Source of the DNA: Pseudomonadota bacterium
GTDB lineage: Bacteria > Pseudomonadota > Gammaproteobacteria > Burkholderiales > Thiobacillaceae
Length of the DNA stretch: 64,000 bases
Direction: 5' to 3'
Assembly (NCBI GenBank): GCA_021820845.1
Contig: JAKADC010000001.1
Coordinates: 124,001-188,000 of the forward strand
The notes below the pieces were generated by a model. It ran no database searches and had not been told where the DNA came from. It was given only the letters and a program-made list of their open reading frames with translations. Positions 1 through 64,000 of the stretch are shown here, one piece after another (within the stretch, counting starts at the first letter, position 1; each line of letters opens with the position of its first letter). The translations under genes and the position numbers were made by a program.

Positions 1-143
1 AGACGCAGCGCCGCCTCGATCGCGAAGAGGTCGTAGGGGTTGATGATCGCCGGCACGCCCTGGCGCATGATGGTATTGGTGACGGGGTGTACCCGGATGT
101 GCGCGCTGTCGGGAACCTGCTTGATGCAAACGACGATGTGCAT
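1..143 (-). CDS. etfB: Electron transfer flavoprotein beta subunit, N-terminal part (cut by window edge)
   Basis: The minus-strand reading frame begins at 143 and runs off the left edge, giving 47 residues. It opens with MHIVVCIKQVPDS, followed by NPYDLFAIEAALRL, the typical N-terminus of EtfB/FixA, the AMP-binding subunit of the electron transfer flavoprotein that passes electrons from acyl-CoA and other dehydrogenases to the quinone pool. It lies 18 bases downstream of the KdpE-like regulator and on the same strand, so it may be read from the same transcript. The rest of the gene, and the usual etfA partner, are outside the window. Confidence 0.85.
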   Translation of the reverse strand, partial: MHIVVCIKQVPDSAHIRVHPVTNTIMRQGVPAIINPYDLFAIEAALR

Positions 144-161
144 GATGACGCGATGAGGAGT

Positions 162-851
162 TCAGGGTTGGAAGCGGTAGCCGACGCCGGTTTCGGTGAG
201 GATGTGGCGGGGCTGGGTAGGGTCGGTCTCGATCTTCTGGCGCAGGTGGCCGACGTAGACGCGCAGGTACTGGTGGCTTTCCACCGCCTGGGCGCCCCAG
301 ACCTGGGCGAGCAGCTGGCGGTGCGTCATCACCCGACCGGGATGGGTGGCGAGGCACAACAGCAGGCGGTATTCGATCTGGGTCAGATGCAGCGCCTCGC
401 CGCGTCGCCGGACCACGCGGTTGACGCAGTCGATCTCGAAGTCGCCGAAGCGGATCAGCGGCGGATCCTGCTCGCTGTCCTGGGTGCGGCGCCGCAGCTG
501 GGCGCGCACGCGCGCCAGGAGTTCCGACACGCCGAAGGGCTTGCTCAGGTAGTCGTCGGCGCCGGCGTCGAGCGCCACGACCTTTTCGGTCTCCAGCGAG
601 CGGGCGGAGAGCACGAGGATGGGCACGGCCGACCAGCCCCGAAAATCGCGGATGAACTGGACGCCGTCGCCGTCGGGCAGGCCGAGGTCGAGCACGATCA
701 GGTCGGGCGATCGCGCGCCCAGCTCGACGCCGGCCTGGCGCAGGGAGCCGGCCGCTGCCACCTGGTAGCCCTCGCTTTCGAGCGCCGATGCGACAAATTG
801 CCGGATATTGCGGTCGTCCTCGACGACCAGGATCCGGATGTCTTCGCTCAT
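162..851 (-). CDS. KdpE-like OmpR-family response regulator
   Basis: 229 residues. An N-terminal receiver domain shows the acidic pair D12/D13, the phosphoacceptor D55 in VLDLGLPD, and K104 in LSKPF. The C-terminal half is an OmpR/PhoB winged helix ending GVGYRFQP. The start is placed at 851 because its ATG overlaps the stop of the upstream histidine kinase by 4 bases; the frame stays open further upstream but only inside the kinase gene. Closest in character to KdpE, which controls potassium-uptake kdpFABC in other bacteria. No kdp transport genes are next to it here, so the target genes are unknown. Confidence 0.88.
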   Translation of the reverse strand: MSEDIRILVVEDDRNIRQFVASALESEGYQVAAAGSLRQAGVELGARSPDLIVLDLGLPDGDGVQFIRDFRGWSAVPILVLSARSLETEKVVALDAGADDYLSKPFGVSELLARVRAQLRRRTQDSEQDPPLIRFGDFEIDCVNRVVRRRGEALHLTQIEYRLLLCLATHPGRVMTHRQLLAQVWGAQAVESHQYLRVYVGHLRQKIETDPTQPRHILTETGVGYRFQP

Positions 852-2320
852 GCCGGGGCCTCCAGTTCCGCCACCCGCGGCGGCTCGCCGACCGGCAGGC
901 GCAGGCTGAAGCATGCCCCGCCGCCGCTGCGGTCGGCGGCGTCGACGCTGCCGCCATGCGCCTCGACGATATTGCGGACGATGGCGAGGCCGAGGCCGAC
1001 GCCCGGGATGTTCGATTCGCGCTGGCCGCGGCGGAAAAGCCCGAACAGTTCGGCCCGCTCGGCGTCGGGCAGGCCGGGACCGCGATCGCATACGCTGATT
1101 TCCAGCCGGTTGCCCGCCTGCGTCGCGGACAGCGTGATCTCGCTTTCCGGCGGGCTGTACTTTGCCGCGTTTTCCAGCAGGTTGCACAGCGCGCGCTCCA
1201 TCAGCACGGCGTCGAATTCGAGCGGCGGCAGCGCCGGCGTGATCTCCACCTTGACCGGATGCTGCGCGAGCTGGAGCCGCATCTGCTGGAGGCTGGCGCC
1301 GACCACCTCTTCGACCGGCTGCCAGGCCTTGTTGAGCGTGACCTCGCCCGATTGCAGGCGCGCCATTTCGAGCAGGTTGCTGACCAGGCGGTTGATGGTG
1401 AGGGCCTGGTCGCGGATCGCGACGATCATGGCCTGCTGGTCCCCAGGGTGGGCCGTGCGTCCCTCGGCGACCGTGTCCGCCATCCCGACCAGGGCGGTGA
1501 GCGGCGTGCGCAGGTCATGCGAAAGGGCGGAGAGAATCGTGTTGCGCAGGCTTTCGGACGCCATTCGCACGCCCGTCGCGCGGGCGAGGTCGGCGTAATG
1601 GATGCGCTCAAGCGCGACCGCGACGACCGACGCCATGGTTTCCAGCAGTTCGCGCACCTGGGCCGTCAGGGTATCCGCGTCGTCGAGAGCGAAGACGAGG
1701 ACGCCCTGAAGGCCCTTCGATACGCGCAGCGGCACCGCCGTCACGGTCCGCCCGCGGCCCGCAGCCGCAAGCGTGGCCAGGGTCCGGCTGGCGACGATGT
1801 CCGCCAGGCCGGCGGGCGTGAGGGGCTCGGGCAATGGCTCGGACGTACCCGGTGCAAGGATGCGCAGGTCGTCCACGCGGAACAGCGTGGCGAGGAAATG
1901 CCCGCTGATTCCGAGTACGTCCGCGCGCGTCTGCGCGGCCGTCAGCTGGCTTGCCAGCAGGTAAAGCGCACGCGAATGCTGCTCGCGCAATTCCGCATTC
2001 TCGACGTGGCTTTTCAGCCTCGATGTCAGGTGCCCGACCAGCAGGGCGACCCCCAGCATGATGGCGGCGCTGATCAGATGCTGCGCCTGCGTGATGGCGA
2101 GCGAAAACTGCGGGGGGACAAAAACATAGGCGAACGCCAGCGAAGCCAGCAGGGCGGTGACGACCGCCGGGCTGCGCCCCGACCGGACGGCCATGCCGAC
2201 CACCAGCAGGACATAGAGCAGGGCGACATTGGACAGGTCTATGGCCGCCCGCAGAGGCGCGATCAGCAACGTGAGCGCGATGCAGCCAAGAATTCCAAGC
2301 CCGTATGGCTTGATGCGCAC
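848..2320 (-). CDS. Short KdpD-like sensor histidine kinase (DUF4118 type)
   Basis: 490 residues. The first ~100 contain about four membrane segments of the DUF4118 type found in the middle of KdpD. A GAF-like stretch (~120-235) follows, then a HisKA domain with the phosphorylated H268 in LSHDLRTPL, and an ATPase domain with the N-box NLLENAAKYSP and a GLGLAIV G-box. Full KdpD proteins are ~900 residues and begin with a cytoplasmic KdpD/Usp region; that half is absent. The frame opens with GTG at 2320 without a clear Shine-Dalgarno, so the exact start is uncertain. Translationally coupled to the regulator at 851. Confidence 0.85.
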   Translation of the reverse strand: MRIKPYGLGILGCIALTLLIAPLRAAIDLSNVALLYVLLVVGMAVRSGRSPAVVTALLASLAFAYVFVPPQFSLAITQAQHLISAAIMLGVALLVGHLTSRLKSHVENAELREQHSRALYLLASQLTAAQTRADVLGISGHFLATLFRVDDLRILAPGTSEPLPEPLTPAGLADIVASRTLATLAAAGRGRTVTAVPLRVSKGLQGVLVFALDDADTLTAQVRELLETMASVVAVALERIHYADLARATGVRMASESLRNTILSALSHDLRTPLTALVGMADTVAEGRTAHPGDQQAMIVAIRDQALTINRLVSNLLEMARLQSGEVTLNKAWQPVEEVVGASLQQMRLQLAQHPVKVEITPALPPLEFDAVLMERALCNLLENAAKYSPPESEITLSATQAGNRLEISVCDRGPGLPDAERAELFGLFRRGQRESNIPGVGLGLAIVRNIVEAHGGSVDAADRSGGGACFSLRLPVGEPPRVAELEAPA

Positions 2321-2458
2321 GATCGGAAGAGGTGAGGCCCGAACACAGGGAGCAGGGACGTCATGCTACCCGCGGCCGGATAAAAAAGTTGTAAAAACGG
2401 CGGGTTGGCGCGGACGGCGCCTGCCGTGAAGGCCTGTGAATCGAGGGTCAGTGCGCGC

Positions 2459-3055
2459 TCAGTGGCGGCGCTGCCACCAGACGTAGCCGCCGATGATGAG
2501 CGCGACGAAGGCGATGACGCCGACCGTGATGAAGTGCTGGTATTCGCGGATGAGGGCTTCGTTGCCGCCGAGGAGGTAGCCGAACAGTGTGAGGACCAGC
2601 GACCACAGGCCGGCGCCGAGACAGGTGTAGAGCGCGAAGCTCGCCAGCCGCATGCGGGCGAGGCCGGCGGGAATCGAGATCAGGTGTCGAATGCCGGGGA
2701 TGAGGCGCCCGGTGAAGGTGGACACGGCGCCGTGCCGGGCGAAGAAGGCGTCGGTCTTGTGCAGCAGTTCGGCTCGCACGAAGAAATAGCGTCCCCACCG
2801 TTCGAGGAAAGGGCGCCCGACCCATAGCGCGGCGTAATAGTTGATCGAGGCGCCGACCAGGCAACCCGCCGTCGATGCCAGCATGATCAGGCCGAAGCTC
2901 ATGTGGCCCTGGTGCGCCAGATAGCCGGCGGGAATCAGCACGAGTTCGCTCGGGATGGGCAGCACCGTCGACTCCAGCGCCATCAGGATGAAGATGCCGG
3001 TGTAGCCCCAGTCGTGGACGGTGGCAAGAATCCAGGTGATGAAGTTTTGGAGCAT
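2459..3055 (-). CDS. DedA family inner-membrane protein
   Basis: 198 residues from the ATG at 3055. The frame is open to 3112, but the extra 19 residues are arginine-rich and not family-like. The sequence shows the DedA/SNARE-associated pattern: an early hydrophobic segment, then ESTVLPIPSELVLIPAGYLA, the conserved F-x-GR-x(2)-PG-x-R motif (FTGRLIPGIRHLISIPAG), and C-terminal membrane helices ending in basic residues. DedA proteins are half-transporter-like membrane proteins linked to undecaprenyl-phosphate or lipid flipping and envelope homeostasis. It lies 81 bases downstream of secF on the same strand. Confidence 0.88.
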   Translation of the reverse strand: MLQNFITWILATVHDWGYTGIFILMALESTVLPIPSELVLIPAGYLAHQGHMSFGLIMLASTAGCLVGASINYYAALWVGRPFLERWGRYFFVRAELLHKTDAFFARHGAVSTFTGRLIPGIRHLISIPAGLARMRLASFALYTCLGAGLWSLVLTLFGYLLGGNEALIREYQHFITVGVIAFVALIIGGYVWWQRRH

Positions 3056-3136
3056 GTGGATGAGCAGTAGCGTTGGGCGCGAGCGGCGACGGGCGAACCG
3101 TGAGCGGGTCAACCGCTCACGGATTTCCGCTTGTGC

Positions 3137-4069
3137 TCAGACCACCGCTTCCTGTTTCTTCTCGACCTGCTTGATGAAGTGCTCGCGCTTGACGCCGAAC
3201 ATCAGCAGCAGCGGCGACGCCACCAGGACCGACGAATAGATGCCGAACAGGATGCCGATGGTCAGCGCGAGCGCGAAGTTGTGCAGCGCCTCGCCGCCGA
3301 AGAGCAGCATCGACAGCACCATGATCTGGGTCGAGCCATGCGTGATGATGGTGCGGCTCATGGTGCGGGTGATGGCGTCGTCGATGATCTCGGGAATGGT
3401 CGCACCGCGCATCTTGCGGATGTTTTCGCGGATCCGGTCGAACACCACCACCGATTCGTTGACCGAGTAGCCGAGGATCGCGAGCACGCCGGCCAGCACC
3501 GTGAGGGTGAATTCCCAGCGGAAGAATGCGAACACGCCGAGGATGATCACGATGTCGTGCATGTTGGCGATCATTCCCGCGAGCGCGAAGCGCCATTCGA
3601 AGCGGATCGCGAGGTAGGCCATGATGCCGCCGGCGACGACGAGCAGCGCCAGCGCCCCGTTGTCGTAGAGTTCTTTTCCGACCTGCGGGCCGACGAAGTC
3701 GACGCGCTTGAGCTCGATTCCAGAACTCATGCCCTTGAGCGCGGCCATCACGCGGTTGCTGGTTTCGGCGGCGTTGCCGTCGCCCTTGCCCGGCAGGCGG
3801 ATCAGGACGTCCTGGCTGGTGCCGAACGTCTGCACGGATATTTCGGTCAGCCCGGTCTTCTCGAGCGCGGTCCGCATGGCCTGCAGATCGGCCGGCTGGC
3901 TGGTGTGCAGTTCCATCACGGTGCCGCCGGTGAAGTCGACACCCAGGTTCAGGCCCTTGTCCCACAAGGCCCAGATGGCGAAGAGGAAGGTGAGCAGCGA
4001 AATCGACGTCGTCACCTTCCCCCAGCTCATGAAGGGGATGTTTTTCTTGAACGGGAAAAATTCCAGCAT
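3137..4069 (-). CDS. secF: Protein translocase subunit SecF
   Basis: 310 residues. It has an N-terminal membrane helix (~20-37), D45FTGG49 at the start of the periplasmic domain, and five clustered C-terminal membrane segments. The signature GYSVNESVVVFDRIRENI lies around 200-217. SecF pairs with SecD in the inner membrane and uses the proton gradient to help pull proteins through SecYEG. It sits 10 bases after secD in the standard yajC-secD-secF order. A normal length and intact motifs make the call secure. Confidence 0.97.
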   Translation of the reverse strand: MLEFFPFKKNIPFMSWGKVTTSISLLTFLFAIWALWDKGLNLGVDFTGGTVMELHTSQPADLQAMRTALEKTGLTEISVQTFGTSQDVLIRLPGKGDGNAAETSNRVMAALKGMSSGIELKRVDFVGPQVGKELYDNGALALLVVAGGIMAYLAIRFEWRFALAGMIANMHDIVIILGVFAFFRWEFTLTVLAGVLAILGYSVNESVVVFDRIRENIRKMRGATIPEIIDDAITRTMSRTIITHGSTQIMVLSMLLFGGEALHNFALALTIGILFGIYSSVLVASPLLLMFGVKREHFIKQVEKKQEAVV

Positions 4070-4079
4070 GACCTGACCC

Positions 4080-5894
4080 TTAGATCGATACCTTGGCGAG
4101 CCGCGGCTGGCGGCCGTAGGTGAGGTTGACCATGGCGCGCGACACGGTGACGGCGCTGAACATGGAGGTGAGGATGCCCAGACACAGCACCACCGCGAAG
4201 CCGCGCACCGGGCCGGAGCCCAGCCAGAACAGCGCGACGCCGGCGATCAGCGTGGTGAGGTTGGAGTCGAGGATGGTGGCCCAGGCGCGTTCGTAGCCGG
4301 CGTGGATCGCCGCCTGCGGCGTCGCGCCGTTGCGCAGCTCCTCGCGGATCCGTTCGTTGATCAGCACGTTGGCGTCGATCGCCATGCCGAGCGTGAGCGC
4401 GATGCCGGCGAGGCCGGGCAGCGTTAGCGTGGCCTGCAGCATCGACAGCAGCGCGACCAGGAAGAAGCCGTTGATGGCGAGCGCGATCGAGGAGAACAAG
4501 CCGAACACGCGGTAGTAGATCACCATGAACAGCGTGACGGCGAGAAAGCCCCACAGGTTGGAATGGAAGCCCTTGCTGATGTTTTCGGCGCCCATGCTGG
4601 GGCCGACGGTGCGTTCCTCGACGATCTGCATCGGCGCGGCGAGCGCGCCGGCGCGCAGCAGCAGGGCGATGTCGGAGGCCTCCTGGGCCGACTCCATGCC
4701 GGTGATCTGCACCCGGCCGCCGCCGATCTCCTCGCGGATCACCGGCGCGGTGATGGCTTCGGCCACGTTCTTCTCGATGAGCAGGATCGCCATGCGCTTG
4801 CCGACGTTCTCGCGCGTGACGTCCTTGAAGACGCGTGCGCCCTTGCTGTCCAGATTGACGTGGACGGCGGCCTGGCCGCTGGTGCTGTCAAAGCCGGGCG
4901 AGGCGTCGGTGATCGAGTCGCCGGTCAGCACGACGTCCTTCTTCACCGCGATCTTCCCGCCGTCGCGGCTGGCCACGATGTCGTCGCCGAAGGGAGCCTG
5001 GCCCTGCTGGATCGCCGTCGGGTCGGCCTGTTCGTCGACCATGCGGATTTCCAGCGTGGCGGTTCGCCCGAGAATGTCCTTCGCCTTGGCCGTGTCCTGC
5101 ACGCCGGGCAGTTGCACCACGACGCGGCTGGCGCCTTGCTGCTGGATCACCGGCTCGGCCACGCCGAGCTCGTTGACGCGGTTTCTGAGGGTGGTGATGT
5201 TCTGCTGCAGCGCAAACTCCTGAACCTGGGTCTGGGCTTGCGGTTTCAGGCGCGCGGTCAGCGTGAAGCCCTCGGCCTGGTCCTCGGGGGTGAATGCGAG
5301 GTCGGTGAACGCGGTGCCGAGCTTGTCGAGGGCCGCGTCACGCTGGTCGCGCGTGGCGAAGTGGACGGTGACCGTATCGCCCTCGCGCTTGATGGCGCCG
5401 TAACGGATCTTGTCGCCGCGCAACTCGGTGCGGAAATCGTTCTGGTAGCGGATGGCCGCCTTTTCCAGCGCGGCTTTCATGTCGACTTCCAGCAGGAAGT
5501 GCACGCCACCGCGCAGGTCCAGGCCGAGATACATCGGCAGCGCGTGGACCGACGAGAGCCAGGCGGGCGAGGCCGACACCAGGTTGAGCGCGACGGTGTA
5601 GCGCTCTCCGAGGCTGTTCTGCAGCACGTCCTTGGCCTTGATCTGCAAGTCGGTGCTCGCGAGGCGCACCTTGACGCTGTTCCCCGCGAGTTCCACGCCC
5701 TGATAGCCGAGGCCGGCCGTCTTCATCGCAGATTCCACCCGGCCGAGCAGGGCGGAGTCGGCCTTTTCGGTGGTATGAACGGGAGAAATCTGCACCGCGG
5801 GCACTTCGCCAAAAAAATTGGGCAGGGCGTACAGGAAGGCGATCACCAGTGTGATGCCGATGAGCACGTATTTCCAGAGCGGGAAGCGGTTCAT
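4080..5894 (-). CDS. secD: Protein translocase subunit SecD
   Basis: 604 residues. The N-terminal helix is at ~8-27, then the large periplasmic region with LGLDLRGGVHFLLEV (D126-LRGG), then the C-terminal RND-like membrane bundle including GMAIDANVLINERIREEL. Length and motifs are standard. SecD is the larger half of the SecDF motor that completes export on the periplasmic side. It is separated from yajC by 102 bases and from secF by 10, on one strand. Confidence 0.97.
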   Translation of the reverse strand: MNRFPLWKYVLIGITLVIAFLYALPNFFGEVPAVQISPVHTTEKADSALLGRVESAMKTAGLGYQGVELAGNSVKVRLASTDLQIKAKDVLQNSLGERYTVALNLVSASPAWLSSVHALPMYLGLDLRGGVHFLLEVDMKAALEKAAIRYQNDFRTELRGDKIRYGAIKREGDTVTVHFATRDQRDAALDKLGTAFTDLAFTPEDQAEGFTLTARLKPQAQTQVQEFALQQNITTLRNRVNELGVAEPVIQQQGASRVVVQLPGVQDTAKAKDILGRTATLEIRMVDEQADPTAIQQGQAPFGDDIVASRDGGKIAVKKDVVLTGDSITDASPGFDSTSGQAAVHVNLDSKGARVFKDVTRENVGKRMAILLIEKNVAEAITAPVIREEIGGGRVQITGMESAQEASDIALLLRAGALAAPMQIVEERTVGPSMGAENISKGFHSNLWGFLAVTLFMVIYYRVFGLFSSIALAINGFFLVALLSMLQATLTLPGLAGIALTLGMAIDANVLINERIREELRNGATPQAAIHAGYERAWATILDSNLTTLIAGVALFWLGSGPVRGFAVVLCLGILTSMFSAVTVSRAMVNLTYGRQPRLAKVSI

Positions 5895-5996
5895 GGGGTA
5901 GTCAGTAAAGGGGGAGGGGTAGAGGGTGAAGGGTGCGGAGGTCGGGCTTGAACCCTTCCTTGAGCGCCGCAGGGGCGATTCCTTCCCCCTTCACAA

Positions 5997-6314
5997 TCAC
6001 AGGCCTTTGATCGTGCCCTTGGGCAGCAGCGTCTGCACCGATTGCTTCTGCACGTGGGTGATGACGCCGTCGGCGATCTCCAGCGACACGTACTGGTCGC
6101 CGATTTTCACGATCTTGCCGAGCTGCCCGCTGGCGGTGACGACTTCGTCGCCCTTGGCGAGTTCGGTCAGCATTTTCTTCTGCTCCTTGGCGCGCTTCAT
6201 CTGCGGCCGGATCAGCATGAACCAGAACAGGACGAAGATGATGATGAGCGGAAGAAACTGCTCGAATCCCGGGTTGGCCGCCGCGGCGGCCTGTGCGTGG
6301 GCAAGGGAAATCAT
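5997..6314 (-). CDS. yajC: Preprotein translocase subunit YajC
   Basis: 105 residues. There is one membrane span near the N-terminus (LPLIIIFVLFWFMLIRPQ), followed by the basic KRAKEQKKM segment and the conserved LAKGDEVVTASG-x-GKI core. This is the YajC family, which joins the SecDF complex in the inner membrane. It heads the yajC-secD-secF block. In many beta- and gammaproteobacteria it directly follows tgt; here two unrelated genes intervene. Confidence 0.95.
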   Translation of the reverse strand: MISLAHAQAAAAANPGFEQFLPLIIIFVLFWFMLIRPQMKRAKEQKKMLTELAKGDEVVTASGQLGKIVKIGDQYVSLEIADGVITHVQKQSVQTLLPKGTIKGL

Positions 6315-6383
6315 GGGTAAACGCTCCGAATCAAGGCGGTCCAGTTGAAACCAGGGGATTCTAGCATGCAGGGTGCGATGGCT

Positions 6384-7397
6384 TCAGGCGCACGCGCCGG
6401 GCACAAGAAAAGGATGGATCCGATCCGTCGTGCCGGGATGACTGGACAGCAGGTTGACCGTGTCCGGCGGGCCATTGTCGAGCCGCTGGAGAATGTCGGC
6501 AAAGCGCCGCCGGGGAATGCAGCGCGCATCCAGCCAGTGCAGCGCGTAGCTGTCGGCTTCGCGTTCCATGTCGCGCGAATAGCCGCTTCGCAGCAAGAGG
6601 CTGGGCAGGCCGGCGGCGAAATCGGAAACGTTGCCGAGGTCACCGGTGACCGCGACCAGGATCGCGCCCGCTCCCAGGCTTTGCAGCGCGAGCCGCAGGC
6701 TGTGGCGATATGTGACGTGCCCCAGTTCGTGGGCGATGACCGCCAGAACTTCCTCGTCATCGCGGGACAACTTGACGAGGTCGTCGGTCACCACGATCGC
6801 GCCGCCCGGCAACGCCATGGCGTTGGCGCCGAAGAGCGGGCTGTTCCGGAACAGCAGGCGGTGGGGCGGGCACGCCTGCCTGGCACATTCCAATGCGAGT
6901 TCCCGCGCGAGGGTTTGCCGGCGCGCGGCTGGCAGCTTGCTTGGCGCCAGGCTGACTTTCTCCATCAACGCCAGCGCCTGCTCGCCGATGCTCCGATCCA
7001 CGCCCGCAGGCAGGGCACGGGAGGCCAGCAGGGCCGCCGCGGGAATGCCCCAGCGCAGGCCGGCGAACATGACGAGGACCGAGATCGCCAGCGCGGCGAG
7101 CGCGTAGACGGCGCGGCTTTCCAGATGGCGCGCCCATCGCTCGGGATGATTGCGTCGCGCGAGGGCTGCAAGTTCGGCGAGCGCCGCCTGATTCGTGCTG
7201 TGCAGCTCGCGTGCGCCGGGCAAGCGCACCACGCCGCGTGCCGCGCCGACAGGCGGCGCGACGTCGATCTGTCCGAGCGGGATGCTGAGCGCGATTCCGT
7301 CGCCCTCGATGGCGAGGTGGCCGGCCTCGATCGAGGCCACGACGGGGTGGGCGCGCGACGTCAGGCCGTCGAACAGATCGCCCGGGAACCGCGTCAC
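6384..7397 (-). CDS. Membrane-anchored M48 family zinc metalloprotease
   Basis: 337 residues. The protein has a soluble N-terminal region, one strong membrane helix (~103-125), then the zinc motif HELGH with the third-ligand region EREADSYALHWLD downstream. These are the hallmarks of M48 peptidases (HtpX/Oma1/BepA relatives), which degrade damaged envelope proteins. The start overlaps the stop of the upstream DUF898 gene by 4 bases, so the two are co-translated. Such DUF898-M48 pairs are seen in other bacteria, suggesting a shared envelope function, but no substrate can be read from the sequence. Confidence 0.85.
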   Translation of the reverse strand: MTRFPGDLFDGLTSRAHPVVASIEAGHLAIEGDGIALSIPLGQIDVAPPVGAARGVVRLPGARELHSTNQAALAELAALARRNHPERWARHLESRAVYALAALAISVLVMFAGLRWGIPAAALLASRALPAGVDRSIGEQALALMEKVSLAPSKLPAARRQTLARELALECARQACPPHRLLFRNSPLFGANAMALPGGAIVVTDDLVKLSRDDEEVLAVIAHELGHVTYRHSLRLALQSLGAGAILVAVTGDLGNVSDFAAGLPSLLLRSGYSRDMEREADSYALHWLDARCIPRRRFADILQRLDNGPPDTVNLLSSHPGTTDRIHPFLVPGACA

Positions 7398-8440
7398 GTC
7401 AGCGCGATATTGAGATCGAACAGATCAGCCATCTCGGCGCCTGTCGCGGTGCTGCTCTGCTGCTGGCCGGCGGCAAATTGGCCCAGGTCGGCGGGTCCGA
7501 CGACGGTCAGGCGCCCAGCGCGGTAGCGCGCCAACCGCACTTTCGCCCACGGGATGAAGATGCCGAGCGTCAGTGCAATCAGGACGAGATTCGACAGGTA
7601 AATCCAGATCAGGTCGCGGGCGCGCTGGCCGCTGGCAAAACCAACGGGGCCAAGCTCGGTTGCGTTGTAGAGGAGGTTGGCGGTGCGCGCCATGACCACG
7701 GCGCTGATGACCGGAATCATCAGATAGAACAGGATCATACCGGCCAGCATGAAACCGCCGAGCGCGGCCGTCGCTGCTTCGGGCGGGACGCCGGCCGCCC
7801 GCATGACGTACATCTGGTAGGCGCCGTACGCGATGACCGCGATCGGAAGCAGGATCAGGACGAAGCTCAGCAGATAGACGCCCACGAATGGCCGGGCCGT
7901 GCCCCGGTAGCGCGCGGCGGTCTGGCCGTACACCGTATGGCTGGCGATGAATTTGACCTGCCTGTAGGCGAGATACGGCAGGATCAGGCCGAGCGTCGGG
8001 ATGAGCAGGAGCTGCAAGCCGATATAGATGCGGGCGGCTTCGCCGACGGTGCCGGTGAAGTCGAAGCGCAATCCGCGATAGGCGCTCATTCTTGCGTGGA
8101 AGCGCAGGCTGGATACGACGATCCACGGCAGGGCGATGAAGAATGCGATCAGCAGCAGCCCCGCCAGGCTTGGCGCGAAATAGGACGTGGCGTAGTACGT
8201 CACCAGCGCGGCCAGCGCGATCAGCCGTCCCTTGAGAACCTGGATCGGCGACGCGAGATAGGAAAACGCCCGATCGTCGAGCAGCGTGTGCCCGTAGAAC
8301 CAGCGCAGCGTGCGTACTTTGGCCCAGGCCGAATAAATGCCCAGCGTGAGCAACGTGAGCGCGATGTTGACGATCCAGATGACGAAATATTCGCCGCCGG
8401 TCCCGGTGAACTGCATCGGATAACGCTTGGTGTCTGACAT
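7394..8440 (-). CDS. DUF898 (YjgN family) polytopic membrane protein
   Basis: 348 residues from the ATG at 8440, which has a strong ribosome site (GGGGGA, five bases upstream). An in-frame ATG at 8485 lacks this. The sequence begins with a short polar stretch (KRYPMQFTGTGGEYF), then repeated membrane segments, including two copies of a 'LTLGI(Y/F)..WAKVR' pattern near residues 27-41 and again near the C-terminus. This internal duplication is typical of DUF898/YjgN. Function is unknown in the family. It is co-translated with the M48 protease. Confidence 0.82.
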   Translation of the reverse strand: MSDTKRYPMQFTGTGGEYFVIWIVNIALTLLTLGIYSAWAKVRTLRWFYGHTLLDDRAFSYLASPIQVLKGRLIALAALVTYYATSYFAPSLAGLLLIAFFIALPWIVVSSLRFHARMSAYRGLRFDFTGTVGEAARIYIGLQLLLIPTLGLILPYLAYRQVKFIASHTVYGQTAARYRGTARPFVGVYLLSFVLILLPIAVIAYGAYQMYVMRAAGVPPEAATAALGGFMLAGMILFYLMIPVISAVVMARTANLLYNATELGPVGFASGQRARDLIWIYLSNLVLIALTLGIFIPWAKVRLARYRAGRLTVVGPADLGQFAAGQQQSSTATGAEMADLFDLNIALT

Positions 8441-8526
8441 GTTTCCCCCTGAGTTATTGAAATGGTTCTTGTCATGTATCGGCACTGCGTCGGGGATTCT
8501 ACACGGCGAACGTTTCGGATTTCATC

Positions 8527-10649
<2,123 letters not shown>

Positions 10650-10674
10650 GGGGCGCGATTATAGCGAGCACTTG

Positions 10675-10702
10675 TTTATAGGCTGCCCCGCAAGGGGCTC
10701 AA
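10675..10702 (-). promoter_or_regulatory. Candidate queA promoter
   Basis: On the minus strand TTGAGC (10697-10702) and TATAAA (10675-10680) are separated by 16 bases, 26 bases upstream of the queA ATG. A second TATAAT (10658-10663) lies closer to the gene but has no good -35 partner. Weak evidence; assigned by pattern only. Confidence 0.35.
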
Positions 10703-10743
10703 CCTTCAGGATGGGGCGTGGGGTTAGCCCCATCCTGAAGGTT
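10701..10743. repeat. Perfect 17-bp inverted repeat abutting the first CRISPR repeat
   Basis: The left arm (10701-10717, AACCTTCAGGATGGGGC) is the exact reverse complement of the right arm (10727-10743), with a 9-base loop. The right arm ends three bases inside CRISPR repeat 1. It lies where the leader should be, between queA and the array. It could be a regulatory hairpin, a protein site used in spacer integration, or an attenuator for array transcription. There is no T-run after it on the plus strand. Confidence 0.85.
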
Positions 10744-11040
10744 GTAGCTCCCTCTCTCACCCCGGAAAGCTACAATCATGGTGAAGGTTGATGAGAACGG
10801 GTTTCAGTTGTAGCTCCCTCTCTCACCCCGGAAAGCTACAATGCTTGCCAGTTCGTATCTGTCCATCAGGTAGTTGTAGCTCCCTCTCTCACCCCGGAAA
10901 GCTACAATCCATCAGCTTTTCGCCGGAACCCTTCTCGAGTTGTAGCTCCCTCTCTCACCCCGGAAAGCTACAATTGGTTGGCGCGGCAACCCGCAACATG
11001 GCCTGTTGTAGCTCCCTCTCTCACCCCGGAAAGCTACAAT
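10741..11040 (+). CRISPR. Type II-C CRISPR array, 5 repeats and 4 spacers
   Basis: Five identical 36-base repeats start at 10741, 10807, 10873, 10939 and 11005. They begin GTTGTAGCTCCCTCTCTCAC and end CGGAAAGCTACAAT. Four spacers of exactly 30 bases separate them (66-base period). The repeat resembles the Neisseria type II-C repeat. The anti-repeat in the tracrRNA at 15627 shows that crRNAs are read from the plus strand. Each repeat ends in TACAAT, matching the position of the per-repeat -10 box known from Neisseria, although the extending TG is missing here. No spacer matches another place in this window by eye. All repeats are identical, including the last. Confidence 0.98.
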
Positions 11041-11044
11041 TCCG

Positions 11045-11099
11045 AAGCCACAAACCCGCTCAGAGCTTGTCTCTGAGCGGGTTTGTGGCTTCTTTTTTT
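11045..11099 (+). terminator. Intrinsic terminator after the CRISPR array
   Basis: A perfect 21-base stem (11045-11065 with 11071-11091) closes a 5-base loop and is followed by CTTTTTTTG. The T-tract is on the plus side only, supporting plus-strand transcription of the array. It starts four bases after the last repeat. Confidence 0.9.
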
Positions 11100-11103
11100 G
11101 CGT

Positions 11104-11436
11104 TCAGAACAGCAAAATCTGCTGGGCGTTGACGGTTTTTTCCTGAAACAGCGGCAGGCCGACCAGGAGTTTCATGCTGGCGAACTGTTTTTCGGTGACG
11201 GTCAATACGCGCACGGAACCTGCGGGCGGCAGGTTGTCCACCAAGCGTTTCATGTGCTTGGTTTCCGCGTCGGTGCCGTTGAGAATCCGCCCGTAAACAG
11301 AAAACTGGATCATGTCATAACCGTCGTTGAGCAGAAAACGGCGGAATACGGTGTAGGCGCGGCGTTCAGCCTTGGTGACGACGGGCAAGTCGAAGAACAC
11401 CAGAATCCGCATGAATCGCCTCGTCTCAACACTCAT
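11104..11436 (-). CDS. cas2: CRISPR-associated endoribonuclease/integration subunit Cas2
   Basis: 110 residues from the first start; an ATG at residue 9 (MRILVFFDLPV) is the more family-like beginning and would give 102. The ferredoxin-like fold is visible: ILVFFDLP strand with the conserved aspartate, then RRAYTVFRRFLLNDGYDMIQFSVYGRI. Cas2 forms the structural core of the Cas1-Cas2 complex that inserts new spacers. It overlaps the cas1 stop, so it is the last gene of cas9-cas1-cas2. Confidence 0.95.
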   Translation of the reverse strand: MSVETRRFMRILVFFDLPVVTKAERRAYTVFRRFLLNDGYDMIQFSVYGRILNGTDAETKHMKRLVDNLPPAGSVRVLTVTEKQFASMKLLVGLPLFQEKTVNAQQILLF

Positions 11437-12334
11437 GCTGGTGTAATGCTAGTCCGATGAGTTGCGGCAGTTCCAGCAGTATCTCGCTCCCGCCTTCGTA
11501 TAACCGGGCCAGGGATTCAACCGCCTGTTCGATCGAGGTCAGCGCAGACATGGTGCCGCGCGGCATGGCCATGTCCACATTCAGCAGGCTGACCAGCGGC
11601 ACTTTGTCGGCAGGCAGGAGGTCATCGACGCCGTGGCCGAGGTAGTGTTGGATGACATGTAGGTCAACCAGCGGGCGATAGGGTTCGATCAGGTCGTCTG
11701 CCAAATTGAATGCGTTTTGTTCGCTGGCGTGGAACAGCCCCAAGGCAGGCAGAAATCCATGCGCCACCAGCCCGCGCGCGATGGCGGCGCGGAAGACGGC
11801 GTAGCCGTAATCCAGCGCGGCGTTGACCCAGCGCGGCTGTCCACGATGAAAGTCGTTGCCGAACAGCGCGCGGAAATACACCGCACTGGCCTGCGATTCG
11901 AGATTGTCCGGATCACCCGAGCGCACCCGCCGCGCCAGCGATTCCAGTTTGTCCACACCGGGCTTGTCCGCAAGTTTCAGGCAGTCAGCCTGATTCTGAA
12001 TCTTGGCCTGGATGATGGTCTGCCAGGCGCGCTTGGAGGCTGGCCGCCCCAGCCCGAGTTGCAGGCGCAACATGCGCGTGGCGCGGCTATGTGGCAGAAA
12101 TGGCAAGAACACGCCGTTGGGATGGTGTGTTGGCCCGGTAGAAAAAAGGCCGATGCCGTATTCGCCGCAGGCCGACAGCACCGAATGCGTCAGCGTAATT
12201 TCGTGATGATTGAGGACGATGATAGCGATGTCCTCGAAGGGTATGCGCGCGTCCTGTTCCTGTTCGATCAGCAGGGTGAACTTGTCCCGCCGCAGGGTGG
12301 CCGGGCGGGAAATCATCACGCTACGCCAAGTCAC
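11426..12334 (-). CDS. cas1: CRISPR-associated integrase Cas1 (type II)
   Basis: 302 residues. The N-terminal beta domain precedes a helical catalytic domain with E146 in NLESQASAVYF, H202 in GLFHASEQNAFN and the acidic LADDLIEPYRP cluster (D213/D214/E217). These are the metal-binding residues of Cas1. It inserts protospacers at the leader end together with Cas2. The start lies 14 bases inside the end of cas9, implying coupled translation. No cas4 or csn2 is present, which fits subtype II-C. Confidence 0.96.
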   Translation of the reverse strand: MTWRSVMISRPATLRRDKFTLLIEQEQDARIPFEDIAIIVLNHHEITLTHSVLSACGEYGIGLFSTGPTHHPNGVFLPFLPHSRATRMLRLQLGLGRPASKRAWQTIIQAKIQNQADCLKLADKPGVDKLESLARRVRSGDPDNLESQASAVYFRALFGNDFHRGQPRWVNAALDYGYAVFRAAIARGLVAHGFLPALGLFHASEQNAFNLADDLIEPYRPLVDLHVIQHYLGHGVDDLLPADKVPLVSLLNVDMAMPRGTMSALTSIEQAVESLARLYEGGSEILLELPQLIGLALHQHEC

Positions 12335-15300
12335 GGCGTTTCTCCGGCGGTGCAGAGTAGAGGTTACCTAGAATATCAACGTGGTATTTTTCTATTTGCG
12401 TTGCGCTGGTGACACCCTTGCGGAAGTATTCCTTGTCGGACTTAGGCTGGTCGTGTGCCCGCAATGTCATGCGGCCGTCACTTTCATACATAACGAAATA
12501 GCCTTCGTGACAGATGTCGCCCAACGTGACCCTGACGTAGTCGTTCTTGGTCAGGTAAAACAGGAATTCTGCATCGTCCGGGATACATGAAGAAGCAACG
12601 CGAATTTCTTTGTTGGCGGCATAGACTGGTTCGATCAGGTGCTTCCTTGCATGCCGGTAGACCGCCACATGAAGCATGTCACCCAGATCCGCGACGCCGC
12701 CTCGGACATGCATCCCACTTTTTTGGGTGGAAGCTAATTTGACAGTTCGTATCTGGGGCGCTTTCTTTCCTGGCGCCGATGGTTTGTAAATCGGTTCAGC
12801 GAATGCCTTCTTTCCATCCCCGTTGTGTTCGTCTAGCCGCATGCGTAACAATTCAATAAGCGTGGAATTTCGTGGGTCGCTGGCACCGACGATATTGTCT
12901 AGGTCGGACGTTTTAAGTTTTTGTAACTGAACGCTGACGTGGCTTTGGCCTTTATTGAGCAGTCTGGCGGATCGAATGGTGTCTTGATGCAGCGCACCAC
13001 CCCGTCTCCGCTGAACTGCGCGCGAGACGAACAATGGCCTTAGCGCATCGAGCGCGTTCTGTGAGTAGGTGCCCAAGCCTTCAACTGCAATACGCAATTG
13101 CGCCGGGTCGTCTTTGAACAACCGCGCTTCCAGTTCGTCGCGGAAATCAGGCCAAGGATCGGGGAAGTGTTCCTTCAGTTGCCGGTGCATGGCGTGGCTC
13201 ACGATCTCGCCGGTTGCAAGATCGACGAAGCCGTCACGAACTGCTTCTAGTTCTTTTCGACGGGAATAGTCGGACAGCCGCTTGACCATGTTGTGGCTGC
13301 ACACGGCGACGACGACCGCATCCAATGCATGGTGCCGGTCGCTGTCGGAACGGATTTTCATCAGCCCCCAGCGGGCGCGTAGAAATGCAGTGAGCTGGCC
13401 GGAAAGCACGACGCAGCGTTTCGACTCGCCGTCGTCGGCGAGCTTCAGATAACGCTCGATGTAGTTTTTGAAGAATTTGCAGATGTAGCGGGTGTCGTTG
13501 AGGTTGCGCTCGCTGAAGTCCTTGGCTTCCTCCGTGCCGAAGTTCTTGCGCAGCAGCCGGGTGCGCTTGGCGAGGCGGTAGGTCTTATTGCCTTCGACCC
13601 AGGCCCCAAACTGCCGCCAGCGTTCGCTGTCGTTCGCGCCGTCCAGATATTCGTAGGGTGTGGCGTTGCCCTTGTTGCGGTTTTCGCGCGCCAGCACCAG
13701 CACCTTGTTGTTCTTGCTGTCGTCGAAGCTGCGCGAATAAGGCAATGCGTGATCGACTTCGGCGTACCCGATGTCGTGGAGCACCCTGTTCAAATCGAGC
13801 GGTTCAAGCGAATACGCGCATTTGCCTTGCTGTTCACGGTAAAGCTGGAATTTCTCGAACTCGCGGCTCTTGGCGGGGATACCGTATTCCGCCGCGAAGG
13901 CTGCCTTGTCCTTGTCGTTCTTATCCCGGTATTCATCCTGTAGTTTCTTGATTTTGCTGCGTTCATCCATTGGGCGGGACAAATCGCGTGCCATTTCGAT
14001 ATGCACCGACGCGGGCGAGCCGTATTCACGAATCAGCGCGTTCATCACCTTGCGCGCCTGATTGAGCGCGCGTAGAACCACGGGGTTGCGGGGGATGTCC
14101 ATGTCGTCGTTAAACACCATGCGCCCGTTTTTGTCGCGGCCCGAGTAGAACGGCGGCAGATACCGTTCGTCGCCTTCGCCCAGCTTGAACAACTGGCTGT
14201 GGTGGTACCCCGCCGATTCGCAGGCTTCGTCGTAACGCAGGCCGGTTTCCATGTGCGGTACGATCTGGCGCAATGCCTTGAGCGAGAGATTGCTGAATTT
14301 GTCGAAATGGACTTCACCCAGTGCGTCGATCATGGCCTGGCCACCCGGCGGGTTAAGCTTGCCAAGCTCGCGTTCAACCTCGACGTCGTCCTTGTAAACC
14401 GACAACACCCATGCCATCGAATCAAGTAATTCCGGGTTGCCTGCCAGCGCCGCGCCCGCCATGCCTTGCCATTCAGTTTCCAGTCCCTTGTCTTTCAGCA
14501 ACTTGTGCAGTTCCTGCCACGCGGGGAGTTTGACCAGCACGGCGGACTCCGGGTCTTTGGCCTTGCCGTCTGCGCTTTGTGCGTAGGGGAATTTGGCGAA
14601 GCGGAAGGATTCGTCCAGCACGCCCGTCTTGACCAATGCCGCTCGCAATTGTTTGTGCGTCAGGTCGCCCGCCTGGTTGTAGGGCAGGGGTAGCGCAATA
14701 TGGCGCTCCTGATCATTGAGCGGGCGCGTTTCGCCATCGACCACGATGCGCAGGTTGTTGAGCCGGGTCAGCCACACATGCCGTTCGGCGGTGAAGCTGG
14801 CCTTGGGGGCACGGTATTCGGTTTTCTCAAAAGTGCAGCGCCCGAGCATCTTGAGCAGGTTGTCACCGGAGAGCGCGGGTTTTTGCAGCCAGAACAACCC
14901 GCTCTTGCGGTCGCCGCTACCCAGAATGGCCGTTTGGAAAGCCTCGCTGGTATGCAGATTACCCAACGCGCGTTGGCGCTGAAAAAGGATGGCTATTTCT
15001 TCGGCCAACAAAGCGCGCGACAGCGCCTTGCCGTAATCGCCGTGTTTGTTGCGTTGGGCGTCCGGAAACTCGGCCAAAACCATTTCGGCAGCGGTGCGAT
15101 AGCCCTTCTCGTGCATCATCCGCCCGGTGGCAGCGAGGCCTTGTTTGACTTTGCCACCCTCGCCCTTGGTGTCCTCTCCTACTTTCTTCTCCTCGGCGCG
15201 GCTAATCCAGTGAAATCCCCGGTGTTTACACAGGTGATAAATGACCCGTGCCCACTCTTCGGGCGTGAGCAGGCGGTCAAGTCCGTCAACGCGCAACTGC

Positions 15301-15599
15301 CAGGGCGCTACGGGAGTAATGCGCTGGTTGTGGAAAAGCTGAGCATCTGAGATCAAGCCTTCACGCTTGAGCAAGCGTGCCACTTTGGTTTGCCGCCAGG
15401 CGCGGCGATACAAACGACGGCGCATCAAACGCGCAGATCGACGCGCAAGATTGAGCGATTCACCTTCCTTGGAGGTTTCGGCTTTATCGAACGCCCTGAC
15501 CCCGAGCGCCACAATCCGGTTGGGGGCGAGAACCGCCCAGCCAACCGAAGCGATGCCGATGTCGAAACCGAATGTCAGATTCTGGGTGTTGCTTTCCAC
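12321..15599 (-). CDS. cas9: Cas9 endonuclease, compact subtype II-C
   Basis: 1092 residues. RuvC-I FGFDIGIASVGWA (D13); arginine-rich bridge helix around 53-75; RuvC-II SVHIEMARDLS (E535); HNH AEVDHALPYSRSFDDS with H617 and N640; RuvC-III RHHALDAVVVAV (H757, D760); and a C-terminal PAM-interacting region. All catalytic residues are present, so it should cut both strands. The size and the 23-residue H-to-N spacing match Neisseria meningitidis Cas9 (1082 residues). It starts with GTG at 15599 behind AAGGAGG. The tracrRNA diverges from the same intergenic region. The PAM cannot be read from the protein. Confidence 0.98.
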   Translation of the reverse strand: MESNTQNLTFGFDIGIASVGWAVLAPNRIVALGVRAFDKAETSKEGESLNLARRSARLMRRRLYRRAWRQTKVARLLKREGLISDAQLFHNQRITPVAPWQLRVDGLDRLLTPEEWARVIYHLCKHRGFHWISRAEEKKVGEDTKGEGGKVKQGLAATGRMMHEKGYRTAAEMVLAEFPDAQRNKHGDYGKALSRALLAEEIAILFQRQRALGNLHTSEAFQTAILGSGDRKSGLFWLQKPALSGDNLLKMLGRCTFEKTEYRAPKASFTAERHVWLTRLNNLRIVVDGETRPLNDQERHIALPLPYNQAGDLTHKQLRAALVKTGVLDESFRFAKFPYAQSADGKAKDPESAVLVKLPAWQELHKLLKDKGLETEWQGMAGAALAGNPELLDSMAWVLSVYKDDVEVERELGKLNPPGGQAMIDALGEVHFDKFSNLSLKALRQIVPHMETGLRYDEACESAGYHHSQLFKLGEGDERYLPPFYSGRDKNGRMVFNDDMDIPRNPVVLRALNQARKVMNALIREYGSPASVHIEMARDLSRPMDERSKIKKLQDEYRDKNDKDKAAFAAEYGIPAKSREFEKFQLYREQQGKCAYSLEPLDLNRVLHDIGYAEVDHALPYSRSFDDSKNNKVLVLARENRNKGNATPYEYLDGANDSERWRQFGAWVEGNKTYRLAKRTRLLRKNFGTEEAKDFSERNLNDTRYICKFFKNYIERYLKLADDGESKRCVVLSGQLTAFLRARWGLMKIRSDSDRHHALDAVVVAVCSHNMVKRLSDYSRRKELEAVRDGFVDLATGEIVSHAMHRQLKEHFPDPWPDFRDELEARLFKDDPAQLRIAVEGLGTYSQNALDALRPLFVSRAVQRRRGGALHQDTIRSARLLNKGQSHVSVQLQKLKTSDLDNIVGASDPRNSTLIELLRMRLDEHNGDGKKAFAEPIYKPSAPGKKAPQIRTVKLASTQKSGMHVRGGVADLGDMLHVAVYRHARKHLIEPVYAANKEIRVASSCIPDDAEFLFYLTKNDYVRVTLGDICHEGYFVMYESDGRMTLRAHDQPKSDKEYFRKGVTSATQIEKYHVDILGNLYSAPPEKRRDLA

Positions 15600-15618
15600 C
15601 GTACCCTCCTTGTATATT
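15589..15618 (+). promoter_or_regulatory. Candidate tracrRNA promoter
   Basis: TTGCTT (15589-15594) and TATATT (15613-15618) are 18 bases apart on the plus strand, placing a start near 15625, just before the anti-repeat. The -35 would overlap the cas9 start codon region on the other strand. Confidence 0.55.
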
Positions 15619-15624
15619 GTTTTC

Positions 15625-15723
15625 AGTTGTAGCTTTCCGGGGTGAGAGCCGTTGCTGCAATAAGGTTATCCTGAAAAGGATGAACCGAATCCAAAAGACC
15701 CGAGGTTCGCCCCGGGTCTTTTT
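15625..15723 (+). ncRNA. tracrRNA of the type II-C system
   Basis: Positions 15627-15648 are an exact 22-base complement of the 3' two thirds of the CRISPR repeat. After a short bulge, TTGCTGCAAT (15651-15660) complements the repeat's 5' GTTGTAGC with wobbles. Next come AAGG and a hairpin ATCCTGAAAAGGAT, as in the Neisseria tracrRNA (which has GTCTGAAAAGAT in this place), then a terminator hairpin. It is transcribed away from cas9. It pairs with pre-crRNA for RNase III processing and loading into Cas9. The 5' end is an estimate from the promoter. Confidence 0.93.
15695..15723 (+). terminator. tracrRNA intrinsic terminator
   Basis: AAGACCCG (15695-15702) pairs with CGGGTCTT (15713-15720), continuing into a T-run to 15723. 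It forms the 3' end of the tracrRNA. Confidence 0.88.
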
Positions 15724-15772
15724 CATTTTGTTCGGTTGAATATTGCTGAGCATAGGGATCGAACTGGTCGCC

Positions 15773-15802
15773 TTGCCATGTTTGGCGCGGTTCGGCGATA
15801 AT
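15773..15802 (+). promoter_or_regulatory. Candidate tRNA-Leu promoter
   Basis: TTGCCA (15773-15778) and GATAAT (15797-15802) with an 18-base spacer lie 43 bases before the tRNA 5' end. Both boxes are close to the sigma-70 consensus, as expected for a tRNA gene. Confidence 0.6.
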
Positions 15803-15845
15803 GCGCGGCTTCTGTCGCCGCGCCGCATTCGCGTCCGGCACCCTT

Positions 15846-15932
15846 GCCGGGATGGCGGAATCGGTAGACGCAGCGGATTCAAAATCCGCCGCCCGTGAGG
15901 GTGTGGGGGTTCGAGTCCCCCTCCCGGCACCA
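15846..15932 (+). tRNA. tRNA-Leu (anticodon CAA)
   Basis: 87 bases including the encoded CCA. The acceptor stem GCCGGGA/TCCCGGC, the anticodon loop TTCAAAA (anticodon CAA) on a GCGGA/TCCGC stem, the long class II variable arm, and the T-arm GGGGG-TTCGAGT-CCCCC are all intact. Its 3' end is the attachment site of the integrated element that follows, and the gene stays functional because the element restores the 3' end. Confidence 0.97.
15910..15926 (+). other. attL core (in tRNA-Leu 3' end)
   Basis: 17 bases, identical to 24920-24936. Downstream the tRNA copy reads GCACCAG after an extra G that is missing in the distal copy. Confidence 0.85.
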
Positions 15933-16035
15933 GCGCAGTATCCGAGCAGTTCCGATAACTTCCGCAATACCCTGTATTTACAAGGCTTTATGTAGGTCGC
16001 TCGTCCGTAGGCGTCCTATAATATCCGCTAGAAGC

Positions 16036-16096
16036 TACCCCCAACCGGGGATAGAAGCGGGGGTATCTGCCCCCGGGCACTCTGGAGGATACCCCC
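16036..16096 (+). repeat. Integrase arm-type site candidates, left end
   Basis: Three copies of the motif TACCCCC or its complement lie between the tRNA and int: TACCCCC at 16036-16042, GGGGGTAT at 16059-16066 and ATACCCCC at 16089-16096, the last overlapping the int ribosome-site spacer and abutting its ATG. The segment 16047-16066 matches 17 of 20 bases at the far end (24847-24866). Repeats of this type upstream of P4-family integrase genes act as arm sites and could also give int autoregulation. Confidence 0.6.
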
Positions 16097-17296
16097 ATGT
16101 CTTTGACTGACACTTTCCTTCGCACCGCGAAGCCTGCGGAGAGGGCAATCCGCAAGTTCGACGGCAGCGGCCTATACGTCGAAATCACCCCTTCTGGCGG
16201 GAAGCTCTGGCGACTCAAGTATCGCTTTGAAGGGAAGGAAAAACTGCTGGCCCTCGGGCGCTACCCCGAGGTGAGCCTGAAGGATGCGCGAGAGCGCCGC
16301 GACGAAGCGCGCAAGCTGCTCGCGAATGACATTGACCCTGCGGCGAATAAGAAGGCGGCGAGGGCTGCGAAGCTCGCCCAAGCGGAAAACAGCTTTGAGG
16401 CTGTAGCCCGCGCGTGGTACGCGAAAGCCTACGCAGATAAGGCAGAAAGCACCCGGCTGAAAACGATCACGCGGCTGGAGCAGGACGTTTTCCCCTACAT
16501 CGGCGGAATGCCGGTTGCTTCGATTACGGCGGGCGATGTGCGCGGTGTAATCGAGCGTATCGAGAAACGCAGCGCGCTCGATATCGCAAAGCGCGTCTTC
16601 AACTACATCGGCCGCACCCTGCGCTACGCCGACAGCCTTGGGATGGTGGAGCGTGACGTATCGGCGTCAATCGACTTGGCGCTGCTGCTCCCGAACCGCA
16701 AGACAAAGCACCACGCCGCGCTGACTGATCCTGCGGCTGTCGGAGGGCTTATGCGCGCCATCGACGGCTTCACCGGCAGCTATGTGACGGTGCGCGCTTT
16801 GAAACTCGCCGCGCTGACCTTCGTTCGCCCTGGCGAACTGCGGCATGCCGAATGGTCCGAGTTCGACCTCGACGGCGCGACCTGGACTGTCCCTGCCGGG
16901 AAAATGAAAATGAAGATCGAGCATATTGTGCCGCTGTCCGCGCAGGCTGTCGCGGCTCTGCGCGAATTGCGCGCCGTGACGGGGACGGGGAGCAATGTGC
17001 GGTACGTTTTTCCTTCGGAGCGCGGCGGCTCGCGCCCCATGAGCGAGAACACGTTGAACGCCGCGCTGCGCCGCATGGGCTTCACCCAGGAAGAGATGAC
17101 CTCCCACGGCTTCCGGGCGATGGCTCGGACGATTCTGGATGAAGTGCTCGGCTTTCGCCCCGACTTCATCGAGCATCAGTTGGCACACGCTGTGAAGGAC
17201 GCGAATGACCGAGCGTATAACCGCACCAAGTTTCTCCCCGAGCGCCGCGCGATGATGCAGGCGTGGGCTGACTATCTCGACGGGTTGAAGGCATGA
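16097..17296 (+). CDS. int: P4-type tyrosine recombinase (site-specific integrase)
   Basis: 399 residues. An N-terminal arm-binding domain (DUF4102 type, ~1-85), a central SAM-like domain (~98-190) and the catalytic domain with R244 (VRPGELR), H337/R340 (HGFRAMAR), H364 (QLAH) and the nucleophile Y374 (AYNRTKF). All active-site residues are present. The gene follows a GGAGG ribosome site and sits 164 bases from the tRNA-Leu it would use. It overlaps the next gene by 4 bases. It would integrate and, with AlpA-type help, excise the element. Confidence 0.96.
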   Translation: MSLTDTFLRTAKPAERAIRKFDGSGLYVEITPSGGKLWRLKYRFEGKEKLLALGRYPEVSLKDARERRDEARKLLANDIDPAANKKAARAAKLAQAENSFEAVARAWYAKAYADKAESTRLKTITRLEQDVFPYIGGMPVASITAGDVRGVIERIEKRSALDIAKRVFNYIGRTLRYADSLGMVERDVSASIDLALLLPNRKTKHHAALTDPAAVGGLMRAIDGFTGSYVTVRALKLAALTFVRPGELRHAEWSEFDLDGATWTVPAGKMKMKIEHIVPLSAQAVAALRELRAVTGTGSNVRYVFPSERGGSRPMSENTLNAALRRMGFTQEEMTSHGFRAMARTILDEVLGFRPDFIEHQLAHAVKDANDRAYNRTKFLPERRAMMQAWADYLDGLKA

Positions 17297-17880
17297 GGCC
17301 GAAAAAGACTACCGGGCGCGGCTTCGGAGTCGGCGCGCTTGTTGAGGAGCTAGCGCCGTTTGAGGATTTTGAGGAAATCGGCGCTGAGTTTTCTGTTGAT
17401 GCGGAAGGACTGCGCCGCGCAGTTGCGGAGTATATGGCCCGCCGAGATGCGCCCCTCGCAGTGATGGCCGAAGTGAAGCAAACGCTCGAAGCATTGAAGA
17501 ATCGTGGCGCGAAACCGGAGCAGTTAGATGATGTCGACCCCATCACAGAAGGCCTGCTGATCGCTGGACGGAAAGATTTAGCGCGGCTTCCTCTCGAAAG
17601 CTGGACGGCTGACGAACTCGCCGACGCCGCGACGAAGGCATTGAGGCTCGTCACTACCAAGGGCGGTAGGCCGAAAAACGAGGCTGCTCGCATGTTCGTT
17701 GACGAGTTGTTGGGCCTTTGGCTCGCGGCTGGAAATGCCTTTCCGCCTAATCCGTCAGCTTCAAGCGAGCTATCGCAGAAGCCCGATTTCCATCAATTCG
17801 TTCAGCGCTCTGCGGAACTCGCAGGCTGCGAGGCTACGCACCATCAAATAAGCGAAGCCATCAAGGCTAGAACCCAATAA
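17293..17880 (+). CDS. Unknown protein co-translated with the integrase
   Basis: 195 residues, no family recognised. It starts MRPKKTTGRGFG, is acidic in the first 60 residues, and has a helix-rich middle (AVAEYMARRDAPLAVMAEVKQTLEAL). The KGGRPKNEAARMFVDELLGLWLAAG segment resembles a conserved stretch seen near integrases in other proteobacterial islands, but I cannot name it. An ATGA overlap with int implies a linked role, possibly regulation of integration or excision. Confidence 0.7.
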   Translation: MRPKKTTGRGFGVGALVEELAPFEDFEEIGAEFSVDAEGLRRAVAEYMARRDAPLAVMAEVKQTLEALKNRGAKPEQLDDVDPITEGLLIAGRKDLARLPLESWTADELADAATKALRLVTTKGGRPKNEAARMFVDELLGLWLAAGNAFPPNPSASSELSQKPDFHQFVQRSAELAGCEATHHQISEAIKARTQ

Positions 17881-17894
17881 ATACGCCCATCTTC

Positions 17895-17914
17895 GCGGGG
17901 TGGTTTTCCTACTA
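17895..17914 (+). repeat. 20-bp exact repeat, copy 1 (upstream of alpA)
   Basis: GCGGGGTGGTTTTCCTACTA occurs here and, unchanged, at 24425-24444, 6.5 kb away at the other end of the element. This copy is ~80 bases before the alpA start. A shared operator or activator site is the simplest reading. Confidence 0.85.
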
Positions 17915-17992
17915 GTTCGCCCCGTCTCGCGTCTCTAAATTTCCTCCTTAACGGCTCGGGCAATTCCGGGCAGAACCGATAAGGAGCGAATT

Positions 17993-18196
17993 ATGAATAG
18001 CAAAGCAGAAACCTTCATGCGCCGCGAGCAAGTCGAAGCGGCCACTGGCCTTGCCCGTTCGACAATTTATGAGCTGATGGACAAAGGCGATTTTCCGAAG
18101 TCGGTAAAAATCGGAGCGCGTGCTGTCGGCTGGCGCGGTTCGGAAATCCAAGAGTGGATTTACAACAAGATCAAACAATCGCGCGGGGCGGCGTGA
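17993..18196 (+). CDS. alpA: AlpA family transcriptional regulator (excisionase-like)
   Basis: 67 residues. It has the whole-protein MerR-like wing/helix pattern of AlpA: FMRREQVEAATGLARSTIYELM, then FPKSVKIGARAVGWRGSEIQEWI. A strong AAGGAGCG ribosome site precedes it. AlpA-type proteins in P4-like elements act as activators or excisionase-like switches. It begins the probable replication operon and is followed by the ATPase gene 88 bases on. Confidence 0.92.
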   Translation: MNSKAETFMRREQVEAATGLARSTIYELMDKGDFPKSVKIGARAVGWRGSEIQEWIYNKIKQSRGAA

Positions 18197-18284
18197 TGGA
18201 CGCCCAAAAAAATGGGCCGCGCTGGAGGACGCGGCCAATAGCATTCAAGCTCCTTCTACTTTACTCCACGCGAGGAGGAGCGGC

Positions 18285-19868
18285 ATGAACGGCATTCACG
18301 TTCTTGAACATCCGTTGGGGAGATTCGACCCTACCAGACGCAGCAGCAGAACGCTGAACGCGCTGGAAGCGGCGCTCAAGTATGCCGCGCGCGGCTGGTA
18401 TGTTTACGCGCCTGATGCCACCACGGACGAGGCGCGCATTCGCGAACACTACAAAAATCTGGAGGCGAACACAGTCAAGATCAACGTGGAACTGTCCGGC
18501 CTTGTCGCGCTTGAATTTGAGGAGGGAGTTGACCTGGCCCTCCTTGGAATACCGGCTGAAATCGAGACATTGCGCACCACGTCGCCGATGCTGCTCTTCA
18601 GCGCGCCCACAACAGTGAAGCTGCCGACTGGGAAAGTGACTTCCAACGCGGCGCTGCTCAAGGAAGCCTATCTGCCGCCAACCTGCGGGAGCACGTGGGT
18701 CAATGGGTTTGATGAATTGGCCCCCGTGCCTGATCCGATTAAATTGATCGAGGCGCGTGTTCAGTACAAGAAGGAAGAAGCCCGCATCACGAATGAATGG
18801 CCGGAGCCGCTGGACTTGGCAGCGCTGTCGCAGCGTGCCCCGGAGCCGCCAAAGTTCATTATTGATGATTGGCTGCCCTGCGGCTATGCGACGTTGTTTG
18901 CCGGGCACGGCGGCGTCGGCAAGTCGGGCATCGCACTCCATCTCGCTGTATGCATCGCTTCTGGGCTTCCCTTCTTCGGCTCTCCTGTGGCGCAGCGCCG
19001 TGTGCTCTATCTGTCGTGTGAGGATAGGGAAAACGTCCTACATTGGCGGCTCGCTCGCATCTGCTCATTCCTGCATATCGAACTTGCGAGCTTGGTCGGG
19101 CGGCTGGATGTGCTCGATTTGGTCGGCCAGCCGACTGTCTTGTGGGAGCGCGACCCCTACACCGGAGCTTCCTTCACAGGAGCCCACGGCAATCTGAACG
19201 CGCGCATCAAGGCAAGCGGATCAGAAGTGGTTGTTGTTGATGGTATCGCTGACACCTTCGGCGGCAATGAAAACGCCCGCACTGAAGTTAAGGCATTCGT
19301 GAATTCATTGCTGGCGTTGGTGCCGGTTGATGCCGGGGCTGTTCTGCTGGTAGGGCATATCTCGAAACCGAGCGCATCCAACGGAGTATCCGCTGAGGGC
19401 TACTCTGGCTCGACGGGTTGGCACAATTCCGTGCGGGCGCGCTGGTATCTCTACCCGGACAAGAACACCGACACGCTGCGGCTTGAGCTTCAAAAGTCGA
19501 ACCTGGGGCCGAGCGACCGCGCAATGGAATTCCGCTGGGACGCCGAGCGCCACCTGTTTGTTGGCTCGGCAATAACTGAAGTCGAAGGCCAGCAGCGGGA
19601 CGAGGAAGAGCGCGCCGGGATTCTCGCCGCCATGAAGGGTTGCCCGGTGCCAATCCCCACCGCCAGCAGCGGCATCAGCACGACGTTCCATGTCTTGAGC
19701 ATCCGGCCTGAATTTCCATCGACTTTGACGGACAGCCGGGATGGCAAGAAGCGGTTCATGAAACATATCCAGACCCTTCACCAAATGGGAGCGATTGCCG
19801 AGGGAGCGATCACGACGACCAGCCGCAACAGGAGGGGCGTCTGGGAGGTGCAGGATGAGAAATTCTGA
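18285..19868 (+). CDS. RepA/primase-like AAA (RecA-fold) replication ATPase
   Basis: 527 residues from the ATG at 18285, which follows GAGGAGGAG; the frame is open upstream but only over alpA. Residues 25-85 look like a shortened prim-pol domain (ALKYAARGWYVYAPDATTD, then LSGLVALEFE). The centre is a RecA-like ATPase (AAA_25 type) with Walker A GHGGVGKS (207-214), SCED (244-247) and Walker B VVVVDG (315-320), then LLVGHISKP. A winged-helix-like C-terminus follows. Such proteins open or load helicase at plasmid and satellite origins. The iteron cluster lies just after the stop, which supports an initiator role. The usual acidic primase residues are not evident. Confidence 0.82.
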   Translation: MNGIHVLEHPLGRFDPTRRSSRTLNALEAALKYAARGWYVYAPDATTDEARIREHYKNLEANTVKINVELSGLVALEFEEGVDLALLGIPAEIETLRTTSPMLLFSAPTTVKLPTGKVTSNAALLKEAYLPPTCGSTWVNGFDELAPVPDPIKLIEARVQYKKEEARITNEWPEPLDLAALSQRAPEPPKFIIDDWLPCGYATLFAGHGGVGKSGIALHLAVCIASGLPFFGSPVAQRRVLYLSCEDRENVLHWRLARICSFLHIELASLVGRLDVLDLVGQPTVLWERDPYTGASFTGAHGNLNARIKASGSEVVVVDGIADTFGGNENARTEVKAFVNSLLALVPVDAGAVLLVGHISKPSASNGVSAEGYSGSTGWHNSVRARWYLYPDKNTDTLRLELQKSNLGPSDRAMEFRWDAERHLFVGSAITEVEGQQRDEEERAGILAAMKGCPVPIPTASSGISTTFHVLSIRPEFPSTLTDSRDGKKRFMKHIQTLHQMGAIAEGAITTTSRNRRGVWEVQDEKF

Positions 19869-19870
19869 GC

Positions 19871-20259
19871 CGCGTGAGTTATCGCCGCGAAATCCTTAGA
19901 GCCGCAGGGGAACGCGTACGTTCTCGCCGCGAAATCCTTAGAGCAGCGAGGGGAACGCGTCAGTTATCGCCGCAGCCGCCGACGCGAACTGACGCGAGGA
20001 GAAGAGGCGAATTCGCTGAATCCCTTGCCGCGCGTGTGTTTCGGGGGGCGCGTGGGTTATCGAGAAGGCCGCGTGGGTTCTGTTACGCGCCTAAATACGT
20101 CCTCCCTTTGCGGGGAACGCGTAGGTTCCCGCTAAGGGTATATAGGGAACGAACGAACGTACGCCATCCCCTCGCGGCTCTAAAACCCTTACCGGGCGTG
20201 GGTTTCTGGGATTTTTGGGATTGGTGGGCGCGTAGGTTCCCGAAAACGAGAACTCACGC
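19871..20259 (+). repeat. Iteron cluster, candidate replication origin of the element
   Basis: The 512 bases between the ATPase stop and the next gene hold about eleven copies of a 14-base motif close to CGCGTNNGTTNNCG. Direct copies start at 19871, 19913, 19956, 20031, 20049, 20070, 20118, 20195 (first base changed) and 20229; inverted copies are 19983-19996 and 20247-20259 (truncated). The first three lie in a 42-43-base tandem unit. Clusters like this beside an initiator gene are typical of iteron origins (P4 ori/crr, plasmid oriV). A 151-codon frame across the region is repeat-derived and not credible. Confidence 0.75.
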
Positions 20260-20380
20260 AGGCTCCCCCGGCGGCCTACGACAAGATTTTCAACGGGGTA
20301 TGGGCCGACCTACATACCCACGAGTTTAAACAGTGCCGCGGCCCCATTCCGGCCTGCGGCGATAGATCGAGGAGTCTGAG

Positions 20381-21001
20381 ATGGACCGACCTTTATATTG
20401 GCCCCTTCGCCGCCCCCCGGAGGCGACCTTTGAGGGCATCCACGTCGCGCTCGGCGGCGACTGGGCGAAATACGCCGACGCAACGCCCGAAGGCTTCGCG
20501 CCTATCGGCGTCGTGCGCCTACCCGAGAAGAAGCGCGCCGCGCTCTTCGTCCAGGGCGATAGATTCGTCACGGCGCGGCGCGGCGACGTTGTCGAGATGA
20601 CCGGACTCGATGCCCTCTTCACCCGCTTGGCGATTCGGAAGGCTGTCGAGAAGGCAGAGAGCTACGCCGAAGGGTGCCGCTGGAAGAAAACGAAGGCAAT
20701 GACCGGCCTCGCCAACGAGGCGCGCCTGATCGAGCGAAACCAGAAGCGCCTCCAAGCGGAAGCACCGCCGATCTACGCCGAGCAGTTCGACCGGGCGCGC
20801 GAATTGAGCAGGAAGTTTCCCACGCCGAGCCGCACGGCGGAACTCGCGGCAATCATCGCTGAGATGAACATCTCCACGCTCCTCATGTTCCTCGGCCACA
20901 TTGGGCTTTTCGGCGAGCGTATGGAGACGGCCGTCAGCGACCGCCTCATCGCCATCCGCAACGAACTTCTCGCATCAATCGACAAAGGAGAGCAGCAATG
21001 A
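20381..21001 (+). CDS. Unknown element protein (helical C-terminus)
   Basis: 206 residues, not recognised. The N-terminal ~75 residues look like a small beta-rich domain (GVVRLPEKKRAALFVQGDRFV). The rest is predominantly helical, with many charged residues (ARLIERNQKRLQAEAP, MFLGHIGLFGERMET). It is the first gene of a tight three-gene run (4-base overlap with the next) between the origin and the capsid gene. No membrane span or signal peptide is visible. The position would suit replication control or helper interference, but that is only context. Confidence 0.7.
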   Translation: MDRPLYWPLRRPPEATFEGIHVALGGDWAKYADATPEGFAPIGVVRLPEKKRAALFVQGDRFVTARRGDVVEMTGLDALFTRLAIRKAVEKAESYAEGCRWKKTKAMTGLANEARLIERNQKRLQAEAPPIYAEQFDRARELSRKFPTPSRTAELAAIIAEMNISTLLMFLGHIGLFGERMETAVSDRLIAIRNELLASIDKGEQQ

Positions 21002-21264
21002 CTATCGCCACCTACACACTGACCGAGGCGGAAATCATGGAGGCAATCGAAAAAATGGACGAAGACACGCTGCTGGAAATCGGCATGGTTGGACGCATCG
21101 CGACGATGAGCAACGAGGAGATTGGCGCCTTCATCACCGACCTCGAAAACAACAACGCCTGCGGAACGCCGCGAATCGTTGAGGCCGTGCGCAATCGCCT
21201 GTACACGCTCCGCGCCGAGTTGGTTGCGCAGTTGCCCGACGAACTGAAGCCGAAGGTGCATTGA
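20998..21264 (+). CDS. Unknown small acidic protein
   Basis: 88 residues, strongly acidic and helical (EAEIMEAIEKMDEDTLLEIG, then NRLYTLRAELVAQLPDEL). It overlaps the previous gene by 4 bases (ATGA). No family recognised; the small size and acidity are compatible with a protein-protein modulator. Confidence 0.65.
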   Translation: MTIATYTLTEAEIMEAIEKMDEDTLLEIGMVGRIATMSNEEIGAFITDLENNNACGTPRIVEAVRNRLYTLRAELVAQLPDELKPKVH

Positions 21265-21266
21265 CC

Positions 21267-21491
21267 ATGAACGAGCTCTTCAAGAATCACGCGGCATCCA
21301 GCAAGGCGCTCGCCAAGCACATGATCGACGGCCTGACGGTCGAAGGCGCGGAGGAGTTGACGCGGCGACTCGCGGACGGATGGGCGCTCGCGCTGACGAC
21401 AACACTGACCACGCCGCCGACGATCTTCTGCACGATATCGAAGCCGGGACACCCCTTGGAGGAGGTTTTCCGCGTCACTGTAGCGCAGTAG
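21267..21491 (+). CDS. Unknown small protein
   Basis: 74 residues from the ATG at 21267; a TTG two codons earlier overlaps the previous stop and is an alternative start. Helical N-terminus (MNELFKNHAASSKALAKHMI) and a beta-like C-terminus (PPTIFCTISKPGHPLEEVFR). No family recognised. Last gene of the three-gene run; 111 bases precede the capsid gene. Confidence 0.6.
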   Translation: MNELFKNHAASSKALAKHMIDGLTVEGAEELTRRLADGWALALTTTLTTPPTIFCTISKPGHPLEEVFRVTVAQ

Positions 21492-21602
21492 CGACCCGAT
21501 ACGACTGGCGTAGGATAAAGAGGCCGCCATCGCGCGCGGCACCTTACCCATACAGGCAAGAGCCACCAAACGGCTCGGCCTCAAACGACAGGAGTAGTAA
21601 TC

Positions 21603-22814
21603 ATGAACATCAACATCAACTCACCGCAGGCATTGCGCGAACATCGCGCAGACCTCGTTCAAAAGGCCCGCACTTTCCTCGACGCGAACAAGGCCAATTG
21701 GGGCGCCACGCACGACGAGCAGTACAACAAGTTTCTCGCCGAAATCGACGAAACCGACAAGCACCTGAAGGCCATCGACGACAACCACGCCGAGATGCTC
21801 GGGCAGCTCAACTCGGGAAAGGTACTGCGCACCAAGGCAGACTTTGAGCGCCATTTCAGCACCCGCAACGACTTCGGCGGCGACTTCGATATTGGCGATT
21901 ATCTGCGCGGCATCGCCAACATGCGCACCACGCCGAGCGTCAAGAACGCAATGAGCGTCGGCACCGACTCGGCTGGTGGCTACGCTGTCCCCGGCGTTCT
22001 GATGCCTGGCATTCTCGCGGCGATGGTCCCGGTATCGAGCCTCCTCACCGCAGGCGCAGGTATCGTGCCGCTGGACGAGGGCGCGAAGACGTACACGACA
22101 GCCGCAGTCGATTCGATTCCGACCGCCGCATGGCGGAGCGAAGCGGGCACACTCGCGACGAGTGACCCCACCTTCCGTGGCGTGGTTGCTACGCCGCGCA
22201 GCCTGTCGTTTCAGTTCAAGGTGTCGCGTGAACTGCTCGCTGACGCTGTTGGGCTGACCGAGGCGCTGAACCTCGCGATTGCGCAAGCGTTCGCGAAGGA
22301 ACTCGACCGCGCTGGCCTTCGTGGCTCCGGCACCGCACCCGAGCCGCGCGGCCTCCTCAACACGACCGGCATTCAGGCGGTCGACAACGGCACGAACGGC
22401 GCATCGCCCACGGATTACGCCAACTTCTTCTCAGCGGTCACGGCCATCCTCGCGGCCAACGGCCCGATGCCCACTGCTGCGATTATGTCGCCGCGCTCGC
22501 TCGTGAAGTTTGGTGGCCTTGCGGACTCGACGGGTCAGCCGCTGCGCGTACCCGACATGCTCACGCCGCTCAAGCAGGTCGCCACGAGCCAAATTCCGAA
22601 CGACCTCACTGTGGGAACTTCCACGGACTGCTCGGAACTTTACATCGGTGAGTTCTCGCGCATGTACTTCGCGATGCGTGAGGCGGTGAGCATTCAGCTT
22701 CTCAACGAACTGTACGCAGGCACTGGTGAGATCGGATTCGCCTGCCATGTTCGCGCCGATGTGGTCGTCACCTATCCTGCTGCGTTCGCCGTTGTGACGG
22801 GCGTGAAGGCGTAA
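21603..22814 (+). CDS. HK97-fold phage major capsid protein
   Basis: 403 residues. An N-terminal ~100-residue helical delta-like region (coiled-coil rich, HDEQYNKFLAEIDETDKHL) is followed by the mature domain from ~115 (GTDSAGGYAVPGVLMPGIL...). Core HK97 features include RSLSFQFKVSRELLADA, the AQAFAKELDRAGLRGSG segment and a C-terminal VVVTYPAAFAVVTG strand. In HK97 phages the delta region is cut by a prohead protease; no protease gene is in the element, so maturation would need a helper enzyme. Preceded by a strong AGGAG site. It lies alone among structural genes. Confidence 0.93.
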   Translation: MNININSPQALREHRADLVQKARTFLDANKANWGATHDEQYNKFLAEIDETDKHLKAIDDNHAEMLGQLNSGKVLRTKADFERHFSTRNDFGGDFDIGDYLRGIANMRTTPSVKNAMSVGTDSAGGYAVPGVLMPGILAAMVPVSSLLTAGAGIVPLDEGAKTYTTAAVDSIPTAAWRSEAGTLATSDPTFRGVVATPRSLSFQFKVSRELLADAVGLTEALNLAIAQAFAKELDRAGLRGSGTAPEPRGLLNTTGIQAVDNGTNGASPTDYANFFSAVTAILAANGPMPTAAIMSPRSLVKFGGLADSTGQPLRVPDMLTPLKQVATSQIPNDLTVGTSTDCSELYIGEFSRMYFAMREAVSIQLLNELYAGTGEIGFACHVRADVVVTYPAAFAVVTGVKA

Positions 22815-22815
22815 T

Positions 22816-22878
22816 CGGGGAGGGGGGCGCGAAAAGTTTAGCTGTTTGGGCTTCTTGCCTCCCGTGCCCCGTTTTTTT
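22816..22878 (+). terminator. Possible terminator after the capsid gene
   Basis: CGGGG (22816-22820) can pair with CCCCG (22867-22871), flanked inwards by further G-rich and C-rich arms, and seven T follow (22872-22878). The loop is long, so strength is uncertain. Confidence 0.4.
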
Positions 22879-22907
22879 ATTGGGAACTCTGATTTTGGAA
22901 GGCAATC

Positions 22908-23351
22908 ATGAAACGCAATCCATCCAACACCATCACCGAGCAAGCCAAGACGTTCAGCGACGTTCGCCGCAAGCTGGTCCCGCCCAGCACCTTGTCGAAA
23001 GCCGCTCTGCCTTTCTGGGAAAGCATCGCCGCGACTCGCGCACCTGGGGAATGGGCGCCCGCCGACATTCCCATTGCGGCGCAACTCGCTGAAGATTACG
23101 CGCTCCTCGCTTCGCTGCGGGAGCGGCTCGACGCTGAGGGCTGGTTCGCTAAAGGGAAGCTGCGGCCTGAGGCGGCGCTGCTCGATACCGTATCGCGCCG
23201 GGCATTCAGCGCGAGCCGTCTACTCCAACTCCACCCCCGAGGCCGCACCGGGCAACAATCCCGGTCAGTGGTCGCCAAGCGCCGCGCGGCTCAAAACGCA
23301 GCGATGTCGCAGGAGGAGTTTGAGGACGATTACCTCATTCCGACGCATTGA
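22908..23351 (+). CDS. P27-like phage terminase small subunit
   Basis: 147 residues. It follows the P27-family pattern: LSKAALPFWESIAATRAPGEW near the start, then PADIPIAAQLAEDYALLASL, a DAEGWFAKGKLRPEAALLDTVSRRA stretch and an ASRLLQLHPRGRTG-like motif. Small terminases recognise the packaging site and direct the large subunit to it. A satellite-specific small terminase can redirect a helper's packaging motor, as SaPI and PICI TerS proteins do. No large subunit is encoded here. A GGAAGG ribosome site precedes it. Confidence 0.82.
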   Translation: MKRNPSNTITEQAKTFSDVRRKLVPPSTLSKAALPFWESIAATRAPGEWAPADIPIAAQLAEDYALLASLRERLDAEGWFAKGKLRPEAALLDTVSRRAFSASRLLQLHPRGRTGQQSRSVVAKRRAAQNAAMSQEEFEDDYLIPTH

Positions 23352-23358
23352 TGGGCCG

Positions 23359-23871
23359 CTAGACAAGCCCGTTAGCTAGCGAGTACGCGGCCCATCCGAC
23401 GAAGCCCATTTGCCCTAGTACGAGGAATGCTTGGGCCTGCGTGAGCTTTACGACTAGCCGCCCAGGCGCTGCGAAATCGCCTGCTAGGATTTTCTTATTG
23501 GTCCACCGCAGGAAAATCCGCGCAGGCCAGAAGATCGATCTTTCAATTTCGTTCACTACCCGAGAAAAATCCAGAGTCACACCAGCAGGGGCGGCGCTTT
23601 CAGCCTCTTTGCTTGCCGCCTCACTCCCGGAAACGATAGCGCCCAGATACCGCTGTAGGACGTGCAAAGAAACAGCGATCAGAAAAATCTTTATAGATAG
23701 CCCGATACACGCTGCGGGCAGCAATGTAGTGACTGTGTCGATCTTTGATAAGAGCAAGCCGAGAATCGCCGCGAAACTGCCAATGAGCCAACTTGAGAAA
23801 GTTGTAAGGCTCTCAGTCGTGCGCCCTGCCATAATTGTTAACAGGCGCCCTGCCAATATTGATTCGTGCAT
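23359..23871 (-). CDS. Unknown membrane protein paired with a nuclease-like gene
   Basis: 170 residues from the ATG at 23871; the frame is open to 24006 but only over the upstream gene. Three hydrophobic segments (~22-42, 50-72, 146-167) flank a polar middle region (~80-140). Not recognised. It runs opposite to the phage genes and 20 bases behind the nuclease-like gene, so the two form one operon. It could be a membrane effector or anchor of an accessory system. Confidence 0.65.
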   Translation of the reverse strand: MHESILAGRLLTIMAGRTTESLTTFSSWLIGSFAAILGLLLSKIDTVTTLLPAACIGLSIKIFLIAVSLHVLQRYLGAIVSGSEAASKEAESAAPAGVTLDFSRVVNEIERSIFWPARIFLRWTNKKILAGDFAAPGRLVVKLTQAQAFLVLGQMGFVGWAAYSLANGLV

Positions 23872-23891
23872 ATCCGCACCGCTGTCCAACT

Positions 23892-24365
23892 TCAACCCTG
23901 CGCAGCGAGTCTTGAGAAATCGTGAGCGACGTAGCGCAAAAATCGCTCTTTGACATACTCGATTTTCTCGCCTGTCTTCTTGTTCGTGCGCGTGCCGTTG
24001 AACCAAATGGCGCGCAGGCCGGCATTCTTTCCAGTTTTGTTTTGCACCGCTTCGGTGATGAACTCCTCGGAGGTCATGAGCCAGATCGTATCGAGCCGCT
24101 CTGAATAGAACACAAACCAGTAGTCTGCCCGGCTTTCATGGAGGATGGCCGCAAAGAGCGCGGCATCGCCAGAGATTACTGTTTTCGAGCGTGCCTTAAT
24201 CTGTACGAGCGCAATCGTTCCATCCTTGCGGCGCACGATTGCATCAACAGCATGATCGTCAACGAGGGGAACATAAACGTCCATCCCTTCTTTCAGCATG
24301 AGGCCGATGATCCAATATTCGATTCGCTTTCCGAATCCTGCGGAGTGGCGGAACGGTGTGGTCAT
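23892..24365 (-). CDS. PD-(D/E)XK-like nuclease (restriction-endonuclease fold), cargo gene
   Basis: 157 residues from the ATG at 24365 (MTTPFRHSAGFGKRIEYWI); an upstream ATG at 24419 is possible. E15 in the first helix, D41 in AVDAIVRRKDGT and Q55-x-K57 in ALVQIKARSK form the motif I/II/III pattern of PD-(D/E)XK enzymes. VQIKARSK is typical of Holliday-junction-resolvase-like and restriction-like nucleases. It sits with a membrane-protein gene at the attR side, the usual position for defence cargo in satellites. Substrate and role are unknown. Confidence 0.7.
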   Translation of the reverse strand: MTTPFRHSAGFGKRIEYWIIGLMLKEGMDVYVPLVDDHAVDAIVRRKDGTIALVQIKARSKTVISGDAALFAAILHESRADYWFVFYSERLDTIWLMTSEEFITEAVQNKTGKNAGLRAIWFNGTRTNKKTGEKIEYVKERFLRYVAHDFSRLAAQG

Positions 24366-24424
24366 CTGGTTTTTCCCGAAGGCCAAGCAGGTTGCTAATG
24401 TAACGCAATCCAGGCGCATTTTCA

Positions 24425-24444
24425 GCGGGGTGGTTTTCCTACTA
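24425..24444 (+). repeat. 20-bp exact repeat, copy 2
   Basis: Same 20 bases as 17895-17914. It lies between the start of the nuclease gene (minus) and the 84-residue gene (plus, ATG 24533), so it could control either. The flanks also agree: TTC-N- precedes both copies. Confidence 0.85.
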
Positions 24445-24532
24445 TCAGCAACTCCTCATCCTGCACAGACTAACGCTGTGGAAATCATCCACAGCCGATG
24501 CCGCGCGGCTTCATCGCGGCGGGAGATCAAAC

Positions 24533-24787
24533 ATGGAAGTGCGCATTGTGAAAACCGACGATGGAAAATTCTTTATTGGCGACATGGCTGGCCCGTTCGA
24601 TACCGAAGAGGAGGTTGTCCGTTACTGCGGTGTCGATGCCTCGGCGATGAAGATGTACGCCGAAGCAGGCATTGAGGTCAGCGAGGAGTTGGCCCGCGCT
24701 ATGTATCGCAAGGAGGTATTGACCGAGAAGATCGCCGCGCTGATCACGGAGCTACGCTTCGCAGAACAGCGCCTCGCCATACTCTAA
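24533..24787 (+). CDS. Unknown small acidic protein at the element's right end
   Basis: 84 residues, begins MEVRIVKTDDGKFFIGDMAG, then a helical C-terminus (RKEVLTEKIAALITELRFAE). Preceded by GGGAG at a good distance and followed by a strong terminator, so it looks like a genuine single-gene unit. No family recognised. The 20-base repeat shared with the alpA promoter region lies ~90 bases upstream, suggesting common control. Confidence 0.68.
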   Translation: MEVRIVKTDDGKFFIGDMAGPFDTEEEVVRYCGVDASAMKMYAEAGIEVSEELARAMYRKEVLTEKIAALITELRFAEQRLAIL

Positions 24788-24795
24788 TAGCAACC

Positions 24796-24820
24796 AACCC
24801 GGCCTCGCGCCGGGTTTTTT
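24796..24820 (+). terminator. Intrinsic terminator
   Basis: AACCCGGC (24796-24803) pairs with GCCGGGTT (24809-24816) over a 5-base loop, then T to 24820. It closes the rightmost gene of the element. Confidence 0.9.
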
Positions 24821-24846
24821 ACTTCAGCGGCGCGACCAAAGCGGAT

Positions 24847-24866
24847 AGGGGTAGAAACGGGGGTAT
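24847..24866 (+). repeat. Integrase arm-type site candidate, right end
   Basis: AGGGGTAGAAACGGGGGTAT matches 17 of 20 bases of 16047-16066 in the same orientation, 54 bases inside attR. It pairs with the left-end cluster as expected for integrase arm sites. Confidence 0.6.
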
Positions 24867-24919
24867 TAAACAAGATAGCCGCCATGAATCGCACTTAATT
24901 ACTGGCTAGGAGCGATATT

Positions 24920-24936
24920 TTCGAGTCCCCCTCCCG
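24920..24936 (+). other. attR core
   Basis: Exact copy of the 17-base tRNA-Leu 3' segment at 15910-15926. The following bases read CACCAG where the tRNA has GCACCAG, a one-base loss. No other tRNA parts remain on this side. Confidence 0.82.
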
Positions 24937-24994
24937 CACCAGTCAGAGCCCACGCACGGGCGGCGCGATCACCTCATTCGAGAAGCGCTTTTCA

Positions 24995-26044
24995 TCAGGG
25001 ATTTGGATAGGCAGCCAGGGTGTCTGCCACGAACTGCGCGATCAGCCCGTGTACCGCCTTGGTCGGGTGAATCCCGTCCCAGAAGAAATAATCGTCAGGC
25101 AGCTGACAGGTATACGGCGGCGTTTTCGGGGTGGCGCAAGGATCCGTGACGTCGACCAGGCTGAAGCTTGCCGGGGATTGGATGATCGCCGTCATCCGGC
25201 CGGCGATATCCAGTTGGACGATCTGGATGGCGGGCAGCCCCCCGAGGGCCGACGGTGCCAGGACGTTCTGGGCCAGCCCCTGGTTGAAGCCGTCCACCAG
25301 GCTGCCGGCCACGGTCATCGCGCCCGGCCCCAGGGCCCTCACCGCGGGGACGAGGTCGATCCTCGGCGCATTCCAGACCAGGAACTTCCTCGCGCCGGCG
25401 CTGTAAAGCGTCTGGATGCTCTGGGCGATGCCGTTCAGGGCGCCGGCCACGATGGCATTCGCCGCGGACGCCGCGCGGGTCGGGCTGCCCGTCATCAGGT
25501 AGGTGGTGAGATACGCGACCAGGGCGTCGCGCAGGTCGTTGCTGCCGATCTCGATGACGTACAGCGCATCCGGCGCCGCCGTCTGGCCGCTGTGTGCCAG
25601 GAAAAACTGCACCTGCTGCGGCAGGTTGACCCGGTCCGGATAGGCGGTGGCGCGCGCCCCGCCCACCGCATAGTTGCGCGCCTTGCTGGCGTCGCTCTGG
25701 AACGCCGGGGCGACGTCCGCCTCCAGGCCCCGGTCCTGGGCGAACTGCTCGATCCAGGTCGCACCGTTGCTGAAGTGGTGCCCGCCCCTTGCATAGGGCG
25801 CGCTCGGGACCAGGAACTCGTCGAGCGCGTCGTAGGGCGGCGTGTTCTGGCTGACGTTGCCCTGGAGCGCGAGACCGGCGACCGGGTGGGCCAGAAGGGT
25901 GAAGGCGTTGCCGGGGTCGGACAGGCTGGTGCCGAACACCACGATGCCGCTGAAGGTCATCTGGGCGAGCGCCAGCCCGGGAAGCCCGAAGGCGATTGCG
26001 GCCACGAGAAGCCGCATCCATCTTTGCATCCGTTCACGGATCAT
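24995..26044 (-). CDS. Secreted GDSL/SGNH-family esterase or lipase
   Basis: 349 residues from the ATG at 26044 (ribosome site in a G-run just upstream); the open frame to 26329 is low-complexity and arginine-rich. A signal peptide ends near ALAQ (residue ~28). SGNH blocks are visible: I FGTSLSDPGN (nucleophile serine, GTS in place of GDS), III IGSNDLRD, V FFWDGIHPT (catalytic Asp and His). It resembles secreted phospholipase/thermolabile haemolysin-like esterases. The first chromosomal gene beyond attR. Confidence 0.85.
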   Translation of the reverse strand: MIRERMQRWMRLLVAAIAFGLPGLALAQMTFSGIVVFGTSLSDPGNAFTLLAHPVAGLALQGNVSQNTPPYDALDEFLVPSAPYARGGHHFSNGATWIEQFAQDRGLEADVAPAFQSDASKARNYAVGGARATAYPDRVNLPQQVQFFLAHSGQTAAPDALYVIEIGSNDLRDALVAYLTTYLMTGSPTRAASAANAIVAGALNGIAQSIQTLYSAGARKFLVWNAPRIDLVPAVRALGPGAMTVAGSLVDGFNQGLAQNVLAPSALGGLPAIQIVQLDIAGRMTAIIQSPASFSLVDVTDPCATPKTPPYTCQLPDDYFFWDGIHPTKAVHGLIAQFVADTLAAYPNP

Positions 26045-26222
26045 GTTGTTCCCCCCCTTTGATGGGCTTCGCGTCCGGCATCGGCGGAAAGACCGTCGCT
26101 GCGCGCGGACGGTGCCGGCCGGTTCCGTGAATATAGGCGCTCGACGGCGGCCTACAAGCTGCAGCAGGCCCGTGGTGCCGAGCGCCTTGGTCAGCGGCAC
26201 GCGGCCAGTCGGGCTCGGGGGG

Positions 26223-27404
26223 CTAGCGCACGTTTCCGTCGCCGGCGTCGGGCAGCCGGCTTTGATAGTCCGGCGCCTCGGCCTGCTTCGTCGCGTCGGC
26301 TGACGTGAGCGGCGGGCTCGTCCCGCCATCCCAGGTCGCGTTCAGGGGCAGTTCGTTTCGGACCCGCAGCGCGTCCGCGAGATATTGATCCAGCGTGAGA
26401 TCGGGGGTTGATATGGGGACGGCGATGGCCCTCGGTTTCTTCGTGATTTCGGCCACCAGCGCCTCGTTGACTGCCACGCCGCCGCGCGCGGATGTCCGTG
26501 CCGCCTTCTTGCGTGCGAGGCTGATGAGCTGGTCGGGGCGGTGTTTGCGTTTGTCGTCCTCGAGCACCGAGTAGGTCTGCATGACGAGCGTATCGCCTTG
26601 CCAGCCCACCAGGAACGGTTGATTGACGACCGTGACGCGCGTGCCGACCGGTATCGCGTCGTAGATCGAAACGATATCCTCGGGATAGAGACGCAGACAG
26701 CCGTGCGTGCCGCGCAGGCCGATGCTCGGCGGCTTGTCGGTGCCGTGGATCGCATATTCGGGCCAGCCGAGCTTCATGGCGCGGCTTCCCATCGGATTGT
26801 CCGGGCCGGGCGGCACTACTTCCGGCAGGGGGTCACCATTGGCCGCGTGCTCCTTGCGGATCGCAGGAGTAGGCGTCCAGGTCGGCGCGGCGGTCTTGGA
26901 GACGATCCGGGTGCTGCCTTCCGGCGTACGCCAGCCGACGCGGCCGATGCCGATAGGATGCGTGATCACCTTCTGCGGCTCGCCCGGTTTCGTCTTCGGG
27001 AAATAGAACAGGCGCATCGCTGCGACGTTGATCACGATGCCCTGCCGCTTCGCGTCCGGCAGCACAAACTCGGTGGGAATGACGACTTCGGTGCCCGCCT
27101 TGGGCACCCACGGGTCGACGCCGGGATTGGCGGCGACGATTTCCTCGTACCCGACGTTGAAGCGCCGCGCGATATCGGACAGCGTGTCGTCCTCGCGCGC
27201 CTTCACGACCTGTATTTCGCCGATCACGTCGTCCCCGGGCTTGACGCTGAATTCGTGCATCGCCACCGGCGCCGGCAAAGTCGGCGTCGCATGGACTGCC
27301 GGTGGCGCGTTCGCTTCCGGTCTGCCAAGCGACTGGCAGCCGCTGAGGAGGCCCAGGCCCGCGAGCGCGGCGCAAAGGATGAGTGACGACGTTCCGGGCC
27401 GCAT
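26223..27404 (-). CDS. Lipoprotein L,D-transpeptidase with LysM domain
   Basis: 393 residues from the ATG at 27404 (GGAAAGGGG ahead); a TTG at 27422 is an alternative. Signal with lipobox LLSGC (C23), a LysM-type peptidoglycan-binding segment (~66-112: VKAREDDTLSDIARRFNV), then a YkuD catalytic domain with H220 in AIHGTD, H234 and C236 in RGTHGCLRLYPED. This family forms 3-3 crosslinks or attaches lipoproteins to peptidoglycan (ErfK/YbiS type). A ~110-residue polar tail follows the domain. It lies 180 bases after the exopolysaccharide operon. Confidence 0.92.
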   Translation of the reverse strand: MRPGTSSLILCAALAGLGLLSGCQSLGRPEANAPPAVHATPTLPAPVAMHEFSVKPGDDVIGEIQVVKAREDDTLSDIARRFNVGYEEIVAANPGVDPWVPKAGTEVVIPTEFVLPDAKRQGIVINVAAMRLFYFPKTKPGEPQKVITHPIGIGRVGWRTPEGSTRIVSKTAAPTWTPTPAIRKEHAANGDPLPEVVPPGPDNPMGSRAMKLGWPEYAIHGTDKPPSIGLRGTHGCLRLYPEDIVSIYDAIPVGTRVTVVNQPFLVGWQGDTLVMQTYSVLEDDKRKHRPDQLISLARKKAARTSARGGVAVNEALVAEITKKPRAIAVPISTPDLTLDQYLADALRVRNELPLNATWDGGTSPPLTSADATKQAEAPDYQSRLPDAGDGNVR

Positions 27405-27584
27405 GGGCTTGCCCCTTTCCAACTGGTCTTGATCAACTAAAAGGAGACATAAAGCGAGGTTATATGGTTCCGGAGCGTCCGCGGGCGCCGGGTATGGCGC
27501 GGGTCGCAGCCGTGGCGCCCGGCTCCGGGACCGGTCCCGTTTCGCAGGTCTGCATGCGGCGGTGCGGCAAGGCCGCGCGTCGAT

Positions 27585-28628
27585 TCAGCGTCTTGACGCC
27601 GCGCGTCGCAGGACCCGACGGACGGTGAAATAGGCTGGTTTCGCGCCGGCGTCCGCGTCGAAGAGCAGGGCTGCCCCCTGGCCGGGGAAGAATTCGGGTA
27701 TCCACGAATAGCGGTCGCTCTCGCCCCAGGTGGAAAAGCTGCGGCATTGCGGCACGGCCAGGCAGGCCCCGAGCATCTCCCCATACAGCTTCGCCTGCTG
27801 CACGAGCGCCGCTCGGTTTGCCGGCAGCGTCAGCATCACGTCCATCTCCGTGATATCGGTCTGCAGCCCGAGCGCGGCCAGGCGCGCCATGTTGGCACGC
27901 ACATCGTCGGCCTGCGGCGCATCCTTGAGGCTCACGTGCATCTGCAGCCCCACGGCGTCGATCGGTACCTGTTGCTGGCGCAACTCGGCCATCAGCGCGT
28001 AGATGCCGTCGGACTTGATCCCGTCGCCCTCGCCTCCGTAATCGTTGTAGCGCAGCCGCGCGTGCGGATCGGCCTCGTGCGCCCAGCGGAAGGCCAGCGC
28101 CAGATAATCCGGGCCGATTCCGCGCGACCAGAACGTCTCGCGCGGCTTGCCGTCTTCTCCGACCGCTTCGGCCGCAACGTCCCATGTCGCGATCCGGCCG
28201 CGATAGCGTCCGACCAGCGTTTGAATGTGCTCGCGCAGGATGGCCTTGAGTTCGTCCGGGCCGAAATGCCCATGCGCCAGCCAGTCGGGCAATTGCTGGT
28301 CCCATACCAGGACGTGCCCGTTGACCTGCATGCCGTGCGCTTCGGCGAAATCGACCAGCGCGTCGGCCTGGGTGAAGTCGAAATGGCCGCGTTCAGGCTG
28401 CACGACGGAAAATTTCAATGCGTTCTCGGGCGTGACGAGGTCGAACTCGTGCGCCAGCAGCCGCGCGTAGGTCGCATCGGTTTGCAGGGCCTTGACGTCG
28501 ACGGCGGTGCCGAAACGGAGGCCCGCCGCCTGCGCGAGCGCGCGGAGGGTCTCGGCGGCCGCAGCCGGCGGCGTGACCGCAAGCGCGGCCACGAACACAG
28601 CGAGAGTCACGAAACCGCGCGGCTGCAT
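27585..28628 (-). CDS. Secreted glycoside hydrolase family 10 (endo-xylanase fold)
   Basis: 347 residues with a signal peptide ending near AAAAE (25). GH10 blocks: NGHVLVWDQQLPDWL, WDVAAEAVGEDG with the acid/base E154, and DITEMDV with the nucleophile E261. In nearly all GH10 enzymes the residue before the acid/base is Asn (WDVxNEA); here it is Ala153, which should change catalysis. It starts one base after the deacetylase stop, so it is part of the exopolysaccharide operon and may trim the polymer during export instead of digesting plant xylan. Confidence 0.88.
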   Translation of the reverse strand: MQPRGFVTLAVFVAALAVTPPAAAAETLRALAQAAGLRFGTAVDVKALQTDATYARLLAHEFDLVTPENALKFSVVQPERGHFDFTQADALVDFAEAHGMQVNGHVLVWDQQLPDWLAHGHFGPDELKAILREHIQTLVGRYRGRIATWDVAAEAVGEDGKPRETFWSRGIGPDYLALAFRWAHEADPHARLRYNDYGGEGDGIKSDGIYALMAELRQQQVPIDAVGLQMHVSLKDAPQADDVRANMARLAALGLQTDITEMDVMLTLPANRAALVQQAKLYGEMLGACLAVPQCRSFSTWGESDRYSWIPEFFPGQGAALLFDADAGAKPAYFTVRRVLRRAASRR

Positions 28629-28629
28629 C

Positions 28630-29580
28630 TCAATAGCCCTTGAGCGAGGCCGTCCCCGCCCATTGCGTGACGAAACCCGGAATCGGCGGCTCGGCGGGCG
28701 GACGCAGGCCGGCCTCGCGTGCCCAGCCCTGAAGCCAGGATTCGCCCTCGAGCGTGCTCGACCCGAGGGGCGATGCGTAAGCGCTGTCCCGCAGCGCGTC
28801 GTCGAGCGAAATGAAGCGGTAGCCGCGTTGCTTGAGCATGGCGGCGAGCGCGGCGAAATGATCCGCGTTGAGCGTGTTGGCGTGGAGCACCATCACCTGC
28901 GAGATCGGGCGGCCGAACAGATCGAGCGCCAGTTGCTCGGCCTGCGCGAGCACGGCCTGCATGTATGGCACATAGGCTGCACCGATGCGACGCGCCGCGT
29001 CCTCGTCGCCCTCGCTGAGTGCGTGCGCGTACGCCGCCGCGAATATCCACTCGCCGCCGTTCACCGTGACCGGCGCTACCGTATAACCGTGCGCGGCCAG
29101 AAACGCCTGGAATTGCCGACGCACTTCGGGGGTCGTTCCCCGGTGCAGGAAGGGATGCCGGAACCAGCGCAGCGTCTTGCCCGTGCTCTGCATGAGCAGG
29201 CGCGTGACGATCTCGCCCTGCAGCAGGTCGGCCTCGAAGGCATCGAGGCCGCTGCGGTCGAGCGAGAGGTGGGAATAGGTGTGGTTTCCCAGTTCGAAGC
29301 CGGCGGCGAGCCAGCGCCGCAGGAGGCCGACCCGCTTCGGATCGAGCGTGCCTTCGCGGTACAGCTTCGCTTCGTTGACGAATCCGACCGCGGGCACCTG
29401 CTCCGACTGCAGGCCGTGCAGCAGGCGCTCGGTCATGGCCTCGAGCTGCGCGTCATCCTCCGACGGCACCGCCGCGTAGGGCAGGTCGTCGAAGGTGATC
29501 GCGACCGCGTGCGGCGGTTCCGCAGCGGCCGTCGCGGCAAGGGAAAGACACAAGAACAGGAACAGGAGGCGGCGTGCCAT
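28630..29580 (-). CDS. Periplasmic polysaccharide deacetylase (NodB homology, CE4)
   Basis: 316 residues, signal peptide cut near ATAAAE (21). AITFDDLP gives the metal/catalytic D31-D32, and GNHTYSHLSL gives H100 and H104 of the CE4 metal triad; FRHPFLHRG matches the R-x-P motif 3 region. It removes acyl groups from a glycan, the role played by PgaB in poly-N-acetylglucosamine export. It is followed immediately by the GH10 gene, a pairing reminiscent of the two domains of PgaB. Confidence 0.9.
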   Translation of the reverse strand: MARRLLFLFLCLSLAATAAAEPPHAVAITFDDLPYAAVPSEDDAQLEAMTERLLHGLQSEQVPAVGFVNEAKLYREGTLDPKRVGLLRRWLAAGFELGNHTYSHLSLDRSGLDAFEADLLQGEIVTRLLMQSTGKTLRWFRHPFLHRGTTPEVRRQFQAFLAAHGYTVAPVTVNGGEWIFAAAYAHALSEGDEDAARRIGAAYVPYMQAVLAQAEQLALDLFGRPISQVMVLHANTLNADHFAALAAMLKQRGYRFISLDDALRDSAYASPLGSSTLEGESWLQGWAREAGLRPPAEPPIPGFVTQWAGTASLKGY

Positions 29581-29623
29581 GTGCCCATGCCCGTGTGCCG
29601 GCGCGTGCCGGCGGTTGCGGGTC

Positions 29624-31942
29624 CTAGAAGCGGCGGGTCAGGCTGACTTCGAACAGCCGCGAACGGTAGCCCGAGGTGGTGCCGCCGCCATAGCTGGATA
29701 CGCCGGCCTTCACGTCGAGAAACCAGTCGCGGTAAAGGCCGAAGTAGCCTTCCGCCGAGATGTCGCCGCCGTTGCGGAAGCCGGACATGGTGTTGTCCTT
29801 GTAAGGCCCGTAGGCGAAGGCGACGCCGACGCCATCGTCGTCGCTGATCTTCCAGTAGGTGAAGGCGGTCAGCGCGTAGCGCTCGTAGTGCGAGGGCGCG
29901 TAGTAGCCGTTGCCGGGATCGTGGTCGAAGCCGAACCAGCGGCCGCTGACGCCGAGATCGAGGTTCAGGCGTTGCGTCCTCAGGATGGCCCGGCGCGGTC
30001 CGACTTCGGCTTCCCAGCGATCGTTGCCGTCGGAGAGGGTGTCGTAGCCGACGCGGCCGACGACGGTGTAGCGCAGGTCGGGCGTCCAGGTCGCGTCGAG
30101 CGTGTTCGCGCGGCGTTCGATCCCGAGCTTGGCCGCGCGGGGCGACACGGCAAACAGGTCCTGCCGGCGCCACAGGCGCAGGGCCAATTCGTCGGTGGGC
30201 TGCATGTCGGCCCCGACCTCATAGATGAAGTTGCTGTCGCCGCCCGCGCTGCCGCCGCCGATCTGTGCATCGAGCGACAGTTTGGGCGAGGTACGGTGCT
30301 GGATGCCGAGCCAGGCGCGGTTGTAGCCGATGGAAGTGCCGCCGTCCGGCCGGACATAGGCGCTGCCGGCTTTCGCCCGGATCATCTGCCGGTCGGTGCC
30401 GCCGAACAGGCGCGTCTCCGGGTTGATCACGTATTCGCCGCGCAGCCCGAGATGGCGGATCGTGATGTCGTCGGAGGCCGAAGTGTAGCCAAAATCGACG
30501 GTGGCGTTGGAGCGCAGCGGGGTGAGAATGAAGCGCGTGAGATCCAGGACCTCCTTGCTGCCCGGACGCAGCAGCGCGACGTCGGCGAGGCTCGCCAGCG
30601 CTTCGCGCGGACGATGCGCATGGTGCAGGGCGACCGTGCGGGTGTAGCCCAGCTCGTAGTCCTTGGGCAACGTCGGCGCCAGGCCGTCGACGAGGGCGAG
30701 CGAGGGCGTCGGCCGCTCGGCCCACGCCAGCACGCGCGCCTTCTGCTTGCGATAGGCGACGTTGTCGCCGAAGCGCGCGCGGTAGTTTTCCAGCAGTTCC
30801 ATCGCGCGCGCGTAGTCGCCCAGCTCGGTGACGACGACGATGTATTCCATCCATGCGGACGCGACGCCGGGCTGCCGCTCCAGATAATCGCGATAGTCGC
30901 ACTTGGCCTGATCGAGCTGGCCGCGCCAGTAATGCACGCGGGCGATGCCCAGCCGCGCGCCCGGATCGTCCGGTGCGATCGCGAGGATGCGATGGTAGCT
31001 GTCCAGCGCGGTGTCGTAGTCGTTGCGCCAGGCGGCGATATCGGCGCGGCTGCGCAGGTACTCGAGATTCTTCGGGTCGAGCGCCACGGCATGTTCGATG
31101 GCGTCCGCCGCGGCGTCGGCTTCCTTGTCGGTGGAATAGCTCTGTGCCAGCCGATGGAACAGCGCCTGATCCTGGGGCGCGAGGCGAATCGCTTCCTTGA
31201 GCGCCGCGGACGAGTCCTCGGAGTCGTTGGCCAGCGCGTACAGATTGGACATCCTCAGCCAGTATTCCTTGCTGGCCCCGAAGCGCTTGCGGTAGAGCGC
31301 GTCATATTCCTTGACCGCCTTGACATCGCCGCGCTCGGCCTCGAGCTCCATGTACTCGAGCATCACGTCCTTTTCCTGCGGACGCTGCGCCAGATAGGAC
31401 CGGTAATGCGGGACGGCCGCGTCCTTCTTGCCGCCGCGCGCCTCGGCGCGGGCGAGCCCGAGCATCGCGTCGGCATCCTTGGGAGCCCCGGCGAGGACGC
31501 GTTCGTAGCTGTTGGCCGCCACCGCGAAATAGCCCGTCCACAGGGCGATTTCGCCCCGGGCGCGCAAATACGTCGGATTGGCAGGCTCGAGGTCGACCGC
31601 CTGGGCGATCGCGGCCATCGCGCTCGGTCCTTTCCGGGCGGCGGCGTAGGCCTGCGAAAGCTTGTATTGCAGGCGGGCGTCCCGGGGCGCGTATTTCGTC
31701 GCTTCGCGCAAGGCTTCGGCGGCGCCTTCAGGGTCTTTCAGCTGCGTGGCGCGAATGTCGGCGATGCGTTCCCACAAGTTCGCCTGGGCCGGGCTCGCGT
31801 CAAGCGCCTGCTGGTAGATTTTGATGGCGTCGGCCCACTGGCCCTTCATCTCGGCCCGCAGGCCGGCGTCGGGGATGGGGCCTGCGGAAGCGGGCAGCGA
31901 GGCCGCGAGAAAAGCCAGGGCAAGGATCGAATGCAGTTTCAT
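29624..31942 (-). CDS. TPR-repeat outer-membrane exopolysaccharide porin (PgaA-like)
   Basis: 772 residues from the ATG at 31942, which overlaps the synthase stop by 4 bases. Signal peptide to ~SAGP (20). Roughly 30-480 consists of tetratricopeptide repeats (AEMKGQWADAIKIYQQALDASPAQANLW and similar units). From ~490 the sequence alternates as beta-strands and ends in a terminal RRF, as outer-membrane barrels do. This is the architecture of PgaA and related exporters, in which the TPR scaffold binds the deacetylase and the barrel secretes the polymer. Confidence 0.85.
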   Translation of the reverse strand: MKLHSILALAFLAASLPASAGPIPDAGLRAEMKGQWADAIKIYQQALDASPAQANLWERIADIRATQLKDPEGAAEALREATKYAPRDARLQYKLSQAYAAARKGPSAMAAIAQAVDLEPANPTYLRARGEIALWTGYFAVAANSYERVLAGAPKDADAMLGLARAEARGGKKDAAVPHYRSYLAQRPQEKDVMLEYMELEAERGDVKAVKEYDALYRKRFGASKEYWLRMSNLYALANDSEDSSAALKEAIRLAPQDQALFHRLAQSYSTDKEADAAADAIEHAVALDPKNLEYLRSRADIAAWRNDYDTALDSYHRILAIAPDDPGARLGIARVHYWRGQLDQAKCDYRDYLERQPGVASAWMEYIVVVTELGDYARAMELLENYRARFGDNVAYRKQKARVLAWAERPTPSLALVDGLAPTLPKDYELGYTRTVALHHAHRPREALASLADVALLRPGSKEVLDLTRFILTPLRSNATVDFGYTSASDDITIRHLGLRGEYVINPETRLFGGTDRQMIRAKAGSAYVRPDGGTSIGYNRAWLGIQHRTSPKLSLDAQIGGGSAGGDSNFIYEVGADMQPTDELALRLWRRQDLFAVSPRAAKLGIERRANTLDATWTPDLRYTVVGRVGYDTLSDGNDRWEAEVGPRRAILRTQRLNLDLGVSGRWFGFDHDPGNGYYAPSHYERYALTAFTYWKISDDDGVGVAFAYGPYKDNTMSGFRNGGDISAEGYFGLYRDWFLDVKAGVSSYGGGTTSGYRSRLFEVSLTRRF

Positions 31943-33330
31943 TTGCGCCACCGCCGGTTACGGAAGATCCACAAGTCGGCGGCGAAGCGGCCGATGGTAA
32001 CAAGATCGAACAGCAGGACGCCGTAGCGCAACGGCGTCACCAGCAGCCCCTTGAAGAAATATTCCAGCCGATGTCCCTTGGAGATGCTGGTCAGGATGGC
32101 CGTCGCGACCGCGGTTTCAGCCACGACGGTGATCGCCAGCGGTTCCCACAGCTGCAGCAGGATCATGATCAGCAGGGCGGTCGGAAACGCCACTTTTTCA
32201 AACGCCGACATGAACAGCACCCAGCCGATGGGACGCCCGTACTTGACCGTGTAGTCGATGCCGAAAGGCTGGCGGTACTTTTCGTGATGGACGCGCTTTT
32301 CCGCGAGGCCGGCCGCCATTTCGGCCTGCTCCTGCTTCTTGCGGCGCCGTCGCCTGAGGGCCTTGAAGGGGCTCCGCATCAACTCGTCGAAGTAGTAGCA
32401 GCTTTGCAGGAAGGAAGACGACCACAGGTAGATCTGCCCCGGCACGCGGCCGACCTCAGGTTCCTGCGAGCGCGCGTAGACGTCGGTGAGCTGGATGTTG
32501 CGATAACCGTTGTCGTTCATCGCAAAGCCGATGAAGATGTCTTCCGAATTGGTGAGGTCGTCGCCCAGCAGCGGCTCGTAGCGGTCGAATACGATGGTCT
32601 TCAGCACGTCCCGGCGATACGCGACCGCACAGCCGACGGGATTGAGGATGCTGCCGAAGAAGGTCATCTGCCCCGCGTACACGAATTTCTGCAGATAAAA
32701 GTAGAGCACGTCCCGGTACATGTCGGTGACGCCGCGCTGCAGGTGATGGAACCAGCCCACCTTGGGATAGATGGTCGCCTCGGGGTGGGCGCCCAGGAAT
32801 TTCTTCAGCGCTTCGGCGTCGAGCATGGCGCGGCGGTCGCGGTCGCGCAGCGGCAGCACCGTGCCGCAGGCGCTGGCGATGCCGGCGCCCTGGTAGAGTT
32901 CTTCGACGACGCGGTCGATGTAGTTCTCCGACTCGAGCACGGTGTCGCCGTCGAGGATGAACTCGACGTCCGAATCGAACTCGCGCGACTGGCGCTTCAG
33001 CGTCGGCGTCTTGCCGATGGAACGGGCGCGCCGGATCGCGATCAGCTCCATGCCGTTGAGATCGCAGAATGCCTTGGCGTACTCGACGGTGCGGTCGCCG
33101 CTGCCGTCATCGATCAGGATGATGCGCGTCGGCTTGCGGGTCTGGCGCGCCAGCGCGGCCAGGCACAATGGAATGTTGCTTTCCTCGTTGAACGCGGGGA
33201 TCACCACGTCGACCGTGGCTTCGCGCCAATCTTGTGCCGGATTTGGAATGGTTTTGTCCGGCCCGTGGATCAGACCGATGATGCTCAGCACCGTGTTGGG
33301 GCTGAGAATGAAATACGGGGTAGTCGCCAT
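31939..33330 (-). CDS. Family 2 processive glycosyltransferase, inner membrane
   Basis: 463 residues. VDVVIPAFNEESNI begins the GT-A domain; DDGSGD and FILDGDTVLE (DxD) bind the nucleotide sugar and metal, LLGDDLTNSEDIF holds the acceptor-site acidic residues. About four membrane helices lie after residue 345. It resembles PgaC/cellulose-synthase-like synthases, but I do not see a clear QxxRW motif, and there is no N-terminal helix. The donor sugar cannot be deduced. The gene is the second of the epimerase-GT-porin-deacetylase-GH10 run. Confidence 0.85.
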   Translation of the reverse strand: MATTPYFILSPNTVLSIIGLIHGPDKTIPNPAQDWREATVDVVIPAFNEESNIPLCLAALARQTRKPTRIILIDDGSGDRTVEYAKAFCDLNGMELIAIRRARSIGKTPTLKRQSREFDSDVEFILDGDTVLESENYIDRVVEELYQGAGIASACGTVLPLRDRDRRAMLDAEALKKFLGAHPEATIYPKVGWFHHLQRGVTDMYRDVLYFYLQKFVYAGQMTFFGSILNPVGCAVAYRRDVLKTIVFDRYEPLLGDDLTNSEDIFIGFAMNDNGYRNIQLTDVYARSQEPEVGRVPGQIYLWSSSFLQSCYYFDELMRSPFKALRRRRRKKQEQAEMAAGLAEKRVHHEKYRQPFGIDYTVKYGRPIGWVLFMSAFEKVAFPTALLIMILLQLWEPLAITVVAETAVATAILTSISKGHRLEYFFKGLLVTPLRYGVLLFDLVTIGRFAADLWIFRNRRWRK

Positions 33331-33365
33331 GAGTCGTTATTCTAGTGCTCCCGATGAGAGCTATT

Positions 33366-34349
33366 CTAGGCCACGCGGCGATTTTTTGCGCGTTCTCGTT
33401 CGATCAGGTCGTCCAGGGTGTCGTTTAGGGCCCATTCCGGCGAAAAACCGGTCAGGGCGCGCAGTTTGTTGAGAACCGGACGCCGGTGCGTGACGTCCTC
33501 GAACTCCTCGCCGTAGGCTTCCTTGTACGACATGAAATGAAGCGGCGAGTCGCTCTGGGCGCGCCGGACGACCAGCTCGGCCAGGTCGCGGATCGAGATT
33601 TCCTGGTCGTTGCCGACGTTCACCACCTCGCCCCACGCCTCCGGGCAGCCCGCCAGCCGATCGAGTGCCACGACCGTGTCGCGCACGTCGCAGAATGAAC
33701 GCGTCTGGCTGCCTTCGCCGTAGACGGTGATCGGCTCGTTGCTGACCGCCTGCCTGACGAAAGTGGGCGCCACCATCCCGTAGTGGCCCACCTGGTTCGG
33801 CCCGATGGTGTTGAACAGGCGCACCACCACGATCTTCAGACCGTATTGGCGCGCATAGGAAAAGGCGAGGAACTCGTCCGCCAGCTTGGTTACCGCGTAG
33901 GCCCAGCGCAGGCGGCCCGCCGACGGCAGCACGATGTAATCGATCTCGGCGAAGCTTCCGCTGGTGTTGAAGCCGTACACTTCCGAGGTCGAGGCGATGA
34001 TGACCTGCGGGTTCCATCCGCTCTGCCGGATGGCGGCCAGGAGGCGCTCGGTGCCGGTCATGTTGGTCTCCATCACCGCCACCGGGTCTTCCAGCACCTT
34101 CTTCACGCCGACCACGGCAGCCATGTGATAGATGCGGTCCGCCCACGCGACGGCGTTGTCGAGGCCCTTCCAGTCGAGAATGTTGGCCTCGGCGAAACGG
34201 AACGCCGGATTGCCGCGGAAGGAGTCGATGTTGGCGAGCACGCCCGTGCTCAGGTCGTCCACCACGTAGACCTGGTCGCCCAGGGCCAGGTGGTGTTGGG
34301 CCAGATGCGAGCCGATGAATCCCGCCCCGCCAGTGATCAAGACATGCAT
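33366..34349 (-). CDS. NAD-dependent nucleotide-sugar epimerase/dehydratase (extended SDR)
   Basis: 327 residues from the ATG at 34349. The N-terminal GGAGFIGS Rossmann motif (7-14), catalytic Ser/Thr around STSEVYG (120-126) and Y151-x-x-x-K155. The C-terminal part has the TRSFCDVRDTV and RRPVLNKLR substrate-loop patterns seen in UDP-glucuronate decarboxylases, 4-epimerases and dTDP-glucose dehydratases. It would supply the activated sugar for the adjoining synthase; which sugar is unresolved. First gene of the exopolysaccharide operon. Confidence 0.88.
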   Translation of the reverse strand: MHVLITGGAGFIGSHLAQHHLALGDQVYVVDDLSTGVLANIDSFRGNPAFRFAEANILDWKGLDNAVAWADRIYHMAAVVGVKKVLEDPVAVMETNMTGTERLLAAIRQSGWNPQVIIASTSEVYGFNTSGSFAEIDYIVLPSAGRLRWAYAVTKLADEFLAFSYARQYGLKIVVVRLFNTIGPNQVGHYGMVAPTFVRQAVSNEPITVYGEGSQTRSFCDVRDTVVALDRLAGCPEAWGEVVNVGNDQEISIRDLAELVVRRAQSDSPLHFMSYKEAYGEEFEDVTHRRPVLNKLRALTGFSPEWALNDTLDDLIERERAKNRRVA

Positions 34350-34743
34350 GCCTCGTCCCCTTTTCAAGTTTCGCCAGTTCTGCCGAACGCTCAACAGCCC
34401 GGCTTGAGGTCAGAATAAAAACTCATTGAAAACAGTCTGTTGATCGTTGTTTCTGGACTTTCTGGCCTCTCTCATCCGGAGAACAGCAAGCGGCATGCCA
34501 TTTCGCCCGGAACCGCGCCGGGCAGCCGCCGGGCACCTTTTGGGGAGATTTCCCTCTCTAAAAGGGAGGCCGGGAAATCGGACGGGGCAGGATGAATGCC
34601 GGCTCGTGTCATCGTCCCATCACCAAATTTTCCTATGGTTAATCAATCATGTCTTTTTCGTCGCATGGCGGCCGCATGCCTTGCTTCGGGCGCCGTCCCG
34701 GGGCGCTGCCGTCGCGACGCCGTCCGATAGGGAGAAATGCCGC
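34350..34743. other. Divergent promoter region between exopolysaccharide and glycogen operons
   Basis: 394 bases without a credible gene. The pgi frame stays open leftward to 34447, but that extension is unlike any Pgi. An inverted pair GATTTCCC (34547-34554)/GGGAAATC (34572-34579), with an overlapping smaller TCCC/GGGA pair, could form a hairpin in the pgi leader. Both operons must start in or near this region; I could not assign convincing -35/-10 boxes. Confidence 0.5.
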
Positions 34744-36441
34744 ATGGCTTCGTCGGTATCTGCGAAACGGAAACAGGAAGGCGTCCGCGGCCCCTTGCAC
34801 AGCCCGGTGTGCCGCGATCTGAGGGCCCATCAGGCGGCGCTTGCCGGGGTGCACATGCGCGACCTGTTCGCCGCGGATCCGGCGCGGTTCGAACGTTTTT
34901 CGCTGCAGGTGGGCGAACTGCTGCTCGACTACTCGAAAAATCGCATCACCGACGAGACCATGGGCCTCCTGGTCCGGCTCGCCGAGGAGGCGGACGTCGC
35001 GGGCTGGCGCGAGCGCATGTTCCACGGCGACAAGATCAACAACACCGAGAACCGCGCGGTGCTGCACGTGGCGCTGCGCAACCGCGGCAACCACCCGGTG
35101 TTCGTCGACGGCGACGACGTGATGCCCAAGATCAACGCCGTCATCGAGCGCATGGGCGTGTTCGCCGAAAGGGTCAGGAGCGGCGAGTGGCGCGGCTACA
35201 CCGGCGAGCGCATCACCGACGTGGTGAACATCGGCATCGGCGGCTCCGACCTCGGCCCGCAGATGGTGTACCAGGCGCTCAAGCCGTACCGCCATCCGCG
35301 GCTGAAAGTGCACTTCATTTCCAATGTCGACGGTGCCCACGTGAAGGAGACGCTGGAGGCCCTGAACCCGGAGACGACGCTGTTCATCGTGTCGTCGAAG
35401 ACCTTCACCACGCAGGAGACGATGACCAATGCGCACTACGCGCGCGAGTGGTTCCTGGCGCAGTCGCAGGCGGAAAAGCACGTCGCCAGGCATTTCGTCG
35501 CGGTATCGACCAACCGCGAGGCGGTCGCCGCGTTCGGCATCGATCCCGCCAACAAGTTCGAGTTCTGGGACTGGGTGGGCGGCCGCTATTCGCTGTGGTC
35601 GGCGATCGGCCTGTCCATCGTGCTGGCGGTCGGAGCGGAGCGCTTCATCGAGCTGCTGGAGGGCGCGCATGCGATGGACGAGCATTTCCGTCATGCGCCG
35701 CTCGCGCGGAACATGCCGGTCATCCTGGCGCTGCTGGGTGTCTGGTACAACAACTTCTTCGGCGCCGAGTCGCATGCCATCCTGCCCTACGACCACTACC
35801 TGAGAAGCCTGCCGGCGTATCTCGAGCAGGCCGACATGGAGTCGAACGGCAAGTCGGTCGACCGCGACGGCAACGCGGTCGACTATCCCACCGGCGCGAT
35901 CGTCTGGGGAGCCATCGGCATCAACGGCCAGCATGCGTTCTACCAGCTGCTGCACCAGGGCACCAAGATGATCCCGGCCGACTTCATCGTGTCGATCGAG
36001 CCGCACACCGAACTGCAGGAACACCACGACATCCTGATCGCCAATTTCCTGGCCCAGACCGAGGCGCTGATGCGCGGCCGCACCCGCGAGGAAACACGGC
36101 GCGAAATGGGCCTGTCCGAAGGGGGCGCGGCGCAGGACGGCGAACTCGTCCCGCACAAGGTGTTCGACGGCAACCATCCCAGCAACGCAATTTTGCTGCA
36201 GAAACTGACGCCGCGCGCGCTCGGCATGCTGATCGCGCTCTACGAGCACAAGATCTTCGTCGAGGGCGTGATCTGGAATCTCAATTCCTACGATCAGTGG
36301 GGCGTCGAGCTCGGCAAGCAGCTCGCCAGCCGCATCCTGCCCGAGCTGCACGCCGACGCTCCGGTGGGCGGGCATGACGCATCGACCAACGCACTGATCA
36401 ATTACTATCGCCGCATGAGCCAACCCCGCACTGGCCTATAG
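34744..36441 (+). CDS. pgi: Glucose-6-phosphate isomerase
   Basis: 565 residues from the ATG at 34744 (GGGAGA upstream). [25 protein letters not shown], the [11 protein letters not shown] phosphate loop, [24 protein letters not shown] and [10 protein letters not shown] are all in place, including the PGI signature. It interconverts glucose-6-phosphate and fructose-6-phosphate and so ties the glycogen genes to gluconeogenesis and glycolysis. First gene of the eight-gene glycogen run; glucokinase starts 7 bases after its stop. Confidence 0.97.
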
Positions 36442-36448
36442 TTTGACA

Positions 36449-37438
36449 ATGGAGTTGATCGCGGGCGACATCGGTGGGACCAAGAGCTGGCTGGCCTGGG
36501 TGGCGGATATGCCCCCGGGAACCCGGCAACTGCGCTTCGAGTACGTCTACGCGAGCGCCGATTTCGCCACCGCAGACGACCTGATCCGCCGGTTCGTCGC
36601 CGACGCCGGGCAGACGGTGATGCCCGATTCCCTGCTGCTGGCGCTGCCCGGACCGGTGCAGGCGCAACACACCACACTCACCAATCTCGACTGGACGCTT
36701 GACGCCGCCGCGATGGCAATCGCGCTCGGCATTCCCAGCGTGCGGTTCATCAACGATTTCGAGGCCGCGGCGGCAGGCGTGGCGACGCTCGCCCCAGGCG
36801 ACGTGGTCCCGCTCAACCCGGCGGCGACGGCGGCGGAGCCGGACGGCGTTCGCGCCATCACCGGCGCCGGCACCGGGCTCGGGCTCGCCTTCATGCTCGC
36901 CGACGCCGACGGTTATTACCGGACTTTCGCCACCGAAGGCGGGCATACCGATTTCGCGCCGGCCAACGTGATGCAGGCGCGGCTGCTGAAAAAGCTGCGG
37001 ACCGAATACGGCCACGTGTCGTGGGAGCGCACGGTCTCGGGTTCGGCGCTGAACGACCTCTACCGCTTCTGCTGCGTCGAGCACCGGCAGCCGCCGCCCG
37101 ACGAACCGGTGGAAGGCCCGGCGCTGGCCGGACTCGCGGCGGCGGGCGATCCGGCCGCCACCGCGGCGCTCGACCTCTTCGTCGACCTGTACGGCGCGTG
37201 GGTGGGCAACGTCGCCTTGCTCTACCGCCCGCGCGGCGGCCTTTATATCGCGGGCGGCGTGGCAAGCCACATGATCACGCGGCTGCAGTCGCCGCGCTTC
37301 ATGGCCGCCGCCGTCGAGAAGGGCCGCATGCGCGGCCTCGTCGAGCGCACGCCGATCTTTCTGGTCACCTCGGGCAGGCTCGGCGTGCAGGGCGCGATCG
37401 CGAGCGCGTTCGTCCGGCCCTGCCAGGTCGCAGCTTGA
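36449..37438 (+). CDS. glk: Glucokinase
   Basis: 329 residues from the ATG at 36449; a TTG two codons earlier is possible. AGDIGGTKSWLAWV is the phosphate-1 motif, VRFINDFEAAAAGV carries the catalytic Asp, AITGAGTGLGLAF is the adenosine/phosphate loop, and EGGHTDFAP is the E-x-G-H glucose-binding motif. It phosphorylates free glucose released by glycogen or malto-oligosaccharide breakdown. Length matches proteobacterial Glk (~320). Confidence 0.95.
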   Translation: MELIAGDIGGTKSWLAWVADMPPGTRQLRFEYVYASADFATADDLIRRFVADAGQTVMPDSLLLALPGPVQAQHTTLTNLDWTLDAAAMAIALGIPSVRFINDFEAAAAGVATLAPGDVVPLNPAATAAEPDGVRAITGAGTGLGLAFMLADADGYYRTFATEGGHTDFAPANVMQARLLKKLRTEYGHVSWERTVSGSALNDLYRFCCVEHRQPPPDEPVEGPALAGLAAAGDPAATAALDLFVDLYGAWVGNVALLYRPRGGLYIAGGVASHMITRLQSPRFMAAAVEKGRMRGLVERTPIFLVTSGRLGVQGAIASAFVRPCQVAA

Positions 37439-37468
37439 TTCCACCATGGCAGCCATCAGGAGCGAGGC

Positions 37469-38788
37469 ATGACGATTTCAAAAGAAGAACAGGAACGGCT
37501 CTATCGCTATTACACCGAGCCGAAGATGGTGACCGACATCACTCGCAAAACGCTGGCGCTGGTGCTGGCCGGGGGCGAAGGATCGAGGCTGAAGGACCTG
37601 ACGGCCTGGCGCGCGAAGCCGGCGGTGCCCATCGGCGGCAAGTACCGCATCATCGATTTCCCGCTCTCCAACTGCGTCAATTCCGGGATCCGGCGCATCG
37701 GCGTCCTCACGCAGTACAAGTCGCACTCGCTGATCCGCCACCTGCAGCGGGCCTGGGGCTTCATGCGCGCCGAGATCGGCGAGTTCGTGGAAATCCTCCC
37801 CGCGCAGCAGCGCACGGACAAGAAAGAGTGGTACCAGGGCACGGCCGACGCGCTGTTCCAGAACCTCGACATCATGCAGCGCCATCATCCCGAATACGTG
37901 CTGGTACTCGGCGGCGACCACGTCTACACGATGGATTACGCCGAGATGCTGCTGTACCACGTGCAGACAGGCGCAGACGTCACGGTCGGGAGCATCGAGG
38001 TTCCCGCCGCCGAGGCGAGCGCGTTCGGCGTGATGTCCGTGGACGAGGACATGCGCATCACCCACTTCACCGAAAAGCCGAAGCATCCGGACTGCATTCC
38101 GGGCAAGCCCGGCACGGTGCTGGTGTCGATGGGGATCTATATCTTCTCCAAGGACTTTCTCTACAAGACGCTGATCGACGACGCGGGCAAGGCGCACTCC
38201 TCGCACGACTTCGGCCACGACGTCATCCCCGCCAGCATCGCCGAGGCCCGCGCGATGGCCTTTCCCTTTCGCAACCACGAGGGCAGGCCGGCCTACTGGC
38301 GCGACGTCGGGACGCTGTTTTCCTACTGGCAGGCCAACATGGAACTGTGTTCGGTGGAACCCGAACTCAATCTCTACGACCGTGACTGGCCGATTTGGAC
38401 CTACCAGCCGCAATACCCCCCGGCCAAGTTCATCTTCGACGACGAGGGGCGGCGCGGCGAGGCGATCGACTCGCTCATCGCGGGCGGCTGCATCCTGTCG
38501 GGCGCGCGGGTCAAGCGCTCGGTGCTCTTCTTCGCCACCACCGCGGAAAGCCACAGCCTGATCAAGGACAGCGTGATCCTGCCCAAGGTGAACATAGGGC
38601 GCGATTGCCGCATCACGCGGACGATCATCGACAAGGGGTGCGTCATCCCGGACGGCACGGTCATCGGCGAAGACCCGCTCGAGGACGCCAAGCGCTTCCA
38701 TGTCACGCCCGAAGGGATCGTGCTGGTGACCCCCGCGATGCTCGGTCAGAACCTGTATTCGAGGCTGCAAAACGACTATGACGGCTAA
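37469..38788 (+). CDS. glgC: Glucose-1-phosphate adenylyltransferase (ADP-glucose pyrophosphorylase)
   Basis: 439 residues. ALVLAGGEGSRLKDLT is the nucleotide-binding loop, KPAVPIGGKYRIIDFPLSNC the allosteric/substrate region, EWYQGTADAL and GGDHVYTMDY the catalytic core, FTEKPKHP the sugar-phosphate site, and the C-terminal left-handed helix repeats (VILPKVNIGRDCRITRTIID) the oligomerisation domain. It commits glucose-1-phosphate to glycogen and is normally allosterically controlled. The end overlaps the GH57 start by 11 bases. Confidence 0.97.
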   Translation: MTISKEEQERLYRYYTEPKMVTDITRKTLALVLAGGEGSRLKDLTAWRAKPAVPIGGKYRIIDFPLSNCVNSGIRRIGVLTQYKSHSLIRHLQRAWGFMRAEIGEFVEILPAQQRTDKKEWYQGTADALFQNLDIMQRHHPEYVLVLGGDHVYTMDYAEMLLYHVQTGADVTVGSIEVPAAEASAFGVMSVDEDMRITHFTEKPKHPDCIPGKPGTVLVSMGIYIFSKDFLYKTLIDDAGKAHSSHDFGHDVIPASIAEARAMAFPFRNHEGRPAYWRDVGTLFSYWQANMELCSVEPELNLYDRDWPIWTYQPQYPPAKFIFDDEGRRGEAIDSLIAGGCILSGARVKRSVLFFATTAESHSLIKDSVILPKVNIGRDCRITRTIIDKGCVIPDGTVIGEDPLEDAKRFHVTPEGIVLVTPAMLGQNLYSRLQNDYDG

Positions 38789-40505
38789 ACCGCTCAACGT
38801 GGTGCTCTGCTGGCACATGCACCAGCCGTATTACCGCGAAGGCCTCAAGGGCGCCTACCACCTCCCCTGGGTCTATCTGCACGGCATCAAGGATTACAGC
38901 GACATGGCGGCCCACCTCGAGCGGCATCCGGGGATGCGGGCGGTGGTGAACTTCGCGCCGGTGCTGCTGGAGCAGCTGGACGACTACGCGCAGCAGCTCG
39001 ACGCGCTGCTGAAGCAGGGAAAGCCCACGCAGGACCACATGCTCAATCTGCTCTCCGGCGTCGAGCGCGTCCCGTCGGACGCGGCGAGCCGGCTGCGCAT
39101 CGTGCAGGACTGCCAGCGCTGCAACCCGACGCGCATGATCCAGCCATATCCGGCCTTCCATCGCCTGCTGACCATGATCGGAATCAGCGGCGAGGCGGAC
39201 GGCGACAGCGCCGGGCTGCCGCGGCTGATGGGCTATCTTTCCGAGCAATATTTTCTCGACCTGATGACCTGGTATCACCTCGCCTGGCTGGGGCATGCGC
39301 TCAGGCAACTGCCGCTGGTCCAGCGGCTGACGGCGCAGGAACGGGATTATTCCGCGGCCGACCGCCACGAGCTGCTGCATCTCATGCAGCACTGCCTGGC
39401 CGGGCTGATTCCGCGCTATCGCGCCCTCGCCGCGCGCGGCCAGATCGAACTCTCGATGACGCCCTACGGTCACCCCATCGTGCCGCTGCTGAACGATTTT
39501 TCCAACCTGCGCGACGCCATGCCCGACGCGCCCATGCCCGACGCTGCCGCCTACCCGGGGGGCGCGGAGCGGTCGCGCTGGCATCTGCAGCACGGCGTCG
39601 AGGTGTTCGAGCATTATTTCGGCACGAAGCCGGCCGGCGTCTGGCTCTCCGAAGGCGGGGTCAGCGAGGATGCGCTGGCCCAGCTCGACGAGATGGGGTT
39701 CGCATGGACGGCGTCGGGCGAGGGCGTCTGGCGCAACAGCTGCGCCAAATCGGGCTGCCCCGCGGAGCAGACGGAAACCAAGCGCGCGCTGTTTTCGCCG
39801 GCGCGGATCGACGGCTTCGGGGCCCGGGTGTTCTTTCGCGACGACGGCCTGTCGGATCTGATCGGCTTCAAGTACAGCGACTGGCATGCCGACGACGCGG
39901 TGGGCGACTTCGTCCACCATCTCGAAAACATCGCCAGCTTCTTCGGCAAGGATGCGAACCGCCACGTGGTGTCGGTCATTCTCGACGGCGAGAACGCTTG
40001 GGAGTATTACCCCGATAACGGCCATTATTTTCTCGACGGCCTTTACGCGGCGCTGTCCAGCCACGCCACCCTCAAGACCGGCACCTTCGCCGAGCAGCTC
40101 GCCCATCTGCCGGCCGCGCCGCTGGCGCGTCTTGCGGCGGGCAGCTGGGTATACGGAAGCTTCTCGACCTGGATCGGGTCGGACGACAAGAACCGCGGCT
40201 GGGATTATCTGGTCGCGGCCAAGCAGGCCTACGACAGCGCCGTCGCGGCGGGCACGCTGAACGCCGATCAGCTGGCGCTGGCCACCCGGCAGCTCGCCGT
40301 GTGCGAAGGATCGGACTGGTTCTGGTGGTTCGGCGACTACAATCCCGCCAGCAGCGTCAGCGATTTCGAGCAGCTCTACCGCGCCCAACTGCGCGAGCTT
40401 TATCGCCTGCTCGGCATCGCGCCGCCGGCGCTGCTCGACGTGCCGCTGTCGAGCGGCGGCGGCTGGGCTGAAAACGCCGGCACCATGCGCAGGAACGCCG
40501 GATGA
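38778..40505 (+). CDS. Glycoside hydrolase family 57 alpha-glucan enzyme
   Basis: 575 residues. The GH57 conserved regions are visible: CWHMHQPYY (region I), MTPYGHPIVPLL (II), VWLSEGGVSED with nucleophile E292 (III), and VILDGENAWEYY with acid/base D403 (IV). GH57 enzymes include alpha-amylases, amylopullulanases and 4-alpha-glucanotransferases. The position inside the glycogen operon suggests action on glycogen or limit dextrins; exact specificity is unknown. It overlaps malQ by 4 bases. Confidence 0.9.
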   Translation: MTAKPLNVVLCWHMHQPYYREGLKGAYHLPWVYLHGIKDYSDMAAHLERHPGMRAVVNFAPVLLEQLDDYAQQLDALLKQGKPTQDHMLNLLSGVERVPSDAASRLRIVQDCQRCNPTRMIQPYPAFHRLLTMIGISGEADGDSAGLPRLMGYLSEQYFLDLMTWYHLAWLGHALRQLPLVQRLTAQERDYSAADRHELLHLMQHCLAGLIPRYRALAARGQIELSMTPYGHPIVPLLNDFSNLRDAMPDAPMPDAAAYPGGAERSRWHLQHGVEVFEHYFGTKPAGVWLSEGGVSEDALAQLDEMGFAWTASGEGVWRNSCAKSGCPAEQTETKRALFSPARIDGFGARVFFRDDGLSDLIGFKYSDWHADDAVGDFVHHLENIASFFGKDANRHVVSVILDGENAWEYYPDNGHYFLDGLYAALSSHATLKTGTFAEQLAHLPAAPLARLAAGSWVYGSFSTWIGSDDKNRGWDYLVAAKQAYDSAVAAGTLNADQLALATRQLAVCEGSDWFWWFGDYNPASSVSDFEQLYRAQLRELYRLLGIAPPALLDVPLSSGGGWAENAGTMRRNAG

Positions 40506-41869
40506 ATTTCGACGTTCGCCGCGCAGGCCTGCTGCTGCATCCCACGTCGCTGCCGTCCGGCACGCTCGCCGATGCCGAGCGCTGGCTCGACTTCATGCAC
40601 GCCGCGGGTTTTTGCGTGTGGCAGATGCTGCCGCTCGGCCTGCCGCTCGTCGGCCTCTCGCCTTATCAGTGCGCATCGGCGTTCGCGGTCAACCCGGCGC
40701 TGTTTCCGCCGGGCGACAAGAACGCGCCGCGCGTCGACATGCGCCGCTTCGCCGGCTGGCACGCGGCGCAGCGTCACTGGCTGGACGATTACGCGCGCTT
40801 CGTCGTCATCAAGCAGGAGCAGGGCGGCGCCGCCTGGACCGACTGGCCGCAGCCGCTGCGCGACCGCGATCCGGCGGCGCTGGCCCGCTTCGACGCCAGC
40901 CACCGCGACGCGCTGAAACGGGTGGAGGTCGAACAGTACCGCGCGGCGCTCCGCTGGCGGCGCATCCGCAAGGCCGCGGCGGCGCGCGGAATCCAGTTGT
41001 TCGGCGACATGCCGATTTTCGTTGCGCACGACAGCGCCGACGTATGGGCCCATCGCGCGCTGTTCCTGCTCGACGCGACGGGCCACCCGACCGTGGTCGC
41101 GGGCGTGCCGCCCGACTATTTCTCCGAGACCGGACAGCGGTGGGGCAATCCGCATTACAACTGGGACGCGATGCAGGCCGACGGATTCGCCTGGTGGCGG
41201 GCCCGGCTCCGCGCGCATTTCGAATGGTTCGACCTGGTTCGCATCGATCATTTTCGCGGCCTGGCGGAAGCGTGGGCGATCCCCGCGAGCGAGGCGACCG
41301 CGGTGCACGGCGAGTGGCGCGCGAGCCCCGGCGCGGCCCTGCTTGAAGCGGTCGGTGCCGAGATGCGGTCGCTGCCGCTGGTGGCCGAGGATCTCGGTCT
41401 CATCACGCCCGACGTGACCGCGCTGCGCCACCAGTTCGCCCTGCCGGGGATGGCGGTGCTGCAATTCGCGTTTGACGACCATGCCGACAATCCGCACAAG
41501 CCGGAAAACGTGCACCCCGACACCGTCTATTACACCGGCACGCACGACAACGACACGACGCTGGGCTGGTGGCGCACGCTGCCGGATCACGCGCGGCATC
41601 AGGTGATGCAGCAGTTGGGCGTGGCCGACCCCGACGCGGTGCCTGATGCGATGATCGCCGTCGTGCTGGAAAGCCGCGCCGCGGTGGCGGTGCTGCCGCT
41701 CCAGGACGTGCTGCATCTCGGCAGCGAAGCACGCATGAACACGCCCGGAACGGACAACGGCAACTGGGGCTGGCGTTTCCGCTGGGATGCGCTGACGCCC
41801 GGTCTGGCCGCACGCCTGCTGCAACAATTACGGAAAGCCCATCGATGCGAAAGTCGCGCCACACCATGA
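40502..41869 (+). CDS. malQ: 4-alpha-glucanotransferase (amylomaltase)
   Basis: 455 residues, GH77. It opens RRAGLLLHPTSLPSG, continues WQMLPLGLPLVGLSPYQCASAFA, and has the catalytic residues D249 (VRIDHFRGL), E296 (VAEDLGLITP) and D349 (GTHDNDTTLGWW). It shuffles short alpha-1,4 glucan segments, recycling malto-oligosaccharides from glycogen. Slightly shorter than the usual ~500 residues but complete. It overlaps glgB by an ATGA. Confidence 0.95.
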   Translation: MNFDVRRAGLLLHPTSLPSGTLADAERWLDFMHAAGFCVWQMLPLGLPLVGLSPYQCASAFAVNPALFPPGDKNAPRVDMRRFAGWHAAQRHWLDDYARFVVIKQEQGGAAWTDWPQPLRDRDPAALARFDASHRDALKRVEVEQYRAALRWRRIRKAAAARGIQLFGDMPIFVAHDSADVWAHRALFLLDATGHPTVVAGVPPDYFSETGQRWGNPHYNWDAMQADGFAWWRARLRAHFEWFDLVRIDHFRGLAEAWAIPASEATAVHGEWRASPGAALLEAVGAEMRSLPLVAEDLGLITPDVTALRHQFALPGMAVLQFAFDDHADNPHKPENVHPDTVYYTGTHDNDTTLGWWRTLPDHARHQVMQQLGVADPDAVPDAMIAVVLESRAAVAVLPLQDVLHLGSEARMNTPGTDNGNWGWRFRWDALTPGLAARLLQQLRKAHRCESRATP

Positions 41870-44082
41870 ACGCACCCCTCCAAGCTTCGCCCGCCCTCAT
41901 GCCCCTCGCAGTCAGCGCGCCGATGCAGCGCCTGCAGGCGGGGACGCATCACGATCCGTTCGAGGTGCTGGGGATGCACACCGGACCCGACGGCGAGAGG
42001 CTCATCCGCGTCTTCCTGCCCGCCGCCGAGGTCGTCGAGCTCGCGGCGACCGGCGAACGCATGACGCGCGTGTCCGGCACGGACTGCTTCGAACTGGGCC
42101 TGCCGCCCGGCGGCGCGACCGACGCGCACCCGTTGCTGCGCTGGCAGGACAAGCGGCGCGGCGAGTGGCACGTCACCCGGTCGCCTTATACCTTCGGCCC
42201 GCAACTGGGCGAGCTCGACCTGCACCTGCTAGGCGAAGGGCGCCATTTCGAAGCCTGGAAAGTGCTCGGCGCGCACCTGAAAACCATCGACGGCGTGACC
42301 GGGTGCCTCTTCGCCGTATGGGCGCCTGCGGTGCAGCGGGTCAGCATCGTCGGCGACTTCAACGAATGGGATGGCCGCCGCCATCCGATGCGCTGCCGCG
42401 GCACCTCCGGCATCTGGGAGCTCTTCGTTCCCGGGATCGCGGCCGGGCACGCCTACAAATACGAGATCCTCGGCCGCCACGGCCAGCTCGCCAGGAAGAC
42501 CGATCCCTACGCGCGGCAGATGTTCATGCGTCCGGAAACGACGAGTTGCGTGCCCGACGACAGGACATACGCCTGGCAGGATCACGACTGGATCGCGGCG
42601 CGCGCGCGTTTCGACTGGCAGCACCGCCCGCTCGGCATCTATGAACTGCATCCCGGATCCTGGCGGCGGCACGCCGACGGCAGCTTTTACACCTGGGGCG
42701 AACTCGCTGCGGAGCTGATTCCCTACGTGCTGGATCTCGGCTACACGCACATCGAGCTGATGCCGGTGTCCGAGCATCCGCTCGATGCGTCATGGGGCTA
42801 CCAGGTGTCCGGCTATTACGCGCCGACCGCGCGCTACGGCTCGTCCAACGACTTCCGCGCGTTTGTCGACGCCTGCCACCGCGCCGGCATCGGCGTGCTG
42901 CTGGATTGGGTTCCCGCGCATTTTCCCAAAGACGATTTCGCGCTGGCGCGCTTTACCGGAGAGCCGCTGTACGAGCATGCCGATCCGCGCCGCGGCGAGC
43001 ACCAGGAATGGGGCACGCTCGTGTTCGACTTCGGCCGCAACGAGGTGCGCAATTTCCTGGTGGCCAATGCGCTGTACTGGCTCGAAGAGTTCCACATCGA
43101 CGGCCTGCGCGTCGACGCCGTCGCGTCGATGCTGTACCTCGACTATTCGCGGAGCGACGGCGCGTGGGTGCCGAACCAGTACGGCGGCCGCGAGAACATC
43201 GAGGCGATTCACTTCCTGCGCGAGATGAACACCGAAGTGCACGGCCGCTTTCCCGGCGTGCTCACCGTCGCCGAGGAATCGACCGCGTGGCCGGCGGTGT
43301 CCCGGCCGGTCGAACTCGGCGGGCTCGGCTTCTCGATGAAGTGGAACATGGGGTGGATGAACGACAGCCTCGACTACATCGAGAAGGAACCCGTCTACCG
43401 CAAGTATCTGCACAACCAGCTGACCTTCAGCCAGATGTACGCGTGGACCGAGAATTTCGTGCTGCCGCTGTCGCACGACGAAGTGGTGCACGGAAAGCGA
43501 AGCATGCTCGACAAGATGCCGGGCGACGTCTGGCAGCGGTTTGCCAACCTGCGACTGTTCTATGCCTGGCACTACGCGCATCCCGGCAAGAAGCTCCTGT
43601 TCATGGGCGGGGAGTTCGGCCAGTGGAACGAGTGGAAGGAAGCCGGCCAGCTCGACTGGACGCTGCTCGCGTTTCCCGCGCACGACAGCATCCGCACCTT
43701 GCTGCGCGACCTCAACCGCCTGTACCGCAACGAGCCCGCGCTGCACGAGTTCGATTTCGATCCGCGCGGGTTTCGCTGGATCGACTGCCACGACGCCGAC
43801 CAGTCGGTGCTGAGCCTCGTGCGCCACGGACAGGACCCGTCCGCGTACATGGTGGTGCTGCTCAACTTCACGCCGGTGCCGCGCCACGGCTACCGCATCG
43901 GCGTGCCGACGGGTGCGGCGCTCTGCGAGGTGTTGAACACCGACTCGATGTATTACGGTGGCAGCAACCTTGGCAACGGCCAGCCGCTGCTGCCGCAGAA
44001 TGTGCCCTGGATGGGGTTCGAGCATTCGATCGAGGTGGTGTTGCCGCCGCTGGGCGCCATTTTTCTCAAGCCTTGCGGCTGA
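41866..44082 (+). CDS. glgB: 1,4-alpha-glucan branching enzyme
   Basis: 738 residues from the ATG at 41866, which overlaps the malQ stop; an ATG at 41845 is an alternative. N-terminal N1 and CBM48 domains (HDPFEVLGMHTG; VWAPAVQRVSIVGDFNEWDG), then the GH13 barrel with D417 (GLRVDAVASMLYLDYSR), E470 (TVAEESTAWP) and D538 (LPLSHDEVVHGK), and a C-terminal beta domain. It creates alpha-1,6 branches in glycogen. Two N-terminal domains place it with the longer, E. coli-type branching enzymes. Confidence 0.97.
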   Translation: MNAPLQASPALMPLAVSAPMQRLQAGTHHDPFEVLGMHTGPDGERLIRVFLPAAEVVELAATGERMTRVSGTDCFELGLPPGGATDAHPLLRWQDKRRGEWHVTRSPYTFGPQLGELDLHLLGEGRHFEAWKVLGAHLKTIDGVTGCLFAVWAPAVQRVSIVGDFNEWDGRRHPMRCRGTSGIWELFVPGIAAGHAYKYEILGRHGQLARKTDPYARQMFMRPETTSCVPDDRTYAWQDHDWIAARARFDWQHRPLGIYELHPGSWRRHADGSFYTWGELAAELIPYVLDLGYTHIELMPVSEHPLDASWGYQVSGYYAPTARYGSSNDFRAFVDACHRAGIGVLLDWVPAHFPKDDFALARFTGEPLYEHADPRRGEHQEWGTLVFDFGRNEVRNFLVANALYWLEEFHIDGLRVDAVASMLYLDYSRSDGAWVPNQYGGRENIEAIHFLREMNTEVHGRFPGVLTVAEESTAWPAVSRPVELGGLGFSMKWNMGWMNDSLDYIEKEPVYRKYLHNQLTFSQMYAWTENFVLPLSHDEVVHGKRSMLDKMPGDVWQRFANLRLFYAWHYAHPGKKLLFMGGEFGQWNEWKEAGQLDWTLLAFPAHDSIRTLLRDLNRLYRNEPALHEFDFDPRGFRWIDCHDADQSVLSLVRHGQDPSAYMVVLLNFTPVPRHGYRIGVPTGAALCEVLNTDSMYYGGSNLGNGQPLLPQNVPWMGFEHSIEVVLPPLGAIFLKPCG

Positions 44083-44109
44083 TCTGTCAAACGAAGTACG
44101 GAAAAAATA

Positions 44110-45582
44110 ATGAAATGCGGAGCGATGAAGATTCTGTTTGTGGCCAGCGAAGCCTATCCGCTGGTGAAAACCGGTGGACTGGGTGACGTGCTGAACAGCC
44201 TGCCGCATGCGCTGCACGGGCGCGGCGCCGACATCCGGCTCGTTCTGCCGGGCTATCGCGACCTGCTGCGGCAGCTCGGAGAGGTGCGCATTCTCGGCTG
44301 GCTCGACGTGCGCGGCGCCGAGGGCACGGTCGGAACGCGCGTTCTTGAAACGCGCCACCCCGATTTCGATTTCCCGCTCTGGGTCGTCGATTGTCCCGCC
44401 CTGTATGACCGCCCGGGCAATCCTTACCTCCAGGCCGGCGGCCAGGACTGGCCGGACAACGCCGAACGCTTCGCGGTGTTCGCGCGGGTCGCGGCCCTGC
44501 TCGCGCAGGATGCGCTCGAGCTTGGCTGGCAGCCCGCGGTGGTGCACACGCACGACTGGCAGACGGGTCTCGTCTCGGCGTTCCTGGCCGATCAGCCGGC
44601 GCGCCCGAAAACCGTGTTCACGATCCACAACCTCGCCTACGGCGGCCATTTCTCGCACACCGACTTCGTTCGCCTGCAACTGCCCAGCCATTGGTGGACG
44701 CCGGAGGGCGTGGAATTCCACGGCGGCTTTTCCATGCTGAAGGCAGGCATCGTCTACGCCGACGCCGTCACGACGGTCAGCCCGACGTATGCGGCCGAGA
44801 TATGCACCCCGGCTTTCGGCCACGGGCTCGACGGCCTGCTGCTTTCCAGGCAACACAAGCTGCACGGCATTCTCAACGGGATCGATACGCGGCTGTGGAA
44901 TCCGTCGACCGACGCGAACCTCCCCGCGCATTATTCGGCGGGCCGCGTCCAGCCGGGCAAACGGCGGAACAAGCAGGCGCTGCTCGATCGCTTCCTGCCG
45001 CAGGCCGGCGAAGCCGCGATGCGGGCGCCGCTGCTCGGCCTGGTGGGGCGGCTGGTCGAGCAGAAGGGCATCGACTGGGTGCTGGCGGCGATTCCCGTGC
45101 TGCTTGCCGAATCGGATGCGCGTTTCGTGCTGCTCGGCAGCGGCCAACCCGTGTACGAGCAGAAACTCGCGCGGCTGGCGCGCCAGTTTCCCGATCGCGT
45201 CTTCGTCGTGATCGGTTACGACGAAGCGCTGGCGCACCAGATCGAGGCGGGCGTCGACGTGTTCCTCATGCCGTCGCGCTTCGAGCCGTGCGGACTCAAC
45301 CAGATGTACAGCCTGCGCTACGGCACGCCGCCGGTCGTCTTCAAGACCGGCGGACTCGCCGACACGGTCGTCGACGCGGATGCGGAGGCGCTGGCGGAGG
45401 GCAGCGCGACCGGCTTCGTGTTCGATGTCCCGGGGGTCGCGGCTTTCCTGGAGGCGATCCGGCGCGCGCTCGACCTGTACCGCCAGCCCGCCGCATGGCG
45501 GCGCCTGCAGCAGGCGGGCATGCGCCAGTCGTTCGACTGGGCGGACAGCGCCGCGCATTACCTCGACCTCTATTCTTCATGA
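44110..45582 (+). CDS. glgA: Glycogen synthase (ADP-glucose type, GT5)
   Basis: 490 residues from the ATG at 44110; an ATG at residue 6 ([21 protein letters not shown]) is the common GlgA start but has its GGAG too close. The K-T-G-G-L ADP-glucose motif is at 20-24, HTHDWQTGL and TIHNLAYGG follow, and the C-terminal half has [11 protein letters not shown] and the [19 protein letters not shown] acceptor/nucleotide region. It extends glycogen from ADP-glucose made by GlgC. Confidence 0.96.
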
Positions 45583-45597
45583 CTTACGGGAGTTCCG

Positions 45598-48072
<2,475 letters not shown>

Positions 48073-48233
48073 GACGGGCAAGCCGGTCGACCCGCGAGAG
48101 CGCGGCTGAGTGCGGTCTACCGGTTCGAATGCGAAAGCGCAGAGCCCGGAAAAGGTCTTTTTCTGGCGCGTTGCGGACGCCGGATGTCTCATTCCGGCAA
48201 GCCCGGAAGCATATCCGCAGTGATGCCGATACA

Positions 48234-48261
48234 AAAAGGCCGGGACGTCCCGGCCTTTTTC
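48234..48261. terminator. Bidirectional terminator between glgP and panD
   Basis: AAAAAGGCCGGGAC (48234-48247) is directly followed by its exact complement (48248-48261), giving T-runs on both strands. It serves the converging glgP and panD transcripts. The 160 bases between it and the glgP stop hold no gene. Confidence 0.9.
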
Positions 48262-48279
48262 ATTCGGATCCGATTCGCT

Positions 48280-48660
48280 TTACGCGGCCTGCACCGGAAT
48301 CGCCTGGCGCGTATCCATGATGCGGTTGTCGGCATCCACGTAGACCAGTTCCGGCGCGTAGCGCGCGAGCTCCAGCTCGTTGTAGGCCGCATAGGTCGCG
48401 ATGATCACGAGGTCGCCCGGATTCGCCTTGTGCGCCGCGGCGCCATTCACCGAAATGATTCCGGAACCGCGCGCGGCGCGAATGGCGTAGGTCGTGAAGC
48501 GCTCGCCGTTGGTGACGTTGTAGATATGGATCTGCTCGTACTCGTGGATGTTGGCCGCGTCCAGCAGGGTTTCGTCGATCGCGCAGGAGCCTTCGTAATG
48601 CAGCTCGGAATGCGTGACGGTCGCCCGGTGCAGCTTGGACTTGAGCATCGTTCTTTGCAT
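48280..48660 (-). CDS. panD: Aspartate 1-decarboxylase
   Basis: 126 residues from the ATG at 48660; the frame is open to 48723 without family resemblance. It starts [20 protein letters not shown] and contains HYEGSCAID, so self-cleavage falls between G24 and S25 to make the pyruvoyl group, as in E. coli PanD. The enzyme makes beta-alanine for pantothenate. panC lies 81 bases upstream on the same strand, and panB before that. Confidence 0.97.
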
Positions 48661-48741
48661 GACGGTGCCCCCAGGAACATTGGAAAGGGGACGTATTATA
48701 CCCCCGGAGCCGGAAGGGCCCAAAGGAGGGCGGCGTTTGCG

Positions 48742-49587
48742 TCAGGCCGGACCGTCCAGGCCGAAATCGAGATTGTCGATCAGGCGGGTCGAACCCAGCC
48801 AGGCCGCGCCCAGCACGACGAGCCGGGTGCTGGCGCGCGTCGCCGCCAGCAGCGTTTCGGCGTCGCGCAGCGCCACATAATCGACCCGCCACCCCGCCAT
48901 TTTCAGGCGACGGCCCGCGGCGTCGCAGAGCGCCTCGAAATCCCGTTCGCCTGCGCGGACGGCAGCCGCGACGGCGGCGAGTTCGCGCTGGAGCATGGGT
49001 GCCTGGAGGCGCTCGGGCGCGCCGAGGTAGGCGTTGCGCGAGCTCATCGCCAATCCGTCGGCCTCGCGCAGGGTTTCTCCCGCCTCGATGTCGATCGGCA
49101 GGTTGAACTGGCGCACCAGTTCCCGAATCACCCGCAACTGCTGGAAATCCTTCTTGCCGAAGACGGCCACGCGCGGCTGCACCAGATTGAAGAGCTTCAG
49201 CACCACGGTCGCGACGCCGCTGAAATGGCCGGGGCGGAACGCGCCGCACAGATCGTTCGCCAGGCTGTCCGGCGGTTGCACGGTGAACGTCTGCGGCACC
49301 GGATACATCTCGGCGACGTCGGGCGCAAACACGATGTCGCAGCCGGCGCCGGCGAGCTTTTCGCAGTCGGCGGCGAGGGTGCGCGGATAGCGTTCGAAGT
49401 CCTCGCCCGGGCCGAATTGCAGCGGGTTGACGAAAATGCTCGCGACGACCGGGCTGCCGTGCCGCTTCGCCAATTCGACGAGCGAGATGTGGCCGGCGTG
49501 GAGATTGCCCATCGTGGGCACCAGCGCCGTGCCGGCCTGCCCGGCCAGCGCGGTGCGCAGTTCTGCGACGGTGTGGACGGCCTGCAT
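48742..49587 (-). CDS. panC: Pantothenate synthetase
   Basis: 281 residues. VPTMGNLHAGHISLV contains the first ATP motif (HxGH), FVNPLQFGPGEDFERYPR the pantoate site, FGKKDFQQLRVIRELV and MSSRNAYL (KMSKS-like) the second ATP site. It joins pantoate and beta-alanine. The ATG overlaps the panB stop by one base (TGATG), so the two are coupled; the open frame further upstream belongs to panB's region. Confidence 0.97.
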   Translation of the reverse strand: MQAVHTVAELRTALAGQAGTALVPTMGNLHAGHISLVELAKRHGSPVVASIFVNPLQFGPGEDFERYPRTLAADCEKLAGAGCDIVFAPDVAEMYPVPQTFTVQPPDSLANDLCGAFRPGHFSGVATVVLKLFNLVQPRVAVFGKKDFQQLRVIRELVRQFNLPIDIEAGETLREADGLAMSSRNAYLGAPERLQAPMLQRELAAVAAAVRAGERDFEALCDAAGRRLKMAGWRVDYVALRDAETLLAATRASTRLVVLGAAWLGSTRLIDNLDFGLDGPA

Positions 49588-50375
49588 CAGAACGCGTGGT
49601 CGGCGGCGGGGAAGCTGCCGTCCTTGACCGCGGCGACGTAGGCGCGCGCGGCCGCCTCGATGCTGCCGCGGCCTTCGAGAAAATTCTTCGAGAATTTCGG
49701 CGCGCGCGGGTAAAGGCCGAGCATGTCGTACAGCACCAGCACCTGGCCCGAGCAGGCACCGCCCGCGCCGATGCCGATGGTGGGAATCGAAACCGCTTCG
49801 GTGACGGCGCGGGCGAGCGCGGCGGGGACCATTTCGAGCACGATCAGGCCCGCGCCCGCGCCTTCGAGCGCGCGCGCGTCGGCGACGAGCTGCGCTGCCG
49901 CGGCCTCCTCGCGTCCCTGCACCTTGTAGCCGCCGAGCTGGTTGACCGACTGCGGCAGCAGGCCGACGTGCGCGCACACCGGAATGCCGCGCTGCGTCAG
50001 GAAAGCGACGGTCTCGACCATGACGGCGCCGCCTTCCAGCTTGACCATGTGCGCACCCGCCGCCATCAGCCTGGCCGCCGCCGCGAAGGCCCGCTCGGGC
50101 GAGGGCTGGTAGCTGCCGAACGGGAGATCGGCGACGATGAAGGCACGCTCCGTGCCGGCGGCGACGCAGCGCGTGTGGTAGGCCATTTCGGCGAGCTTCA
50201 CCGGCAGGGTCGAGGCGTGGCCCTGCACCACCATGCCCAGCGAATCGCCGACCAGCAGCACCTCGACGCCGGCCGCATCGAGCACGCGCGCGAAGCCGGC
50301 GTCGTAGCAGGTCAGCACGGCGATCTTCTCGCCGCGTTCGCGCATCGCCTTGAGGGTGGAGAGCGTCACGCCCAC
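49587..50375 (-). CDS. panB: 3-methyl-2-oxobutanoate hydroxymethyltransferase
   Basis: 262 residues. [33 protein letters not shown] is cut short here to the recognisable [10 protein letters not shown], with TCYD ahead; [23 protein letters not shown] and IGIGAG follow as in PanB. It makes ketopantoate, the first committed step of pantothenate synthesis. It starts 2 bases after the deoxynucleoside kinase stop and runs into panC. Confidence 0.97.
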
Positions 50376-50377
50376 CG

Positions 50378-51019
50378 TCAGGCTGCCCGGTTGAAGAATT
50401 CGCGCGGGCCGCGCATCTTGTCGATGCGCTCCAGCAGCAGCTCGAAGTCGGCTTCGCTGTCCGCGAAGTTGAGGTTGCCGGTGTTGACGATCAGCAGGGG
50501 CGCCGCTTCGTAGCGATGGAAGAATTCGCTGTAGCTGTTGGCCAGGCGCTGCAGATAATCCGCGTCCATGCCGCGCTCGAACTCCACGCCGCGGCGCCTG
50601 ACGCGCTCCTGCAGCGTATTGACCGGCGCCTGCAGGTAGATCACGAGATCGGGGGCCGGCACCTGCGGCGCCAGGTCGGCATACACCTTCTGGTACAGCT
50701 CGAACTCGTCGTCGTCGAGGTTCAGGCGCGCGAACAGCATGTCCTTCTCGATCAGGAAGTCCGATACCGTGCCGCTGCGGAACAGATCGCCCTGCGCGAG
50801 GTCGCGCAGCTGGCGTGCCCGGTCGAACAGGAAATGCAATTGGGTCGGCAGCGCGTAGCGCCGGGGCTCCTGATAGAAGCGCGACAGGAACGGATTGTCG
50901 CCGGCGTTTTCCAGCAGCGTGTCGGCGCCCATGCGTTCGGCCAGCTTGTAGGTCAGACTGGTCTTGCCGGCGCCGATCGGGCCTTCGACGACGAGGTAAC
51001 GGTAACGGGAAAGGCTCAT
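50378..51019 (-). CDS. Deoxynucleoside kinase (dNK/dGK family)
   Basis: 213 residues from the ATG at 51019 (4-base overlap with folK). [12 protein letters not shown] is the P-loop, FLFDRARQL and the ERS-like [16 protein letters not shown] follow, and VYLQAP-type [20 protein letters not shown] is the lid arginine region. The family phosphorylates deoxynucleosides for salvage. Placement beside folK and panB is common in betaproteobacteria. The exact base preference is unknown. Confidence 0.9.
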
Positions 51020-51522
51020 TCGTTGACAGCCGCGGCGTGGGGCGGAAGGACGGTTACGTTCTGGTCGGCGCAGTCGGCGAGCCAGTCCGCTGCCCGGCCG
51101 CGGCCGGGAATCACGGCGGCCGGGGCGATTTCCAGCAGTGGCCGCAGGACGAAGGCGCGCGCGTGCATGCGCGGATGCGGCAGCGTCAGGCCGTCTTCGT
51201 GGAAATGCGCGCCGCCGTAGAGCAGCAGGTCGAGGTCGAGCGTGCGCGGCGCGTTGCGAAAGCTGCGCGCGCGGCCGTGGCGATGCTCGACCTCCAGCAA
51301 GGCGGCAAGCAGCGCGCGCGGCGCCAGCGTGGTTTCGACCTGCGCCACGGCGTTGATGAAATCGGGCTGGTCGACGTAGCCCACCGGCGCCGAGGCATAC
51401 AGCGAGGAGCGGGCGAGCAGCCGCGTGTCGGGCAGGCGGTCGAGTTCCGCAAGCGCGTATTCTACCTGCGCCGCCGGGTCGTTGAGGTTGGCGCCGAGGC
51501 CGATGGTGGCGATCACGCTCAT
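51016..51522 (-). CDS. folK: 2-amino-4-hydroxy-6-hydroxymethyldihydropteridine pyrophosphokinase
   Basis: 168 residues. It starts with [11 protein letters not shown], then [21 protein letters not shown], the [11 protein letters not shown] signature (metal aspartates) and [16 protein letters not shown]. This is the complete HPPK pattern. It transfers pyrophosphate from ATP to the pterin precursor of folate. Overlapping stops and starts (ATGA) on both sides make it part of the pcnB-folK-dNK-pan run. Confidence 0.96.
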
Positions 51523-52913
51523 GCGGGCCGGGCCTCGCCGGATGAAGCGTCACCGGGCTTCCTGCGCTTGCGCTTGCGGCGCGGCCTGGGCGAACTGTCG
51601 GCCTGCAGCATGGCGGCGCGCTCGTCTTCCCCGACTTCCTGGAAGCGCGTCCACCAGTCGCCGAGCTCGGCGTCGACCTCGCCGGATTCGGCGCGCAGCA
51701 GCAGGAAATCGTAGGCGGCGCGGAAGCGCGGATGTTCGAGCAGGCGGTAAGGGCGTTGCCCGCCGCGCTGTTCGAAGCGCGGCTGCAGCGCCCAGATTTC
51801 CTTCATCATGCCGTCGTAGCGGCGCGGAATCGCCAGCCGGCTGCGCTGCGCGTCGAGCACCTCGTCCATCGCCACGAACAGCGCCGGCTGCGGCCTTTCG
51901 CCGGCGGCCTCGAGTGCGCGCCAGCGCTGCAGCACCTGCGGCCACAACAGCGTGCCGAACAGGAAGGCCGGCGAGGCCGGCCTGTCCTCGGCGATGCGGG
52001 TATCGGTGGTCTTCAGCGCCGCGTTGATGAAACGCTCGCCGGTGGGGTCGTCGAGGATGGTGTCGAGCAGCGGTAGCATGCCGTGGTGCAGGCCTTCCGC
52101 GCGCAGCTGGTGGACGCCGCGCAGGGCGTGGCCGGACAGCAGCAGCTTGAGCGCCTCGTCGAAAATGCGCGCGCGCGGGATGTTGGCCAGCAGCGGCGCC
52201 AGCGCCGCGACCGGCTTGCGCGTGTCGGGATCGATGTGGAAGTCGAGCTTGGCGGCGAAGCGCGCGGCGCGCAGCATGCGCACCGGATCTTCGCGAAAGC
52301 GCGCCTCCGGGTCGCCGATCATGCGCAGCACGCGTTTCTTGCAGTCCGCCACGCCGCCGAAATAATCGTGGACTTCCTCGCGCGCGGGGTCGTAGTACAG
52401 CGCGTTGACGGTGAAGTCGCGCCGCGCGGCGTCGTCCGCCATGCTGCCGAACACGTTGTCCGACAGCAGGCGGCCGTGCTCGTCGGTGACGCGCGCGGGC
52501 TCCGCGTGCGGCCTGTCCGCGGGCGCGTGCTCGTCCTCGTCGCCCGTCTCCTGCTGGCCGTTGGAGCGGAAGGTGGTGACTTCGATGGTCTCGCGCCCGC
52601 ACATCACGTGCACGATCTGGAAACGCCGCCCGATGATGCGCGAGCGGCGGAAGAGCCGCCGCACTTCCTCCGGCGTCGCGTCGGTCGCCACGTCGAAATC
52701 CTTGGGCGTCCTGCCCAGGAGCAGATCGCGCACCGCGCCGCCCACGAGGTAGCCCTTGTAGCCCGCCTGCGCCAGGGTTTCGCAGACCTTGAGCGCGCAG
52801 TCGTCGAGTTGGTCGCGGCGAATGCCGTGGGCGGCGAGTGGCAGGATCTGCGCCCGGGAAGCGGCGGTGCGCGGCTTGCGGCCGAATACCTTGTTGATGA
52901 TGCGACGAATCAT
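51519..52913 (-). CDS. pcnB: Poly(A) polymerase I
   Basis: 464 residues. GYLVGGAVRDLLLGRTPKDFDVATDA contains the nucleotidyltransferase GG and the D72-x-D74 metal pair; here I cite GGAVRDLLLG and KDFDVATDA. It continues FRRSRIIGRRFQIVHVM and RDFTVNALYYDP, then RMIGDPEARFREDPVRMLRA. A basic tail (RPRRKRKRRK) favours PcnB over CCA-adding enzymes. It adds 3' A tails that mark RNA for decay. First gene of the minus-strand run. Confidence 0.94.
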   Translation of the reverse strand: MIRRIINKVFGRKPRTAASRAQILPLAAHGIRRDQLDDCALKVCETLAQAGYKGYLVGGAVRDLLLGRTPKDFDVATDATPEEVRRLFRRSRIIGRRFQIVHVMCGRETIEVTTFRSNGQQETGDEDEHAPADRPHAEPARVTDEHGRLLSDNVFGSMADDAARRDFTVNALYYDPAREEVHDYFGGVADCKKRVLRMIGDPEARFREDPVRMLRAARFAAKLDFHIDPDTRKPVAALAPLLANIPRARIFDEALKLLLSGHALRGVHQLRAEGLHHGMLPLLDTILDDPTGERFINAALKTTDTRIAEDRPASPAFLFGTLLWPQVLQRWRALEAAGERPQPALFVAMDEVLDAQRSRLAIPRRYDGMMKEIWALQPRFEQRGGQRPYRLLEHPRFRAAYDFLLLRAESGEVDAELGDWWTRFQEVGEDERAAMLQADSSPRPRRKRKRRKPGDASSGEARPA

Positions 52914-52952
52914 GAGGGGCGCGAAGGCGGGGAAATGCTGAGCAAAAGGCGA

Positions 52953-53852
52953 TTATACAGGCTCGCTCAAGCCGTTCTTCCGCCACAGCGCGGCCGTGCC
53001 GGGGCCATACAGCGCCTCGAGGGCGGTCGACGTGAGCAGATCCGCGGGCGGGCCGAGCTTCCAGCCGCCGTCGCCGTGCAGGAACAGCAGGCGGTTGCAT
53101 TGGCGGGCCGCCCAGCCGGGGTCGTGCAGCGTCAGTGCCACCGCTTTTTTGGCATCGGCTTCGCTGCGCGCCCATTCGAGCAGGCGCGCCTGGTGCGCCG
53201 GGTCGAGGTGGGTGAGCGGCTCGTCGAGCAGCACGATGCGCGCTCGCTGTGCGGACAGTTGCGCCAGCCGCGCGCGCTGGCGCTCGCCGCCGGAGAGGGT
53301 GGCGAGCGGACGGTGCGCGAGATCGGCCAGTTCCCACGCGGCGAGCGACGTCGCCAGCCAGGATTCCTTGCCGAAGGGCTTGTCCTGGGCGGTGTCGAAG
53401 GGCTTGTCCTGGGCGGTGTCGAAGGGCTTGTCCTGGGCGGTGGCGAAGGGCTTGTCCTGGGCGGTGGCGAAGGGCTTGTCCTGGGCGGTGGCGAAGGGCT
53501 TGTCCTGGGCGGTGGCGAAGGGCTTGTCCTGAGTCGCGGCGAAGGGAAAGTGGCCGAGGGCGACGAAGTCGGCGACGCTGCCGAAGAACGTGTCCTCGTC
53601 GCCCTGCGGCAGCAGGCCGATGTGCTGGGCGCGCGTGAGCGGCGGGAGGTCGGCCACGGCCTGGCCGTCGAGCGTGACGTCTCCCCGGGCAGGCAGCGCG
53701 AGGCCGGCCAGCACCGTCAGCAGCGTCGACTTGCCGGCACCGTTGGGGCCGAGAATGCCGAGCACCTCGCCGGGTTCGAGGACGAGGTCGAGCGAATCGA
53801 CCAGCGTGCGGCGCCCCGCGCGCAGGCCGAGCCGATGCGCGGCGAGGCTCAT
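52953..53852 (-). CDS. ABC transporter ATP-binding protein (FecE/BtuD type) with octapeptide repeat insert
   Basis: 299 residues from the ATG at 53852, overlapping the permease stop by 4 bases. Walker A GPNGAGKST (35-43), Q-loop GLLPQGDED, signature LSGGERQ (186-192), Walker B ARIVLLDEPLTHLDP and the H-loop LTLHDPGW are intact. Between Q-loop and signature, residues 105-160 are seven copies of an octapeptide (FATAQDKP or FDTAQDKP), absent from normal family members of ~255 residues. The partner permease is FecCD-like, so iron-siderophore or cobalamin import is likely. Whether the insert is tolerated is unknown. Confidence 0.9.
   Translation of the reverse strand: MSLAAHRLGLRAGRRTLVDSLDLVLEPGEVLGILGPNGAGKSTLLTVLAGLALPARGDVTLDGQAVADLPPLTRAQHIGLLPQGDEDTFFGSVADFVALGHFPFAATQDKPFATAQDKPFATAQDKPFATAQDKPFATAQDKPFDTAQDKPFDTAQDKPFGKESWLATSLAAWELADLAHRPLATLSGGERQRARLAQLSAQRARIVLLDEPLTHLDPAHQARLLEWARSEADAKKAVALTLHDPGWAARQCNRLLFLHGDGGWKLGPPADLLTSTALEALYGPGTAALWRKNGLSEPV
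53373..53540 (-). repeat. 24-bp tandem repeat, 7 units, inside the ABC ATPase gene
   Basis: Units start at 53373, 53397, 53421, 53445, 53469, 53493 and 53517 on the plus strand, each beginning GAAGGGCTTGTCCTG. The period is exactly 24 bases, so the frame is kept. The first two units differ from the next four by one base (GTC/GGC); the last is more diverged. The unit resembles short dispersed repeats known to encode PFDTAQDKP-type peptides in many bacteria. Confidence 0.95.
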
Positions 53853-54697
53853 GGCCGGCGCAGCAGCCACAGCATGACGGGCACGCCGAGCAGCGCGGTC
53901 AGCACGCCCACCGGCAGTTCGCGCGGTGCGATCACGGTGCGCGCGAGCGCGTCCGCCAGCACCAGCAGGCTGCCACCCGCCAGGGCTGCGGCCGGGAGCA
54001 GGAGGCGATGCGCGGAAAAGCCGAGCTTTCTGAGCGCGTGCGGAACCATGAGGCCGACGAAGCCGATGCTGCCGGCCTGGGCCACGACCAGCGCGGTGCA
54101 GGCGCCGGCGAGTCCGAACAGCATCCAGCGCGTCGGCGCGACCGCGACGCCCAGCGAGGCGGCCTTGAGCGGCGACAGCTGCAGCACATCGAGCCGCCTG
54201 GACAGGCCGAGCGCGGCGGCGGTCGCCAGCAGCAGCGCCGTCCACAGCAATGCGGGCCGGTCGGTCCACGCGAGATCGCCCATCAGGAAGAAGAGCATGC
54301 CGGGGAGGCGCTCGGCCGGCGCCACGCTCAAGGCGAGGGCGATCAGGGCGCCGAAGCCCGCCGCGAGCATGACGCCGGCGAGCAGCAGCGGCGTGTGGTC
54401 GCGCGCCAGCAGGCGGCCGCCGAGCGCGGCGGCGAGCGCGAGCGCCAGCGCGCTGCCGGCGAAGGCGAGCGCCGAGATCCACGGCCATGCCAGCCCCGCC
54501 GCCATGCCGAGCAGGGCGAGCAGGCCCGCGCCGCCGGAGACGCCGAGCAGATAGGGCTCGGCGAGCGGGTTGCGGAACAGCGTCTGCATGAGCGCGCCCG
54601 CCAGCGCCAGGAGGCCGCCGCAGGCGAACGCGGCGGCCACGCGCGGGCCGCGCAACTCGGTGAGGATCTGCATCGCCAGCGCGTGGTCGGCGGGCAA
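53849..54697 (-). CDS. FecCD/BtuC-family ABC transporter permease
   Basis: 282 residues from a TTG at 54697. LRGPRVAAAFACGGLLALAG, MQTLFRNPLAEPYLLGVSGG and the C-terminal GFVGLMVPHALR loop are the conserved permease blocks. The usual first membrane helix lies upstream in the same frame (RKLLLLGCIAPAAIALALAA), but no ATG, GTG or TTG precedes it. A CTG at 54775, 7 bases after the neighbouring stop, would give a normal 308 residues. The start is therefore unresolved and the protein likely longer than shown. Confidence 0.85.
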   Translation of the reverse strand: MPADHALAMQILTELRGPRVAAAFACGGLLALAGALMQTLFRNPLAEPYLLGVSGGAGLLALLGMAAGLAWPWISALAFAGSALALALAAALGGRLLARDHTPLLLAGVMLAAGFGALIALALSVAPAERLPGMLFFLMGDLAWTDRPALLWTALLLATAAALGLSRRLDVLQLSPLKAASLGVAVAPTRWMLFGLAGACTALVVAQAGSIGFVGLMVPHALRKLGFSAHRLLLPAAALAGGSLLVLADALARTVIAPRELPVGVLTALLGVPVMLWLLRRP

Positions 54698-54782
54698 CGC
54701 GCCGGCCGCCAGCGCCAGCGCGATTGCGGCCGGCGCGATGCAGCCGAGCAGCAGCAGTTTGCGTGTCGCGGTCAGGGCGTGC

Positions 54783-55451
54783 CTATCGTTTCTGGCCTTC
54801 GGCGGATCCCGGCCGCGCCGCCGCGGGCAGCAGGGTGACGCGCTTCATCACCACCGGTTCGACGGGAACGTCCTGGTAGGGACCGCGGTCGCCGCGCGGG
54901 GTCGCGGCAATGGCGTCGACCACGTTCATGCCGTCGACCACCTGGCCGAACACCGCGTAGCCCCAGGTGTCGTAGCTCGTGCCGCGATGGTCGAGAAAGG
55001 GGTTGTTCTTCACGTTGATGAAGAACTGCGACGCGGCCGAGTCGGGCGCTTCCATGCGCGCCATCGCGAACGTGCCGCGCAGGTTCTTCAGGCCGTTGTC
55101 GGCCTCGTTGGGAATCGACGCGCCCTTGGGCTTCTCGGCCATGTCCGGCGTCATCCCGCCGCCCTGGATCATGAAGCCGGGGATCACGCGATGGAAGATG
55201 GTGCCGTCGTAGAAGCCGCTTTTCACGTAGCCGAGGAAATTCGCCACCGTCTTCGGCGCGTTGGCGCCGAAGAGTTCGACCGTGATGTTGCCCTTGCTGG
55301 TTTCGATCAGCACGCGCGGGTTGGCCGGCTGGCCGGCCGGCGGGGTCGTCGAGACGATCTGCCTGTCGGGCTCGCTGGCGCCGCACCCGGAGATGCCGAG
55401 GACCAGCGCGCCGAGGACCAGCGCGGCGGGAAAGAGGGAAAGGCGGATCAT
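54783..55451 (-). CDS. Lipoprotein cyclophilin-type peptidyl-prolyl isomerase
   Basis: 222 residues. The lipobox GISGC puts the acylated cysteine at 23. The cyclophilin core is VLIETSKGNITVELF, then NFLGYVKSGFYDGTIFHRVI, GFMIQGGGM, MARMEAPDSAASQFFINV and GYAVFGQVVDGM. It catalyses proline isomerisation in the periplasm, anchored to a membrane. It ends just before the ABC permease on the same strand; no functional link is evident. Confidence 0.93.
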   Translation of the reverse strand: MIRLSLFPAALVLGALVLGISGCGASEPDRQIVSTTPPAGQPANPRVLIETSKGNITVELFGANAPKTVANFLGYVKSGFYDGTIFHRVIPGFMIQGGGMTPDMAEKPKGASIPNEADNGLKNLRGTFAMARMEAPDSAASQFFINVKNNPFLDHRGTSYDTWGYAVFGQVVDGMNVVDAIAATPRGDRGPYQDVPVEPVVMKRVTLLPAAARPGSAEGQKR

Positions 55452-55508
55452 CGGAACGGACTCCTTGGTCGAAAAGGACGATTCTAGCGGCGGACGCGCT
55501 CTCAGGCT

Positions 55509-55637
55509 TCAGACGTGAGGCAGCGTCTCGATCACCGGGGAAAATCCGCGGCACCGTGAGCACACCGGATCGGCGAAATACCACAGGATGGGGCGCTGCA
55601 TCTCGGGGAACCTGCCGTGAAAGAAGGTCTTCAGCAT
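55509..55637 (-). pseudogene. Truncated DsbA/FrnE-like thioredoxin-fold remnant
   Basis: A 42-codon frame reads MLKTFFHGRF, then ILWYFADPVCSRCRGFSPV and a stop. The second part matches the start of DsbA-family FrnE-like proteins (typically Y-x-D-P-M-C-S-W-C-W-G-F), with CSRC in the active-site position. Normal members are ~210 residues; the sequence after the stop does not resume the fold. It looks like the 5' remnant of a deleted gene. Confidence 0.6.
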
Positions 55638-55683
55638 AGGCGATGGGCGCCGGGCGACCTATGCCGGCGCGAATCGTGACGCT

Positions 55684-55857
55684 TCACGTCTTGGGCGCGT
55701 CGTCCCTGTCGTGCGGCGTGTCGTCGTCCATGATGATGCTGTGCCCCGGGCCTTCGAGGTCGTCGAACTGGCCGTTCTTGGCAGCCCACAGCAGGACCCA
55801 GGCGATGACGCCGACGAGGACGAGACTGAGCGGGATGAGCAGGATGAGGATGTCCAT
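55684..55857 (-). CDS. ccoS: cbb3-type cytochrome oxidase assembly protein CcoS
   Basis: 57 residues. One N-terminal membrane helix (ILILLIPLSLVLVGVIAWVLL) is followed by WAAKNGQFDDLEGPGHSIIMDDD, the conserved CcoS motif (G-Q-F-D-D-L-E-G-P). It is needed for cofactor insertion into the cbb3 oxidase. It starts one base after the ccoI stop, as in the ccoGHIS order. The frame is short and embedded opposite other open frames, so it is easily missed. Confidence 0.93.
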   Translation of the reverse strand: MDILILLIPLSLVLVGVIAWVLLWAAKNGQFDDLEGPGHSIIMDDDTPHDRDDAPKT

Positions 55858-55858
55858 C

Positions 55859-58396
55859 TCAGGCGCGCGCCTCCTGCGCGTTGCGGCCGCCGGCCGTTCT
55901 GGCGGTCTGCTTGAAATCCGCGAGCCGCAGCGCGTTCAGCACCACGAGCAGCGAACTCGCCGACATGCCGATGCCCGCGAGCCACGGCGTGACGTGGCCG
56001 AGCGCCGCGGCGGGGATGGCGACGAGGTTGTAGGCGAGCGCCCAGCCGAGGTTCTCGCGGATGATGCGCTGCGTCTTGCGCGCCAGCGCGACGCCGTCGG
56101 CGAGCGTGCCGAGGCGGCTGCCTAGCATCACCATGTCGGCGGCCGCCTGCGCCACGTCGGCGCCTTCGCCCATGGCGATCGAAACCTGCGCGCCGGCGAG
56201 CACCGGCGCGTCGTTGATGCCGTCGCCCACCATGGCGACGATGCGTCCGCGCTGCTGCATGGATTTGACGTAGGTGAGCTTGTCTTCGGGCAGCGCGCCC
56301 GCGCGCCAGTCGTCGATGCCGAGTTCTTCGGCCGTCCGCATCACGGCGGTCTCGGCGTCGCCGGACAGCAGATGCAGGCGCAGGCCCAGCTTCCGCAGCG
56401 CGGCCAATGCGGCGGCCGCGTCCGCGCGCGGCGTATCGGCCAGCGCAATCCAGGCGATCGGTCCCGATTCGTCGGCGAGTACCACCCAGCTCTCGTGCCC
56501 TTGAGGGTACTTGTGCCCTTGAGGGTACTCGTGCCCTTCAGGGGATGAATACCCGGAGCCCGGCAGCGGTGGCGGCACGGCGTCGGCAGCGGCGAAAGCC
56601 GGCGCTCCCAAGCGGTAGACGCGGCCCTCGATCATGCCCTCGACGCCGCGTCCGGGCGTGTTGCGGATCTGGCTCGCGGTCGCGCCCGGCGTCGCGGCCT
56701 CGCGCAACGCCCTGGCGATGGGGTGCTCCGAGCCGGCTTCGAGCGCGGCGGCCAGCATGCAGACTTCGCTTTCGCTGCGTCCGCCCAGGGGCAGCACGCG
56801 GCGCACGGAGAGGCGGCCGTGGGTGAGGGTGCCGGTCTTGTCGAATACCAGGTCGGTGGCGCGCGCCAGGGTTTCCAGCGCATGCCCGCGCGTGGTGAGC
56901 ATGCCGAGACGCGTCAGCCTGCCGGTCGCGGTGGTGAGCGCCGCCGGCGTCGCCAGGCCCAGCGCGCACGGGCAGGTGACGACGAGCACCGACACGACGA
57001 TCCACAGCGCTTTCGACGGATCGATGAGCATCCACGCCACGCCGACCGCGACCGTGATCAGCAGCAAGAGGGCGACGAACCAGGCGGCGGCGCGGTCGGC
57101 GAGCCGGCCGATGCGCGGCTTCTCGCTTTGCGCGCGGTCGAGCAGGCGCACGATGGAGGCGAGCCGCGTGTCGGCGCCGAGCCGCTCGACGCGCACCACG
57201 AGCGGGCTCGCCTGATTGAGGCTGCCGCCGACCACGTTCGCATTCACGGTTTTCGGCAGCGGCAGCGATTCGCCGGTGAGCATGGCCTCGCTCACCGCGC
57301 TGGCGCCATCGACGACGACGCCGTCGGCGGGCAGCGTCTCGCCGGGCCGCACCAGCACGTGGTCGCCCACGACCAGCCGGGCGACCGGCACCTGCTCCTC
57401 GTCGCGTGCGGGCCAGCGGGGCAGTCGCGTCGTGGCGGCGGGGATGAGCTTGACGAGCTCTTCGACGGCGGCGCCGGCGCGGCGGCGCGCGTTCATCTCG
57501 AGGAAGCGCCCCGTCAGCAGCAGGAAGATGAACATCGCGACCGAGTCGTAATAGACCTCGCCGTGTCCGGAAAACGTGCTGTAGACGCTGGCGGCGAAGG
57601 CGGTGCCGACGCCGAGCGCCACCGGGACGTCCATGCCCAGCGTGCGCCGCCTGAGGTCGCGCCAGGCGCCGAGGAAGAACGGCCACGCCGAATAGCCGAC
57701 CACCGGGATGGTGAGGATCAGGCTCGCCCAGCGCATCAGCAGCCGGATGTCTGGGCTCATGTCGGTGGCCGTGTAGCCGGGCAGCGCGTACATCATCACC
57801 TGCATCATGCCGAGGCCGGCGATGGCGAGACGCTTGATCGCGGCGTTGCGCTCGCGCTTGTAGAGATCGTCCGAGCGGCCCGGATCGAAGGGGTGGGCGA
57901 TGTAGCCGATGTCGGAGACGGCCTTCAGGATCGCGGACAGCTGGATGCGGCTGTTGTCCCAGCGCACGCGCGCGCGGCGGGTGGCGTAGTTGATGTCGAC
58001 CGAGAGCACGCCGGGCAGCCCCGCGATGTGGCGTTCGTTCAGCCAGATGCAGGCGGCGCAGACGATGTTTTCCAGGATCAGCGCGGCCTCGCGGACGTTT
58101 TCCGATTCGGTCCGCACGAAGCTTTCCTGGATTTCCGGCAGGTCGTAGAGGCCCAGTTGCGCCAGCTCGGCCTCGGCCTGCTGCGGCGTGGCCGGCATCG
58201 AGGTGCGATGCAGGTAGTAGGCGCCCTGGCCGCTGTCGATGATGGTCTGCGCGACCGCCTGGCAGCCGCGACAGCAGGCCTCTTTGGTCTCGCCCTCGAA
58301 TTCGATCGGATAGTGGGCGCCGTCCGGCACCGGCAGGCCGCAGTGGAAGCAGCCCGAAAAAGACGGGGCGTCCGTGAGCCCAGGAGAGTAGGTCAC
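55859..58396 (-). CDS. ccoI: Copper-transporting P-type ATPase CcoI/FixI (cbb3 oxidase maturation)
   Basis: 845 residues. Cysteine-rich N-terminus (CFHCGLPVP, CCRGC), an HMA-like domain with CAACIW, the CPC metal site (C475-P-C477), phosphorylation site D519 in DKTGTLTHG, and the GDGINDAPVLAG hinge. The extra N-terminal CxxCG segment is typical of CcoI. It exports or delivers copper for the CuB centre of cbb3 oxidase. A short in-frame tandem repeat (YPQGHK-like) sits in the nucleotide-binding region. ccoS follows after one base; oxidase genes are not in the window. Confidence 0.95.
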   Translation of the reverse strand: MTYSPGLTDAPSFSGCFHCGLPVPDGAHYPIEFEGETKEACCRGCQAVAQTIIDSGQGAYYLHRTSMPATPQQAEAELAQLGLYDLPEIQESFVRTESENVREAALILENIVCAACIWLNERHIAGLPGVLSVDINYATRRARVRWDNSRIQLSAILKAVSDIGYIAHPFDPGRSDDLYKRERNAAIKRLAIAGLGMMQVMMYALPGYTATDMSPDIRLLMRWASLILTIPVVGYSAWPFFLGAWRDLRRRTLGMDVPVALGVGTAFAASVYSTFSGHGEVYYDSVAMFIFLLLTGRFLEMNARRRAGAAVEELVKLIPAATTRLPRWPARDEEQVPVARLVVGDHVLVRPGETLPADGVVVDGASAVSEAMLTGESLPLPKTVNANVVGGSLNQASPLVVRVERLGADTRLASIVRLLDRAQSEKPRIGRLADRAAAWFVALLLLITVAVGVAWMLIDPSKALWIVVSVLVVTCPCALGLATPAALTTATGRLTRLGMLTTRGHALETLARATDLVFDKTGTLTHGRLSVRRVLPLGGRSESEVCMLAAALEAGSEHPIARALREAATPGATASQIRNTPGRGVEGMIEGRVYRLGAPAFAAADAVPPPLPGSGYSSPEGHEYPQGHKYPQGHESWVVLADESGPIAWIALADTPRADAAAALAALRKLGLRLHLLSGDAETAVMRTAEELGIDDWRAGALPEDKLTYVKSMQQRGRIVAMVGDGINDAPVLAGAQVSIAMGEGADVAQAAADMVMLGSRLGTLADGVALARKTQRIIRENLGWALAYNLVAIPAAALGHVTPWLAGIGMSASSLLVVLNALRLADFKQTARTAGGRNAQEARA
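56495..56548 (-). repeat. 18-bp tandem repeat inside ccoI
   Basis: Units at 56495-56512 and 56513-56530 (GTGCCCTTGAGGGTACTY) and a diverged third unit to 56548. They encode EYPQGHKYPQGHES, an in-frame six-residue repeat within the nucleotide-binding domain of CcoI. Confidence 0.8.
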
Positions 58397-58856
58397 GAAT
58401 CGCCCCCAAGAAAGACGTTCAGCGGCAAGACCGGGAGAGACGGGCGGGTCGCTGGCGTCTGGCCCAACCGGATATCAAAAAATCCCGCTGCCGACGCGCC
58501 CCCCCGCCGGGTTGACGGGGGATTCGGCGATATCGGCGCCGGGGCTTGTGGCCTCGGTGCCGATCCAGATTCTTTTGACGTCCAGGTTGCTATAGCCATT
58601 CTTCTCTACTGCGATGTGCGCCCGGGTTCGAAGTCCAAGCTGTCGCTTCGACCCCGCCGCCGGCAAGCCGACCATTATAGGAGCCGGCGGGCTTGCGCCC
58701 TACTTGCGTGTGCGCCTTCGGTCTGGTGTGGACAGGGAAGGTTCCGTGGCTGGCCTTCCGGGGGCCGGGACGGGCACCGCAATATTGAAGATAAAGGTAT
58801 CATAATATAGTCACATGGCGGCGGCAACCGGAATTTGAATCCGCTACCATGGCGGC
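58397..58856. other. Gene-poor interval between ccoI and aat
   Basis: 460 bases between divergent genes. I find no recognisable gene. A 66-codon minus-strand frame (58475-58675) is open but unlike any family I know. Short inverted arms GCAAGCC (58663-58669) and GGCTTGC (58690-58696) flank ATTATAG. An A/T-rich stretch at 58780-58812 probably holds the aat promoter. Confidence 0.4.
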
Positions 58857-59549
58857 ATGAGCATGCGCTTGCAGGGCACGTCCTTCTTTCCGCCGGTCGA
58901 AACCGCGCTGCGCGAGCCCAACGGCCTGCTCGCCATGGGCGGCGGCCTGTCCGAGGCCCGCCTGCTGGACGCCTATCGTCACGGAATCTTTCCCTGGTTC
59001 AACCCCGGCGAACCCGTCCTCTGGTGGAGCCCCGATCCCCGCATGGTCCTGGCGCCGGGCGAGGTCCGTGTGACGCGCTCGTTGGCCAGGCGGATTCGCA
59101 ACGGCGGCTTCGAGGTGCGGGTCGACACGGTCTTCTCCGAGGTGATGCGCGCCTGCGCCGAACCGCGCAAGGGGGCGGGCGGCACCTGGATTTCGCCGAT
59201 GATGATCGCAGCCTATGCGCGCCTCTTCGACGCCGGCTACGCGCATTCGGTGGAAACGTGGCGCGACGGCCGCCTGGTCGGGGGCCTCTACGGGGTCGCG
59301 ATCGGCCGCATGTTCTACGGCGAATCGATGTTCAGCCGCGAACCCGACGCCTCCAAGGTCGCGCTGGTGCGCCTGGCGCGGCAGTTGCAGGCGTGGGGAT
59401 TCGGGCTCATCGACTGCCAGATGGAGACGGCGCATCTCGCCAGCCTGGGCGCGCGCACGATGCCGCGTGCGGCGTTTATGAAACGCTTGACCGAGTTGGT
59501 AAACTTGCCTCATCGCCCCGGCCCGTGGCATTTCGATGCACCCGACTGA
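58857..59549 (+). CDS. aat: Leucyl/phenylalanyl-tRNA-protein transferase
   Basis: 230 residues. [21 protein letters not shown], the [10 protein letters not shown] motif, [10 protein letters not shown] and [18 protein letters not shown] are the conserved transferase blocks. The enzyme adds Leu or Phe to N-terminal Lys/Arg, marking proteins for ClpAP. A second ATG at 58863 is an alternative start. It overlaps ate by 14 bases, so the two N-end-rule enzymes are coupled. Confidence 0.96.
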
Positions 59550-60294
59550 ACCCCCCTTCCAGCGCATCCAGTTCTACCTGACCGCGCACTATGACTGCAG
59601 CTACCTGCCGGGGCGGCGCGCGCGCTCGCAGGTCGCGACGCCCACCCACCTGATCGACCGGCATGCCTACAGCGCGCTGATCCGCGCGGGTTTCCGTCGC
59701 AGCGGCCAGTTCACCTATCGCCCGCACTGCGAGCAATGCCAGGCCTGCGTACCGGTACGCGTCGAGGTGGCCGGCTTCGTGCCCAACCGCACCCAGCGCC
59801 GCTGCCTCAAGCGCAACCGCCATCTGGCCGCGCGCTTTTTGCCGCTCGACTTCAAGGACGAGCATTACGACCTCTACCGGCGCTACCTCGGCAGCCGCCA
59901 CTCGGGCGGCGGCATGGATCGCGACGGGCCGGACCAGTACACGCAATTCCTGCTGTCGTCGAACGTTGACAGCGTGATGGTCGAATTCCGCGACGGCAAC
60001 GACCTGGTGATGATCGCGCTGATCGACCAGATCGACGACGGCATCTCGGCCGTTTACACCTTCTTCGACCCCGCGCGCGAGCAGCAAAGCCTCGGCGTCT
60101 ACGGCGTGCTGTGGCAGATCGAGCTCGCCAGGCGGCTTGAACTGCCCTATCTCTACCTGGGCTACTGGATCGCCGAGAGCCGCAAGATGGCGTACAAGAA
60201 GCAGTATCCGCCGCTCGAGGGACTGGTCGACGGCCGCTGGACGCTTCTCGATCCTGAAAACGGCAGGCCGCCGAGCGCCGATGCCACCGATTGA
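59536..60294 (+). CDS. bpt: Arginyltransferase / aspartate-glutamate leucyltransferase (Bpt/Ate)
   Basis: 252 residues. [16 protein letters not shown] and [18 protein letters not shown] form the conserved N-terminal Cys-rich domain; [17 protein letters not shown] is the C-terminal GNAT-like motif. In proteobacteria this enzyme transfers Leu to N-terminal Asp/Glu. It works with Aat in the N-degron pathway. Confidence 0.95.
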
Positions 60295-60347
60295 ACGATA
60301 ATGGCCTCGTCCAGGCCGCATCCGCGCAACCTTAACGCCGCTTCACG

Positions 60348-61142
60348 ATGAAACCCTACCTCGACCTGATGCGCCATGTGCTCGAGCATGGCACCCGAAA
60401 AGACGACCGCACCGGCACCGGCACGCTGTCGGTGTTCGGCTGGCAGATGCGCTTCAACCTCGCCGACGGCTTTCCGCTCGTCACCACCAAGAAGTGCCAT
60501 CTGCGCTCCATCATCCATGAGCTCCTGTGGTTTCTGCGCGGCGACACCAACATCGCGTACCTCAAGGAAAACGGCGTCAGCATCTGGGACGAATGGGCCG
60601 ACGAAAACGGCGACCTCGGCCCCGTGTACGGCCATCAATGGCGAAGCTGGCCCAAGCCGGGCGGCGGAACGATCGACCAGATCGGCGAGGCGGTGAGGAC
60701 GCTCCAGACCAACCCCGACTCGCGCCGCATCATCGTCTCGGCATGGAACGTCGCCGACCTCGACAAGATGGCGCTGGCGCCATGCCACGCGTTTTTCCAG
60801 TTCTACGTCGCCGACGGCAGGCTCTCGTGCCAGCTCTACCAGCGCAGCGCCGACATCTTCCTCGGCGTGCCGTTCAACATCGCCAGCTACGCCTTGCTGA
60901 CGCTGATGATGGCGCAGGTTACGGGCCTCGCGCCCGGCGACTTCGTCCACACGCTCGGCGACGCGCATCTCTACCTCAATCACCTGGACCAGGCGCGCGA
61001 GCAGTTGTCGCGCGAGCCGCGCGTCCTGCCGACGATGACGCTGAATCCCGTGGTGCGCGACATCTTCGCCTTCCGCTTCGAGGACTTCACCCTGAGCGGC
61101 TACGATCCGCATCCGGCAATCAAGGCGCCGGTCGCGGTATGA
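60348..61142 (+). CDS. thyA: Thymidylate synthase
   Basis: 264 residues, the same length as E. coli Thy[18 protein letters not shown], the catalytic C146 in [25 protein letters not shown] and the [10 protein letters not shown] motif are present. It methylates dUMP using methylene-tetrahydrofolate, producing dihydrofolate that the next gene product recycles. The ATGA overlap with folA couples the two. Confidence 0.98.
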
Positions 61143-61642
61143 ACGTGATGAAAAAGCCGCGTATCAGCGTCATCGCCGCGCTCGCGAAAAACCGCGTCAT
61201 CGGCATTGAAAACCGCCTGCCGTGGCGCCTGCCGGAAGACCTCGCACGCTTCAAGGCGCTCACCCTCGGGCACCCTATACTGATGGGCCGCAAGACCTTC
61301 GAGTCGCTCGGCCGCCCGCTGCCCGGACGCACCAACATCGTCATCACGCGCAACGCGAACTACCGACCGGAGGGTTGCCTCGTCGCCGGCTCGATCCCCG
61401 CCGCGATCGCCCTGTGCGAGGATGCGGACGAGGTCTTCTTCATCGGCGGCGCCGACCTCTACGCCCAGGCCATGCCGATCGCCGACCGGCTGTATCTCAC
61501 CGAGGTCGACGTCGAAGCCGACGGCGACGCGCGGTTTCCGGATTATGATGAAAGTGCATTCGGCGAAGTCTCGCGCGAACCGCATACCGGCGGAAAGGGC
61601 GATGCGCTGCGGTTCGATTTCGTCGTGTACGAACGGAACTAG
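61139..61642 (+). CDS. folA: Dihydrofolate reductase
   Basis: 167 residues from the ATG at 61139, overlapping thyA; another ATG lies three codons later. [30 protein letters not shown], cited here as [18 protein letters not shown], and [16 protein letters not shown], then [14 protein letters not shown], are the DHFR blocks. It regenerates tetrahydrofolate after ThyA. Confidence 0.97.
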
Positions 61643-61708
61643 GCGAACCGACGGCCGGCGCTCTGCTCGGTGCGCCGTTCGACGGGGCGTGTGAACAGGA
61701 GAGAGCGT

Positions 61709-61945
61709 ATGTCCGATCTGAGCCCGCTCGAAGAAAAATTTCCGCGGCTGGCACAAAAGATAGTCGCGTCCTGGGGAACCTACGCCTGCTTCGACGAGTT
61801 GCAGGACCTGCTGCTCGACAGGCGGGGCGGGCGGCAGGGCTTTCCCCCGGACGTGTACGCGGATTTGTTCTTGCTGCAGCTTCTGGTTCCGCACCCGAAG
61901 GTGCATCACGACGTCTGGAGCGACGCAGTCAAAGGAAAAAAATGA
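61709..61945 (+). CDS. Small conserved-looking hypothetical protein
   Basis: 78 residues from the ATG at 61709, which has AGGAGAG upstream. An in-frame earlier start at 61670 has none. The sequence is helical: [46 protein letters not shown]. No domain recognised and no membrane span. It stands between folA and the PhnA-like gene. Confidence 0.7.
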
Positions 61946-61985
61946 AGCTGAAAGACAGTCGATCGACCGTACAGCGAGGTGCGGC

Positions 61986-62324
61986 ATGAGCGGTTTGCCC
62001 GCATGTCCCCGCTGCGCTTCGGCGTATGCCTACGAAGACGGCGCCCTGCTCGTATGCCCGGAATGCGGTCACGAGTGGCCGAAAGACGCGGCGCCGGCTG
62101 CGGACGAGACGCGCGTCGTGCGCGATGCCCACGGCAACGTGCTCGCCGACGGCGACACGGTGACGGTGATCAAGGACCTCAAGGTCAAGGGCGCGTCGCT
62201 GGTCGTGAAGGTGGGCACCAAGGTGAAGAACATCCGCCTCGTCGACGGCGACCACGACATCGACTGCAGGATCGATGGCATCGGGGCGATGCAGCTGAAG
62301 TCGTCGTTCGTGAAGAAAGCCTAG
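61986..62324 (+). CDS. PhnA/YjdM-family zinc-ribbon protein
   Basis: 112 residues. The N-terminal zinc ribbon CPRC...CPEC (residues 7-10 and ~24-27) is followed by the beta domain [23 protein letters not shown] and [20 protein letters not shown]. This matches PhnA/YjdM. Despite its name the family has no proven part in phosphonate breakdown. Its stop codon lies within a hairpin shared with the converging gene. Confidence 0.92.
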
Positions 62325-62350
62325 CCGCCGCGGGCGCGACGGGCGGCTAG
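62321..62350. terminator. Shared hairpin spanning both stop codons of convergent genes
   Basis: CTAGCCGCC (62321-62329) and GGCGGCTAG (62342-62350) form a 9-bp stem with a 12-base loop. The TAG stops of both converging genes lie in the arms. No T-run follows, so intrinsic termination is doubtful; mRNA 3' end protection is as likely. Confidence 0.5.
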
Positions 62351-62655
62351 TGCTCGATGCGCTCGACCAGCTTTTCGAGCTGCCGCGCCAGGTTGTCCCA
62401 GACGATCATCGGTCCCTCGTTTTCGAATTCCGCCTCTGACCACTGTTCCGGCGAGCGCTGCCTGTATTCCTCGACCCGGCTCGAGAGCGTGTCGCGCGTC
62501 GCGCGGGCCTGCGCCAGTTCCGCCGCCGCGTCGCCGCCTGCTTTGCCGATGCCTTGCTGGGCGCGGCCGAGCAGGCTGTCGACGTGCTTCAGCCGCATCT
62601 CGTGTTCAAGGATGTGCTGCTGGATCAGATGATCGATTTTCGGCGTTTCGGCCAT
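62347..62655 (-). CDS. Hypothetical coiled-coil protein
   Basis: 102 residues, charged and helical throughout (HILEHEMRLKHVDSLLGRA, then ARATRDTLSSRVEEYRQRS, then NLARQLEKLVERIEH), so a coiled coil is likely. No signal peptide or membrane span. No family recognised. It is 102 bases downstream of hemH on the same strand. Confidence 0.75.
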   Translation of the reverse strand: MAETPKIDHLIQQHILEHEMRLKHVDSLLGRAQQGIGKAGGDAAAELAQARATRDTLSSRVEEYRQRSPEQWSEAEFENEGPMIVWDNLARQLEKLVERIEH

Positions 62656-62757
62656 GTCCGATTCTCCCGAAAAAACGCTGTGACGGCTTTTACGATAGCC
62701 GTCGATGCGGCGCCCGACAACCGCGGTCCCGGACGCGTGGGGCGGGGTCGTTCGCGC

Positions 62758-63861
62758 CTAGCTGCGCGCGCCCATCGCCAGCGCCCGGTTCTTGCTGGCA
62801 TGGCGCGCCTGTTCGTCGGCGTCGCGGTCCCAGGTTTCGCTGACCCACCCGCCCAGGTTTTCGAGCGCGATGCGGCCGAGTGCGTCGATCCAGTGCGGGT
62901 GTTCGTTGAGCGCGGGGATGTAGTGGAATGCCTTGCCGCCGGCGGCGAGGAACGTGGCGCGCCCTTCCATCGCCAGTTCTTCCAGCGTTTCGAGGCAGTC
63001 GGCGGCGAAGCCGGGCGCGACGACATCGACGCGGGCGACGCCGGCGCGGCCGAGTTCGGTCAAGGTCTTGTCGGTGTAGGGCTTGATCCATTCGGCGCGG
63101 CCGAAGCGCGACTGAAAGGTGAGGCGAACCTGTTTCGGTTCGAGTCCCAGCGCTTCGGCGAGCAGGCGCCCCGTTTTCTGGCATTCGCAGTGGTAGGGGT
63201 CGCCTTTTTCCAGGGCATAGCGCGGCACGCCGTGAAAGCTCATCAGCAGCATGTCCGGGCGTCCGTGCGTCTGCCAGTAGTCGCGGATGTTGGCGGCGAG
63301 CGCGCGGATGTAGCCGGGGTGGTCGTGGTAATGCTGGACCGTGCGCAGCGCCGGCTGCGTGCGCGTCCGCCGCAGCCAGTCGAACGCGGCGTCGAAGGCG
63401 CTGGCGGTGCTGGAGGCGGCGTACTGGGGGTAGGCGGGCAGAATGAGGATGCGGTCGCAGCCGGCCGCCTTCATTTTGGCGAGGGTGCCGGGGATGCCAG
63501 GATTGCCGTAGCGCATCGCCCATTCGACCATGAACGGCGAGGCGATGCGCGCACCCAGCCAGCCCTTCAGCAGCTTGGCCTGCTTCTCCGTATGGATCTT
63601 CAGCGGCGAGCCGTCCGGCGTCCAGATCGCGGCGTATTTCGCGGCCGATTTTTTCGGCCGGGTATTGAGGATGATGCCGTTGAGGATCAGCCACCACAGG
63701 GCGCGCGGGATCTCGACGACGCGCGGGTCGGACAGGAATTCCTTGAGGTAGCGCCTCAGCGCCTGCGGCGTCGGCGCATCGGGGGTGCCGAGGTTGACCA
63801 GCAGGATGCCGGTCTTCGCCTGCCGGCCGTGGCCGTATTCGGGTTCTTTCAGATAGCTCAT
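62758..63861 (-). CDS. hemH: Ferrochelatase
   Basis: 367 residues. [28 protein letters not shown], of which I cite [20 protein letters not shown], is the N-terminal signature; [17 protein letters not shown] and [19 protein letters not shown] hold the active-site histidine, and [16 protein letters not shown] the catalytic acidic region. It inserts iron into protoporphyrin IX. Its ATG overlaps the hrcA stop by one base (TGATG). Confidence 0.97.
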
Positions 63862-64000
63862 CAGTGATGATGCGAGAGGGCGCTCGACAGGAGCTTGGCG
63901 GTGACGTCGACGATGGGCACCACCCGCTCGTAGGCCATGCGCGTCGGCCCGACGACGCCGAGCGTTCCCACGACCTGCCCGTCGACCGAATAGGGCGCGG
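63861..64000 (-). CDS. hrcA: Heat-inducible transcription repressor HrcA, C-terminal end (cut by window edge)
   Basis: The last ~45 codons before the TGA at 63861 read [19 protein letters not shown], then [20 protein letters not shown]. The G-x-(L/I)GV(V/I)GPTRM-x-Y motif is the C-terminal signature of HrcA, the repressor that binds CIRCE sites of groESL and dnaK operons. The rest of the gene is outside the window. Confidence 0.92.

What the first reader, a model, noticed from the sequence alone, without database searches (positions are those of the whole stretch)
15910..24936. A minimal capsid-encoding phage satellite in tRNA-Leu
Between exact att repeats lie a P4-type integrase, AlpA, a RepA/primase-like ATPase with iterons, an HK97 capsid protein and a P27-like small terminase. 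There is no portal, protease, large terminase, tail or lysis gene. PICI and P4 satellites usually steal a helper capsid, while the known capsid-forming PICIs carry a fuller head module. An element with only capsid protein plus TerS, about 9 kb long, would be a distinct strategy: make its own shell protein and redirect packaging, but borrow everything else. I cannot say whether this family is already described.
Basis: partly seen in the sequence, partly recalled or inferred. Interest (0 to 1): 0.85.

Follow-up and report, generated by a model that had tools for sequence, protein, structure and literature searches.

The report
Capsid-carrying phage satellite in tRNA-Leu
This 9-kb stretch is a small phage parasite that carries its own shell-protein gene and a DNA-selection gene but not the rest of a phage; it looks like a real, conserved element of a known kind (a Gram-negative phage-inducible island) rather than a broken prophage or a new strategy.

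Summary
Between a tRNA-Leu and a tRNA-end repeat (window 15910-24942) lie an inward tyrosine integrase, AlpA, a RepA-like ATPase followed by nine iterons, an HK97-fold major capsid protein (MCP) and an HK97-type small terminase (TerS). No portal, protease, large terminase, tail or lysis gene was recognised. The "random deletion" alternative fails: the MCP sits in a well supported clade (100/99) of 32 rows, 31 of them satellites by gene content; 13 of 17 elements tested gave a candidate att pair, and these measure 8.8-10.3 kb; MCP codons are under purifying selection. The strategy, however, is in print: 21 of 29 reference Gram-negative PICIs carry an MCP gene, some PICIs carry terS, and SaPIbov5 Ccm shows an MCP homologue re-sizing helper heads. 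I file it as a new member of the Gram-negative PICIs. Best mechanism: the MCP builds all or part of a small head on the helper's portal, TerS picks satellite DNA, and the helper supplies protease, TerL and tail. Every functional step is inferred. Side finds: in-frame protease-MCP fusions, lone tape-measure genes, and two relatives that split a prophage's terL gene.

The parts
15846..15932 (+). tRNA-Leu (caa), intact; its 3' end is the left att (15910-15933)
   Evidence: ARAGORN; Rfam RF00005; repeat
24920..24942 (+). attR: tRNA-Leu 3' fragment with one G missing in the acceptor stem
16097..17296 (+). tyrosine integrase, 399 aa, inward-facing
   Evidence: PF13356/PF22022/PF00589; phrog_1 8e-64
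17293..17880 (+). ORF 195 aa, unknown, overlaps int stop
   Evidence: no Pfam hit, PHROGs 0.18 at best; weak coding score
17895..17914 (+). 20-bp exact repeat upstream of alpA (second copy 24425-24444), possible operator
   Evidence: D9; not found in the other family loci
17993..18196 (+). AlpA regulator/excisionase, 67 aa
   Evidence: PF05930 8e-23
18285..19868 (+). RepA-like AAA_25 ATPase (replication protein), 527 aa
   Evidence: PF13481 6e-36; phrog_906 DNA polymerase/primase 1e-24, ATPase part
19871..20238 (+). putative origin: nine CGCGTNNGTT iterons (eight direct, one inverted)
   Evidence: repeats D1/D2
20381..21001 (+). ORF 206 aa, unknown
   Evidence: coding score 51; no confident family
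20998..21264 (+). ORF 88 aa, unknown, overlaps previous stop
   Evidence: coding score; no confident family
21267..21491 (+). ORF 74 aa, unknown
   Evidence: coding score; no confident PHROG hit (scanned from 21261)
21603..22814 (+). HK97-fold major capsid protein, 403 aa, with N-terminal delta-like helices
   Evidence: model pLDDT 87; PDB matches HK97/D3
22908..23351 (+). small terminase subunit (TerS), HK97 gp1-like, 147 aa
   Evidence: phrog_5601 5e-17; HK97 gp1 E 1e-5
23359..24006 (-). ORF 215 aa, unknown cargo candidate; not kept by the codon-usage caller
   Evidence: no family hit
23892..24419 (-). Mrr/PD-(D/E)XK-like nuclease, cargo candidate, 175 aa (157 aa from a later start)
   Evidence: PF04471 2e-4, 21.7 bits against a cut-off of 21; weak REase_II 0.006; start
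24425..24444 (+). second copy of the 20-bp repeat, between the leftward genes and the right-end ORF
   Evidence: D9
24533..24787 (+). ORF 84 aa, unknown
   Evidence: coding score; PHROGs 0.017 at best

Best explanation
It is a Gram-negative phage-inducible chromosomal island (PICI) of a satellite-specific, capsid-carrying lineage. Proposed cycle: a helper phage of HK97-like type enters or is induced and AlpA switches the island on; Int and AlpA excise it at the tRNA-Leu att sites; the RepA-like ATPase fires replication from the iterons, giving concatemers; the MCP is made late and assembles, as all or part of the shell, a small head on the helper's portal, with its N-terminal delta-like segment as inner scaffold cut off by the helper protease; the island TerS brings helper TerL to the island's own packaging site; helper connectors and tail finish the particle. 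Shown: gene content, att sites, iterons, predicted fold, conservation, no recognised other head genes. Inferred: every step of the cycle. About 0.9 that it is a PICI-type satellite; about 0.6 that, being one, its MCP acts by making small heads.
For: Order int-alpA / variable / replication-ori / late as PMC10111431 section 20 gives for GN-PICIs. 33 related MCP loci collected (window, L002-L014, L036-L047, L099-L105); own portal beside the MCP only in L047, and in L043 a helper prophage's portal (profiles for 26 of the records; tblastn for all 33, several of them short fragments). Clade of 32 rows 100/99, 31 labelled satellites by gene content. Candidate att pairs in 13 of 17 elements tested, 8,818-10,275 bp apart, a narrow size as expected if head volume limits it. 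dN/dS 0.09-0.26 in four unsaturated pairs of this MCP. Delta-like helices 8-28 and 35-68 and an HK97 fold. TerS of HK97 type, and the same PHROG in a cf-PICI-like element with its own TerL (L077). L043 and L044 split the terL gene of a prophage, tying the lineage to an HK97-type helper. One base is missing from the attR tRNA fragment, likewise in 3 of the other 12 pairs (L006 one, L101 one, L102 two), which resembles the PICI attR damage of PMC10111431 section 19.
Against: No helper, induction, excised circle or particle was seen. In E. [quoted passage not shown] In L043 the satellite MCP is only 25% identical to that of the surrounding prophage, though Ccm and phi12 CP have low identity too (19.2% in the passage of PMC5052747 section 16). 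TerS is not conserved in the nearest relatives. PICIs were first defined partly by absence of structural genes (PMC6092414 section 3). The published attR damage is in Pro, Thr, SelC and some Ser and Ile2 tRNAs, whereas mine are Leu and Gly, and my Pro (L104) and Thr (L005) pairs are exact over the compared bases, so that sign is weak. The site-free chromosome was not found.
Confidence: 0.6

Rival explanations
1. PICI whose MCP is not used to build island heads: the island is packaged as concatemers in full-size helper heads, and the MCP gene is a captured late gene kept for interference, as a decoy, or neutrally.
For: EcCICFT073 is packaged in phage-sized lengths and its capsid gene is not needed (PMC6092414 passages, PMC10111431 section 3); late-gene capture from helpers is described (PMC10111431 section 20).
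Against: Purifying selection on the MCP, a satellite clade and the narrow 8.8-10.3 kb size are not what a neutral captured gene gives.
Confidence: 0.25
2. Ccm-like mosaic: the MCP occupies only some positions (such as pentamers) in a helper shell and so switches head size, and cannot form a shell alone. This is one form of the best explanation.
For: Ccm of SaPIbov5 does this and shares the fold and a low identity to helper CP (PMC8569155, PMC5052747 section 16).
Against: The Pfam capsid domain of the window MCP starts at residue 125, near the value for phi12 CP (127) and unlike Ccm (83; PMC5052747 section 16), so the short N-terminal part blamed for Ccm's incapacity is not evident here.
Confidence: 0.25
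3. Reduced or decaying capsid-forming PICI: an ancestor had MCP, protease, portal and terminase, and the window copy is a dead remnant.
For: L047, deep in the clade, has MCP-protease-portal; a cf-PICI-like element (L077) carries the same TerS family.
Against: The MCP-only state is shared by many lineages under purifying selection, and no broken head gene was recognised in the window. Reduction as history is possible; a dead remnant is unlikely.
Confidence: 0.06
4. Random deletion product of a full prophage.
For: Single phage head genes do occur in prophage remnants (general knowledge).
Against: int faces inward with AlpA; relatives are similar-sized elements at several tRNA genes. Best listed phage-collection MCP is 28.5% identical, best listed plasmid one 27.5%; in viral contigs the loci after the clade start at 28% (up to 41% over short segments). 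Phage MCPs fall in other clades.
Confidence: 0.02

Closest known systems
Gram-negative PICIs with a capsid gene (EcCICFT073, PmCI172; PMC6092414, PMC10111431)
   Same: int-alpA-replication-ori-late order, about 10 kb, an MCP gene and in some elements terS, few or no other phage structural genes
   Different: Here an MCP lineage in Comamonadaceae, Burkholderiaceae, Sphaerotilaceae, Nitrosomonadaceae and Lysobacteraceae hosts (tree labels), at or just under the small end of the published 10-20 kb range; an HK97-type TerS in the window; Rpp was not searched for
cos SaPIs with Ccm (SaPIbov5; PMC8569155, PMC5052747)
   Same: Satellite-encoded HK97-fold capsid homologue with delta-like N-terminal part; other head genes borrowed
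   Different: Those SaPIs lack TerS and are Gram-positive; Ccm has a shorter N-terminal part; no evidence here for pentamer-only use
Capsid-forming PICIs (cf-PICIs; as described in passages of PMC10690885, original paper not read)
   Same: Own MCP; TerS PHROG shared with the cf-PICI-like L077
   Different: cf-PICIs encode the full head and packaging set; the window has two of those genes
Helper-embedded PICIs (PMC10111431)
   Same: Relatives L043 and L044 sit inside a prophage terL gene
   Different: The window element is in tRNA-Leu, not in a prophage
Vibrio PLE11 chimeric-tail satellites (PMC12987554, passages read)
   Same: Satellite tape-measure genes, as in relatives L010, L013, L014, L102
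   Different: No tape-measure gene was recognised in the window element

Membership tests
Gram-negative PICI | integrase at one end, att pair in a specific site | tested here: met
Gram-negative PICI | AlpA-type regulator next to int | tested here: met
   PF05930 8e-23; one unknown ORF lies between
Gram-negative PICI | replication protein (primase) followed by origin | tested here: met
   AAA_25/RepA-like ATPase (ATPase part of primase PHROGs; a primase domain itself was not shown); nine iterons
Gram-negative PICI | int and most genes co-oriented, late zone last | tested here: met
   exception: two leftward ORFs at 23359-24419
Gram-negative PICI | no lysis, tail, portal or TerL genes | tested here: met
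   none among hits; portal and TerL profiles
Gram-negative PICI | helper-dependent induction, packaging and interference | not testable with these tools
   needs cultures
Gram-negative PICI | tRNA attR damage (PICI-only in the published set) | tested here: inconclusive
   one base missing here, in 4 of 13 pairs in all; but published for other tRNA species, and my Pro and Thr pairs are exact over the compared bases
cf-PICI | MCP, protease, portal, connectors, TerS, TerL, HNH all encoded | tested here: not met
   only MCP and TerS recognised
cos SaPI / Ccm | MCP homologue that re-sizes helper heads | not testable with these tools
   fold predicted; function not tested
P4-like satellite | Sid/Psu/Delta genes and P2-type helper (recalled) | not tested
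   no dedicated search; none among the hits
Prophage remnant | close relatives are full prophages | tested here: not met

The most novel reading that the evidence does not exclude
The lineage's MCP forms a complete, smaller shell by itself, so the island replaces the helper's shell protein outright while keeping the helper's portal, protease and motor. Scaling HK97 (39.7 kb, T=7, the T number recalled) by T^1.5 gives about 11 kb for T=3 and 17 kb for T=4, so the 8.8-10.3 kb elements predict a T=3 tailed head, smaller than the T=4 SaPI heads. Lone protease fusions and tape-measure genes in relatives would then be a mix-and-match series of virion-part replacement.
Probability: 0.25. Interest if true: 0.65.

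Novelty: new member of a known kind. Interest (0 to 1): 0.4.

Why it matters
It extends capsid-carrying PICIs to a satellite MCP clade in environmental Comamonadaceae, Nitrosomonadaceae, Lysobacteraceae and related hosts, and gives a natural series (MCP only, MCP+TerS, protease-MCP, MCP+tape measure, MCP+protease+portal) in which to ask which virion parts a parasite gains by making itself. It turns an open question, why so many Gram-negative PICIs keep a capsid gene that the E. coli model does not need, into a testable one.

Tried and rejected
Empty-site test: the right flank (24937-26000) matched in 6 of 60 genomes, fully only in the own genome and otherwise in pieces of about 30-100 bases, so no attB could be shown. 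No attR was found for L010 (tmRNA), and no good att pair for L007, L012 and L013. phrog_5601 in the genomes or records behind 13 loci was found in 1 of 13, in the cf-PICI-like element of the L004 genome, so TerS is not a fixed partner of this MCP. Single-sequence viral scans with the L014 and L010 MCPs gave only L014 and L013's contig again. PADLOC gave no confident defence gene for 10 cargo proteins, 5 of them from the window. The five candidate CRISPR spacers beside the element (10777-11070; the last may be trailer) had at most 15-base matches to held loci. No Rfam family besides the tRNA reached its gathering score in 15700-25100. The PDB sequence search gave two weak MCP hits. VIA-align was not available. 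Considered and dropped: P4 (no P4 gene among the hits; not searched for), encapsulin (delta-like helices and TerS context; the first encapsulin in the listed structures is rank 27), and deletion product (tree). A draft of this report overstated three things that were mended on checking: the attR damage as a PICI sign, the identity limit of outside MCPs, and the L043 satellite-helper comparison, which had not been run directly (now).
Full report
WHAT IS THERE. The element runs from the 3' end of tRNA-Leu (15846-15932) to a partial copy of it at 24920-24942. Left to right: integrase, an unknown ORF, AlpA, a RepA-like ATPase, nine iterons, three small unknown ORFs, an HK97-type MCP, a TerS, two leftward ORFs (one with a weak Mrr-type nuclease match) and a last small ORF. 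TerS looks full length: phrog_5601 5e-17 and 30% identity over 84% of it to HK97 gp1. The MCP model (25-sequence alignment, pLDDT 87, pTM 0.75) matches D3 and HK97 heads in the PDB (the first 15 matches have TM 0.39-0.48 by query length) and has two N-terminal helices (8-28, 35-68) where HK97 keeps its delta scaffold.

IS ANYTHING MISSING FROM VIEW? Portal (PF04860) and TerL (PF03354) profiles found nothing in the host genome assembly (24 contigs). So no resident HK97-type helper prophage is evident; other portal or terminase families were not searched. Distant MCP matches (24-33% identity) occur in relatives: 19 of 149 genomes with any match at E 0.001, own included.

RELATIVES. A genome scan with the window MCP gave 11 loci; viral contigs gave 2 and, with the family alignment, 43, of which 14 (L036-L047, L013, L014; 36-62% identity) belong with the window by similarity. 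Sampling of whole genomes at E 1e-40: the window's own order 2 of 399 including own, the other match having two internal stops; the order of the Lysobacter genome 7 of 398 including that genome, 8 MCPs. At most four candidates per genome were scored in both, so these are lower bounds. I collected 33 loci: the window, L002-L014, L036-L047, L099-L105. Several viral contigs are short fragments.

ARE THEY SATELLITES? In 26 records (own genome plus those behind L002-L014 and L036-L047) the portal profile hit five. TerL hit four of the same 26 (G151, G159, G169, G170). As positive controls, six viral records with distant MCPs gave 6 of 6 portals and 5 of 6 TerL. For L099-L105 only a local tblastn with reference portal and TerL proteins was done, with no hit. 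Of 17 elements tested for att pairs, 13 gave a candidate pair, at tRNA-Leu, Gly, Ser, Thr, Ala, Val and Pro genes; some pairs are only 14-20 bp (L004, L008, L009, L011, L101), and looked only in a limited stretch downstream. They are 8,818-10,275 bp apart. L010 lies beside a tmRNA but its attR was not found.

TREE. In a maximum-likelihood tree of 57 MCP core sequences the window groups with L002 (Polaromonas) and L003 (Rhodoferax), 100/98. A 32-row clade (100/99) holds 31 rows that I labelled satellites plus L047; L046 (partial) was not in the tree. The 24 rows labelled phage and the cf-PICI-like L077 fall outside. The labels rest on gene content. Of the 19 unannotated phage rows, a later tblastn found a portal in 10, only a protease in 6 (loci of 3-4 kb), and neither in 3 (L022, L029, L063). 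MCP dN/dS: L002-L003 0.11, L013-L014 0.09, L038-L039 0.15 (fused protease included), L043-L044 0.26; window-L002 about 0.11 and L007-L009 about 0.09, but with saturated dS.

KNOWN OR NEW? PMC10111431 (abstract, sections 3, 19, 20 and passages read) describes GN-PICIs with the same four-zone order and states that 21 of 29 reference elements carry an MCP gene. It also reports that tRNA attR damage occurs only in PICIs of its set, for Pro, Thr, SelC and some Ser and Ile2 tRNAs. PMC6092414 (section 3 and passages read) reports terS in some PICIs and small heads for PmCI172, which encodes an MCP homologue. PMC8569155 (abstract, introduction, first part of discussion) shows that Ccm, a capsid homologue, is cleaved, enters the shell and changes head size. 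In the listings of these searches I saw no paper on this particular MCP clade: (open-access library only; most listed papers were not opened).

MECHANISM. The anatomy fits a PICI whose late zone supplies a shell protein and a DNA selector. The strongest hint for small heads is the narrow 9-10 kb size together with selection on the MCP. The strongest counter-hint is EcCICFT073, where the capsid gene is not needed and DNA is phage-length. The window MCP has the long N-terminal part of a regular MCP (capsid domain from residue 125), unlike Ccm (from 83; PMC5052747 section 16), so an all-satellite shell is possible. In L043 satellite and prophage MCPs share 25% identity (E 2e-14). TerS varies among relatives: L004 has another TerS (phrog_12559 6e-6, phrog_83 3e-5), and L002, L004, L006, L043 and L044 encode short stretches like part of a phrog_641 TerS (35-58 residues; N-terminal part), which recall the TerS-mimicking Rpp proteins (PMC6739421 passages); L003 showed none. 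The packaging part seems swapped often while the MCP stays.

VARIANTS. (1) L007, L009, L036, L038 and L039 have a prohead-protease domain fused in frame to the MCP; with L037, where a stop separates the parts, they form one clade, 98/99. The protease call rests on PHROGs for L007, L009 and L037, and on similarity to L007 for L036, L038, L039 (L036 only 34%). (2) L010, L013, L014 and L102 have a tape-measure gene behind the MCP, 4 of 33 (PHROGs; L102 by similarity); seven of the 33 contigs end within 1.5 kb of the MCP, so more may be missed. The MCPs of L014 and of L013's contig are 90% identical, yet their tape measures fall best in different PHROGs (2854 vs 24). Only in L102 does a found att pair enclose the gene. 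Satellite tape measures are already reported (PMC12987554 passages). (3) The satellites L043 and L044 split the terL gene of an HK97-type prophage: in L043 N part 3875-4282 and C part 14008-15426; in L044 the matching N part is 3998-4288 (61% to L043) and the C part about 14033-15448. This is the helper-embedded arrangement of PMC10111431.

VERDICT. Real, conserved, functional-looking, and of a known kind. Interest is moderate.

Noticed in passing
window 10741-15599: A type II CRISPR-Cas locus (Cas9 12321-15599 minus, TIGR01865 6e-208; array of five repeats at 10741-11041) lies directly left of the tRNA-Leu; the ORFs at 11426-12316 and 11104-11412 have the sizes of cas1 and cas2 but were not scanned.
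   Followed up: partly
window 17895-17914 and 24425-24444: An exact 20-bp repeat upstream of alpA and near the start of the leftward genes; not found in the other family loci. Possible shared operator.
   Followed up: partly
L043 3875-15426; L044 3998-15448: Capsid-carrying satellites that split the terL gene of an HK97-type prophage.
   Followed up: partly
L007 9287-10999; L009 9314-11020; L036 6181-7989; L038 2227-3933; L039 5619-7322: Prohead protease fused in frame to the satellite MCP; L037 has the two parts separated by an in-frame stop.
   Followed up: partly
L010 11290-14868; L014 5759-9487; L013 11364-13778; L102 (reverse complement) 8806-10896: A lone tape-measure gene behind the satellite MCP; L013 and L014 have closely related MCPs but tape measures of different PHROG families.
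   Followed up: partly
L077 (G151:C33:28000-47000): A cf-PICI-like element (MCP, protease, portal, HNH, TerS, TerL) in the same Ramlibacter genome as the MCP-only element L004.
   Followed up: partly
L002, L004, L006, L043, L044: Short stretches downstream of the MCP resembling part of a phrog_641 TerS; possible Rpp-like packaging switches.
   Followed up: no
L102 and L103 (both G849): Two different elements of this MCP clade in one genome.
   Followed up: no
L047: A 7-kb viral contig with MCP-protease-portal followed by a primase, placed deep in the satellite MCP clade; possible intermediate between capsid-forming and MCP-only PICIs.
   Followed up: partly
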